NCBI RefSeq assembly: GCF_963576615.1
Contig: NC_088708.1
Coordinates: forward strand, 47,169,196 to 47,233,195
Length of the DNA stretch: 64,000 bases
DNA from: Watersipora subatra
Lineage: Eukaryota > Bryozoa > Gymnolaemata > Cheilostomatida > Watersiporidae
Direction: 5' to 3'
Shown here: positions 1 through 64,000 of the stretch, piece by piece
How positions within the stretch are numbered: the stretch's first letter is position 1
Layout: each line of letters starts with the position of its first letter
Program-made: the position numbers and the translations under genes
Notes under the pieces: model-generated
Databases searched by the model: none
What the model saw: the letters and a program-made list of their open reading frames with translations, nothing else
Told to the model about the DNA's origin: nothing

Positions 1-721
1 TGATGCTTTGTGTTCCTGAAGAGTATTCTCATCGTTTATCGAAACGTTTTAAAGTTTTCAAGTCAGATTGTAAACCACATTGTGGACAAATCTAAAAACA
101 GCGAATCGGATTTAGACCTTAGTGACTTTGAATCAGAGTGTAGTTCTAACGAGTGTGATGATGCATTCTCTCAGGCACACTGTCACTAAAATTATGGCAG
201 CCACTACGACAGAAATAAAAGAATTAAGTGTTATTGACGTATTGGTTTCTACTGATCACGTTTTATTCTGGGTGCGCAAAGATCAAAGAATGTGAGAGTG
301 GCAGTCAAATAAAGATTGCGTTCAAATAGAGGTTGTATTAGTACACTATTCTGTATAGCTTTTAGGGAATTATCTGTGACAACTTGTAGATGCATAAATT
401 TTGGTTCACACTGTCTCGCCCTATGTCAGCGTTAATCACAGATTAATTCTGAGATCATTTGTAATAAAAATGTTCATACTATCACAAACCCACCTGCGAT
501 TACATCAGCGAATAATCTACGGTGGCGAAAAAACAATGAAATGCTAGTCTCGCAGCGACCGTCATAAAAGATATACATGACTCAATCTGTGATGGGCAAT
601 CACCTGTCTGTGCATATTGCACAGACTGTCATGGATGCTCATCGAACCATCAGAAAAGTTTCACAGTCGTGTCTTTTTCAACGTATCTGCATTGCCTCGA
701 CGACAGCATCAGTTCACATAG
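1..721. other. Upstream stretch without a defined gene
   Basis: No complete gene is visible. Positions 4-189 on the + strand are open in one frame and end in an acidic, serine-rich stretch, but there is no start codon or homology. Positions about 576-700 are open in another frame and encode a cysteine-rich piece (CxxCxxCxxC around 610-637) that resembles the cysteine-rich gene just downstream. It could be an earlier exon, but the only phase-compatible donor (GTCGTG at 666) is weak and would leave a 56-base intron, so it was not joined. Confidence 0.3.
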
Positions 722-3310
722 TCGACACATAAGTGCCGTGAGTACAATGATGACATAATGGGTTATGGTGTGAACTGTGAACCACCAGCCTGTGAGCTGT
801 TGCTATTTATAGATGGCTACTATGTACCTAGTGCTATGAGTTGTTGCTATTTATAGATGGCTACTATGCCACCTAGTGCTGTGAGTTGTTGCTATTTATA
901 GATGGCTACTATGTACCTAGTGCTATGAGTTGTTGCTATTTATAGATGGCTACTATGCCACCTAGTGCTATGGGTTGTTGCTATTTATAGATGGCTACGA
1001 TGCCACCTAGTGCTATGGGTTGTTGCTATTTATAGATGGCTACTATGTACCTAGTGCTATGAGTTGTTGCTATTTATATATGGCTACTATGCCACCTAGT
1101 GCTGTGAGGTTTTGGCTATTCATAGACGGCTACTATGCCACCTAGTGCTTAGCCTGTCTTGACAAGCTGTTGTTTTTGCGTAGTTGTCCCCCCGTCGAGC
1201 GGCGAGCAACAACAGCTTGTCACAAGACGTACTGCACCTGATGCATCAGCTGCACTTATAGGGAGTTGTTCTCTTCCGTCTACGCGGCTAGGCCGCGATG
1301 TTATGTCGGTCGCTCCATTGGTAATCATAACGGATTTTACGCAAAAATTTATGTAGAAAAAACAAGATTACAACGTTTAACCAAAGACCAGTTTCTGCTA
1401 TAAACTTTAGTAGAACTTAAGAATAAAATAAACTCAAAATAAAATCCATAAGAACAAATAAAACTGACTGGTACAAAAATAGAAATAAAACTGACTGAGC
1501 GCGCAAATAACGACATGTTTAGTCGCTGTTGTTGCCTAAGTTCTCAAATTCTAATAAAATTTACTGGAGAGAGGGGTCGCCAGTTAAACGTTCTTATCTT
1601 AAATTTTTTTACATAAATTTTTGCGTGAAATCCGTTATGATTACCAATGGAGCGACCTGAATAACATCGCAGCCAAGCCACGTAGACGGAAGAGAACAAC
1701 TCCTTATAAGTGCACCTGATGCATCAGGTGCAGTGCGTCTTGTGACAAGCTGTTGTTGCTCGCCGCTCGACGGGGGGACAACTACGCAAAAACAACAGCT
1801 TGTCAAGACAGGCTACCTAGTGCTGTGAATTGTTGCTATTTGTAGATGGCTACTATGCCACCTAGTGCTGTGAGTTGTTGCTATTTATAGATGGCTACTA
1901 TGCCACCTAGTGCTATGGGTTGTTGCTATTTATAGATGGCTACTATGTACCTAGTGCTATGAGTGTTTGCTATTAATAGATGGCTACTATGCCACCTAGT
2001 GCTGTGAGTTGTTGCTATTTATAGATGGCTACTATGTGCCTAGTGCTATGAGTTGTTGCTATTTACAGATGGCTACTATGCTGCTCAGTGCAACTGTCAT
2101 GATGCAACTATATGTGATGGGAGTCGTCTCTATCCTGAAAATGTGCGAAAATGTACTGCCTTTAAAAGGTGGAACATTGGAGGAAGAGTGAAGGCAAGCA
2201 ATAAAGTATATCTAGGGCACAGATATTCACTTATAAACTGATAACATATGCAGTCCCCTATTAACACTCCACTAGAAGCAGACAACTCCCACATTTTTAG
2301 CCATCGCTTCAGGTCAAACCAGAGTGCTATTGACACATGCAAAGACAAACATATTTATTATTGTAGGCAGTTGTACAATGCAAACTGATCACAGGAGATG
2401 ATGTGAAAATGCAATACCATCCAACTGCACCAACCCATGTACTTCGATGTCCAGATGGGTGAGCACACAATACGTATTTTTGTTTCTGTTCTAAAATTTG
2501 TGCCAGTTCAATCGCTCTTCAATCATGTCATTGTACCAAGAATGTTTGATTTTTGTTTCAGAATTTATGGTACTTTCATCTCTTAACCTTTTTCCGTTTT
2601 TATAAAGAACTAGTATGCTGGCAGTCTAGCGCGTCGTTAGAGATCATCAGATGTAATAACTATGTGCATAATTATTCTGTGATATAGTAAAGCGATTGAG
2701 TGGTGCAGCTAGTAGTGCGCTTGACTTTAATCTGAATATGGGGGTTTGAAAATCATGCCTCGCAACCTTTTTCTCTAATTTCGTAGCAAGGCTTCAGACG
2801 AATAGACAGACATGGCTCTTATTATAGTAAAGCTTTTGGGACAAGCAAATGAGCATTGGAGTGAGAATTGACAATACACAAAAAGTGTGCCTGCTTAACG
2901 CTAATTTAGAGCAGTATGAAGATAGAAAAACTGTAAATATATAAAAAACATTTATAGCTTCTTTCCATTTTGTTTTGCTCGCTGTTTGTGGTTCTTAGTT
3001 ACATTCTATACATAAGATGACGAAAGCTGTTTGTAGTTTAGAATTGTGAATTAATTAAAGCCGATTGCTTGTTTGATGGGGTTCATGTACTCATTTCCTC
3101 TTTAGGTTCGTAATGGAGTCATGTGTAATGCATGACCCTTGGATCCAAAGTCGGGTATCTGTACTGTCTTATACACTAACAGAAGATGGATTGGGATGCG
3201 CTTGGAAGGAACAGTCTGGGAACAACCACAACCACATTCGCTTATCTGTTGTTTGTGTAAAAAAATTACATGGGATTCAAATAAGCGACTGTTTAGTTTT
3301 GCAGTGTTGA
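722..3310 (+). CDS. Cysteine-rich, probably secreted protein (3' part, four exons)
   Basis: Exons proposed at 722-791, 2069-2205, 2367-2458 and 3106-3310. Donors are GTGAGC, GTATAT and GTGAGC; acceptors are CATAG, TTTACAG, TTGTAG and TCTTTAG. Codon phases match at all three junctions (1, 0, 2), giving 504 bases, 167 residues plus a TGA stop. A polyadenylation signal follows 72 bases later. The peptide has many cysteines (CRE, VNCEPPA, QCNCHD, TICDG, RKCTAF, VVQCK, LRCPDG, ESC, GCAW, VVCVKK), as expected of an extracellular, disulfide-bonded protein. The last two exons have a beta-rich layout of CPDGF ... DGxGCxW ... VxCVK. I do not recognise the family. The 5' end, including any signal peptide, lies upstream. 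Splice sites, phase agreement and the polyadenylation site are read directly; gene status is inferred. Confidence 0.5.
792..2068 (+). repeat. 45-bp minisatellite filling an intron
   Basis: About 13 copies of a 44-45 base unit (GAGTTGTTGCTATTTATAG, then ATGGCTACTATGCCACCTAG) run on both sides of an inserted TIR element. Two main variants alternate, with TGTACCTAG or TGCCACCTAG. The array begins at the proposed 5' splice site at 792 and ends at the proposed 3' splice site at 2068, so it makes up nearly the whole intron apart from the insertion. Confidence 0.9.
1152..1813. mobile_element. TIR element (MITE-like), TA-flanked
   Basis: The outer ~200 bases are near-perfect inverted copies (1152-1354 against 1610-1813), beginning GCCTGTCTTGACAAGCTGTT. 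Each arm also folds on itself: GACAAGCTGTTGTT is followed by AACAACAGCTTGTC about 40 bases inward. A TA dinucleotide flanks both ends. The 250-base centre is AT-rich and codes for nothing. It sits inside the 45-bp minisatellite. The two 65-residue open frames it contains are mirror images made by the arms. A non-autonomous DNA transposon is the simplest reading. Confidence 0.75.
2690..2832 (+). repeat. tRNA-derived SINE-like copy
   Basis: A tRNA-like head (GAGTGGTGCAGCTAGTAGTG, then a degenerate B box GGTTTGAAAATC) is followed by a tail CAGACGAATAGACAGACATG and GCTCTTATTATAGTA. The same tail closes the copy ending at 8535 and, in variant form, the copies near 15830 and 19870, which marks a dispersed family. 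Confidence 0.5.
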
Positions 3311-3381
3311 GCGGGTATTACAATAGACTGGGGTCCTGATTTACACCCGCTATGGAATAACTGATGCAGTGTGGTGAAACA

Positions 3382-3387
3382 AATAAA
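3382..3387 (+). promoter_or_regulatory. Polyadenylation signal AATAAA
   Basis: AATAAA lies 72 bases after the TGA of the cysteine-rich gene and is consistent with a short 3' UTR. Confidence 0.5.
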
Positions 3388-3747
3388 GTAACTTAACTTC
3401 TCCCATAACAAATTTTAGTATGTTTGAGCAGCTCAGGTTCCTGTTGGTCCAGACAACTATACGTGAGTAATAGTAAATATCTAAACCCAAGGCTCTACAT
3501 GGGTTCGATCAGCTGCGAAAATTGGTCCAACCCCAGAGGCATAAAAGCCATGGCAGTTTATCATATTTGAAGTACCATAACCAGTTCAAAAGACACATTT
3601 ATTCATCATTACTGATGGCAGTAAATAATTTTATAATTGTTTTAGTAATATTCAGCTGTAAAAATTGATTTTTCATTGCAAACAAAAACTTTTAGATAAC
3701 AATTCCTTGAATCAAAATTTAATTTATTTAAACTGAGCTCTTTCTGG

Positions 3748-3846
3748 CTAATCACAGATGTGTCAGTGACTACTTTTTCAATGATAAACACCGTACTAAT
3801 CACAGATGTGTTGGTGAATATTCTGCCAATGATAAACATCGTATCA
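3748..3846. repeat. Two-copy ~49-bp tandem duplication
   Basis: CTAATCACAGATGTGT and ATGATAAACACCGTA recur about 49 bases apart (near 3749 and 3798) with several substitutions. The surrounding 3390-4160 shows no gene. Confidence 0.6.
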
Positions 3847-4169
3847 ATTTCATCAATAAAATACATAACAAGTAGCAGCTAGGTTAAAACATAATGGTAA
3901 GAGAAGTAAGATGCCGGTTTAATGGGTGGTATTAGAGAGTTATCTGAACTTAGTCGACAGCATCGTTACCACCTTGAAAGTACCACTGACTGCAAACTGT
4001 AATCAAGTTTTATAAAGTAATTCAAAGCGTAAATTTCTCTAGCCAAAACAAAAGTTAGTTATTATCAAAAAAATATAATAATACTTTTAAACAGTTTTTC
4101 AACAGTTTAAACATTAACATATTTTTTTAATCAATAGTAAATCAATTGTTTAAAAAATGGCTCACATAG

Positions 4170-4830
4170 AAACCATCAAATAGATTGCAGTGTTTCATAG
4201 ACAAACTCAAATAGATTACAGCGTTTCATAGACAAACTCAAATAGATTACAGTGTTTCATAGACAAACTCAAATAGATTGCAGTGTTTCATAGACAAACT
4301 CAAATAGATTGCAGTGTTTCATAGACAAACTCAAATAGATTGCAGTGTTTCATAGACAAACTCAAATAGATTGCAGTGTTTCATAGACAAACTCAAATAG
4401 ATTACAGCGTTTCATAGACAAACTCAAATAGATTACAGTGTTTCATAGACAAACTCAAATAGATTACAGTGTTTCATAGACAAACTCAAATAGATTACAG
4501 TGTTTCATAGACAAACTCAAATAGATTACAGTGTTTCATAGACAAACTCAAATAGATTACAGTGTTTCATAGACAAACTCAAATAGATTACAGTGTTTCA
4601 TAGACAAACTCAAATAGATTACAGTGTTTCATAGACAAACTCAAATAGATTACAGTGTTTCATAGACAAACTCAAATAGATTACAGCGTTTCATAGACAA
4701 ACTCAAATAGATTACAGTGTTTCATAGACAAACTCAAATAGATTACAGTGTTTCATAGACAAACTCAAATAGATTGCAGTGTTTCATAGACAAACTCAAA
4801 TAGATTGCAGTGTTTCATAGACAAACTCAC
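4170..4830. repeat. 31-bp satellite array (~21 copies)
   Basis: Tandem copies of ACAAACTCAAATAGATTACA plus GTGTTTCATAG, period 31, differ mainly at A/G (ATTACA or ATTGCA) and T/C (GTGTTT or GCGTTT). Neighbouring copies tend to share variants, so blocks were amplified together. There are no spacers, so it is not CRISPR-like. Confidence 0.95.
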
Positions 4831-4914
4831 ATTTGCATGTCAATAGCTTTAAAAGCAAACAAATCTGAAGCCTGTCAAAGTTTCTGTTTCATAAACATGA
4901 ATTTAAAAATCTAA

Positions 4915-5985
4915 TGATTTGTGCACTGGTACGGCAGGTACACTACTCGCTGCCTTGATCACCACACAGTGTCCCTATCTGTTTGCTAGTATGGTTTTCT
5001 ACTCTAGCTTAATTGTACTGAAACACAGAAAACACATCACTCTGGTTAGAAACAAAACACACAGGTGCATATCTTTAAAAATTGTCCATGAAATTGACAA
5101 AGTATCTACTTCCACCCAGTGAGCTCAACCGCATTGGACCACATACATTTGTGTGTACTAACTCTAAAACTCTGGGACTTGATAAGACTATAGACTTGAA
5201 AAGAAGTCTAGAAATTTTTCATTTTTAAACAGATCAAAGTTCATATTAGACAGGTCTACCCTATCTACTAGAAATTTGTTATTAGCACGTTTTATGGTAC
5301 TATTACCTGCATGAGCGAGTCTCTTATACTATATATCTACACCTGAGGCTACATTCACAGTATGGTTTACATCAGCCAGATCTAAGAAATAAAGTTTGTT
5401 CATGAGTGTACTCTGCCAACAACCATGCTTCTGTGATTTTTCAGCCAACACCTCATGCGACCAAATTGAACTATATATCCCCTCTGGGTGGCAGCTCTGA
5501 CTGAGAATAAGTTGTCATCTAGAGCAGGTACATGAAGCACATTAGTGAGAGTTACAGCTTGTTGCTTGTTCTGACTCATTCACAGGGTTTTACATCACCT
5601 CTTGTAACGCCTTGAACTTTTGTTCCATCCGCAACAGTCAAGAATTCTGGATTCTCAAGCGTAGTGTAGTCTGTGTATAACGCCTTACTTATACACATAT
5701 GGCTACTTGTCCCATTGTCTATAGCCCAGAGTAGAGAGTTTGATGCGGTACCTTTGTTGTCAGTAGATTTGTTTAGTGGTATCACGAATGCGATTTCATC
5801 GCCGGCTGAATCAGAGGCAGCTGGTGTGTTGCGTTGAGTATAACCACTTTTATACCTTCTACCTCAACCTCAGTTTTAACTACCAGTTATATTCTGAGAC
5901 AAGACCACTGATAATGAGAGAAACATTTCCAACACTGCTTTTGTTTTTACTTTTCAGTGGTTTGCCAGATTTTCTTTGATGAATC
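4915..5985 (-). pseudogene. Ty1/Copia-type LTR retrotransposon gag-pol relic
   Basis: Reading right to left on the - strand: a degenerate zinc-knuckle piece near 5920 (CWKC then broken), an aspartic protease motif DNGTSSHM near 5715 (compare the Copia D-[ST]-G-[AT] SHM type), a conserved LTNVLHVP-like step near 5540, a GAG-pre-integrase-like stretch near 5290, then integrase core motifs near 5130 ([17 protein letters not shown]) and 4990 (LCGDQGSE). Several frameshifts and stops break it. The open stretch at 5576-5785 is the longest intact part. No LTRs were found. This is a dead partial copy, with no reverse transcriptase region in the window. Confidence 0.75.
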
Positions 5986-6840
5986 GGTTGCCTGTGTTTA
6001 TATATACTGGCATATATATATAAATACTTTACTTATGTATATATATATATACGGTGTTTATATATATACCGTATATACATACCGGCAACAGCTGAGTTGC
6101 CAAAAAGCACGCTCTTGGTAACAGCTAAAATCATGAGGCAAGTGCTCAAGCTTTCAGTTCTCTGGTAGGAAACCTGTGTTCCAGTGGCTATTACCACCCA
6201 TGTTAGTTACGAATAATAAAGAGACCATCTTTTATATACATTTGAAAGCAATAGTGAAGCGACTTTAAACAATTCTAGAGATGAAAATTTAGGAGTATGA
6301 GATGAATGTATAGTTGACAATCTCACCATTTTGTAAAAGTTTCAAACATTATTTTAATAATAGCGCAAACCTTTTGAAAATAATCCAAACAATTACGAGC
6401 TCAATTTATGCAGTTTATTTAGGAAGAAATAGTATTTATTTTATATAATGTAGCCATGTGATTGCAATAGGTAAAGTTTTACCTTCGCTTTTAGGTAAGT
6501 TGAAGTCTTATTGAAAAAGTATCTCAATTGCTTGTGGAAACCTTGCAACTTACAGTATATGTAAGAACAGTATATAGCTGTAAGTGAAGTTGTACAAGTA
6601 AACCCTGGTTTTAAAGATGAGCACAGAAAATAAATATTAGGCTAAAAATATAGAAGCTGTAAATATAGAGCCTTCAATCAAAAAAACAAAGCGCATAGAC
6701 AATTTTGGCAAGTGGTAAAAATTGTTATTCACTCAAAACAGTAGTAACAGATTATCAGAGTAGTAGTAACATCAGTCCTTTGGTACTGCAGTTTCCTTGT
6801 GTTACTAGTACAAACAGCAAGAAATGAACTGATTTATCAC
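5986..6840. other. Intergenic spacer with short TA repeats
   Basis: 6000-6080 holds short TATATA repeats with the motif CGGTGTTTATATATA. The rest is AT-rich DNA with no frame or repeat that I recognise. It lies downstream of the - strand gene that ends at 6841; no AATAAA was seen within 200 bases of that stop. Confidence 0.5.
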
Positions 6841-9800
6841 TTAGATATAAAATAAAACCAAAAGAGGTGCTGCCAACAATGAGTAGCAGAAAGAAAGAAT
6901 TGTTGACTTGCTTGGGCTTGTTTGTTGAAACTTTGTTGGAAGATTCATAACAGTTAGAGGTTTTGTTGTAGTAGGGTTCGGATCTGCAAACATTTTACAT
7001 ATCATAACATGTTATACATTATAACATATCATATATTATAACATATTAGATATTATAAGATATTATATATTATAAGATATTATATATTATAAGACATTAT
7101 ATATTATACGGTATTATATATTATAAGATGTTGTATATTATACAGTATTATATATAATAAGATATTATATATTATACAGTATTATATATTATAAGATATT
7201 ATATATTATAATGTATTATATATTATAACATATTGTATATTATAACATACATGTATTATATATTATAACATATTATTTGTCATAAGAAAAACATCAGCTC
7301 TTACTATCACTTATTATTTCAGTTTTATCTTCTTTTATCATTTTAATTAAATTGTTACTACTTCAGAGGCTCAGAAAATTCTAATAACACTTTTTAAAGT
7401 TTAAAGTATAACTCAGAGCTGTGTCCAAATCAAATGAAATCAAATCAGTTGCACGCTGATTGATTTAAAATTACTTTTCTTGTTTGCATCAAATGATTTC
7501 TATTAAATCAAATTACTTGCCTGATGCGCAGAAATCGAATTCTAAATCACTCAATGAGTTGGAAATATTTGACCAATTATTGGGTAGAAAAACATTTAAG
7601 AAGCACAGCGAATGTTCAACAAGATAGGGTAGATAGCTCCCATGTTTCCTTTTTCCTTTTCAACTGTTGATAAAACAATGTTGTTATATATTGTTTATGT
7701 TGTTATACACATGTATATTCTACTGTATACAAGTAATAGTAATAAATTGATGACAGATGAAGTATTTTCTTTATTGCTCAGTGTACACAAATGTGTTGAG
7801 TATAATATACTCAACACATTCGTGTACACTGAGCAATAAAGAAAATACTTCATAAAAATATTATTTTATGCATTTTGATGCGGAAGCAGCGGTACACAGA
7901 ACATAAAATATTAAAAATAAACAAAATTATTACCATTACTATAAAGAAAGTATTTGAAACTCTGTTTATCACCTGTTGCTATTGAATATCAAAACCAAAG
8001 TTTTGAAAAGCTGATTCAAATAAAGACCTTCACAATGGACGCATTATGAATCGAATTTTGCTAGAAGAGTTTTTCGGAAAAGTCATTGCGAGAAAGACAA
8101 TATATATACTGACAACAGTTTTAAATAGCATTTGTCCTATCTTATTTCATTAACGCGAAGAATTGTATCATATATAGTGCAGTTCTATCATTCTAGATAG
8201 AGCAACTATAAAATTATTACAAAATGATAATATTCTTACAAGACTACTTATATTTTCAGACTACCTCTAGTACTATTCTCAGACTGCTTCCATGTTATTG
8301 TTACTAAAAGCCTGGCAGTCATGTGTGTCATAGAAGATCGTCAGGTGTGCCACAAAAGCATAGAGAGTAAGAACGCGCACACCTACTCTAATATACTGCA
8401 AGGGGGATGTTTAGCCAAGAATGTAGAGCGCCTGATGAGTGAGCTGACGGTTGTGGTTCAAACCCTGTATGATGCAATCTTTTCCCAAAATTTCTACAGT
8501 GGCTTTGGACAAATGACACGACTCTTATTATAGTAATAATTATTAAATCACGACACTGTATATAGCAAATTAATTAGAAAATCGTCATATAAAAAGCAGA
8601 AATGTTCAAATTAACAGAAGGCAAGGACATCCAGTGATTAAATTAAAAGATGCAACTCTTATACCATCACTGTTCGCCCTTCAATTGATTTTTTTCTGCA
8701 AAATGTCTGTCATTTGAACATATTATTGACACTGCACACTAGGAGAAATGCCATCTAAGCTTGTCGGTGTATATTTGGCTTATCCCTGCAAAGACTGCTC
8801 CAATAGAAAATGTGTCTAGGACGAAATTCTTTATTTAGATCAAGTTTTCAAAAATATTGTTTTTGATGCATAATGTTAACAGGTGAGTTGTAAAATAAGA
8901 GAAATATTTTTTCCATACCAATGGCAATAATTTTGTTTCTTTTTAATATTTTATGTTCTGTGTACTGTTGTTCTTATGTAAAAATACATTAAATACACTC
9001 AACACATCCATGTACACTGTACACTGTATACTGTACACTGTATGCTGTACACTGTATACTGTACACTGTATACTGTATACTGTATACTGTATACTGTACA
9101 CTGTATACTGTACACTGTATACTGTATACTGTATACTGTACACTGTGTACTGTACACTGTATACTGTACACTGTATACTGTACACTGTATACTGTACACT
9201 GTATACTGTACACTGTATACTGCACACTGTATACTGTATACTGTACACTGCATACTGCACACTGTATACTGTACACTGTATACTGCCCACTGTATACTGT
9301 ACACTGTATACTGTACACTGTATACTGTACACTGTATACTGCCCACTGTATACTGTACACTGTATACTGTACACTGTATACTGTACACTGTATACTGTAT
9401 CTGTCATCTACTTGTTATTATTACGCAGTGCAATATATGACATCATTGTTGACATTAGCTTGGATGTTTTAGTAATAGTATAATATTACCATAGTTGTCT
9501 TCGAAGGTAACTTCACATGGTAACTTGGTATAACATTACATCCATTTTGTAACCAATAAATTAACTGTCAAAGGATTGCAGGGTAAAGTGTTCATTAACA
9601 ATTAAGGTAGATTTATTTATCAAATCCAAATCTTAAATTACTTTGTTGTGTCAATAAGACCTCAAATTACCTAAGCATTTGTCCAAATCAAATATAAGCG
9701 ACCTCAGAATACTAAAAAGGGAATTTGTTTCAAATATTTGTATATTCCAATTTGGAATCATAACTGATTTGTAACAGCTTTGGCATAGCTACCAACTATT

Positions 9801-12800
9801 AATTTACTAGTCATCAATATATTTAGTTATTGAAACTGTAATCACATTAAGGAGGAGTTGTAATCTCTTTTCATGTTAATGAAAAGACAATTTCTATTGC
9901 TATGTTACTTTTTAGACAGTTGTGTTTATAGTTAAGAAATTGTTTTAGTAGGCTTTCAGTACATGGTGATGAATATGTCTTGACACTGTTTTAAAGTACC
10001 TGTACCTATTTCTACATGTTTTAAAGTGCAAACCGATTTGGTAATTAGGTGCAATTAAATACTATAACTAATCGATTAATCATTGAAATTTAGGCAACAA
10101 AGAATAACTTCTAGCTTAATAGCCGTCAGGGTCTTTAAGCTAAGTCAAGATATTAATTCTAAAGTTCAACGGAAAACAAACTATAAAAAATGTTTTCTTT
10201 GTTATCTCATTTGGAAGTTAAGCCATGAATTAAAAAATGCTTAAAGCATTTGTAATATGGTAGAAAAATGCTGTAAAACCAGTACTAACTTACATATATC
10301 ATATTCAAATGTAATATCAAGGTTCTTTGTGCCGAGCCTCTCAAATTTCAGAAGAGCTGGTGTTTTAGAAAAAACCACTGCAGGGGAATGTGCAGTTAAT
10401 GTACAGTATAATGTTGTAAGGTTGCAGGCTTTTTCACCCTGAGCACCGCCATTTAATCTACAATATACAAGCAACAGGCCAATCCTTAGACCTGCCAACT
10501 CTTGATTTTCAGACTTGTCAAACGTACATGTAAATAATGCATGAAAAAGTCTCGCAAAATTCAAAGCAAAACATGTATTGATACAGTTATCTCATGACAG
10601 GTAGGCTACTAATAAAAAGCAGTGTTGTTCAGAAACAACAGATTACTTTAAACACAGGAGGTTTATAAGTCTATATATTTTGGTAAGAGATTTTGTTTTT
10701 ATGTTAGTTATTTATTGTTTTGTAAAAGTAATCATAGTCACAACAAGCAACCCGTCCAAAAAAAACATACAGTAAACTGATTGAAAAGTTGAACATGAAA
10801 TAATTTTTTAGGCATTTTGTGAGTGCTTTGAAAAGCAATTTTGTGAGGAATGTTGTGACCAATTTCGTGGGCAATTTTGTGAGTGATTTTCTAGGTGAGT
10901 TAACATGCGGTATCGTAAATGCCAATCATAAAAGTTACATGTGCAAACAGTAAATTACATCTCTGACTAAGGCAATCATTAGCAATCTATTTGTTCTGGG
11001 CTCACCAACTTTTCTACCCAATCAACCAATAGCAGATTGCAATAATTGTTCTTCTGCAAATACACATATTATGCATACTGTGGCTTGTTAAGAAAACATA
11101 TGCACCGATGCTTAACCCAAAGCATCGGCATAAATAATTTTGCTGTAAATATTCTACGGTGAAATTTTCCAGCTATGTACATGTAGCTCTAGCTGTAAAA
11201 GCCACATTTCAAAACATTTTTCGAATAAAATAAAATTTTGTTTTAATTCAATAAAAAATTCTGTTATAAATATAACTTAGCCTTCTAATTCATTGTTGTA
11301 CAAAAACAGACCAAGCGAAGCCAATATTTTTAAAAAATCGAATCAACATATGAAATGTTCGTTTTTTTTAAGTTCCTTAAGCAGATGTAGGTAAACATAG
11401 CCCAGCACAAGTACAAGATTATGTATACAATAAACTGTGATCATGCGATGGAAAATCTATCATTAATTATTGCTTTGCGCCTTTTGATTCGGGTGAGAGA
11501 GCAGCTCAACAAAAAGGCCGGGTTGTTTTCTTGAGCATTAGCGTTCAAACAGCTATGCAATGTATGTTCACTAAAAATACTTCTATGCAGATGACCATAT
11601 AATATGTGTACCGATCATGTATGGGGATGTACGAGAAAAAAATTAAACTGTATACGTCTCATTCATCCACTGAAAATACAATCTGCAACACAAAGAAGGA
11701 AAAAGCTCAGCGTGTTTATCACGCATGAAAATTCTGAGTAATTGTTTTTAGTCACAGTTTAAGCACTAATTTTGTTTTATTTCGTTCTTGCATCTCATGT
11801 GTCCACCTTAAAGGTTGACTTGCAACAAAATTCATATTACAGCTATTTGGTATCAAAAGATGCACCATGTCTTACTATGCTGTGTTGTAGGTACAAAATA
11901 TGTGGAAATGCGATTACAAGCTCTTAAAAGCTCAAAAACGAGCAGTTAATCGCAGCCATCATGGAAACGTCGTAGGTTGGAATCCCTCTTCAAAGCGGCT
12001 CACATGGGACGTAGTTGAACACGATGTGCTTCTGTCTACACTTTCATGCAACCTTATTCGTCGAAATATTTTCAAAAGTATACTTCACGTAGGTATATTC
12101 AATAAAACCATGTCTATTGTTGTTACGCATTTATTTCATTATCATTGTAATGCTGCCACCTTGAGTACGGAAATCTCGAAACCTAGCCTAAAAACTAGTT
12201 AAATTTTTTAACCTTAGCTTGAAGGAATGCTTATCATTCTTTGATAAACATGAGGAGCCTGTTGGTCACTTGTGATAGTCGAAAAATGTTGCATAGATTG
12301 TTCGCACCATTTGACAGGAAGTATGGGTGACATAATCAGATTATGACAAGATGATTAGATCAAGCTGAAACCAAACTGTGAAGTGGCGAGCATTTATATT
12401 TGATACGGGGTTTTCCGGTGGAACATGAAGTGTTAGTCATAAACTAGTGCTACGAGAAATTTTATATTGAGTCTTTTATTGGCCTTTCATTTCACGGGAT
12501 AACATCACATGTCAAAGCAATAGCCACGTCAAGTTGAGTACGTCATCAAAATATAGATATTCTAACCTATGGCCGTTTTTTTAACTTTTAAGAGGTTGTA
12601 CTCACATTTCCACATAATTTGCACCTACAGCACAGCAGAGTAAAACATGGTGAAACTTTTAGTACCAAATAACTGTAATGTGAATTTTGTTGCAAGTCAG
12701 CCTTTAAGTCAAAGGTGTCATTTTTAATAAGTTGCTCGGAGAGTTTGTTTAAAGTGTAAAAAAGAATTTTTGCTGAACCTACTCATGGAAAGTTGCAACA

Positions 12801-15800
12801 TCCCAGCTCACTTGTCCTCCTGTATCACTCAGAGTCAATTTGTCTGCACAATCTAAGCAAAGACGCTAAAACATAGGAAATAAGAATACTTGAGACATGA
12901 GTGCACCAGCAAGAGCAAAACCGAGTTTTGTCACTAGAAAATAAGCCAAAGGGGTCACTGGCATCAAAGAGATAGCGAGAATATCTCTCGCCTGTGTCAG
13001 GTTTTACTAGGTAATAATGAATTAGTCAACTGTCGTTTGCTGTAGTCCTAACAGCCCTATTTTATGGAGCTGAGACCTGAACAATGTACCAAATGCAGTT
13101 GCAGTGACTACACACACTCATGATGAGACAACAAGGTCAAAAACACCAAAATCCTAAGATGGTCTCCCATCCACGGTGAACATCGCGATAGAAAAGGGCC
13201 TAAGATACATGTAGCTTAGACATGTGCACAGAATGGGTCATGAGCAATTGCCAAGACAACTACTATATTCACAACTCTACGTAGGGAAGAACAATCATGG
13301 CAGACCCAGACTGAGATACAAAAATGTAGCTATCATGCTATGCGTATCATGAAGTTGAGAGAACTACAAACTGATGGCAAAAGGCGAAAAACAGAACTAC
13401 ACGGAAGTCAGTAATAAACCATAAACCATAAGACAGTCATTTTCGAAAAGACTGACTGCAAGAGAGATGGAAGAAGAGAGAATGAGTTAGTCACACTCGT
13501 TTCGACTAGATCTCTGGCACATATCAATCAATAACTCCAGTCTTGTCCGCTTCTAGAGTTTAGGAATATTGTTAGTCGTTGATATAATACAGTCCCAATA
13601 TACCATAACTAGTTACTAACTGTTTACTTTGTGCATTAAAAATCTGAGTGGGTTGCTGTTATAGCAGAGTAATAACAGTATCACCTTCACATGCGGCAAA
13701 AAATATACAATGTCTCTCATATAGATTATGTAGCATTAAGCAAGCAAGAAGCTAAGAGTCATATAGCAGATGAGCAAGTTTTATCCCCAGCTTTTCCCTT
13801 TTTAGTTGTGGACTTAAATTGATTTTTGAAAGTTAAATGAAGTGTAAAATTCGGTTACAGAATGAACTGACTCATTATTATTACTACTTTTTACCCATGA
13901 TGCTCTCTCACGGTGCGCCGAACTGCCAAGCATACTAGTGTACTAGTTAGTACACTAGTATGCTTGGCAGTTCAGCGCACCGTGAGAGATCGTCATGAGT
14001 ATCAGTATGTGTATAAATCTTTCACTAACAAATCGATTTCTGTACCTGGACATACAGTAATTTGATTTGGTTTTTGATTTATTTTCATCAACAAAATTAG
14101 TTGAGCAAAAGAAAAAAGCTGGAGGAGTGATGAAGCCCATAATACGCAATAGCATAGCTAGTCGTGGAGTTGGGCTTGTCGTCATCAGTTTTATTCACAT
14201 GTTAAAAGATACAACCTAAGTTCTCTCTTGAAACTAGCCAAATTCTCTATGCCTCTGATAGACTTAAGGAGTTAGTTCCAAAAAATGGCTTGTTGGAAAT
14301 GCACCCTGCGATGGCCTGCATGGGAGGAAGATTGTGCGAGATTTAGACAGGAATTGGAGAATCGGGTTTGATAAATTGTGCGAGGGATGTAATTACAATG
14401 AAATTCTTGATGGGCTAAAAGTATAATGTGATATGAATGTAGAGAACTGAAAGGTAGTATAGATGATAATCTGTAAAGAGGTTTGGTGTGGGTAAAGCGA
14501 GGTTTTTTTGTGAATGGTCCTTATCATGCGTTTTTGAAATGTTATTAAATTTGTAAGATGGGTGGGAGGTGCATTGCCCCATGCCTCAATGCAATATAAA
14601 TGTTTGGAATTAACTATGGAATTGTATGATAAAAGCAGAGGTTTGCGGGGTAAATATTTGGATGTGCGGTAGAGTAAGCCTGATAGGGGTCTCAGTCTTT
14701 TTAGTAAATATTTGATGTGTTTTTTCCAAGTGAGATGAGAATCAATAAAAATACCTCAGAATTAAGTGTGATCTGTCTGACGAATTGGTTTGTTGAAAAT
14801 GAAAAAGGGATGAGTGTTGGCTAGCTAAAATTTATTTTGGGGGTTTTTTAGTAACATGAAATTATTCTTATCGACATTTAAGGTGAGTTTGTTAGAAGTG
14901 CATCAGTTTTGAATAGCGAGAAGTTCGTTATTTAAACATTCTATGCGCTCGTTGATGTTAGAGGATTGGAAAAAGAGATTAGTCTCATCTGCATAGAACA
15001 AAGGTGTGAGAAAGTTGGTGACATGTGTTAAATCATTTATGTAAATTAAAAAAAGAGTTGAACCAAGGATGGAACCTTGAGGTACACCACATGTTAAATC
15101 TAGTATGGAAGATAAAGTGTTACCAATAATAGTGTGTTGTTTACATTCGGTTAGCTTTTGATCCAGTTAATGGCGATGATGTCAAAAGTAAGATTGTGGA
15201 GTTTTGAGTACAATATGTTATAATCTATTGTGTCAAATGCTTTACTAAATTCCAGAAAGATGCCAAGAACACATTTACCATTGTTTAAGGATTTTAAAAC
15301 AATTTTAGTCAATTTAATTAGTTCATCCTTGGTGCTGCGCTTTTTCCTAAAACCATATTGCCCATCGCTAAGCAGGAAATTACCCTCAAGGTATTCCATA
15401 ATCTGTTTATTTACAGCTTTGACAATTATCTTAATTAGCACTGGTAGCAAACTAATGGGTCTGTAATTAGAGCAAATTTTATTTGAGCCTTTTTTAAACA
15501 ACGGTTTTACTTCAGCTACTTTCATTTTACTTGGTACTTGAGAAGTTGTTAAGCTGGAGTTTAAAATTTCAGCTATTACAGGAGCAATAGCTTCTGCCGC
15601 ATCAATAACTAATTTTTATGGAATTTTTGAGTAATTACATAGTTGGTAAAATCTAATATTTGGCATTGGCGCGTATTAATTGTCATAACTTTAGAACCAC
15701 ACGGTTGGTAAAAAAATATTTTGAGACCAAATTTGTCATTATAAAACTTTGTATTAGCTGATGTCATTTGATTCCTGGGTTTGATTCTCATGCGAGAACA

Positions 15801-18800
15801 TGTTTTGTTTCAATGATTTTGGTATAGCTTCAGACAGACAGACATTGTTCTTATTATAATATAGACTAGGTGAAAGCCCGGTAATGCTCGGGTAATAAAA
15901 AAATCTTTGCACAGAAAATTTATTTCTATTTAACATCTAACAACAGTTACCATTCTGACTTTCAAACTTCACATCATGAAAAACATGTTTTGTGCAGTTC
16001 AAATAAATTAAAAGAAAAAATAAAACTAGTGTAAAAGTTTTTAAATGTAAATATGAAATAATTAGCAAATAATGGCTAGATAAAATCTGTTTTGCTACGA
16101 CTACAATAAAAAATGATTTGGCAACGATACAGTTAATACAAACTGAGAAAAAAAGAAAAATCATATGTTAAATTAATAATAACAATGGGTAAATATAAGT
16201 GTGTGTATGAAAAAGGTTACTGTTGCAGCAGAAGCTATCCATTAAAACTTTGAATTTGAAGATACTGGTACCTAATGATACCGGTACAAATGTAAAATTG
16301 AGATATTGGACATTTTTGGCTGGTAATTTGTCTGGCCGAACAGAGAGAAAATGCAGAGACAATTTCTACTCAAGATAATACAATTGTCCATGGGAAAATT
16401 ATTTAGCCTTTACAGATTTACTGATCAAGCTTTAGGAAAAACTGGAAATAGGAGTGTAACGGCACATTTGAAAACTACAAATTAAAAAAGTAAGTAATAG
16501 TAAAAAAGTAGCTTTTAAAAAATTTCAGAAAATAACAAACGCAAAAAATAGTATATATTAATAATAATGAAAATGCACATTTAGAGTATGCAATTGCAAA
16601 AAGAATACAGAGTATATGGTACGGGCAATAGGAATGATAAGAATGGCTTAACTTTGTAGTTACGCGCGCTTGTTAGCAGACTTATGATTTGAATATCACA
16701 AGTTCAAATTTGGTATGAAGGTGATTTTATTGTTAGGACAGACGAACTAGACAGACGAACTGAACAGACGAACTAGACAGACGAACTGGACAGACGAACT
16801 AGACAGACGAACTGAACAGACGAACTAGACAGACGAACTGAACAGACAAACTAGACAGACGAACTGAACAGACGAACTAGACAGACGAACTGGACAGACG
16901 AACTAGACAGACGAACTAGACAGACGAACTAGACAGACGAACTAGACAGACGAACTAGACAGACGAACTAGACAGACGAACTGGACAGACGAGCTGGACA
17001 GACGAACTGGACAGACGAGCTGGACAGATGAACTGAACAGACGAACTAGACAGACAAACTAAACAGACGTACTAGACAGACGATCTAGACAGACGACTTA
17101 GACAGATGAACTGGACAGACAAGCTAGACAGATGAACTGGACAGGCAATCACTGAGATTAATATTGAAAATAGTTGCTTTTCTTCAGTATAAGAGTAATA
17201 AGGTCATTCAGTTATACAACTCTAGTATAATTCCTGAGCTATCAGATAACCCACCCGTGACTTGATTTGGAGTGTAGAGTCTCTCGGAAAGGACAACGAC
17301 CAGGAGTTTGATGTTGATCCACTTTTAATATCTAAAGTTCCACTATTGGAGAGTGTGATATTGTTTCTTCTTGACAGAGAGTTTGCCGCCGTCAGGTCAG
17401 CTACAAACATGTTAAAAATCAAGTGTGTAAGAACACTGGTGAGGCGCATGAGGAGTACTGCCAGTATAGATACGTACATATCTAACATGCATTTACATAT
17501 ATGTATATATACATATATACTTATATATCTACATCTGTATACATATAAGGGTGTCAACCATGGGGTCGGTGGTTTGAGTCCTGCTTAATGTCAATCTGAC
17601 AAAAAGCTCTCAGCAAGCTTTTAACTCTGGAATTGCTGGGTCTTTCAGATCTAGACCATAACTTTAAGCCCCCAGTGTACCACACTGACATCGTGGGCAC
17701 GTTAAAGATCCACCTCTGTCCTTCACACATTGGGCAAGTGAAATGGCTACTTGGCTCTGTCAGACTGGACGAGTTGCGAAATTCATCCCTTCAGATTAAT
17801 CTGACAGTTCCAGACGTGGTAGATGCTGAGAACAGGCTCACCTCTACTCTACCATACGGCTTGGCCCAAGCATGCATCGCTAAGATGCAAGTCATTGTCG
17901 ATTTTGACAGACAGGCAGAAAAAAAACTTATATGGATACATAACATATGCATTTATATATATTGAAAGTTATCTTACCTAGAATGGTCAACATAGAATGG
18001 AGCAGTATAAATTCAGTAAAAAACTTTTCATGTCAATACTTAATAAAAGAACAAAAATTGCCTGATTCTAAGAGCTATCTTTTCTGTAACTACTAGTAAT
18101 AAAACATTCAGAGCACCACAGAATTCACCAATCACATGACAGAGTGGGATATTTGAAAGTCAGCATGTTGTCGCAGTTGAGATCTACAGCCTGATGATTG
18201 CGTAAGCAAGAAACTGACGGTAGCTGACAAAAGATAAGTACACTAACTAGTTCTCTATTAACTTATTTATATACTATTGAATGCTCCGAGTAACAAAAGT
18301 CTTTGCACAGAAAATTTATTTTTGTTTAATATATAACAACAGTTACCAATCTAACTTTCCAACTTCATACCATGATAAAAGTTTTTGTGCGGTTTAAATA
18401 AATTAAGAGAAAAAACAAAACAACTGTATAGGTGTTCAAACTTTGTCAAACAACAGTAACGTTCAGACTTCATATCAAGAAGAAAATTTTTTGTGCAGGT
18501 CAAATAAGTTAAGAAACAATATAAAACAAATATTAAAGTGTTTAAATGTAAATGTGAAATAATTAGCGAGTAATAGCTAAATTAAGTCTGTTTTGCTGCG
18601 GTTACAATAAAAGATGATTAATTTTGGTAATGGTAAAATTAATACAAACTGAGAAAACAAAATAAAAATCCTTAATATGCTGAATCATTAATAACAACTG
18701 GTGCATAGAAGTGTGTGTCTATAAAAAAGGTTACTGTTCCACAAAAAGCTATCCATCAAAACTTTGAATACGACGATACTGGTACCTAGAACTAGAAACT

Positions 18801-21800
18801 AGAACAAATGTAAAAATGAGATATCATACTGTTTTTGTCTGACCGAATGAAGAGATAATGTTGAGGCTCTTCCCATAGAGACAATATAATTGTCCGCGCG
18901 AGAAGAATTAGCCTTGACCCCAGATATAGTAATTGAACCTTACGAAAAATATTTCTTAAAAGGGGCGTCGTAACGCGCTGGTGCATTAATAAAATAATCA
19001 GCGTTTGCTATAGCTGGAGCGACACACACACGCACGCGCCCACGCACGCTCACGCACACACTCACACACTCACACACTCACTCACACACTCACACGCATG
19101 CACACACACACGTCGAACTCTGCCACGAACTTATAGTTAACCACCTAGCTAATATTTATTCTCTATCATCTTTTCGATATGGCATATAAGCTGTATCTAC
19201 AAACTAAGGAATATTGTTTTTATGTACTAATTAGCTGTTATTAGATATTCCAGTCATTATATACAAATCTGGGATACTGAGCCGTATCCATAAAGGTGAG
19301 CGATATGCATTCCATCTATAAGCGTGTAACTAACTGCGCATGCCATAAACGTAGGGATATGAATTATATATTTATAAATATAGATATAACTATTCATGCC
19401 ATAGACCTAGGGGTATGAATAATACATTAATAAGCAGAAACTTGTTAGTCATGTCTGGACTCCTTAATGATTGGCCACTGATGCTGTTTTCAATTTCAAC
19501 ACATACGTTAAAGTACACAGTTCACTTAGCAATATATCAGTAAATTCCTGTGGGCCTACATTCTTTCCTTGGCTTGCTTACCCCTTAACTGGATGGTGAC
19601 TAACATGGAGCTGGATGATGACTAACAAGAGACTGGATGATGACTAATAAGGGACAGGATGATGACTAACAAGAGACTGGATGGTGACTAACAAGGGCCC
19701 GGGTGGTGACTAACAAGGGACTAGATGTTGACTAATGAGAGACTGGATGGTTACTAACAAGGGTAACCACAAAGCGTCTCTTTCCCAAGCAATGCCAGAG
19801 TGTCGCTTGCAACTTTAATAAATTATGGAACTTTTCAGTATTGTACCAAGATGAAGTCAACAACTATATATAATGTGCCTTTGTTTGTCTGTCTGTATGT
19901 CCTCTACAAAAACTAACTTCAAATGAAACAACCTATCTGAAATTTTTCATTTGGTTTTTTTGGCACGCCCCCAGTTCGAGGCCAAAAGTTTTTGGTGTCT
20001 CTACCCATAAGAGGCGTGAAAGGCCTTTTGTGGATGAAAATAATGCTAAATACGGTTTTTAACGAAATAACTAAAACTTGCCCAACATAGGGCTTGAAAC
20101 CACAACACTCCACTTATTAGACTGACACTCTCACCATCTAAACTAATCAGCCATTTTTTGAAGCATCAAAATAATTGTGATGAGCAGAAATAAGGATTGC
20201 TTATTTATATCTTTGTTTTGTTTATTTCTTTAATATATTTGTTTGAAAATTACTAAAATAAAAGAATAAAAATTAGAAGTTATAAATTCAAATTGTATTT
20301 TTAATTAGGCAACACCGGGGTTGTCTTCTTGTAGTTTTTAAGGGGCATTTTATGATGAGCAATTAAAAATATGAATAAATAGATTGCTTCTAATAACATA
20401 TTAAATGTTGCAGGAAACAGCAAAACTAGTATTTTAGGCAGCACATGTGTATAAGAGTTATGGCTGATTGGTCTAGGGGGGGGCTGTGGAACAACAGGCT
20501 GAAGCCTTATTTCTTAAAAATCCATAGGTAGAGATAATTAGGATATTCAAGGCTAAACATCTTTTTACCAAATCAGTGACGCCAGTGTGTTACGTCTTAC
20601 TAATTTGCATGATTAACAATCTGTTTGTTTTCAGATTCATCCTGGCTGTTGTGCCAAGAGTGCTTTATCATTAAAGTAAATAGTAAACAGAGGTATAGCT
20701 TGAGTGAGAAATACTTCTCAAGTACTCACATAAGAACTGCAATATTGACTATTGACCCTCAAGTGAAGGGCTGGCTGAATAGATTAGCTTTATGGAGAAT
20801 CAGTACCATGGTCTGATTGTATGGTGCAATCGTGTACTATGAACAATAACTTTGTAGAATATCTTTCTCTTGAATAAATTGTAAGACTTGCATTGTATTA
20901 TGTAAATATTTCTAACAAGTCATTTTTAATATTTAAAATGTGAAACATATCTTTTTGTTTATTAAAAGAATGACTTAGAATTTAAAACGCTGTTTCAGTT
21001 GGATGTTTATATCTTATTCGGCTAGTATTTAAACAACCCCTTTTTTATTCAAATCTTTTGGACAATAATCATTTTATTTCAATTTTTGTAGCCAATCAGA
21101 TAAGTAAAGCAATCAGTATAAATTTTTAATTTTCTGCTTCTATTGTTGCACTTTATATAGTTTTATGCTAGTGTATTTTGAACACAGGATAAATAAGCCA
21201 CGGTAACAAAAAAAACAAAATGTCTCAAGAGCAGTTTCGTAACATTGTTGTTCAAATTTGGTCAACAAGACAACCGAAACTTGATGAGTAAACAAGAAAT
21301 ATTAGTCCTAAGGCTCGGATGTTTTACAAAATCTCAAAGAAGTTTATGGCTTCAAAAAAATTTGTACTTTAATTTGTGAAGAGTCAGCACTTATCAGTAA
21401 CTAGTAGGACCACAGTCTAGTTTAATCTATTTTAGCTGTTACAGAAAATGTTAATATTCTGAATAAGTCTGTTTACTCGTCTTATTGTAACATGTTCTAT
21501 GATGTTTATTTGTTTCTTTGTTTAAGGAGTATGAAAGAATTTGCATCCGTTAATGTTGGACTATTTTAGTGGCTATCCTAGCTAGCAACTAGCGTGAATA
21601 ACACCGAATCATTGCGGATTTTTGAACACATTAAAAAAAAACAAATCTGATGGTGTTCAAGACCATCATCAAGTTTTCAAAAAAGTGAGTTGATGATAAC
21701 CAAAACTATGCAAGTTCATATTAATTTTTTTCGTATTAACTCAGTTGTTCAAGCCAAGAAAAAAAAACCTATGGTTGTTCTTGTGCTCTTTGTAATGAAG

Positions 21801-22456
21801 GCATGGTTTACCAACCAATTTGACGAATCAATTTGTGACCTCAAGCTTGTGAATGCTGTAGGCAGGAATTATCTTATACTGAATAAACCATGAGGTCACA
21901 AAATGTATTTTAAAAAAGGGACTTAAAAATATGATCAAAGTTTACATTACACTAAGCCTTGTAAATTTAGTGTTATTCTCAAGTGATAAATTGGTGTTTT
22001 CGGTGACCTTGGTGACCCTTGCGATATCAAAGAACATTTTTAGTGCTAATTAAGGTAAACATTTGGTAAACATGCCAAGAATATATCATGCAAAACTGTA
22101 CATTGCTTTTTAGTAAATTCGAAATATAGATTTGTTTTCTTTTGTATTCTAGGATTAAAATGATAAAACAGACTGCCATTTCTTACTTCATTTCAATTAC
22201 GCTTTAAAATATTACGCTGAGAATTATGCAATTTGCTCATTGAGCTTCCAGCTCGCAAATTTCTGTGATAAGTCACCAATAGTTCCGTCTTAAACCATTC
22301 AAAACGTAATACATTCAAACAACATGTTCCTGCTCATCGGATTGCTTATCTTACAATAGCCCTTAAAGGGATCAAAAGGTGAATGATTTGAGACTTACTT
22401 GAGTGGGTCAGTGAGACGTGCAGAAGCAACAGAACAACCAGTATCTTTATAGCCAT
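6841..22456 (-). CDS. Small signal-peptide protein with GPI-like C-terminus (four exons)
   Basis: Assembled from splice sites and phase, in coding order: 22456-22399 (ATG), 12843-12783, 10457-10294, 6983-6841 (TAA). Donors are GTAAGT, GTAGGT and GTAAGT; acceptors are TTGTGCAG, TATATTGTAG and TTTGCAG. Phases 1, 2 and 1 match at all three junctions, giving 426 bases, 141 residues. Exon 1 is a textbook signal peptide (MAIKILVVLLLLHVSLTHS). The middle holds an extracellular segment with two cysteines around an NLT glycosylation site (ACNLTTLYC) and then a beta-like run ending LDITFEYDI. The last exon gives a Thr/Pro/Ser-rich stalk (NPTTTKP, QQTSPSKS) and a 19-residue hydrophobic end (ILSFCYSLLAAPLLVLFYI) with no charged tail, as in GPI-anchored proteins. 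No family recognised. The introns (about 9.6, 2.3 and 3.3 kb) are full of repeats. Confidence 0.7.
7010..7275. repeat. AT-rich minisatellite (ATATTATAA units)
   Basis: Imperfect repeats of a ~15-base unit such as ATATTATAAGATATT (variants TACAGT, TAACAT). It lies in intron 3 of the GPI-like gene. Confidence 0.85.
7760..7850. repeat. 91-bp near-perfect palindrome
   Basis: AAGTATTTTCTTTATTGCTC and the following 25 bases are mirrored by the bases ending GAGCAATAAAGAAAATACTT, with almost no loop. One arm ends in CTCAACACATTCGTGTACACTG, which resembles the sequence leading into the heptamer satellite at 8995 (CTCAACACATCCATGTACACTG). Confidence 0.85.
8395..8540 (+). repeat. tRNA-derived SINE-like copy
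   Basis: A box-like TTTAGCCAAGAATGTAGAGC and B box GGTTCAAACCC are followed by a tail with GACACGACTCTTATTATAGT, shared with the copy at 2690-2832. The rest of 8540-8990 shows nothing further. Confidence 0.55.
9008..9402. repeat. Heptamer satellite (CTGTAYA)n
   Basis: About 56 tandem heptamers, CTGTACA and CTGTATA, usually alternating to make a 14-base unit; a few are CTGCACA, CTGCCCA or CTGTGTA. Because 7 is not a multiple of 3 and the unit holds no stop in several frames, long open frames appear on both strands. These are not genes. Confidence 0.95.
11812..12703. mobile_element. TTAA-flanked MITE, copy 1 (piggyBac-like target)
   Basis: Inverted ends of about 190 bases begin AGGTTGACTTGCAACAAAAT. 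Both ends are flanked by TTAA (11808-11811 and 12704-12707). A second copy with the same ends, length (~880-890 bases) and TTAA flanks lies at 45110-45988. The interior encodes no transposase. TTAA duplication is the mark of piggyBac-type insertion; family assignment is inferred. It lies in intron 2 of the GPI-like gene. Confidence 0.85.
13040..13420 (+). pseudogene. RTE-like non-LTR retrotransposon C-terminal relic
   Basis: In shifting frames the + strand shows the order typical of RTE/BovB-like C-termini: LFYGAET (W replaced by a stop) near 13055, then GLRYMW.RHVHRMGHEQLP near 13200, YSQLYVGK near 13275 and GRPRLRYKN near 13300. Stops and frameshifts are frequent. Assignment rests on motif order recalled from the family. 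Confidence 0.5.
13902..13990. repeat. Long inverted repeat (hairpin)
   Basis: CTCTCACGGTGCGCCGAACT and the next ~20 bases are mirrored after a 6-base loop by a matching arm ending AGTTCAGCGCACCGTGAGAG. There is one mismatch in about 40 paired bases. It adjoins the 3' end of a - strand LINE relic. Confidence 0.85.
14190..15612 (-). pseudogene. CR1/L2/Jockey-like LINE, 5'-truncated reverse transcriptase relic
   Basis: The - strand encodes reverse transcriptase blocks in order: VKPLFKKGS and NYRPISLLPV near 15450, GFRKKRST near 15345, FSKAFDTIDYNIL near 15235, CGVPQGSILG near 15080, FYADETNLFF near 14990, then degraded thumb and C-terminal sequence to about 14200 and an AATAAA near 14190. The catalytic YADD box reads YADE, there is an in-frame stop near 14905, and the reading frame shifts near 15150. 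The copy starts abruptly inside the RT domain at about 15612, typical of 5' truncation. It lies in intron 1 of the GPI-like gene. Confidence 0.85.
15770..16640 (+). repeat. Dispersed repeat family, copy A, with SINE-like lead
   Basis: A short SINE-like piece (GGGTTTGATTCTCATGCGAG, CAGACAGACAGACATTGTTC) runs into a unit starting GAAAGCCCGGTAATGCTCGG and TCTTTGCACAGAAAATTTAT, and continuing to CTATCCATTAAAACTTTGAA near 16230. Related sequence lies at 18270-18990, at 62165-62300 and at the window's right end (63890-64000), all on the same strand. Open frames on the - strand here are not conserved. Confidence 0.6.
16650..16738 (+). repeat. SINE-like head with B box
   Basis: GCGCGCTTGTTAGCAGACTT followed by CACAAGTTCAAATTTGG, which resembles a tRNA B box, and a tail that passes directly into the 13-bp array. 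Confidence 0.4.
16736..17145. repeat. 13-bp minisatellite (GACAGACGAACTA)
   Basis: About 31 copies of AGACAGACGAACT with variants GAACAG, GGACAG and GAGCTG. The unit matches the GACAGACGAAT-type tail of the SINE family, so it probably grew from a SINE tail. Confidence 0.9.
17222..17545. other. Unassigned open region
   Basis: Both strands are open over about 17260-17480. Neither peptide is recognised and no convincing splice sites border it. It could be a fragment of a transposon gene. The last part (17480-17545) is a TATATACA-rich simple repeat. Confidence 0.25.
17548..17925 (+). repeat. tRNA-derived SINE, copy 1 (head truncated)
   Basis: B box GGTTTGAGTCCTGC is followed by a long body containing CACGTTAAAGATCC and GAAATGGCTACTTGGCTCTG. 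It matches, in opposite orientation, the fuller copy at 35780-36175. The two share CTTAATGTCAATCTGACA, GATCTAGACCATAACTT, GTGTACCACACTGACAT and GCATGCATCGCTAAGA with small changes. Confidence 0.7.
18270..18990 (+). repeat. Dispersed repeat family, copy B
   Basis: It repeats copy A: TCTTTGCACAGAAAATTTAT, AACAACAGTTACCAAT, GTTTAAATGTAAATGTGAAA, CTATCCATCAAAACTTTGAA and GATACTGGTACC occur in the same order with a ~90-base internal duplication near 18430-18520. Confidence 0.65.
19020..19112. repeat. (AC)n microsatellite
   Basis: Imperfect run of ACAC, ACGC and ACTC dinucleotides. Confidence 0.9.
19589..19764. repeat. 22-bp minisatellite, 8 copies
   Basis: Unit CTGGATGATGACTAACAAGA plus GA, period exactly 22 over eight copies, with scattered substitutions. 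Confidence 0.9.
19865..20165 (-). repeat. tRNA-derived SINE on the - strand
   Basis: On the - strand, A box TGGCTGATTAGTTTAGATGG and B box GGTTTCAAGCCC head the copy. It ends with GACATACAGACAGACAAACA and TTATATATAGT, a tail like that of the other SINE copies. Confidence 0.6.
20634..20816 (+). CDS. Possible terminal exon of an unidentified + strand gene
   Basis: A strong acceptor (CTGTTTGTTTTCAG, ending 20633) is followed by 60 open codons to a TGA at 20814-20816 and by AATAAA at 20873-20878, 57 bases further on. The peptide (SSWLLCQECFIIKVNSKQRY and following) has mixed composition and no recognised domain. No upstream + strand exon was found, and it lies inside the first intron of the GPI-like gene on the other strand. 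This may be chance. Confidence 0.25.
   Translation, partial: DSSWLLCQECFIIKVNSKQRYSLSEKYFSSTHIRTAILTIDPQVKGWLNRLALWRISTMV
21230..21720 (+). repeat. Dispersed repeat, copy 1 (pairs with 39290-39730)
   Basis: TTAGCTGTTACAGAAAATGTTA, GTTGGACTATTTTAGTGGCT, CTAGCAACTAGCGTGAATAA and GATTTTTGAACACATT recur in the same order at 39430-39660. The homology is about 70 percent by eye and has no coding potential. Confidence 0.6.
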
Positions 22457-22819
22457 TGCGTGTTGTTCAGCAGTAACGGTGAGAATGAGTGATTGTCAAG
22501 GCAAAGGTTACTAGTCGTATCTGCAAGCCTGACGTAGCAACAATTACTGATAAGATTCATTGCATACGTAGCAGCCATGAGCCAGGCTACAGCTTGAATC
22601 ATAAACAGAAAGTAGACACTGACGAATTTTAGCTATTGGCCTTACGCTAGATAAATAGACTTGCTTACATATGTTTGTTATAAAGCCATTCCTGTCAGCT
22701 TAATGATTTGGGCTGGCTAAGCTCCAGAGCGGAAGTGCTATCTACCCACTCACTTTCTATGTGATACATCCAGAACTATTTCTGTTACAGATGCTTTGCC
22801 GTCATCTCATTGACTCCAA

Positions 22820-23345
22820 TGCCCAACTATATTGTAACCTACTACATTGTTACCTATCACACAGCGTTTTATAACATTGAGACCTGCCACATTGTGATTT
22901 ACCAGATTGTGATTTACCACTCTGCTCCCCACCGTATTGCGATCTATCACATTTTGACCTACCACATTGAGACCTACCACAATGCAATCTACTTCATTTC
23001 AACCTATCGCATTATGGCCTACCACATTGCGACCTACTACATTGGGATCTACCACATTATGACTTGCCACATTGTGATTTACCGCATCGTGACCTACCAC
23101 ATTTAGACCTACTATATAGTGACCTACCTCATTTCAACGTAACACATTGTTGTAAACTACCACATTGTGACCTATTATATTGCAACCTACCATATTGTGA
23201 CCTACCACATTCCGACTTACCACATTGTGACCTACAACACTATGACTTGCCACATTGCGATTTACCACATTTCGACCTACCACATTTTGACCTACTACAT
23301 TGTGACCGATCATACTGTGACCTACCCAATTTTGGCTTTCTACCC
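22820..23345. repeat. 15-bp minisatellite (ACATTGTGACCTACC)
   Basis: About 35 divergent copies of a 15-base unit. Since 15 is a multiple of 3, each frame repeats a five-residue motif and stays open on both strands; the open frames come from the repeat. Confidence 0.9.
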
Positions 23346-23839
23346 TGTGATATATTACATATACTAGATAGTGACATACCACTTTGCTTTGTTGTTTTAT
23401 TATATAAGGATTATGTTCATGACTCACAATAGTCAATGTGTTTATTAATAAATGAGTCAGAAGGCGTCAAATGTGACAATACTGAAGGAAGTGCGCATAA
23501 TGAGTCAATGATATAAGATCATTGCCAACAAGTAGACCTGAATAATTTTACAAATTTTCTTCAGCTAGTAGAAAAACTTTAAAATGCATCAAATCCATTA
23601 AGTAGAAATTATCGAAGAAAGATTAGATTTTGGCTGCCTGTGTGGCAGCAGGACTAGTAGCAAACATCAGCAGTAATATACATGAAACTTGGAAGTACAC
23701 AAATAAAATAGCTGGATGACAGACTATCAGAGTTGTTGTCTCTGATGAGTAAATCAATGACAGCTGAGCTCTTTGTATACTCATAGGTCATATGCTTTTT
23801 AATTCAACTTAGTTGTTGGCATGTGAGCAAAAGTGGCAC

Positions 23840-26800
23840 AAATGTTTCATGGCAACCATTAAAGTCTTATTATATATGTATCTGTATCCACTACCAAGTC
23901 GCATGGCAACCTTTAAAGTCTTATTATATATGTATCCACCACTAAGTCTCATGACAGCCCTGTAGTTCTTATTATATCTGTATCTACCACTAAGTCTTAT
24001 GACAGTCCTGTAGTTCTTATTATATCTGTATCCACCACTAAGTCTTATGACAGCCCTGTAGTTCTTATTATGCCTATATCCACCACTAAGTCTCATGACA
24101 GCCCTGTAGTTCTTATTATATCTGTATCTACCACTAAGTCTTATGACAGTCCTGTAGTTCTTATTATATCTGTATCCACCACTAAGTCTTATGACAGCCC
24201 TGTAGTTCTTATTATGTCTATATCCACCACTAAGTCTCATGACAACCCTGCAGTTCTTATTATATCTGTATCCACTACTAAGTCTCATGACAAACCTGTA
24301 GTTCCTAATATGTCTATATCCACCACTAAGTCTTATGACAGCCCTGTAGTTCCTAATATGTCTGTATCCACCACTAAGTCTCATGACAAACCTGTAGTTC
24401 CTATTATATCTGTATCCACCACTAAGTCTCATGACAACCCTGTAGTTCCTATTATGTCTGTATCCACCACTAAGTCTCATGACAAACCTGTAGTTCCTAA
24501 TATGTCTGTATCCACCACTAAGTTTCATGACAACCCTGTAGTTCTTATTATATCTGTAGCCACCACTAAGTCTCATGACAAACCTGTAGTTCCTAATATG
24601 TCTGTATCCACCACTAAGTCTCATGACAACCCTGCAGTTCTTATTATATCTGTATCCACCACTAAGTCTCATGACAACCCTGCAGTTCTTATTATATCTG
24701 TAGCCACCACTAAGTCTCATGACAAACCTGTAGTTCCTAATATGTCTGTATCCACCGCTAAGTCTCACGACAACCCTGTAGTTCCTAATATGTCTATATC
24801 CACCACTAAGTCTTATGACAGCCCTGTAGTTCTTATTATGTCTATATCCACCACTAAGTCTCATGACAACCCTGCAGTTCTTATTATATCTGTATCCACT
24901 ACTAAGTCTCATGACAAACCTGTAGTTCCTAATATGTCTATATCCACCACTAAGTCTTATGACAGCCCTGTAGTTCCTATTATGTCTGTATCCACCACTA
25001 AGTCTCATGACAAACCTGTAGTTCCTATTATGTCTGTATCCACCACTAAGTCTCATGACAAACCTGTAGTTCCTAATATGTCTATATCCACCACTAAGTC
25101 TTATGACAGCCCTGTAGTTCCTAATATGTCTGTATCCACCACTAAGTCTCATGACAAACCTGTAGTTCCTAATATGTCTATATCCACCACTAAGTCTTAT
25201 AACAGCCCTGTAGTTCTTATTATGTCTATATCCACCACTAAGTCTCATGACAACCCTGCAGTTCTTATTATATCTGTATCCACTACTAAGTCTCATGACA
25301 AACCTGTAGTTCCTAATATGTCTATATCCACCACTAAGTCTTATGACAGCCCTGTAGTTCCTAATATGTCTGTATCCACCACTAAGTCTCATGACAAACC
25401 TGTAGTTCCTATTATATCTGTATCCACCACTAAGTCTCATGACAACCCTGTAGTTCCTAATATGTCTGTATCCACCACTAAGTCTCATGACAAACCTGTA
25501 GTTCCTATTATGTCTATATCCACCACTAAGTCTCATGACAAACCTGTAGTTCCTATTATATCTGTATCCACCACTAAGTCTCATGACAACCCTGTAGTTC
25601 CTAATATGTCTGTATCCACCACTAAGTCTCATGACAAACCTGTAGTTCCTAATATGTCTGTATCCACCACTAAGTTTTATGACAACCCTGTAGTTCTTAT
25701 TATATCTGTAGCCACCACTAAGTCTCATGACAAACCTGTAGTTCCTAATATGTCTGTATCCACCACTAAGTCTCATGACAACCCTGCAGTTCTTATTATA
25801 TCTGTATCCACCACTAAGTCTCATGACAACCCTGCAGTTCTTATTATATCTGTAGCCACCACTAAGTCTCATGACAAACCTGTAGTTCCTAATATGTCTG
25901 TATCCACCGCTAAGTCTCACGACAACCCTGTAGTTCCTATTATATATGTATCCACCACTAAGTCTCATGACAACCCTGTAGTTCCTATTATATCTGTATC
26001 CACCACTAAGTCTCATGACAACCCTGTAGTTCCTAATATGTCTGTACCACCACTAAGTCTCATGACAACCCTGTAGTTCCTATTATATCTGTATCCACCA
26101 CTAAGTCTCATGACAACCCTGTAGTTCCTAATATGTCTGTACCACCACTAAGTCTCATGACAACCCTGTAGTTCCTATTATATCTGTATCCACCACTAAG
26201 TCTCATGACAACCCTGCAGTTCTTATTATATCTGTATCCACCACTAAGTCTCATGACAACCCTGCAGTTCTTATTATATCTGTATCCACCACTAAGTCTC
26301 ATGACAACCCTGCAGTTCCTATTATATCTGTATCCACCACTAAGTCTCATGACAACCCTGTAGTTCCTAATATGTCTGTACCACCACTAAGTCTCATGAC
26401 AACCCGGTAGTTCTTATTATATCTGTATCCACCGCTAAGTCTCATGACAAACCTGTAGTTCCTAATATGTCTGTATCACCACTAAGTCTCATGACAACCC
26501 TGTAGTTCCTATTATATCTGTATCCACCACTAAGTCTCATGACAACCCTGTAGTTCCTAATATGTCTGTACCACCACTAAGTCTCATGACAACCCTGTAG
26601 TTCCTATTATGTCTGTATCCACCACTAAGTCTCATGACAAACCTGTAGTTCCTAATATGTCTGTACCACCACTAAGTCTCATGACAACCCTGTAGTTCCT
26701 ATTATATCTGTATCCACCACTAAGTCTCATGACAACCCTGTAGTTCCTAATATGTCTGTACCACCACTAAGTCTCATGACAACCCTGTAGTTCCTATTAT

Positions 26801-26880
26801 ATCTGTATCCACCACTAAGTCTCATGACAACCCTGTAGTTCTTATTATATCTGTATCCACCACTAAGTCTCATAAAAACT
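23840..26880. repeat. 48-bp satellite array (~63 copies) with higher-order structure
   Basis: Unit CTGTATCCACCACTAAGTCT, CATGACAACCCTGTAGTT, CCTATTATAT: period 48, tandem over 3 kb. Variants (TCATGACAAA or TTATGACAGC; CCTAATATG or CTTATTATA) recur in ordered blocks. Rare marks repeat exactly 1152 bases apart (24 units): AAGTTTCATGAC near 24521 and AAGTTTTATGAC near 25673, GCTAAGTCTCACGAC near 24757 and 25909. From 26041 alternate units lose two bases (TGTACCACC), giving 94-base dimers. The 735- and 668-codon open frames on opposite strands follow from a stop-free 16-codon unit. Confidence 0.95.
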
Positions 26881-28353
26881 TGTAGGTCTCATTATCAAGT
26901 GGCATGGTGTTTTAAACTGAAAGATGGCTGCTCGACTGTAATATCATGATAAGGTTATACCTATAACAAACTAACATAACTAGGCCTTAGTATAACGAGC
27001 ACTATCTTACCTGACTCCTAGTTGATAGCTAAGTGCACTCAGTTCTGTTTTGGACATACGTAGCTAACAACAATAATGTTGAAAGGATGTAACAATGCAT
27101 GTTGAACAAAGGGAGGCAATTTTGTTTGAATTCTTGAATTTCAACATTTTAGGTTTTGTAAGTGCGCCGGGATATCTAGATATTGTTACGGTGAGACATG
27201 TACAAGCATTCATGTTCATGCCAAGTATGCATCTTTTTCTTTTTAACATTTTAATTTGATCATGTCAGGTTAATGTACTTCTACTGCTATAATTATTGCC
27301 AATAAAGTAATATATAATATATGTATATATTATACATGTTATATATAATATATGTTATATATATATATATTATGAAGAGTATGTTATAAAGCTACCATCT
27401 TACATCTGGAACTGTACTGATTCAATACTTTCATATTCGGAGCTAAGAATGCATGTCTACACTCAAAAGTATCAATATATTTACTGGTGACAAAAAGTGC
27501 AAATCAAATTGTGTGGACACTAGGGTCACAAACACGCTTTTTAGGCTCACCTGGTGTCTGCTGAAATAAATAGTTATCTTCTCATAGCAACCGTTTCAAC
27601 AGAAAAAAAATACTCATGTAATGTTTCATTGGCTCAACATCTATAAAACAAAGATGCTACTCCCAATTTAAATAGTCAGATGTGACACAGTTTTATTACT
27701 CAGATACAACAGGCCATATTCTCTTTGAAATACTTGTATTCTTTTCTTCAAAGACCTTTATTAAAAATAAACTGTAATCGAGTTTGACATTTAATTTAGG
27801 GTAAGTAAACAAAAAGACCTTCACGACCATAAGATGAGGTAGTTATCAGCACTTTATCAAATTTGGCAGGCTGAACTATTTACATTAGCTGATTATTTGA
27901 GTCAAGCAAGATAAGAACCAAGTGTATTACTGCTGTTTATAGAAACAAACAAAATAAACCTTGTGATTGAGGCCTGGGTTCACTGATATACATGTATATA
28001 TAGATATGTCAGTGAACATATATATATATGTATATGCTCCCTTACTTCGGTTTGGTTGAGCTCTTTGTGAGAGATGCGACACTATTAACCTTCGTGCATA
28101 ACCCGTCACATTTGTGATTTGAGCACTCTGGTGTCAGCACATTGACTCTCTTAAAGTCTGAGGCAACTAAGTTGTTTCACGGCAGGAAGTCAACTCTTAT
28201 TGACAAAACTTTATGTAGAATATGAGATTTCGGGAACTATATGTCTAGAATATGGAAAAATGTCTTACCGATGTTAGTTACTACATTCTTGCTGAAAGGT
28301 AGATTATACCATAGAACTTTTCAATAAAAACTTAATTAAAATTAGTTATAGCT
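26880..28353. other. Intergenic DNA with LINE-like 3' tail and TA microsatellite
   Basis: 27289-27313 reads ATTATTGCCAATAAAGTAAT ATATA, identical to 60661-60685 after the LINE relic there, and runs into TA repeats (27305-27372). This suggests a very short 3' fragment of the same LINE. 27990-28045 is another TATA repeat. Nothing else is recognised. Confidence 0.45.
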
Positions 28354-28885
28354 GCATGAACAATGTGAGCAATATCATCAGTGCTCACAACACTAAACTG
28401 CTGATGCGCCATAATAGTACTCCAATAAATACATAATCAAGAAACTGCAACTGCCGAGATAGTGGTAGCTGTCCACTACAAGGAAAGTGCTTGAACAAGT
28501 CTATCATATTCAGAGCAACAGTCACCACTGACAATAGCTTACCAGATGAGCATTACATAGGTTTGACAGATACTGGATTTAAACAACGATATCACAACCA
28601 TATGTCAACCTTTAGAAACGAGTGCAAAAGATCAAGCACTGAGCTAAGTAAGCATATATTGACATTGAAGGACAACAGCATAAACTATAACATCAAGTGG
28701 GGGATAAGAGGAAGAACATCGTACAACATGACAACAGGCAGATGTAACCTACAATATGTCTATATGAGAAATTCTACATCATATGCAGACATAAAACCGC
28801 TACTTTGAACAATATGTAGGTGTGAGCTTGTATCAACTTGAAGACATGCTGGCAGATTCCTTTTGAGTAATTTTAAAAATTAACT
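28354..28885 (+). pseudogene. Penelope-like element relic with GIY-YIG endonuclease
   Basis: An RT-C-terminal-like lead (NNVSNIISAHN near 28354) and a cysteine cluster (CNCRDSGSCPLQGKC near 28447) precede the GIY-YIG type domain: HYIGLTDTGFKQRYHNH near 28552, RNE near 28614, STELSKHILTLKD near 28636 and INYNIKWGI near 28680. A stop lies near 28431, a frameshift near 28757 and another stop near 28834 before the final RHAGRFLLSNFK. The GIY motif itself reads HYIG, as is common in this group. Only the 3' end of the element is present. Confidence 0.75.
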
Positions 28886-29160
28886 TTTAAACACCTAAAT
28901 TGTTAAGCTTTGTCTCATTACTGTGTACATCATGGCATCGCTTGTTAATGTTAATCCTACTTATCAAAGATGCTTTCAGGTATTTTAACCTCTATGCTTT
29001 TACTTCAAATTATATATGCACAATGCTTTTAGTGTTAGCAGTTTTATCTGATAATTATTAGTAATAAAACTGTTCTGAACTTAAACTTTCATCTTACTTA
29101 ATTTTACATGGCTTTATTTTTTATTGAGCACTTTTATGCAAGAGACTGCAAATACTGCCT

Positions 29161-29266
29161 CTATTATATATATAATATATATAATAGATATATATATAAT
29201 AGATATATATATAATAGATATATAATATATATAATAGATATATATATAATAGATATAATAGATAGA

Positions 29267-29302
<36 letters not shown>

Positions 29303-29305
29303 ATA

Positions 29306-29350
<45 letters not shown>

Positions 29351-29367
29351 GTATATATATATATATA
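29161..29367. repeat. TA/TATAGA microsatellite
   Basis: Runs of ATAGATATATATAAT followed by (AT)n with spaced ATGTAT. It lies between the two Penelope-like pieces. Confidence 0.95.
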
Positions 29368-29599
29368 GTATATGTGGTTTACACTGTAAAGTGCTCAATA
29401 ATCGAGTCAATTAGAGCTGTGTATGAAGTTTATTAAAAACCACAGGTTAAAGTCATTACTACTATTAGTTTCATGAAATCGCGTTGCAATCTTCAGGTAG
29501 AATACTAAAATGTATAATGTACAAGCTATAAAATTACTTTATAAAGCTGAGGGCTCAATACTATTGTGTGATATATACCGTATATAGTATACAGCAAAG

Positions 29600-29870
29600 A
29601 TGTAGTCAAATTATATTATTGAGCTAATTAGGTGTTTTCTAGCATAACGGCTTGTGGATATCAGCTCACTTTTAGTGTTAAGGCTGGCTACCTTCGGTTT
29701 GGTTCGAATATGATGAAGTACTTTTCCCATTGACATAACTGGCAAAATTTTGTTGATATGTTGTATGACCGCGCTCTTTTGATGATCTTCCAGGTTATAT
29801 AATAGCAAATTTTCTTGTCTTTCAAGTCTCATATGTATTTACTCAACTCTGTTTGTAGCCTAGTTTTTAA
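29600..29870 (-). pseudogene. Second Penelope-like C-terminal fragment
   Basis: The - strand reads LLLYNLEDHQ near 29805, then KVASLNTKSELISTSRYARK near 29690-29630. This resembles the end of the GIY-YIG part of Penelope-like proteins (the + strand relic ends with a similar ELVST.RHAGR). The sequence GAAGTTTATTAAAAAC occurs at 29427 on the + strand and, inverted, at about 29861, framing the fragment. No catalytic part remains. Confidence 0.5.
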
Positions 29871-29950
29871 TAAACTTCATATAAAAAAAAATTGTTTCCT
29901 CACCCCGGATACCCCGGATGGGTGGTAAATTCTGCTCTAACTCGGGTCTC

Positions 29951-31162
29951 CTACCAGAGACCTGGGAGTTTGAGCACTCGCCTCAAGATCTTAGCTGTTC
30001 CCAATAGCGCACTTTTCTGCAACTCACCTGAGTTGATTGTTGTTGGTATTTGGGCAAACCACATTTTATGCGCCAGTGTTATTGCGCCTAGTGCCCCAAT
30101 GACTACTGGGATCACAGTTGTTCTTACATCCCAGCATTTTTCAATTTCTTCTCCAAGAGGGAGATATTTCTCTACCTTTTCTTTTTCTTTGCTGGCTATA
30201 TTGTAGTCATTGGGTACTGCTATATCTATTATAGTAGCTCTCTTGTTCTCCTTGTCTACCACCATTATATCTGGATGGTTTGCTAGGACATGCTTGTCAG
30301 TTTGGATGTAGAAGTCCCAGAGGATCTTAGCGCGGTCATTTTCATTCACCTTACCAGGAGCTTCCCGTCAGTGTTGTGGTTTATTAAGGCCATACTCATT
30401 ACATAGACTTCTATACACAACACCTGCGACATGATTATGTCGCTCAGTGTATGCGTTCCCTGCTAGCTGCTTGCATCCACTGATGATGTGTTGGATGGTC
30501 TCAGGTGCATCTTTGCACAGTCTGCATCTAGGATCGTCTCTAGTGTGATAGATTTTTGTTTGGAGTTGCCTTGTTGGGAGCACTTGCTCCTGGGCTGCCA
30601 TGATTAGTGACTCTGTATTGGCTGTTAGGTTTCCTTTGTTCAGCCCCATATATGTCTGGTGAAGATCGCCAACCTTAGATATATGTTGGTGGTAAGCACC
30701 ATGAAGAGGTTTCGTGTGCCAGTCAATTTCCTCATCATCCGGGCGTAGGTCCGTTGTAAGAGCAGCCGATTGAAATTCAGCTAGCAACTTATCTGAGATA
30801 GCCATGGAGGCTGCATATGCTTTGATGCTTTGCTCCTCATTTTTCACTGTCTGCTGTACACTTTTGAGTCCCCTACCGCCATCTTTCCTATCAAGATGCA
30901 ATCTAGTAGTATCAGATTTTGGGTGGAGTGCTCCATGCATGGTCAGCAGTTTACGAGTTGCTATATCTGTTTCTTTGATGAATTCCTCAGTCCACTTTAT
31001 TATGCCTGCTAGATATCTTATTACTGGCAGTGCGTAGGTATTTATTGCCATGACTTGGTTCTTGGCATTGAGCTGGCTCCGTAAGACCTGCCGAAGGCGT
31101 TTCTTGTATTCGGTAATGGCTCTGTGACGTACCTCGGCTTCGTGGTTGATGTTGCTTTGCAT
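29951..31162 (-). pseudogene. R2-like non-LTR retrotransposon C-terminus with restriction-like endonuclease
   Basis: One - strand frame runs from 31162 to 29951 with a single interruption, a TGA at 30368-30370; the flanking pieces (264 and 132 codons) are in the same frame. The first encodes the RT thumb and linker and a CCHC knuckle (CRLC, then H and C at 8 and 4 residues spacing, near 30530). The second has the restriction-like endonuclease signature HPDIMVVDK near 30270 and TIIDIAVPNDYNI near 30225. This architecture is that of the R2/R4/NeSL superfamily. The copy begins in a TATAAA microsatellite at its 5' side, so the RT catalytic part is missing. One stop in 400 codons points to a young insertion. 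Confidence 0.85.
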
Positions 31163-31280
31163 ATATATATATATAAATATATATATATAAATATATATAT
31201 AAATATATATATAATAGATATATAATAGATATATAGATACTTGGCAAGATAATATATATATACATTATCTTGCCAAATAT
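31160..31280. repeat. TATAAA microsatellite and short hairpin
   Basis: (TATATAAA)n at 31160-31225. Then TTGGCAAGATAATATATATA mirrors TACATTATCTTGCCAA (31240-31278). Confidence 0.85.
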
Positions 31281-32708
31281 CTGGCGTTGCATGGGTGATA
31301 AAATCATTACCCACTAAATTTGAGGAACTTACCTTGTAAGCTAGTTAGCGATCTTGACTGAAACAATTGTGGTATTTGCAGACAGCTTAATAATCATTCC
31401 GTTACTCTCGATGATCAACAGTGCTTGTTAATAACCCCAATAATGAATCAATAATGTAATGAATATTTTAACTATTATTAATCCCTACGCTCAGTTGAAT
31501 AACTAGTCTAATGATTAAAGATGTAGTTGCACCAAATCTTAGTTGATTTTATCAGAAAGTATAGATATTATTCAATCAGTTGCTATTGTTTTTGATGTTT
31601 GTGGTGGCCTGACTGCTAAAATGTTTCAAGATTAAAATCGACAAAACTTTGTTGCTGTTAAAACGCTCAGCAAGAACAAGAAGTGCCCAGACTTGCCCAA
31701 AATGATGTATATAGTGAGAGAGCCTGTCACTATCTTTCGTATTCACATAGGCTAGTGCGATAAAAGTCTAGTCCTACGTAGCGCTATTGACATATATTTT
31801 ATCTTGGATTTGCTCACGATTGCTAAAATAAATTTTTTAAACTAATTACACACACATTATTATAAATGTCTCAAACGCCTCCAATAAAAGTAAGTGAAAA
31901 TTTGTCATACCCTCAGTTTCCTTTTAATGCTGCGTAAACATCTGAGTACCGACTCCGATTCTGCCAGTATACGGTAACTAGGTCATCGAGTTAATTAATT
32001 TCATCGGGACCTTTCCATCAGAGAAGTTCTCAGTTGCTATCCACACTGAAAACTAGTTACTAAATAAAATAAGCAAGCCGCATCTTTGAAAAGAATATGT
32101 TCGAATATATTGCAAAACCAACTGCATTTCTAAAGAATTCATGTTTAGTCAACGTTATCTAGTCATTATTAGTATCAATTTGTAGGAAAAAATTTGCTGG
32201 TCACATTTGATAAGTTGATTCAATTACAAAGCAAATGATTTTTTGAGTTGACCAAAATAATGAACAGGAAACCACATCAATTATTTTGAAACCAATTAAC
32301 CCACTGATTCTGCTAAGGGTTGATAAAGCCATTTTTGCCTCTGGGTGGCGGTTTGTGGCGTGAACTCACCTGTTTTCAGATAATGGTGTGAAGCATAAAA
32401 TTTTTTGTGTAGCTCTTAATATTTGGTTCATTGGAATTGGGTCGAGCTATGCAAAAGTACCTGTCAATACAGCTCCGACTACATTTCATAAACCCATCTA
32501 TCAGACAAGATTTTGGCACAGGTGGCAACCGGGCTATAGTGTATTTAATATGTTCTGCAAGTCATGTTTTGCGTTATCTTCAAAATTATTATTTCATCAT
32601 ATAATTTTTACAAGCCAGAAGATTTTCTCCTCAGCAAAAGGTTTTCATTAAAAACATCCATCTAAGTTGTGGCCACTCACACAGTTTCAGCTCATATAGT
32701 AAGACAAA
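31281..32708. other. Spacer with no supported gene
   Basis: AT-rich. On the - strand 32550-32378 is open for ~57 codons with several cysteines and ends at a stop. A strong donor-like GTGAGT lies on the - strand at 32362. No matching exons were found. Confidence 0.4.
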
Positions 32709-33988
32709 TTACTCTACTGCAGTAAACTCAAACTTTGTATGTATCGTATCTGGATATTCCTCTTCATCTTTGGTCCCAAGATATGCGGCTCTCACTCTGT
32801 TGTTTGCGCAAGTTGGTAATGATCACCACTCTGTTCCTGTAAGTCTTTTTGGGTATTTCCAAACTACCAATGATTTGTAGGTGCATGGTTTCCTTTGTCT
32901 TCTCTTACCATATTGTACATCTCAAGTTTCTGCAACCTTTCAGATAGTTTCAGACACTTCGCATCTGGATACTTGGGTATTACCAAAATATTAAACTTTT
33001 ATTATATTTAGATAACTTATTGAATGTTGCTTGGAAGTGATATGAAATTTAGTAAGATTATTAGAATAAAAGTACAATCAGCTACAAAACTTACTATGGT
33101 AGTGTAGGTAGTTATGAAATGCCACTCTCAATGGACCTGGTTTTATAAGGTCTGTAATCTACTGCACTTCTGCAATACACTTGAGACCGGTCTGAGAAAC
33201 AGAATGCCACATATCATGGTTTGTGCAGCACACATTTATGCTTCTTTTTTCTGTTTATGACAGTTTCCACACTGACACCACTGCTCCACTGGTGGCGCCA
33301 CATTAGCACCCTGTAATCAATAAAACAAAGGTAATAAATATATGTCATTCATCGATATGTCGTTCTAATGTGTATCTGCTGAAAGCTTTCAATTTCAAAG
33401 TTAGATTGAGAGTGTAAAATTACAAAATGAAAAATTGTTTAACAAAAACATAAGTACGCCAAGCCAACAATTCAAAGCTTTGTTTCTGGGAGTTGAAGAT
33501 GAGCATTGATCAATCCATTTTCCTCACTTTCTACCAGTGAGAAGTGAACATAAATTCTAATCATAAATCTAATTTACTTGCTAAAACTGCCAAAGAAAAT
33601 TTGAAGCAAATACTATAGCTAGGTGAAATTATAAAAAAGTTATGAAACAATGATTGGTAATAGCAAAAAGCTATAATTTTATTAATTATTAAATGTATTC
33701 ATGAGTAGTAAAATTATTACCTTTAGTTCAATATTTCAGTTATATAGTTATTACCTTTTGTTCAGTTATATATTAATAGGAGACTCCAAGTTAAAGATTT
33801 ACTTCCATTTTCCTATCTTCTTCTGCAGCATATCGCTGCTGAGGCCTGTCAGCTCTAATCATAGGCTGTCTGCCCCAATATTTAACCACCTGATACTCAA
33901 AAAACTCTGAGTCACCATCGCTGAAACTGGAAGCATTGTTAAAATTCTGTTGTTCGTCAATAAAACGTGTCGCTGCAGCCTTCGCGAT
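32709..33988 (-). pseudogene. P2X7-C-terminal-like domain pseudogene
   Basis: An acceptor TTGATTACAG opens a stretch at 33310 with the hallmark WCQCGNC near 33270, as in the P2X7 intracellular domain family. After a one-base frameshift come INVCCTNHDMW near 33235, LKCIAEVQ (then an in-frame stop) near 33180 and LRVAFHNYLHYH near 33125, followed by a GTAAGT donor. The final part near 32850-32709 reads LPTCANNRVRAAYLGT and ends TAVE-stop, matching the family's last LPxC..xxR block. Upstream, 33988-33803 is a 62-codon open stretch (VVKYWGRQPMIRADRPQQRY) with a GTAAAT donor in phase with the 33310 acceptor. Motif order is clear; the frameshift and stop suggest a dead copy, although a few sequence errors could mimic this. 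Confidence 0.55.
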
Positions 33989-35779
33989 CTAGTAATTCAG
34001 TAAATTCCCTAACAACGAAATTCTTCAAGATCACAGGCAACTCGTTTTACTGGCAATAACATTTATTATGACCTATATCAAAATTTTGTGCTGATGATTA
34101 GCTAAAGAAGATATGGTATATTTATAGCTCACCGACTCTTTTCATATACGCCCATTATATACATGTACGTCATATATCTGAGCATTTCAAAAAATGATCT
34201 CATTCAAACATTTATATCTCTGGACAGGGCTAGTCTACAAAAACAAAATGACATCAAATTGTAACTGACATTTTAGCCTTATATTGGTCTTAATTTCATT
34301 TGAGTGACTTCAATGGTTCAATCACATTATTAAGCTAGCTGCCTCTAGATCTGGATAACCCCAGATTAAAACCAGTGCGATACGGATTTTTCATTGCTAT
34401 ATTTTAATTGCTATAACTGGATACAGGGATGAAAAAAGGCCAACAAAAAGACAAACAAACACTTTTGATTTATATATAGGTCAGCCAATATATATATATA
34501 TATATTTATATATAGGTCAGCCAATATACATTTTTAAAGTAAAACAGTGAAATGAGTTAAATAAAATACAGCGTATTGTTATAAAAAATATGTGCGTGGA
34601 CATCAAAAGATCTCAGAGTGAATCAACTTCTTTTATAGAAATTTGACTGTATTCAGAATTTGGTCCCTGTAGTTCAGGCAACTTATTCCTTACACCGTGC
34701 CTTTGTTTCTGGTCACAACACGAGACAAAATGGTCAAATACTGGAAAATCTGGGCTATGTCTGCAAATTTACTACATATTTATTAGTTCATCATAGTTTG
34801 TCATATCATTAGTTTTACAGTCATACATCGACATACAAGCTTACTGTGTTTTGGGACTGAGCTCATATATTAACATTATTGTATCTCATTGCAATACTTC
34901 TTATATAAAATTACTAAATGCAAGTTGATCCCTTTCCATACTATGAAAAAACTGTGTTTTTATTTGTTGTAATTCAGTACCTACATTCACAATGTAACAA
35001 ATACTTATTTAGTGATTATGATTTGCAATATAATGTAGCATTACTATGTACAGTGCTGTATAGAGTTCTTACCTTCAAGACAGATGTATTGGCTAATGGC
35101 AGCGGGAGAGAGACTTGACAGCAATGCATTTGGTACACTAGACTCTTGTGATGCTACGTAACATAATGTATACTTTGAATTTAACTTCAATGAATGTAGC
35201 TTACTAAACACACTTAGAGGCGAGTTTTAATCTTTTACTAAACTTAACTTCAATTTTGTTTTCGTATTAATTTTTATTATCTCTTTTCGGCTGGGCAGCT
35301 TTTGCTTCACGTCCGCCATAACTTTTAACTGGCCTTTTTAAAACTTTTTTCAAATTAATTTGTCGAGAAAGCCTGAGTGATGGTGTTCTTGAAATGGCCC
35401 CTCACAAACTTGGCTATTTAGTGGCCATCGAAAACCTGCCCGTATCTGTACAGTTTGTCGTATCTCAAAGCGGAAACTTTTTCAAAATCTTGCTCATATC
35501 TCGATTTTTGCAGAAACTTGTTCAAAATCTTGCTTGTGTAGCTCAATTTTTGTTTATGTTGAGACACTCGCATGTCGAGGTATTACTGTATTAACTTGAG
35601 TGTTAAAAATTTCGTAAAATGTAGTTTTACAAAATAATTCAGAGCGCTTGTCTAACAAATTAAATAAACATGGCGATCAAGTACTGAATTGATTGCCATA
35701 TGTTTATATTATCTTGAAGACAACACCGAGTTGTTATTCTGCGGCAATGAGAAATGTGAAATTAGGAGAGATACTACAT
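33989..35779. other. Spacer with duplicated TA segment and one possible exon
   Basis: 34479-34530 carries a duplicated TATATATAGGTCAGCCAATA segment. On the - strand a strong donor (TTGAAG, then GTAAGAAC) at about 35078-35071 follows 51 open codons (AAISQYICLE at the end). Its phase 1 would fit an acceptor at 33972 of the P2X7-like sequence. This is suggestive only. Confidence 0.3.
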
Positions 35780-36175
35780 ATATACCTGGCTTGCTGTATG
35801 TCGGGCATCAACAATGACTTGCGTCTTAGCGATGCATGCTTGGGTCAAGCAGTATGGTAGAGAAGAGGTTTCCCAATTCTCAGTACCTACCACTTCCAGA
35901 ACTGGCAGATAAACCTGAGGTGATGCCTGTGCAACACGTCCAGTCTGACAGAGCCAGGTAGCTATTTCACTTGCTTAGTGTAGACAGGGTAGATCTTCCA
36001 TGTGCCCATGTTGTTAGTGTGGTACACGGGGCCTCCAAGTTATGGTCTAGATCCAAAAGATCCAGCAATTTTAGCATTGAAAGCTTGCTGTCAGATCGAC
36101 ATTAAGCAGGACTCAAACCACTGACCCCATGGTTGATAGTCAAAAACGCTACCACTAGGCCACCCTAACACACTT
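35780..36175 (-). repeat. tRNA-derived SINE, copy 2 (fuller)
   Basis: On the - strand the head reads GGGTGGCCTAGTGGTAGCGT (A box) and GTCAGTGGTTTGAGTCCTGC (B box). The body matches the copy at 17548-17925. A tRNA-like start and an unrelated body are typical of SINEs; it is not a functional tRNA gene. Confidence 0.75.
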
Positions 36176-36429
36176 TAAAAACATATAAGCTCATAGTTAT
36201 ATCAGAAATATTCTTCAAGTTCAAAATTGAAATGATCCGCAGTTAGGGATAGATTTCTAAAATTAGTGAATGGCATCTTGATATGGCTACATGTATATGT
36301 AAGTATAATAGTACGTTTTGATTTAGCATGAGATCTTATGCGTGTTTCATGAGTATAGAATCTATGTGTTATTGATACTCATCAACTTTGACCAAACCTA
36401 CCATCTTTGGACCTTGTGTAGTTCATAAG

Positions 36430-36558
36430 GCATGCAAGGTTTTGGTAACTTGGGTGTAGCCTTTGTATTTTGGTAACTTGAGTGTAGCCTTTGTATCTTG
36501 GTAACTTGAGCATAGCCTTTGTATTTTGGTAACTTGAGCATAATCTTTGTATCTTGAA
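36430..36558. repeat. 28-bp minisatellite, 4 copies
   Basis: Unit TTGGTAACTTGAGTGTAGCC plus TTTGTATT, period 28. The following 36560-37640 shows nothing recognisable. Confidence 0.85.
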
Positions 36559-37649
36559 GTCTTGGAGAAATGCCTACTGCAACAGATGAATACTTGTTAA
36601 AATACATACTAACTATTGAAACCTGCCAGAGATTGATTTTTTGCACAATTGTTTAAAGTTACAATTAGTCAGTGTGCATGATTCATTTGTACTTAACTAG
36701 AGCATATTTCTATTCTATTCTTCATGTTATCGCCATCTGGTAAGTTGGTTGCCAAGTCCAAATATGTGATGTTGAGTTTCTTACTCATTGATAAGATAGA
36801 AACCAATTCTTCTAACAAAGACAATAAACTAGATTACAGGCATTAATTTTGGAGTGCATGGAAGTTGTGGCCTCATGGTTTGGAAAGCCTGACCTGTAAG
36901 AAATAGGTTGGGGCTTATTTCTTGAAAACACCACTGGTGGTGGTAGGAATGAGACCCAACCCTAAATTGCTCTCTGCCACTGGGTATGTTTTCAGGCTTC
37001 TAAGTTCCCTTGAGACTGGGCTCAGACTTGTCTAATCAAGATCACACAGCTATTGTTTGTGCAGTGATGCTCATAAAAGCTCGCCCAGCCTCTGCTTGCA
37101 GAAGCCTAAGCAGACATCATACTCAGCCTTCAAGGGACTGCTGACACACACATAGAAGTGGTTGTGCCTATACCATGTGTCGCTCGACATCGGCATCCTA
37201 TTCATCAACTCCAAATAGTGAAGAGAAATGCAGTGCCAAGAATACTTCTGCTATGAAGAGACGCTGCAAGCCTTCACAAAAATAATTAATTTAGCTTCTG
37301 GGAGAAGTACAGGGAAAAGTCATTTATAGCTGAATAAAACTATTCATAATTGATATCATATAGAATATAATAATGTATAAATTTAGAGACAAGAAAACAC
37401 AGTTTTAACCTTTTAAGCTCACAACCATTCCTTGCACCTCTTTCTGCACTGATGGTAAGTTTAAAACCTAAATAGCTATTCAGCAATGGTGATAAGAACA
37501 GCAAAAAATCAACCAACCCTCTCATGAGAATTACAAAAACATAAATTTGATATCATCAAGATGCATAATACATAGTAAGAAAAATAATGAAATTTTGTCT
37601 AGCTATTGCTTTTATATTTTTAAAAGTTACTATTAATTAAATACTTTTA

Positions 37650-38222
37650 ACAGAGCAGTTGTGGCTCAGTGGTTAAGGTGCTGGCTTATGATCGATTGGT
37701 CAGTGGTTCGAGTCGTATAAGAACCTTTAGTAGGGTTATGAAGGGCATACAACTCCAATTGCTCCTATGCCAAATTTAGTCGGCGACTAAGCCATCTGCT
37801 CTCCAGTGTGGATGAAAAAGGTGGATAGCAACCCAGCAAAACTAAAAAAATTTAACAAAGGGCGAAGGAGCTTCTCTGTGTGTCCACAGCCTACTAACTA
37901 AAGATGGTGTCTCTGTAAAAACACCCAACAGAAGCCGATGGCAAACCACTGTTAAAAACCTGTCAAAAAATATTTGGTTATGGAAGTGGGGAAGAACCAT
38001 GATCCCCTATGTCTTCACAAGACATGGTACTTAGAAAGAGAGATTTGGTAAAAAAGCCTTGAAACTTTAAAATTTTCCACAAAATTCCATTTTAAGTAAC
38101 CAAAGCAGACAAAGTCAGCATGGTTGATTTGGTCTGATGCCCTTCCTGTCTCCAGTTTTTTCGGAATCCAACTAGTAGCTCACAGGTCAAGTGCTTTAGA
38201 TCACCAGCCACAGCTGCATCTA
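37650..38222 (+). repeat. tRNA-derived SINE, different family
   Basis: The head GTGGCTCAGTGGTTAAGGTG (A box) and CAGTGGTTCGAGTCG (B box) matches Pol III promoter boxes well. A 500-base body follows with no relation to the other SINE family here and an AT-rich end (TATAAAATATAAATAATTTA). The head folds only partly as a tRNA, so it is called a SINE rather than a tRNA gene. Confidence 0.6.
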
Positions 38223-39289
38223 TAAAATATAAATAATTTAACTTTTATTTGTGTAATATGACAAATGGAACAGACTAAATTTCACAACTCAATTTCATAC
38301 TTAGAGGTTTATTAACATGATACTATAAAGATTTTTGTAAGTTGACAGTTTGTTTATTCAGGAGAAGACAATTGCAGTGATTTACTTGTTAATAGACAGT
38401 AACGACTCTTCTAGCAAAAATAATTTGAACTCATATGAAAATGATTCAAATAATCTCAGAACATTTGAAAGGAGATAATAAAACTAGTTTGGTTCAAATA
38501 CTCTTTGAGTCTAAAAGGTTCAATGTTTTTTTGCTTTTCTTATTTAAATCTGGACAACATTGGAACTGTTTAAACTCGTTTTTATGTTGGGTGGAAATGT
38601 TCAAACGCATTAACTCTTAGCAACCTGTGACAGATTGCAAAGAATAAATTTGTCGATATTGTAATCTAAATCCAATACTTTAACTGCCTGAAGTATCATT
38701 GGTACTATTATTATACATGTTTACATGCTTTAGCTCTGGTGTTTCCCAGTATTTGTGCTTACCAACTCACGGGGAACTGTTCTAATAACAATGAATCTTA
38801 CACTACCACAAAGTTTAAATATTTAACAGCTGGCAAATATCACGTTACGAATGTCCAGTTATTATTTCAATAACTGCAAAATTTACAAATTGAGCCGATC
38901 AAACAAACGTATTATTGGGAGTTTTCTGTTTATGGTCCTTATAAAAACGACAACTCTCTATTTTCTCAATTAGCATTTGAATCCTCACACCATTTGCGTT
39001 GACCAATAGGCATTGCTTGAGCAATTCCTTCGCCAATCAAATAAATAAAAACTGGATATGAAATCGTTCATTGTCATTTATTGGCTACTAATGATAGACG
39101 GCGTATTGACAATACGTATATTTTGTTTTGATCACGGGCTAAGTAAACTAAACGAAACAGAAAGTACAAAAACGTCTCGTGAGCCACTTGGTGTTTTAAT
39201 TAATCCTGAATTATCTTTTTTTCAACAAGACAATCTATGTTTGAGGATTTAACAGCGAATATTAATCACATCAGGCTGCAATATTGTAC

Positions 39290-39730
39290 ACAAGCTCGGG
39301 GAAGTTTATTGTATTCTGAAAGTAGCGCCTCAAGTTTACTAATTGTTGAGTCAACGCCAATGCGTAAGTATAGGTTACAACGAATCGAATCTATGCAGAG
39401 ATTCTACGCTTTATTCTAAGATACTCTTTTGTTAGCTGTTACAGAACATGTTACTATTTAGAATACGTTTCCCTGATCGGCTTATGACATCGTGCTCTAA
39501 AAAAGTTCATGTGTCGTTTTCCTAAAGATTATGGCGAACTTTCTATATGTCAATGTTGTTGGACTATTTTAGTAACTATCATAACTGGTAACTAGCTTAA
39601 ACGATCCTGAATCATAGCTGATTTTTGAACGCATTGAAACAAAACAAATATACTGGTGTTCAATAATATAGTCAAACTTTCAAGATTTTATGTTTACTAA
39701 GAAATGAGTTGATGATGGTCAATTTTCGTG
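39290..39730 (+). repeat. Dispersed repeat, copy 2
   Basis: Partner of 21230-21720. The flanks at 38223-39290 and 39730-40200 show no gene; a 64-codon frame at 39058 starts with a hydrophobic run but has no supporting splice site. Confidence 0.55.
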
Positions 39731-40226
39731 AGTTCAACTACAAGGCTACAGTCAACTCATTTGGGTTATTAACTTATCATGATAAATATATTGTTTTTAA
39801 TATTAATTTTCTTAATAGTTGAGTCTATTTTTTGCTTTAATCCAAACTTTCGAATAGATTGATGCCAAGTTTCGATGTTTGAAATTACATCAATATTTTT
39901 TTGAATGAAAAGTTGGCTGCACCAATCACTTTTGATCGATTGATATGGTCATCATTTTTTGTTTTCAAAGCGTTTTAGCCTCGAGCGAGTCTGAGCATAC
40001 AGCTACAATATTCTTTGAATCCTTTCTGAAGTACATTGTGTTTCTCAAAATAAACTATGATTCAGTATCCTGCTATTGACCTAGAGCATGTCATGGCGCT
40101 GCAGAGTATAAGCCTGATAACTAGGTTGGATTACAGAGACAAACATTGTTTTTATGTAATACCACTAATTATAAAATTTGTCAGCTGGTAACTCTGAAGT
40201 TGTTACTCCATCATTGTAGGACAAAC

Positions 40227-43200
40227 ATGTTGAAGCCTAGGGTCATCACAGACGGCGCTGGGTCATACTCATTCGACTCTGTGGCCAGTATTACTGAGGA
40301 GCCTCCCAATTTTACATTCGCTGGCTGTGGATTCTTAGGGATATACCATGTTGGGGTGGCGAGCTGTCTTAAGGAATATGCCCCGCCACACATGATCAAG
40401 GGGAAGATTGGAGGTGCTAGTGCTGGAGCAATTGTAGCTGCTTTAATCTTATGCGAGGCCCCTCTAGGTAGGTGCTGCTGTCTAGGGAGTTGCTGCCCTC
40501 TAAATACAACGTATCCTGCTATCCTTTATGTAGATAAAGGTTTATTATTCTCCTTCCTCTCACCAGTACTCTCACCAAGAACTAGTTTGTGATGAAAGCT
40601 GAAGTTTATTGGAAACAACAGGCGCTGTTGTGTATTTAAGATGGTTTTAAATTGATGGAATCCAACTTCACAATAGCCGTCATCTTAAAAAAATAATAGG
40701 TGAAATCTTTATGTTAGGTTTGTAGCAGAAGACTCTATTGACAGCAATTGGTGTAGTGTATTCAGTTTTGCATTCAGTTAGGATTTTGGTCGTTACACGC
40801 TGTTGAGCCCTTGAACATGATATATAATAAAACTTGACTGTCAATTGTAAAAATAAATGTAATTAAAACGTAATACTATGTCTTTTGCTCCTGAGGCTAT
40901 TGCGTAGAGATACATGTATGTCAGAACTGAGAAGAATGTATTTGTTTGAAATGAACTTGCATGAAGTTACTAGGGTTGGAAATCTGCTCACGGTCTCTTC
41001 CATACTACCCTGCGCCAAGGACTACATCTGGTCGTAGCAAGCTTCAAATCACATGAGAGTCCAGCGTTTGAACTTTGTTCCATAACATGGCTATTACTGA
41101 TCGTGTTAGCCCGTTTGCCAATGGATACGGACAAGCGTACTCATTTGCTTATGGCAATACGCCAGCATCGATAACATTTTGTAAAATTTCCAGGATTGTT
41201 GGCCATGTGCCAACTATTTACTGCTCACTGAACCCACTAGTCCTAGTTTATAACATTACAAGCGTATAATAGGCCTACTATGCGCTGTGACCTCGACCGA
41301 AGCCAAGCAATAACCTTGCGTAACCTTACGCGCGTGGAAAAACGTGCCCATTAGATTGCTAACTCTGCTATTCAAAGGCTGAGTGATTTATAATGTCCAA
41401 GTATGTAGTTACTAGAGAAGGTGGAATTGAACCACAATGCTTTTACACACTCTACGAATATTAAATAGACATGCAAATCGTTAGTCATTTGATAGATGCA
41501 GTAACAATATTTATTTGGCGAAGTTATTTCTGTAGAGCTAACACATTCAAGATTGCTGCTTCTGGCTAAGCCTTCTCATTGTTATAAAGTATTGACTAGA
41601 CAGGATTATTCTTCCTTTGTTGTGATTTACAGATATAACGTCAGCGCCTGAAACATTTACGGTATACCACATTGAAAGCTTTAAATGGTAAAATTTTGGA
41701 AATTATCAGCATGTATAAAACCTTTTTGTGTTTTATCTTCAGGATAGTACACTTTTCTAACGTGTCTAGAGTGGAAAAATTTCACTTATTCAAAATATAA
41801 CATTGTGTGTTCAACTAATGTAATCTCAGCCCGACTGGGTGTAGAATCGTGCCCCCTTTCTTGTTTTCATAGCTTTAGAAGGAATCACAAAGTGATTAAA
41901 TCATTATTCCTCTACTGCAATAGTCACTGGTTGGTCCTTGATAACACACATTTTGCTTCATAGAAACGTGCAAAACTTTGAAAATTTAATACTTTGAATG
42001 AAACTTTTCTTATAATTTTCGTCATTTGAAGCATGGCTCCAATGATGGATATTCTAAGTAAACCCTACTAAAAATGGGAACTTCCCAAACTGGCAACCCT
42101 CACTGCCATATCATGTTTGTGTTACAGACTGCTTGTTATCATTTATATCGTGAATAGAAAATAAATCTACTTTTTGTTTAGCGCTAATCTTTGCTTCTTA
42201 CTACTATAATTTCAAATAAAAATAGCCTCATTAAAAGGTCGTCAGCATTAAAATTGACAGGGGAAAACAACTGTTAGTTTATTAGTTTGAGAATCAACTT
42301 TGATTCAGGCACACCATTTAACTAGCATTCATGAAATTTGCTTAGTGTTGGATCTTCCCTTGCTGTATGGAAACTTATCTTAGGCAGTTTTCTCAAAGAT
42401 AAGACGACTTCTAGGAACGATATTCAAAGCAGTGGTAATGCAGTAGGCGTAAAACACTCATACACTGATAGAATTAATACGGTTGTTCTAATCATCTTTG
42501 TATGAATGCATAGGCATTGCTTACCCTAAATGCTGCCTGGTGTAAAGTGTTTTGCTGTCCCCTAATATACAGGCAGGTGGAGCTGCTAGTGCTAGATATC
42601 TATATACCCTAGGACACTTATATTTCGCTAGTATTTAGTTTCGTGAGTAGCACACAGAGTAAAATTTCGCTGCAACTTAATTTCGCAGCTCTGATGAGTG
42701 CGAAAATATAGTGATGTGAAAATAAATACAGTGGAACAAACAAATTAGATTCCTCAGGTCCGGTCCTCTAGTAAAAAAAGTTGTTATATTTGCGACTAGT
42801 TTGTATTTGTAACCCGCAGGTATAAATGTATGGCAGAAATCGATAATTCAACGTGATCGCTTGCTGCCATTTGTTTCTTGGACTATCAATGACGTCTCGG
42901 TCCTTTCCGTCGTGACCGATATGGTACCAATATTCGATCTCAAGTATTTATAGCAAGCGATGGCCATGGCACGTTTTGAGTTCACAATATTTCAAATTTA
43001 AAAAAAATCAAATACAGTACATGTCTCATAAAAAAGAAAATAGATAACAACCAACATCACAACCAGAACTGTATTACATGGTTGGACCTGATGAGGGTTG
43101 TTATCGTTTTTGGTTGGCAGTAAAATTCATCACTACAATAAGTATTATTTAATTGTATGACTTCACCTACCAGACTTTCATCCTCATCAGTTACAAATTC

Positions 43201-46200
43201 GGTGACTAAACTGATATCATCATCTTCTTCGTTTGTCTTGGCTTTTCTAAAAAAACTTGTTATCTTAATTTGCTTTGCCATGCTGCTCATTCGGTGTATT
43301 AACGAATTTACTAGAAATTTCCCAATGAGCTCAATCACACACAAAATTATCTGCATTTCTAATATCACGATTTTGTTGTGGATATCAATGAACTACAGGG
43401 CCGTATTCCCTTGGACAGCTGGCCGGCTAAGACGCCCCAACTTTTTAGGAATTTCATAGTCCAACGGCTATAGAAAGGTTTTTATCGCTGTAGAATATCA
43501 CTTTATTCGAAGCCATAGATACAAACGTCCACTTTTAGTAGTTCTTAGGCGCCATTATTATCTTCATCAGCGGCAAAATATTCTTGTTAACGACTTTTAT
43601 AAAGGTTTGCAAAATATCAAGTTTTAGCAAACATCTGCTTGCCCATATCCTACTTAATGAACTTGAAATAAAATCGGCAAAAATGATCTTTGTTAAAACG
43701 CTTAAAAAAAAGATGTCTTCTTTCTGAGCTTTTTAACTGCATACAAGTTTTGCCTGTTTTAATTTTAAAACGTTTTGTCAGTCACATCAGCTAAAACAAA
43801 GCAAATCTTAAAAAATAGAAAAATGTTGGTACTTGCCAATAAAATTTTTTAAAACTTCACGTGAGAGGCCCGGCTGAGGCCCTACATAAGAGAAACCTGT
43901 TGGGAGCTTACAGCACCCCCCCCCCTTCTCCACACCCCAGATGTTCATAACTAGTCGTCTAACATTAGCCCCCCAACTTGCAACCAGTGAATACAGGCCT
44001 GCGTAGAACATAGCTATTTAATTTCGAATTTTCGCTAGTTCGTTATGATAGTTTAGTTTCGCGCATGAATTTTTCGCGTGATGATGACTCCGCGAAAACG
44101 CGAAAGTTAGATGCCGCGAATACTTAAGTGTCCTAGGGTAGTAACAGTTGCAGGTACAATTCTATGCAATAAACATTACAGCAATCTCTCTATGGAATGC
44201 GAGAATCAGTTTCACTTTCATTTTAAAACGTCCTTGATGAGGAACGTTAAGAGATGAACTCAGTTTCTATCTTAGTGCTTGTTTGTACAATGATAAAATG
44301 GGTAGCACTACTGATACGGTATACTAACAATTAAACCTTTCTTTCATTTCACATTTTAAGCAATTTATTAACCACCTGTTTATAAACCAATATACAGTAA
44401 ATGTTAAGGTTTATGAAAGTATAGATTAATATATAGTAAATGTTAGGGCCTATGAAAGTATAGATTAATATATAGTAAATGTTAGGGCCTATGAAAGTAT
44501 AGATTAATATATAGTAAATGTTAGGGCCTATGAAAGTATAGATTAATATATAGTAAATGTTAGGGCCTATGAAAGTATAGATTAATATATAGTAAATGTT
44601 AGGGTCTATGAAAGTATAGATTAATATATAGTAAATGTTAGGGTCTATGAAAGTATAGATTAATATACAGTAAATGTTAAGGTTTATGAAAGTATAGATT
44701 AATATATAGTAAATGTTAGGGTCTATGAAAGTATAGATTAATATATAGTAAATGTTAGGGCCTATGAAAGTATAGATTAATATATAGTAAATGTTAGGGT
44801 CTATGAAAGTATAGATTAATATATAGTAAATGTTAGGGTCTATGAAAGTATAGATTAATATATAGTAAATGTTAGGGTCTATGAAAGTATAGATTAATAT
44901 ATAGTAAATGTTAGGGCCTATGAAAGTATAGATTAATATATAGTAAATGTTAGGGTCTATGAAAGTATAGATTAATATATAGTAAATGTTAGGGTCTATG
45001 AAAGTATAGATTAATATATAGTAAATGTTAGGGTCTATGAAAGTATAGATTAATATATAGTAAATGTTAGGGTCTATGAAAGTATAAATTAATATATAGT
45101 AAATTTTAAAGGTTGACTTGCAACAAAATTCACATTACAGTTATTTGATATCAAAAGATTCACAATGTCTTGCTCTGTTGTGTTGTAGGTGCCAAATATG
45201 TGGAAATGTGATTACAAGCTCCTAAAAGCTAAAAAACAAACAGTTAATCGTCGCCATCACGAAACCGCCGTAGTTCGGATTCTCTTTCCAAAACGGCCCA
45301 AATGGGACATAGTTGTTACAGGATGGTTTCTGTTTACACTTTCATGCAACCTCATTTGTCGAAATATTTTCACAAATATACTTCACGCATTCAATAAAAC
45401 CATGTTTATTGTTCTTACGCATCTATTTTATCATCATTGTAATGCTGTCACTTTTAGCACTGATATCTTATAACTTACCGTAAAAATTCGTTAAACTTTT
45501 TAACCTTAGCTCGAAGGAGTACATATCATTGTCTGATAATTATGATGAGCCTGTTGGTCACCTGTGATAATCGAAAAGTGCTGCAAAAATTATTTACGAA
45601 GTATTGGGTCACATGATCAGATTACGACTTGACGATTGGACCAAGCTGAAACAAAACTGTAAAGTAGCGGGCATCTATATTTGATACGGAGTCTTCGGTA
45701 AAACCCGAAGTGTTTGTCATAAACTAGTGCTACGATAAGTTTATATTAAGCTTTTTATTGGCCTTTCAATTCGCGTGAGAGCATCACGTGACAAGACAAT
45801 AACCAAACTGTCATGACTACGTCAGAGAAATAAACAGATTCCAATCTACGGCGGCTTTTCGTTTTTGAGCTTTGAAGAGCTTGTAATCACATTTCCACAT
45901 ATTTGGCACCTACAACACAACAGAGTAAGACATGGTGAATTTTTTGTTACCAAATAACTGTAATGTGAATTTTGTTGCAAGTCAACCTTTAAGGTCTATG
46001 AAAGTTTTAATTAATATATAGTAAATGTTAAGGTCTATGAAAGTATAAACAGTGCATAAGTCACCCTTCCTTGCTGCTTTTTACAAAAAGTTTGACATTT
46101 AAAAGATACAATAACCAAATGTCTGCTTTGCAGCTAGCATATTTTGGTTATGCAATAAATTATTTTTATTGCTATCGTATGTGGCTCATCGATGATTGCA

Positions 46201-49200
46201 GAGTCTAAACACAAAGTAGCATACTTAGAACAAACTGCAAAGAATTAAGCAGATGCTTACCATGTACCACGTGTACCAATAGATATTTCTCTGTGTTTCT
46301 GAGTGTACCCTCTGAGCTATGGAGCCTATATCATATGCCTGAGAAGACGACCCATGTTATCTGCCTTTTTCATTTTAGGCGCTGAAAGTTTTATTCTTTG
46401 GCAGCTCCCTTATTAAAATATGAAATCAACTTGAGGGTTGCATTAACATTATCTGTAATATGAAGCTAAGCGTAACGTGTCACATGTTAATATAATATTG
46501 TCAAATGCCTGCCTCCCCATTTTAGGGCATTGCACAAGCTGGACCCTCAAACTAGCTACAGCTGCCCGCAGGAGATCTCTCGGTTCTATGCATCCTTCTT
46601 TCAATATCATGAAACACCTGAGAGAGGGCCTCGAGGAGATCCTGCCACCAAACGCACACGAGATCTGCAGTAATAAACTACACGTTTCTATGACTCGTGT
46701 CTCCGATGGAAAGAATGTTGTGGTCACCGAGTTTAGCACTAGGGAAGAGCTACTTCAGGTTAGGTTTTCATCTTGTTGATATATTAGGGCAAGGTCAACA
46801 TGTGGTGAGTTATATATGTCAAAGATTGCCAGTGCACCATTTTATATTCTTTAGTTTAATAAAAGTGCATTTACTGACCAAATTGTAACAACAACTGTTA
46901 ATTTTTGGAGTGAGTTTTAAAATTTTTATGACGTGTTTGCCATTTGATTACCAATTGTTTTTGTTTTCAAACAATCATCAACAGAAATTTTATCAATAAT
47001 CCTTTCTGTTATTTTAAGCAAAATTCCTAAAACATTAGTCCAATCATACTGCAGTATTTCTTCAGCTTCTTTTTGCTTTGAGTTTTATTATCGTTTGGAC
47101 TAGTGCATTTCTGTGCGTCGCAAGCTCTAGAGCAAAAATGTAATGCTCAGATTATAACACCTTGTTTACTTATGCCTCTGGTTTCTCTAAGGTCAGCTTC
47201 TCTCTCTCATCTTAATCGGCAGCCTTTGTTGCATCTTAGATTTTTATGAAAAATTGAAAGGTTTGCAATGCATGCAGTCTGATCCGTGACAGTAAGGACC
47301 TCTCGCTTTTGTCCACTATCAAAACATGGCGCAGACAAGCTGAGGTCACAGACATAAGAGCAGACAGCTGTTGTATTGGCCATTGGCTGAGAGAAGCATG
47401 AGATGTTGCAGCTTGTTGTTTAGTTCCTCTAATCCATTGATTACAGATTGTTGTTACAGTCTTCTACGTTGAATTCAATGTTCACATTACAACCATTCTT
47501 TGTTAGTCATCACTTGTTGCTTCATGCCAGCCATGATGGTAAATTCTTGGCTGGCAGTTGACACTAGATGCGGGTGACCATATCGTCGGCCAGTTTAGTT
47601 TGTTATTGCATAAGTTCTAGGAATGTGTAACTCATTGCAGGCTCTGTTGTGCAGCGCATTTATCCCCCTTTGGTCTGGCCTCCTCGCTCCCAAGTTCAGA
47701 GGATGGGTGAGTATTGCTAGCTAGACTTAGACCCTCAAGCCTGGTTCCCATATCGATTGCGAGACTCCGGCGGTAACTTCCTCAGCAAAACGTCTGCGAC
47801 GCTAGGCTCGGCAGCATTTGTTCACATATAAGCTGCATCGCTAAACATAATCGCGCAATCAAATAAAATGTTCGCTCGCCATGCCGTTTCTATAATGGTG
47901 ACCTTCACCCGTACAGTGCATTTCGGGAAGGTTTTGCCTGCGGCTTTGTGCGAAATTTGAACAGTGCTAAACTACCAGCGGTCCTCGGCGGCAACCGGCG
48001 CGTAGGTTCCCATTTCACCTCTAATAGCCTGCGGTGCTATCGCCGGTGCTTTGCGACATATATGGGAACCAGGCTTTAAACTCGCTGAACTCTGCGTCTG
48101 GAGTCGATGTTATGTAGTTCATGGAACAAAGACGAAACTGGTGAAATGGTTCTTACAAATATACATTGATGATGTTTTTGTTCCTGTCTTTCTGTAATTT
48201 AGCTTTTATCATGCTAGCCCTTATTCAGTATGTATCCTCTCTGCTAGCTTTGTAAATATTGGTCTAGATAATATATAATCTCTTAATTGCAGGTGTTATG
48301 AAGTTTGTGATGCAACATAATTATAGAGCTTTGCTTATTTTTGTCTGAGCACTCACTCCTCAGTAAATATTTTATGGTCATTTCGTGTGATTCAGTCCAT
48401 GTAATGTCAGCTGTATTCTGCGTGAGCATCAGTACTTACTCATGACAAAAATCGTAACTATCCAATCATATTGATCCTCCTCCCGAACGATTTTGTAAAA
48501 CCTAACATTGTTTGATCGCCATAGCAACTAAACAGATTCATCGTTTTGGCACAAACAAATTTCATCACAAGGTATTATTGGAAGTTCATCCTCGTATGAA
48601 CTATGAGCAAAGGATGAGCAAATTCTGTTTGTTTTTCCAACTGCTGGATTCGTGTGTTGACAATGTTTTAGGTGCACTGACTAAGGACAGAGTTTTAAGG
48701 TTATTTTTGTAAAAAAAATACAGCGTAACAAAAATACTAAAGAATCTTAAATATGTATATTTTTGCATCGCTGTTAGTTTTTTTTATTTATTCAGATTAC
48801 AGTAGGTGCTCCTACAATGTAAATAATCCATTCCAGGAACGTTTACGTTATGGGGAATTTACGTTATAAGAACAATGAAATACATGTAAATCGCCTAATC
48901 CATTCCAAGATCTTTCCAAACTCACCCCTTTGGCCATACAAAAGAAAAAACTTGACTTAACTCTTTTAATTTGTGTTCTGAACCGCAACTGCAGTATTAT
49001 TGGTTTGCACCAACAACTTTTCTCCTTTTTATTATCAATCTCACTGGTTTCATAGACCATGATTGCGGTAATTTTACAACAAGTTGATGGGGACTGCACA
49101 TTTTCGATGTTCATTTTCAACGATTTTCTTATTTTTTCTACACAGCAAAGTCTATTCTGCAAAGTATGATTAATAACAAATATTTTGTGCACGTACAATA

Positions 49201-52200
49201 AGACAAGACAGCAAAATATTTTTATTATAAAAAGCGGTTCTTCCCAGCCGTCGTCTATCTGTATTCACTATTCAGGGGGTCAAGGTTAGGATATAAGATA
49301 ACTTTTGACGATACTCCAACTCGTGACATTCAGATTGGTAGACCGACGCTGTAACACCGGCACCAATCGATCCCCTTTGTATTTATGAACAATTGCTCAG
49401 CTATTCTATTCTCCATTTTGTCGTCACATTTAACAATCTATTACGGCGAACTAGAATGTTGCGAAAGTTATATATAACGCTATACGCATGGCTGTTTTTC
49501 TTCTGCAAATGCGGCAAGTAAACTAACATTAAAATCGAATTTGAAAACTCACCCTACTTAACACTACGTTATATGGAGTTTTTTACGTAGTAGAAAGCAA
49601 AAACTTCTCATAAATTTTTTACGTTGTCTGGAATTTACGTTATAGGAGGTATACATTATAGAAGCGTCTGCTGTACAGTAATATTTTGATTTTTTGTTCA
49701 CGTAAACATCTAATGCAAAGGGGAGATAATTAACAAGTTATTATTCACAGAGATACATGGATGGGGCTCTCAGTAACAACCTTCCAAGAATAAACAGTCG
49801 TTCTATAACCGTTTCTCCGTTTGCTGGTCGCAGCGACATCTGCCCTAAAGATACCAACTCGAGCATCCATCATCTCTTCCTTTCTAACACGAGTCTCCAA
49901 GTGAGCATGCGGAATATCTGGCGTGTCTCACGTATCATGTTCCCTCCACACCCCGAGCAGCTCAGCGAGATTTGCAAGCAGGGATTTCAAGATGCCCTTG
50001 CTTTTCTCAAAATAAACAGTATGTGGCACTTCTTGACTCATATGATGGCAGTTTGCCTAATTTTGTATTAACATCGTCATATATGTTTTCAATGGTATCC
50101 TATTGCCTTTACATTTCTTAGATTTGCAAATCAGTCACGACAAATAAGGTAGTTTGGTGTGTGATCAAAGGATCAAAGGCTTTTTTGTGGCTTTTCAGTG
50201 TCAACTTTATCACTGAATTTTGTAATTCAATTCCAAGCAGTCATACAGACTAATACCGTAAGTCCTTATGCACAAGCCGCGCGGCTTGTCGTTGAGCGCG
50301 GCTTCTGGTTCAAGGTAATAAGCCGCGGCTAAATCCAAGTTTTTAAAACTTACGTGAGGCTTAGGGCGGCTTCTCAATAAATGCGGTCTCTGCTCAGTTC
50401 CGCGCTATAACCATAGAACCGCAGTCATGATACACTTTTATGTACGGGATTTTGGCGACCTACTCGTTTATTTTCAGGGTCATGTATATGGAATACTTTA
50501 GACTAACGAAGAATTTATCGCTATTATTTAACTCACCACAGTCGTAGGTCATTAAAACCGTTTCATTCCTGACCGCATATTTCCATAAACGTGAAGCCTT
50601 CTAACAGCGCAATAAAAATTTAGCTGAGACATGACAAAAAGTTGTTGATGCAAGGGTTTAGAAATTTTAATTCGAACTTGGAAGTAAAAGAAAATTCTTT
50701 TCACATGTACTGATGTAGCCTGTTTTCTTATTCAAGAGTACTGGGTATAGCGAAACCCTTCTCAACACTCTCGCTCCTGAAGGGGTCAAGGACGACAAAA
50801 CCTCGGTCATTAGCCGCGGTCTGTGGGCATACGCGGCTTGTTGGAGGATTATTTTTTCTTTCGTGAATTATCTGGTTTTAAGCACAAGCCGCGCGGCTTG
50901 AGCATGAGGACTTACGGTAATATTTCCTTTTTAAATGCTCACATATTTCCAGTAGTTATCAGCCCTTGGAAGACTGAACTGTGTAAACCTTATTAGGCTT
51001 AGTACATGTATATATGTTTACAAGAAATATACATATATCACAGTTGGTTTAATGTTTTCTCTATAATCTTAATCTTCGTACTATGCAACAATGTTGTGTT
51101 ACGGTCTCAACCACAATGGTTTCCCATTACAGAGCTGGTCAACTGCTCTCGACACTTGGCCATTCGCTCAGTGCTCTCTCGAGATGCAACGGATGGTCAG
51201 TCTGAGCCATCTGAGAAACGAGAAGAGTTTGGGAACACCATATGCGTCAACTGCGCTGAAAATAGACAATGTGACAGAGATCTGCACCCAAGCGTAATTA
51301 TAGGTAAGAAACGTTGAACATGTGGTTGGGTCGGGTTGGGCCTTTCTATGTGGGTTCTTCTCTAAAGCTACATAATCTAATACATGGTGGTGAAAAATTG
51401 AAAAAACTTTGTGCCTGTGTGTTTAACCTATATACATACATATTACTGGTGAACTCATTCAGGAGCCTGAATGCAGTAGTGTAGTCCACATTAGAAAGTG
51501 TCTAAAGTCTGATATTTTTAGACTGAGTTCCAAAGCATGTGCTTTTTCATTAAATCATTGCATTTATCAACTTAACAAAAATAAAACAATTAAAAACTTG
51601 TAAATATAATTGAAAGTGTAAGATTAAAGTCATTGAATGAAGGTGAAAGAATGAAAGTCATTATTAAGTATATTTAGGTTTCCCGAGAAGGTCTGCCTCA
51701 TGGCCCGATTACCTGAGTTGCATGTGAAGACTGCTGCATTGTTTGGCATAGTGAAACATCGCAATTTACCTGCGACTATGTTGTACGTCTTATATCGTAT
51801 GCAATGTTTTTTGGAGTTGTCTGCGAGTTCATCATATGTATTCTGTTTAATTTCAATCGCACTTTGCCAAGTTTGGTAAAAATTATAAATTAGTTTTTTT
51901 CTGAGAAATGATAATTCTAGAAACTTCAGTGTTGAGATTTTTTATCAGTGTTGAGATTCTTTTGCACCATTGACTATGTACAGTGCTGCCTTGAAATCCG
52001 AGCTTAATCCATTTCAGACTTGAGCTCGGGCTCCACACAATTCACAAACAAACACTGATTAATTAATGTATGTCTATGCGACCAAGCAAGAAGAATTCTC
52101 AACTAAAAGCTTCCATTGTTCTACTCACTACTGGTCATATTTCAAGCAAAATTTAAACTCTAAACTATCTCAGATTATTTGAAAACTTTGTATATTAAGC

Positions 52201-55200
52201 AGCTTGTATCTCAAGGTACTCCTGTTACTGTGGTTATATGTGAAGAGTTAAATTGTTTGTATCTTAAGGTACCCCTGTTACTGTGGTTATATGTGAAGAG
52301 TTAAATTGTTCGTATCTCAAGGTTCTCCTGTTACTGTGGTTATATGTGAAGAGTTAAATTGTTCGTATCTTAAGGTACTCCTGTTACTGTGGTTATATGT
52401 GAAGAGTTAAATTGTTCGTATCTTAAGGTACTCCTGTTACTGTGGTTATATGTGAAGAGTTAAATTGTTTGTATCTTAAGGTACCCCTGTTACTGTGGTT
52501 ATATGTGAAGAGTTAAATTGTTCGTATCTCAAGGTTCTCCTGTTACTGTGGTTATATGTGAAGAGTTAAATTGCTCGTATCTCAAGGTACTACTGTTACT
52601 GTGGTTATATGTAAAAAGTTAAATTGCTCGTATCTCTAGGTACTACTGTTACTGTGGTTATATGTGAAGAGTTAAATTGCTGCCATATCTCACTAGATCC
52701 AGATACCAAATTGATTTATGATTGTTAATTGTTGGTTTGAAAGAAAAATGTTTCCTTGTTTAGAATATCTGCTTCTTCTGGCTGGTGAGCAGGAGCTTGT
52801 AGTTTGAGCGATGACGTTATAAATGCTGCCAAAGTTCCCTCTCTTATCGCTAAAGAATTTTTAATCTGTGAGCAGATATTAGTATTTGCTCTCTTCCAAT
52901 AGAAAAAACATTTTTAACTGGCGTATATAAACTTTGCCTTTCCTTTCAGCCCTAAAAGAGTCCGTTGACTTTGTCAATTCTGGAGTTGTCTCCCTATTAA
53001 AGAACACAAAACCTTATCGGACTCTCTCAGTTCTATGCTCACCTCTCTACTTGCCCTTTGACCTTACGCTGCTGTATGTTGCCAGGTGCGTGACCTCTCT
53101 AACTTCTTGATCACATTTATATTCTTGTAGTTACCCTAGTAAAGGTTGGCCTTTTCTGTTCCTAATCTGTATTTCAATGTTCATTCAACTTCATCAGGAG
53201 TACTCCATACAATCTTATTATATAGGTCAATGTTGGGCACACAACTCTTAAGCTCTTTGTTGTAGGATATTTTATTGGTTACCATCGCTTCACAAAGACA
53301 TCTATTGGATGGTAGAGAATATTATTTGGTACACAAAGCTGATGACAAAGAGTCGACACCAGTATTCGGCTAAGTGAGTATGACATGGATGATAGCTTCG
53401 TAGTCGTGTTAGACACTGATCTCTTTAATTGGTTATGAGTGCATTTAGTAATAGTTACTTGAGAGATCCAGTCGTCCAATTATGGATAAAGTTAGCGAAA
53501 TATAATTACACTTATTTTACTTAGCCTCAGGCTGTATGCAATGGCTCAAGGGTGGGAGCACTAGCACAGCCACGAGTGTTTATACACTTGCACGCTAAGT
53601 CTTCTAGTTTCACCTCTGCTGTTTTGAAGCTGCTCATTTTGCTCTCATCCACTCTGTCTTAAGCTGCATTCACCCAGCCGATTGCCCGGATGATCAATCG
53701 ACAAAATGTAAATCTTGACACTGCTACAAATATATCAGCTGAAGTTATCTAAAAAAATGATAAAATTGCCTATTCCCAGACCAAAATCGGGGGGATAACT
53801 CCCATAAAATCGTTTGGAGATCGTCCACAAAAACTCTGTTTGCAAATCGGCTGGTGCGAGCACAGATGTATAGAGTGAGTTGTGGTTCAGGTTACTCAGA
53901 CTACTTCATCCAGAATTTGTTCCACAAAGGTTCTTTGGTCAGCTCATGCTGTACAGCCCTGACTCGGAATAATCCTATTAAGTTTACTGCTGGTCATCCC
54001 CTTTGCTGGAACTTTAAATATGATTTATTGTAGGCATGAGATGTGTGTAAAATATAATTAAAGCATGAGATGCATTATAGTGTCATATAATTCCATAGAT
54101 ATATAAACCAAGGTTTATATATCTATGTATAAATCTAACTTGTTTTGTTGCGGCATCCAGCGTTGCTTCAAACAGTTTTATACATACAATCTGTACATGT
54201 ATGTACTGATATTTTGGATTCTGATGCGAATGTTAATTGTAAATTTTATCATTGTTTTATTTGATATTGTGTCGGCTTTTCTTGAAGTATTAAAATAGAT
54301 TTTTCAAGTTTTTGTCAATGAATAGAAGATCATCACATATCAGTACTAACTCCTCAACATCTACAATAGTTAACCCCTACCATCTGCGCTACTCATAACT
54401 GTCTGGTCATGTCTGAGACCCACCTAATCATATGTGTGACATCCACCTAATCATATGTGTGACATCCACCTAATCATGTATGACATCCACCTGCTCATAT
54501 GTGTGACATCCACCTGCTCATATGTGTGACATCCACCTGCTCATATGTGTGACATCCACCTGCTCATATGTATGACACCCACCTGCTCATATGTATGACA
54601 CCCACCTGATCATATGTATGACACCCACCTGATCATATGTGTGACACCCACCTGATCATATGTGTGACATCCACCTGCTCATATGTGTGACACCCACCTG
54701 ATCATATGTGTGACATCTACCTAATCATGTCTGACACCCACCTGATCATATGTGTGATATCCACCTGATCATATGTGTGACATCCACCTGATCATATATG
54801 TGACATCCACCTGATCATATCGGACACCCATTTAATCATATGTGTGACACCCACCTGATCATATGTGTGACACCCACCTGATCATATATGTGACTTTCAC
54901 CTAATCATATGTCTGACATCCACCTGATCATGTTTGCCACCATACGCAAGTACATATTCACAAATGCCCCACTCATACAAAGCTGCCATGACTACTAACC
55001 CATATGAGTTCAGTATGGTAAGTCATATGACAATATATTGAACAGGTTTGTCTGCCAGCTGGCCATCACTGAGCTACAGCAGACTGAAGTGACATCTGAT
55101 ATGGTTATGACCTCTGTCTCCCACATTCGCAACAAGCGCATAGGATTTGGTATAGACATGCATGGCTCTGATGAGTTGGAGATGGTCCACCAACTGAGAG

Positions 55201-58200
55201 AAGAGTATCTTGAGACATCTAAAGACTACGACTCCCTCGATATAGATACATTTTCTTCAACAGGTACTGTTGTTGCAGTACACTTTCTCCCTTAGCATAC
55301 TGTTGCTGCAGTACACGCTCTCCCTTGGCATACTGTTGTTGCAGTGCATGCTCTCCCTTGGCATACTGTTGCTGCAGTGCATGCTCTTCCTTGGCATACT
55401 GTTGCTGCAGTGCATGTTATTCTTTGCCATGTGGAAGGTAGTGTAAGTCTAGTCTAGTTACTCAAATTAGGTCAATTTAATTTATTTGCTTTAGTCGGAA
55501 ATATATTACTAAAAAATTTAGACAAATTTTTTTTGTATTTCTTTAATAAAATGCATTCATAGATTTACATGACTTGCTTGGATATGATTATATATTCAGT
55601 ATTTACTTGTCTTTTGCTTTTTAGCCGGCAATATTGTTCAACATGCGTATGTCCTATACAATTTTTTAATCCTGGAACATAGTTTAACTGCAAATTAAAT
55701 ATAATATTTCTTATGTGCAAATTATAGGGAGATTAAAACACTTCATTAATGTTATTGATTCTGTCAGATAGCTTTGAGAATTCTTGTTTTGTCAAAGTAA
55801 TCCAGTTATTTGACCATTTCAGTTTCTCAATTCTTGTTTACATAGAAGAGGTCATAAGGGAAAATTTTGGTTTTAGGATTTATCCCCTCCGTAAAAGCAT
55901 CAGACCTGGTTAGTCTTTTCTAAGCAGTTGTCGTTTCTAATCTTTTTGTAGCTTTTAGTCGATTATGGCTCTGATTCCTATCTTGATAATTTCACTTCTG
56001 TGGCCTGTGAAAAATCGGGTTTGGAAAAGCAAACACGAGCTGTTTGTCATTGTGTATTATTTTATTTCGCACAATTTAAATTTTCTATTAGTTTTTATTA
56101 GTAATAACATAAACGGTGTCACTGTGTTCTTAGAAAACTGTATATTTGGGTGTGCATGTGATATACTTATGAATTCATGGACTTTTATCTGTTTGTAATT
56201 CCAATCGCTGCATGCAACATGTTGCTAGATGACATACCTCGATGTAGTAAATTTATGGTGTCATGGGCTTGCATCTGTTGGTAATGTATATGGCAACATG
56301 CCGAGATGCTGCTAGATTATGGCCTTGTCATGTACCTCCGTGACAATGCCTAGCTTTTTTGGAATATCCATCTTATTACCTCCGATAAATCGCTTTCACT
56401 GAATTGCTAATACTACACAAGGTCATCGCTAATTCTGCTGAGAGATAGCCATAATTTGCAAACATTTTAGAAACGTCCTGTGTCACTCTTCGGTATTTCA
56501 TGGTTGTTTACTTTGTCTAGGAGATCAGAAACCAGAGAATCATATTAGGCTGTGTGCCAGCTGTGCCGCCAGCACCATGGCCACACCAATTATGAGTCGT
56601 CGGGCCTCCCTCACCGAGGTAACTTTTATGATAGCTTGCTCATATAATTCAGCTCACCTTACCGTGTAAAACTGTAGATTTTGTCTGATGGACACTCCCT
56701 AAATCGGCAACATTATTTCCTTTTTAAATAGAATATACACGTCGGTTTAGCTCGTTCTCCCTCATGGCGGTTTATCACTGCTAGTACAACAGTACTACTG
56801 TATTTATTTATACAGGTAGAGTGATAGTTATAGTACTTGTCTGTTCTGTTACTAGCAATGCAGTCTCAATAGTACTGTTCTCGGTAGTAGTCCATAAATA
56901 TAGTAAGAGCGATGTGGTCGTTCTATTAGTAACAGGAGACTATACCAGTTTGGTAGGATCCGTAATCACATCAGTATCATTGAGATGCCTCTGTCATTTT
57001 TTCTTAATTTTTTTGATGTTATTGCTGTGGCCAATCAAAAGGTCTTGCCACATCTTTTTTTAAATTAAAATAACGAGTGAAATGACGACCTTGGACAAAG
57101 ATTTGCCATGAGTCCACTCCCCGTATACCATGTCAGCAGGGAGCTTTAGAACTCCGTTATTGTCCGACTACTCAGTCATACGAGGGACAAGCCATAAACT
57201 GTAGTAATAAAATTACATGATCACAATTTTTCTACTGATAACAAATAATAATTTACATAAACACGATAAATATATTTAAAACAATTTAGACTTGCTGACT
57301 AGATGTGAAGTCACCAGCGACGCGTGACTAATGAATTCCATGCAACCAAAAATTGTGGTTAAATTTTTATGTTCAACAATTTGATCTACTGTTTGCGATG
57401 CAGTTGTTTATTAAGTTATTTGTCCAATCCATCACTTTGTTGTAAAGTGTAAGGTCATTGCTCTAGACCTTAAAATTGAGCTGCATTATATTATTATCAG
57501 ATTCCTTTTAGATGACATCGTTACAAACTTGTTCTATTACCACTAAATGTTTCTCTGCATCTTCTTGCAAATTGACATTTACCATACGTTATTACTCTAT
57601 ACCGTACGGTATAGAGTAATACGGTATAGAGTAATACAGTATGGTATGGAGTAACACCGTACAGTATAAAGTAATACCGTACGGTATAGAGTAATACGGT
57701 ATAGAGTAATACCGTGTTACGTATTACTCTATACCTTACAGTATTACTCTATACTACACCGCATGCAGTTCTGAATTGCTTAGATAAATTGATAACTTAT
57801 TATAAGTTTTGATGGATTGGCTTCAAATACATGTAATTTTAAAGCAACTACTGTGCTCACACCCTCCACACTTCGCTTGTACAAAAATATTCATTAGAAG
57901 GAATATTTCAAGCAGAGGGCAACTACTAATATTATTATTCTGACTGTTTCGTTAACTATTTACGTTAATTTGTTGATGCAGCTTTACCCTGGAGACGGCA
58001 GTGGCTTGCGCACACCTTGCGGACAGTATGTAGACATGTTTGACCAGTGTGTCAAGGTTGCTGACCACACCGAGGCTGTCTTAGCCTACTACTACAAGGA
58101 CGAACACGGAAAACTAAAAACAACAGAGATTTTCAAACTAGACGAGTCCAAATCTATGGCACCTCCATCAGCTGACGAGTTGGTCAGCGCTCTAGCAGCT

Positions 58201-58299
58201 AAAAAGCTGAAGGCTTCAGGATCCAATCGTGCTGTAGTCAGTGCTGTCGACATAGAGAATATGACAGAGGGTGACTCTATGACTCTCGCCGATATCTAG
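40227..58299 (+). CDS. PNPLA2-like: Patatin-like phospholipase / triacylglycerol lipase (ATGL-like), nine exons
   Basis: Exons: 40227-40467, 46526-46758, 47641-47706, 49751-50018, 51133-51303, 52950-53085, 55046-55263, 56521-56618, 57982-58299. All introns are GT-AG and all phases agree (1,0,0,1,1,2,1,0), giving 1749 bases, 582 residues. The patatin domain fills exons 1-4: oxyanion loop GCGFLG (33-38), nucleophile elbow GASAG (Ser65), the LHPSFN-like MHPSFN block, TRVSDG, and the DG dyad (Asp184). Ser-Asp spacing is 119, as in human ATGL (Ser47/Asp166). Exon 4 keeps [11 protein letters not shown] and CKQGF. Exon 6 has the hydrophobic stretch of the C-terminal half; exons 7-9 are less conserved. 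The family cleaves triacylglycerol on lipid droplets. The N-terminus is ~18 residues longer than vertebrate ATGL and the whole protein ~78 longer. An acceptor-like TTGTAG at 40219 hints at a 5' noncoding exon. PNPLA3-type activity cannot be excluded. Confidence 0.95.
42607..44138. mobile_element. TA-flanked DNA transposon remnant (pogo/Tigger-like)
   Basis: Ends are inverted CCCTAGGACACTTA and TAAGTGTCCTAGGG, with TA on both sides; many TTTCGC/GCGAAA motifs lie just inside. On the - strand 43368-43057 encodes a 103-codon frame with KQIKITSFF, a canonical PCNA-binding box (QxxIxxFF), followed by an acidic stretch. Pogo-type transposases are known to end with a PCNA-binding motif. No DDE core is visible. 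Internal sequence around 43430-43700 is homologous in inverse orientation to 62880-63500 of another TA-flanked element. Confidence 0.6.
44385..46060. repeat. 39-bp minisatellite, split by a MITE
   Basis: Unit TATAGATTAATATATAGTAA plus ATGTTAGGGCCTATGAAAG, period 39, about 18 copies up to 45105. It resumes for about two copies at 45993-46050. The variants GGGCC, GGGTC and AAGGT mark copies; only the AAGGT type contains the TTAA used by the MITE. Confidence 0.95.
45110..45988. mobile_element. TTAA-flanked MITE, copy 2
   Basis: Same family as 11812-12703: inverted ends from AGGTTGACTTGCAACAAAAT, 879 bases, flanked by TTAA at 45106-45109 and 45989-45992. It sits in the minisatellite, whose intact units read GTTAAGGTCTATG, so the empty site is known and only TTAA was duplicated. 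Confidence 0.9.
47737..48076. mobile_element. 340-bp foldback MITE, GC-rich ends
   Basis: Ends AAGCCTGGTTCCCATAT and ATATGGGAACCAGGCTT are inverted repeats; the inner arms (CGATTGCGAGACTCCGGCGG and its partner) also pair loosely. It lies in lipase intron 3. It is more GC-rich than its surroundings. No clear target duplication is seen. Confidence 0.75.
48800..49673. mobile_element. TA-flanked MITE with TTTACGTTAT subterminal repeats
   Basis: Ends CAGTAGGTGCTCCTACAATG and, inverted, CAGCAGACGCTTCTATAATG are imperfect TIRs with TA on both sides. AATTTACGTTATA motifs recur just inside each end. No coding capacity. The CAG start and TA target fit pogo/Tigger-type elements. It lies in lipase intron 3. 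Confidence 0.7.
50256..50917. mobile_element. TA-flanked TIR element with AAGCCGCGCGGCTT palindromes
   Basis: TIRs CCGTAAGTCCTTATGCACAA and (inverted) CCGTAAGTCCTCATGCTCAA, each followed by a self-complementary AAGCCGCGCGGCTT; TA flanks both ends. It is 662 bases long, lies in lipase intron 4, and has no transposase. Confidence 0.8.
52204..52682. repeat. 53-bp minisatellite, 9 copies
   Basis: Unit GTATCTCAAGGTACTCCTGT, TACTGTGGTTATATGTGAAG, AGTTAAATTGTTC; period 53. It lies in lipase intron 5. Confidence 0.95.
53650..53872. mobile_element. Possible small MITE
   Basis: CTGCATTCACCCAGCCGATTG and the inverse of CAAATCGGCTGGTGCGAGCA pair imperfectly about 200 bases apart in lipase intron 6. Target duplication is not clear. 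Confidence 0.35.
54415..54930. repeat. 23-bp minisatellite (~22 copies)
   Basis: Unit CATATGTGTGACATCCACCT plus GAT or GCT, period mostly 23 with shorter units where CATATGTG is CATGTATG. It ends about 115 bases before exon 7 of the lipase. Confidence 0.95.
55264..55428. repeat. 33-bp minisatellite starting at a 5' splice site
   Basis: Five copies of TACTGTTGCTGCAGTGCATG plus CTCTCCCTTGGCA. The first copy supplies the GTACTG donor of lipase exon 7. Confidence 0.9.
57595..57756. repeat. Palindromic GTAATACGGTATAGA repeat
   Basis: Units of TATAGAGTAATACGG, some containing CCGTACGG, are followed by inverse copies (TATTACTCTATACC), so the whole can fold. It lies in lipase intron 8, before exon 9. 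Confidence 0.85.
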
Positions 58300-58367
58300 T
58301 CTTAAAACCAACCTTTCGATATGTTCAAAACAATTTTTTGCATGTTTTTCTCTTGCCATTTTTTATA

Positions 58368-58373
58368 AATAAA
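58368..58373 (+). promoter_or_regulatory. Polyadenylation signal AATAAA (lipase)
   Basis: 69 bases after the lipase TAG stop; the first AATAAA downstream. Confidence 0.7.
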
Positions 58374-60139
58374 CAGTTGCAACATGGCAACGTTATTAAT
58401 TTTTAGATAATTTTTGTGGTTGTGAGCCTATTGCTTGTTAAAAGGAGAGTGGATCTCCTGTTTGACACTCCTTTATCTAGTCTGACTATGTATCTTGGTG
58501 GTCTTCTACCACAGTGACGCTCTACTCTCCTGCCCTACTTTGTACTACTCTGCTAGTATTTGCCCTTATAAGATAGAAATATTTTATCACGAATTCAATT
58601 CGGTGCTCGTGGTAGCTCTCTATACGCTATAACATTTTAGTATTGAAGAATGTTACTAAAACGATCTATACTTTTTAATGCTTCAATGTTTTAAAGCCAG
58701 TAGGCAGGTTCCTTACTGAACTTAACTGGGTGCTTTCAGTTGAAGTTTTATTGGAATCCTAATTATTTTTTTAATTACTTGCATAGCATTATTACTCGTC
58801 TAATTATACAAGACATCTGGCAGCGTTTCCTGCGCACATATATGTTTATTAAAATGCATCTCTACATCAGTCTTGTTATTTCTGCTTTCGTACAGCTCTT
58901 TTAAGACGCAGGCTCCTTCGGCGAAATCTGTTTTGACAATTCTAAAAACTTTAAACAATAGAGGTTTGTTTCAAAGATGACTGATACTAGCTGGTGCAGA
59001 CAGCGCAGCTTAACTGTTTGAAACAATGTCTTCATGTTTGATATTGGTAAGGTGTGAGAAGATGAGTACGGACAGTGGTACATGAAGATATTATGATAAG
59101 ACATGTAATTTTTAACTTATTGGAAGAAAATATGACACTTTTCTTACTTCAAGGTATATGTTAAATTTATGATTATTACTAACAAGCAAACAATAAAACA
59201 TTTGGTGAGAGGAAACGCAGAGCAATTTGCCATGACAATGAAATGGTGCTGATCGGAAGTACATTTGATGAGCGATGGCCAGGTTTTACGAGTTTTTATA
59301 TTTAACTCTAACCATGAGCAGACGTTTCGGTATTTCTAGCCACAGGCAAATAATGAAAACCTAGACTACAAGATGAAAGGTCGTTTGCCACAACATCAAA
59401 TTGGGAACCTGAAAGGTTGCAACAACAAAGAAACACATTGGACTAGTGTAAAAGCGTAATACATGTATGGCAATTGAATTTTCAACAGTCAAGGCTGTTG
59501 CTTCTCACATCTTTAGATGCCTATAGCTGATAGTAGAAAAATATTCTTTAGGCAAATGCGTGTCACTTGAGCTCTTACAGCTTGACTGAACAAAAACTTC
59601 ACAGATATGAGAGATCACAACTCCTACGCCCACATTAATACTACACGAAGCTAAGAAGTCAGCCTGAACTAACCATTACAAACCTATGCAAAGATCAAAA
59701 CAATAGTAAAAAGTACAATGAGAAACAAAAATAATAACTAGAAAACTAAATAAGTCAAATGAAAATCCTGTTGCCTATCTCTACAACGTTACATTCAAAC
59801 CAAAGAAGGAAAAGACAACTCAAAATTTTATTCACTACAATCTCATCATGCAAATTATCAGCAACTGGTGTACTTTGAATCACATGACAATCGATTTACA
59901 AAAATCACATTTCCTTCATTATAATACTAATGAAAACTGCGAAATAGCTTTACTCTTAAGTTTAACAGCCAATCTATCGCTTATAGGTGTGGGAAAAAAT
60001 TGCTAGGATTTTTTGACAAATCAACTCTCTTAGAGTAATCATGTTGAGACTATTTGTAATAAGGTCATTAAGTCATTGACTCTGCTTCAGTATTGCAGGC
60101 CACATGTAAACTCAAAATCTGCCATTGTATTCTAGGATA
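58374..60139. other. Intergenic DNA without recognised features
   Basis: AT-rich; short open frames only. No repeat array, splice-bounded exon or transposon end was seen. Confidence 0.5.
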
Positions 60140-60690
60140 CGTATATCTTTCGCCATATTATTTATGAGACACACATCTATTATAATCTAGTTCCAAGATT
60201 ATGTCATCAATGATTTGTTTTTATTGCGAAAAAGAGCATTTCGTCTAATTGCAAATCTACATCGTATTTCCGCATATCTTAATCCAACAAATGATTTTTC
60301 CAAATCTTTGCATCTTACTTTACCTGCTAAATGTTTATTTTCCTTCAATTAAAGGTTTCAAGGTCTTTCATAGTTTGTGTCCTCTTTTTTTACATGACAG
60401 TTACAGGGTTTCAACTTATTTCAACTTACATAATCTGCACCAATAACATACAACCTCTAACAATTATTTTGAAAATATTATCATTAGCTTTTTTAACTGC
60501 GTATGCTCTAACTAATATCCATTCTCTTAGCAGAAAAAGGTATTTTAAACACTATATGTCAAACTATTTATTAGATTTTAAGGGGCTAACTGTTGCCCTT
60601 TTTCTTTTTTATTATTGTTGTACAACGTAATTTAAAAAAAACATTTTTATTTGACATGAAATTATTGCCAATAAAGTAATATATACCTAC
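60140..60690 (+). pseudogene. LINE (CR1/L2/Jockey-like) C-terminal relic
   Basis: FLLRKRAFRLIANLHR near 60219 matches the conserved basic block after the RT domain of CR1/Jockey-type LINEs; SLSRKRYFKHYMSNYL near 60523 matches their C-terminal FK-type ending. Stops and a frame change lie between. The unit ends with ATTATTGCCAATAAAGTAAT and TATA repeats, the same tail as at 27289. Identification by recalled motif only. Confidence 0.45.
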
Positions 60691-61360
60691 ATATATATTC
60701 ACTATCAAGTGTGAACAGAAAATAAATCTGTTGGGAATAGTTAATCTTGACAATAGCCCAGGTCGACGGCACCAGTTTACAAATAATAGTTCCATATAAT
60801 TATATTTACAAACGGTTAATTATATAGAATCATTGGCAGACACCGAATAAAAAAACAAAACCATGACATACAAGGACAGGTGATGCAAGCATGGTAAGTT
60901 GAATGCCTTTGTCCTAAGCTAAAATGATATCACTCAATGTAAAACATGGAAGATATTAAACTGTGTAAACTCAATGTGGGATAGTAAACAACTTAACTAT
61001 GGGGGATAGTATCAACCCATAGTTTATAAAAACACCCGTAAGAGAAAAAGACTTCTAGTTTTTATTCTTAGAATCGAAAAGATGATTTAAGCAGCAGGGT
61101 AAAAATATAGAACAAAATTAAAAACTATAAAAAACATATTAATTGCAATAAAGTTGGATTGCACAGAAACAACTTTGAGCGCATGCAATAGTTTTAGCCT
61201 CTCCACTTTAACACTTTGTAGACATTTGCTACCTTACATCATTTGAAAAAGGGTGATGAGAATCATGAAAAGCAATGGAACTGAGCAGTGGTGGTGCTGA
61301 CCTAGTAATGGTGACACTTTGGTCAACATTGGCAATTGGAGAGACGTTAGTAACTAGTAG

Positions 61361-61983
61361 TTAGTACTTAGAAATGCTGGGCACAGCGTAGTCTGTCAGA
61401 AACTCCTCTATAGAATGCTTGATCACCTTCTGGTTCCCCTCACAAACCTGTCAATATCATCAAGTGCTGTTAGACAGCATACACAGATTGTAAGTGAACT
61501 TCTATCTACAGTTAAACCATGACTTAAAATTCATGTATTTTTACATGTACATGGAATCTCTCTGACATATATCCATCATGTAAAAGTAGTGTAAATATTT
61601 GTCTTGTCTGAGATTTTCAACAAATGACAGCAAAAATTCCTCAAAACTTTTAAATAACTTGAAAAATTAAAAATAAATGTGAATACAATAAAAAAACCAT
61701 TTAGCAATTTGGTTTGAACTATTAACTAGTATAAGTTATAGTATCGTAAAACCTCTAATTTCTGACGCTCTAGTTCTCAAACCTTCCTCCATGGTGGCAG
61801 TCAATTGGAGGTGGTGTTTGAATAGAGGCTGGCGTTGTATTTTTCAGAATTTTGGAAGGATAAATTTAGCTCTTTTATGGGCGAAGCGAATGTTGCCTAT
61901 ATTTTGCCCTTTTTTTCGGTGAGGTGAGATTAACCGTTTTGAATGCAATAAATCTGCTAACTTACCTCCAACTTGTCAAAGAA
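61361..61983 (-). CDS. 3'-terminal exons of an unidentified - strand gene
   Basis: The last exon, 61447-61361, follows TTGACAG with a CTAAC branch-like site ~25 bases upstream. It gives 28 codons (VCEGNQKVIKHSIEEF, LTDYAVPSISKY) and a TAA. An 18-base microexon at 61983-61966 (FFDKLE) ends in a very strong donor GAG|GTAAGTT in matching phase 0. An AATAAA on the - strand lies near 61065, about 300 bases downstream. The peptide is amphipathic and charged, like the tail of a cytosolic protein; family not recognised. Earlier exons must lie further right or beyond the window. It converges on the lipase gene. Confidence 0.45.
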
Positions 61984-62164
61984 CTCTTAATAAATGTGCA
62001 TTGAGAAACATAATATAAGCGAAAAATATCTCTACCAGTTGATATCTATTGCTTGCAGTGAACCTGCGATGATATTATAGCCTGTCCTGCTTTGCATTCT
62101 GTTGGCGCTTTCAAATTTTATTTCATTCTCAACTTGAAAACGAATTTTTATTTTATATCTATAC

Positions 62165-62300
62165 TAGCTGTACAACCCGGCACTGCTCAGGTAATAAAAA
62201 AGTCTTTGGACAGATGCAATTTTTTCAACTTCAAACTCTATCTAGAAAACTTGTGCAAAATAAAATAAAAGCAATATTTTATTGTGCTAACATATTAATA
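62165..62300 (+). repeat. Dispersed repeat family, copy C (5' part)
   Basis: TACAACCCGGCACTGCTCAG and GTAATAAAAAAGTCTTTGGACAG match the start of copies A and B. Confidence 0.5.
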
Positions 62301-62529
62301 AATAGTGCAATGCCAAAAATTCAATGTATCTATACATTGTGCATTGCTAAAGCTATGTGAAGCTATGATCGCTACGAAGCTAGAACGATCCTCTACAATG
62401 TTCCTTACGCTTACAAAACTAATTACATTCATCGCCATCAGAGTCAGTCCTGCTACATACTTTAATTATCTGTGTAATCACAAAAATCGGAATCTGAATT
62501 GGCTATAATGTCATCAACATATAAAATTA

Positions 62530-63649
62530 CAGTCAAACATGGATAACTCGAACTTCAAGGGACCGAGCAAAAGTGTTCGAATTATCAGAGCATTCAAGTT
62601 ATCAGAGCACTTTCACAAGTCCATATATTTACTTATTTATTAGTAGATACATGTACATATACAAACTATAATATAAATCAAAAGCACAAATGGCTTGTTT
62701 CAAATTAAATGCTTCTAATGTAAAGTTTAAAACGTTTTCATGAAAAAGTATAGAGATTTTTCTATCACTTGAGATTGGTTTGTTGTTTGAGGTGATGTTA
62801 TTGCCAGGACGTTTTTCAGATTGACATTGGCAAAACTTGATCGTTGTTGAAATGCTCAAAAGAAAAGACATTTTTTTCTTTTGGGGTTTTACCCACGATC
62901 AATTTTGCCGTTTTTTCTTGAAGTTTATGCAGATTACCTTACTTTACCTGGGATTCGTTAAGAGCAACACTCCGAGGCTGTTCAATTAGAAGTTTTACGA
63001 GGTTTTACGGTACATTCTATATCACTCACGCTTTTTAATAGATACTTATTGAATGTACACACGTATTCTGTGTTTAGGTCAAACGATGAATAGTTTTTTG
63101 TAGCTCAGACAACGTATACGTTTAATTACAACATTTTTTAAGACGTTTTAAACATTCAACATTCCAACGTTGATTCAACACGGAATCAACGTCGGAAAAC
63201 TATTCATCACGGGCTAGCCGAGTCACGCACTCAAAGATTTTCGCCACGCACATACAAAACAACATGCGATTTTTGTTTTGTATGTGCGTGGCGAAAATTC
63301 TTGCGCGCGTGACCCGGCTAGCCCGTGCTATTCATCGTATCGCAGTATAAATCAAATTTCACCAAACTTTTAGAAAAGTCGTTGACAAAAATATTTTGCC
63401 GATGGTGGTAATAACGACGCTTATGAATTACGAAAAGATGAAGTTTACCTCTATGGCTTTGAATAAAGTGATTTTCTAAAGCGAAAACAACCGTTTCGGT
63501 AGCTGTTGGGCAAAAAAACAGTTCGAATTAACAGTGTTGAGTTCGAGTTATCTATAGCAATTTATCATTACGTGGGAGCGGACCAAAGGAAATGTTCGAA
63601 TTAACCATGTGTTCGAGCTATCCGTGGACGAGTTATCCATGTTTGACTG
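62530..63649. mobile_element. TA-flanked pogo/Tigger-like element
   Basis: TIRs CAGTCAAACATGGATAACTCG and the inverse, ending CGAGTTATCCATGTTTGACTG, with TA on both sides (62528-62529, 63650-63651). Subterminal TTCGAATTA motifs repeat at both ends. Length 1120 including a nested 120-base insertion. No transposase. CAGTCAAAC ends and TA targets are typical of pogo/Tigger elements. Confidence 0.85.
63208..63327. mobile_element. Nested hAT-like foldback MITE with 8-bp TSD
   Basis: A 120-base hairpin with ends CACGGGCTAGCC and GGCTAGCCCGTG and arms through CGCCACGCACATACAAAAC. It is flanked by perfect 8-base duplications CTATTCAT (63200-63207 and 63328-63335). CA-starting TIRs with 8-base duplications mark hAT elements. 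An inverted copy of the empty site (CGATGAATAGTTTT) lies at 63074 in the host element. Confidence 0.85.
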
Positions 63650-63884
63650 TATCTGTTTTCTAGTTCGGGAGGTACCTACAAAACTTACACAAAAAAGTTT
63701 CATTTTCAAGTTGGCAATTCCTAAACAAAATTTTAAAACTGCTTTGTTATATTAGGCTAATTTTATAGGGAAATCTTCGAACAACACTATTAATACTATA
63801 AAAGTCCTAGAGATCATTGGTTATATTGTCAACGAATAATAAAATTAAGTTACAACAGCTGGGAAAGTTGCAAAAATGCGTCTA

Positions 63885-64000
63885 TGGCAGTCGACCATAG
63901 AAAACGCATCTACGGCAGTGAAAGAATTAAAAAAAGAAAACTGTTCCACCGCAAGATATCCATCAAAACTTTGAATATGACGATACTATTACCTCTCGAT
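63885..64000 (+). repeat. Dispersed repeat family, copy D (cut by window end)
   Basis: AAGATATCCATCAAAACTTTGA and GACGATACTATTACC match copy B at 18745 and copy A at 16228. Confidence 0.5.

Follow-up and report, generated by a model that had tools for sequence, protein, structure and literature searches.

Small GPI-anchored surface glycoproteins carried on a stalk are represented by proteins of the CD24/CD52 kind, and a second group of GPI proteins, Ly6/uPAR, is built on a three-finger domain with eight to ten conserved cysteines. The locus described here lies in a window of 64,000 nucleotides, the whole stretch of DNA that was analysed, from a genome that appears to be of animal type, judging from gene style. 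An earlier interpretation, made from the DNA letters and referred to here as the sequence-only reading, had joined four short exons of the minus strand into a gene for a small GPI-type surface protein. We followed up that candidate with splice and coding scores, searches for relatives and simulated DNA, and weighed it against chance and against other exon sets.

The exon lengths (58, 61, 164 and 143 bases), phases, AG/GT borders and 141-residue frame ending in TAA that had been claimed for this gene were all found in the sequence. Candidate exon 1 (22399–22456, minus strand, 58 bases) carries the ATG and the leader MAIKILVVLLLLHVSLTHS, and ends at the donor CAA/GTAAGT. Exon 2 (12783–12843, minus strand, 61 bases) encodes the opening part of the core (KLTLSDTGGQVSWDVATFH), and exon 3 (10294–10457, minus strand, 164 bases) encodes core sequence with two cysteines and the sequon NLT, ending at the donor TAT/GTAAGT. 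Exon 4 (6841–6983, minus strand, 143 bases) encodes a Pro/Thr/Ser stalk, a hydrophobic end and the TAA, behind the acceptor TTTGCAG, whose upstream tract is poor. The four-exon join is 426 bases long and encodes 141 residues followed by TAA, with no internal stop; AG and GT stand at every inner border, and the running phases are 1, 2 and 1. The nearest upstream in-frame stop lies 13 codons before the ATG, with no second in-frame ATG in between. An upstream acceptor would add an optional 9 bases before exon 2 (12844–12852, minus strand), and with them three residues, including one cysteine. Past the stop codon, AATAAA occurs at 6440 and 6419, ~400 bases downstream; base composition predicts 3.1 occurrences within 3000 bases of the stop, so that these two are not above expectation and lend the gene no support.

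The joined product begins with a leader, followed by a core with two cysteines and one sequon (N52-L-T); a Pro/Thr/Ser stalk then leads to the hydrophobic end. Its cysteines are at positions 51 and 58, both in the core, and at position 127, within the hydrophobic end. The stalk, PNPTTTKPLTVMNLPTKFQQTSPSKS, has a Pro/Thr/Ser/Asn character, and the hydrophobic end, TILSFCYSLLAAPLLVLFYI, spans about 19 residues. The N-terminal signal peptide was recognized by hydropathy alone, with a 12-residue maximum of 3.02, and the GPI-type end was judged by eye from SPSKS followed by TILSFCYSLLAAPLLVLFYI, the last 17 residues averaging 1.98. For exon 3 alone, the predicted fold was one beta hairpin at unconfident scores (mean pLDDT 53.5). 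The proposal of a secreted, stalked GPI-type protein agrees with the look of the joined sequence, but GPI anchoring was judged by eye, the acceptor of exon 4 is weak, and a three-exon variant of the gene would be without the glycosylated two-cysteine core. Of the proposed glycosylated two-cysteine core, C51, C58 and N52 are present; however, all are lost in the three-exon form, and the variant with 9 additional bases has a third cysteine. Because the acceptor at 12852 scores slightly better and adds that cysteine, the description "two-cysteine core" is not secure.

Splice sites were ranked among 7724 GT and 7619 AG sites with a generic model whose frequencies are approximate. The donors of exons 1, 2 and 3 ranked 62nd, 917th and 248th of the GT sites, and the acceptors of exons 2, 3 and 4 ranked 304th, 424th and 1798th of the AG sites; the exon 2 donor scored 3.52 and the exon 3 acceptor 5.31. 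Exon 1 had the highest hydrophobicity of 20 candidate first exons with the right phase and a donor score of at least 5. Generic coding scores were −3.6, 1.9, 2.8 and −7.2 for exons 1 to 4, respectively. The interval between exons 1 and 4 holds 1242 open internal candidates (25–400 bases, frames counted apart, acceptor score at least −2 and donor score at least 0), among which exon 3 was 7th by combined score, top among those longer than 60 bases, and 49th on splice score alone, while exon 2 was 21st and 92nd, respectively. Exon 4 was 26th of 33 terminal candidates by generic score. Over the 15.4 kb that separate exons 1 and 4, the best phase-compatible internal pair was the reported pair with the variant acceptor (26.25; about 25.7 as reported). 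A stronger donor within exon 2 (exon end 12812, score 8.4) has a phase that does not fit exon 3.

A neighbouring patatin-like gene provided a yardstick for these values. Its phospholipase exon at 40125–40589 (plus strand) matches Pfam Patatin (E = 1.1e-06), and the frames at 46.5 and 49.7 kb (to 50071, plus strand), which gave no meaningful Pfam match, resemble what we take to be later PNPLA2-like exons. If these frames are exons of the patatin-like gene and none was missed between them, that gene also has several-kilobase introns. At its likely splice sites, picked by the analyst at three exons, scores were 3.9–9.8, and the cores of these exons had generic coding scores of 9.9, 2.8 and −2.7. 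The acceptors of candidate exons 2 and 3 and the donor of exon 3 fall inside the 3.9–9.8 span, with the exon 2 donor (3.5) just under it. In coding score, exons 2 and 3 fit the patatin-like exons, whereas exons 1 and 4 lie below them; leaders, stalks and hydrophobic ends may score in this way. The GC content of the three likely patatin-like exons is 0.47–0.50, compared with 0.31–0.41 in their flanks and 0.36–0.45 in the candidate exons (0.45, 0.44, 0.38 and 0.36 for exons 1 to 4), and exons 1 to 3 are only 0.02 above their upstream flanks.

The Pfam scan of the window took in 92 of its 212 non-repetitive open frames of at least 55 residues. A reverse-transcriptase frame (15154–15615, minus strand; RVT_1, E = 3.4e-15) lies within the proposed intron 1, and a second RVT_1 match was found among the 92 scanned frames, one of which also gave a zf-U11-48K match (E = 0.0036). 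A 298-codon open frame at 30371–31264 (minus strand) gives a zf-RVT match that falls short of the curated cut-off (E = 0.00037). Just downstream of the candidate gene is a Copia-type fragment (5579–5863, minus strand; Pol_BBD, E = 6e-07). A minisatellite occupies 23881–26873 with 62.5 copies of a 48-base unit, and, because the unit is a multiple of three, much of it is crossed by two open frames, one per strand, that are 747 and 719 residues long. The open frame at 57898–58299 (plus strand) has a generic coding score of 20.6 over 93 residues, the top of four frames tried, and no Pfam match.

Searches for relatives of the candidate gave no Pfam family for the full protein or the core at E values up to 10, or for exon 3 alone at E values up to 0.1. 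Among PDB sequences, the single match listed was 8fzb_A, the methyltransferase EEF2KMT, at chance level (query residues 27–80, E = 0.28, 14.6 bits), and an EEF2KMT-like reading of exon 2 was dismissed as chance. The open frame around exon 3 likewise found one PDB match only, a Fab chain (E = 0.38). The claim that no known family fits therefore holds for the libraries searched, with no Pfam match and only a chance-level PDB match. Six exact eight-residue patterns from the single sequence, suited to close relatives only, gave 15 stretches in viral contigs and 145 in prokaryote genomes, with no confirmed relative in either; an animal orphan is not expected in such collections. Within the window, the best tblastn match beyond the four exons had an E value of 0.27 and lay in a tandem repeat. 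Rfam gave no match at gathering scores, and no title among those listed for background literature terms concerned such a protein.

The four exons could be a chance assembly, in which open AG/GT segments, of which any 15 kb of AT-rich DNA has a supply, link an ATG stretch that resembles a leader to a hydrophobic open frame unrelated to it; we regard this as doubtful yet a serious possibility. A fourth-order Markov model, built on the window without 18 listed tandem-repeat stretches, supplied the random sequence. Exons 1 and 4 were kept as they are, and an internal pair that equalled or exceeded the score of the real one arose in 219 of 400 random spacers, an exon of at least 150 bases scoring like exon 3 in 18 of 200. 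The sequence-only reading had noted that the three junctions fit independently; given that the internal pair is equalled in so many random spacers, matching junctions are weak evidence, a result that favours chance. Chains with the whole architecture under strict thresholds tell against it. The real minus strand had three (the reported chain, the variant of it with 9 additional bases, and one with other internal exons, 12957–12907 and 10377–10294) and the plus strand none. Two runs gave none on 300 and none on 600 simulated strands, under thresholds set post hoc at or near the observed values, two of them just below the model's own (3.5, compared with 3.52 for the exon 2 donor; 5, compared with 5.31 for the exon 3 acceptor). 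The strict filters of the two runs differed, in that the one of the 300-strand run also applied a Kozak rule, capped hydrophobic length, required a hydrophilic stalk and checked split codons. Looser thresholds again speak for chance, with at least one chain on 339 of 600 simulated strands and 31 of 600 reaching the real strand's count of 295. The excess over chance depends on the criteria, and statistical support is moderate, with the thresholds set afterwards. The weak generic scores of exon 4, the low exon GC and the lack of a homologue in Pfam, PDB, viral contigs and prokaryote genomes also point to chance, whereas the rank of the exon 1 donor (62nd of 7724) and the coherent order of the secreted-protein parts tell against it.

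A real gene might instead use a different exon set, such as a three-exon form (exon 1, 10377–10294 and exon 4) or other internal or last exons, which we consider unlikely. The three-exon join is open and encodes 94 residues, without exon 2, the core cysteines or the sequon; its middle exon has the stronger acceptor (6.9 versus 5.3) and a total score of 14.33 versus 14.35, and the same segment takes part in the strict chain that runs through 12957–12907 and 10377–10294. The 9-base extension of exon 2 (acceptor 12852), a variant of the reported gene, keeps the phase, is open when joined, and scores 11.91 versus 11.38. Exon 4 is outranked on generic score by 25 of the 33 terminal candidates; however, the top three alternative last exons all end at 5576, in the Copia-type frame with the Pol_BBD match (E = 6e-07), and a transposon is the better explanation for them; little folded core would remain without the longer exon 3.

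Based on these comparisons, we tentatively favour a gene that is real, though unverified, and that encodes a small surface glycoprotein of GPI type in essentially the exons reported, with or without the 9 extra bases of exon 2. What the DNA shows directly is the sequence of this gene model, its phases and its motifs. In its favour are the open joined frame with the full architecture, the absence of strict chains from the simulated strands and the exon 1 donor, 62nd of 7724; against it stand the post hoc thresholds, the internal pairs supplied by chance, the weak exon 4, the low exon GC, the unenriched AATAAA, the lack of a homologue in the collections searched and the unconfident fold of exon 3. 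Our confidence in the reported gene is lowered by the unenriched AATAAA and by the open three-exon form.

For the reported gene, we propose the following course. Transcription would proceed leftward from about 22.5 kb to past 6.8 kb, and three long introns would be spliced out. The leader would direct entry into the secretory pathway, where it would presumably be cleaved. The core of ~75 residues, short and perhaps beta-rich, could hold a C51–C58 disulfide and one N-glycan at N52, and the Pro/Thr/Ser stalk could bear O-glycans. The hydrophobic end would be exchanged for a GPI anchor, at S119 or S117 as judged by eye. At the cell surface, the protein might serve as a ligand, a receptor part or a coat protein. 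We judge it distinctly improbable that the gene is real and encodes, in exons so small that they would escape automatic annotation, a core that is a beta-rich surface domain with two cysteines, not described before and confined to a single animal lineage. The evidence gives no sign of any new kind of system. If real, the gene would be another candidate for a taxonomically restricted surface protein of the kind that may be overlooked by gene finders when exons are short and introns repeat-bearing. Phase-compatible junctions are cheap across 15 kb of AT-rich DNA and alone are no proof of a gene.

Like the Ly6/uPAR (CD59) GPI proteins, the candidate has a small ectodomain, a putative GPI-type end and a leader exon ending in phase 1. 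However, its core contains two cysteines, or three in the variant, where the three-finger fold has eight to ten, and, with no Pfam match at E values up to 10, it does not group with that family. The small GPI-anchored stalked glycoproteins of the CD24/CD52 kind resemble the candidate in these features: a leader, a short glycosylatable ectodomain and a hydrophobic C-terminal end without a cytoplasmic tail. Compared with these proteins, the candidate has a longer and possibly folded core with two cysteines.
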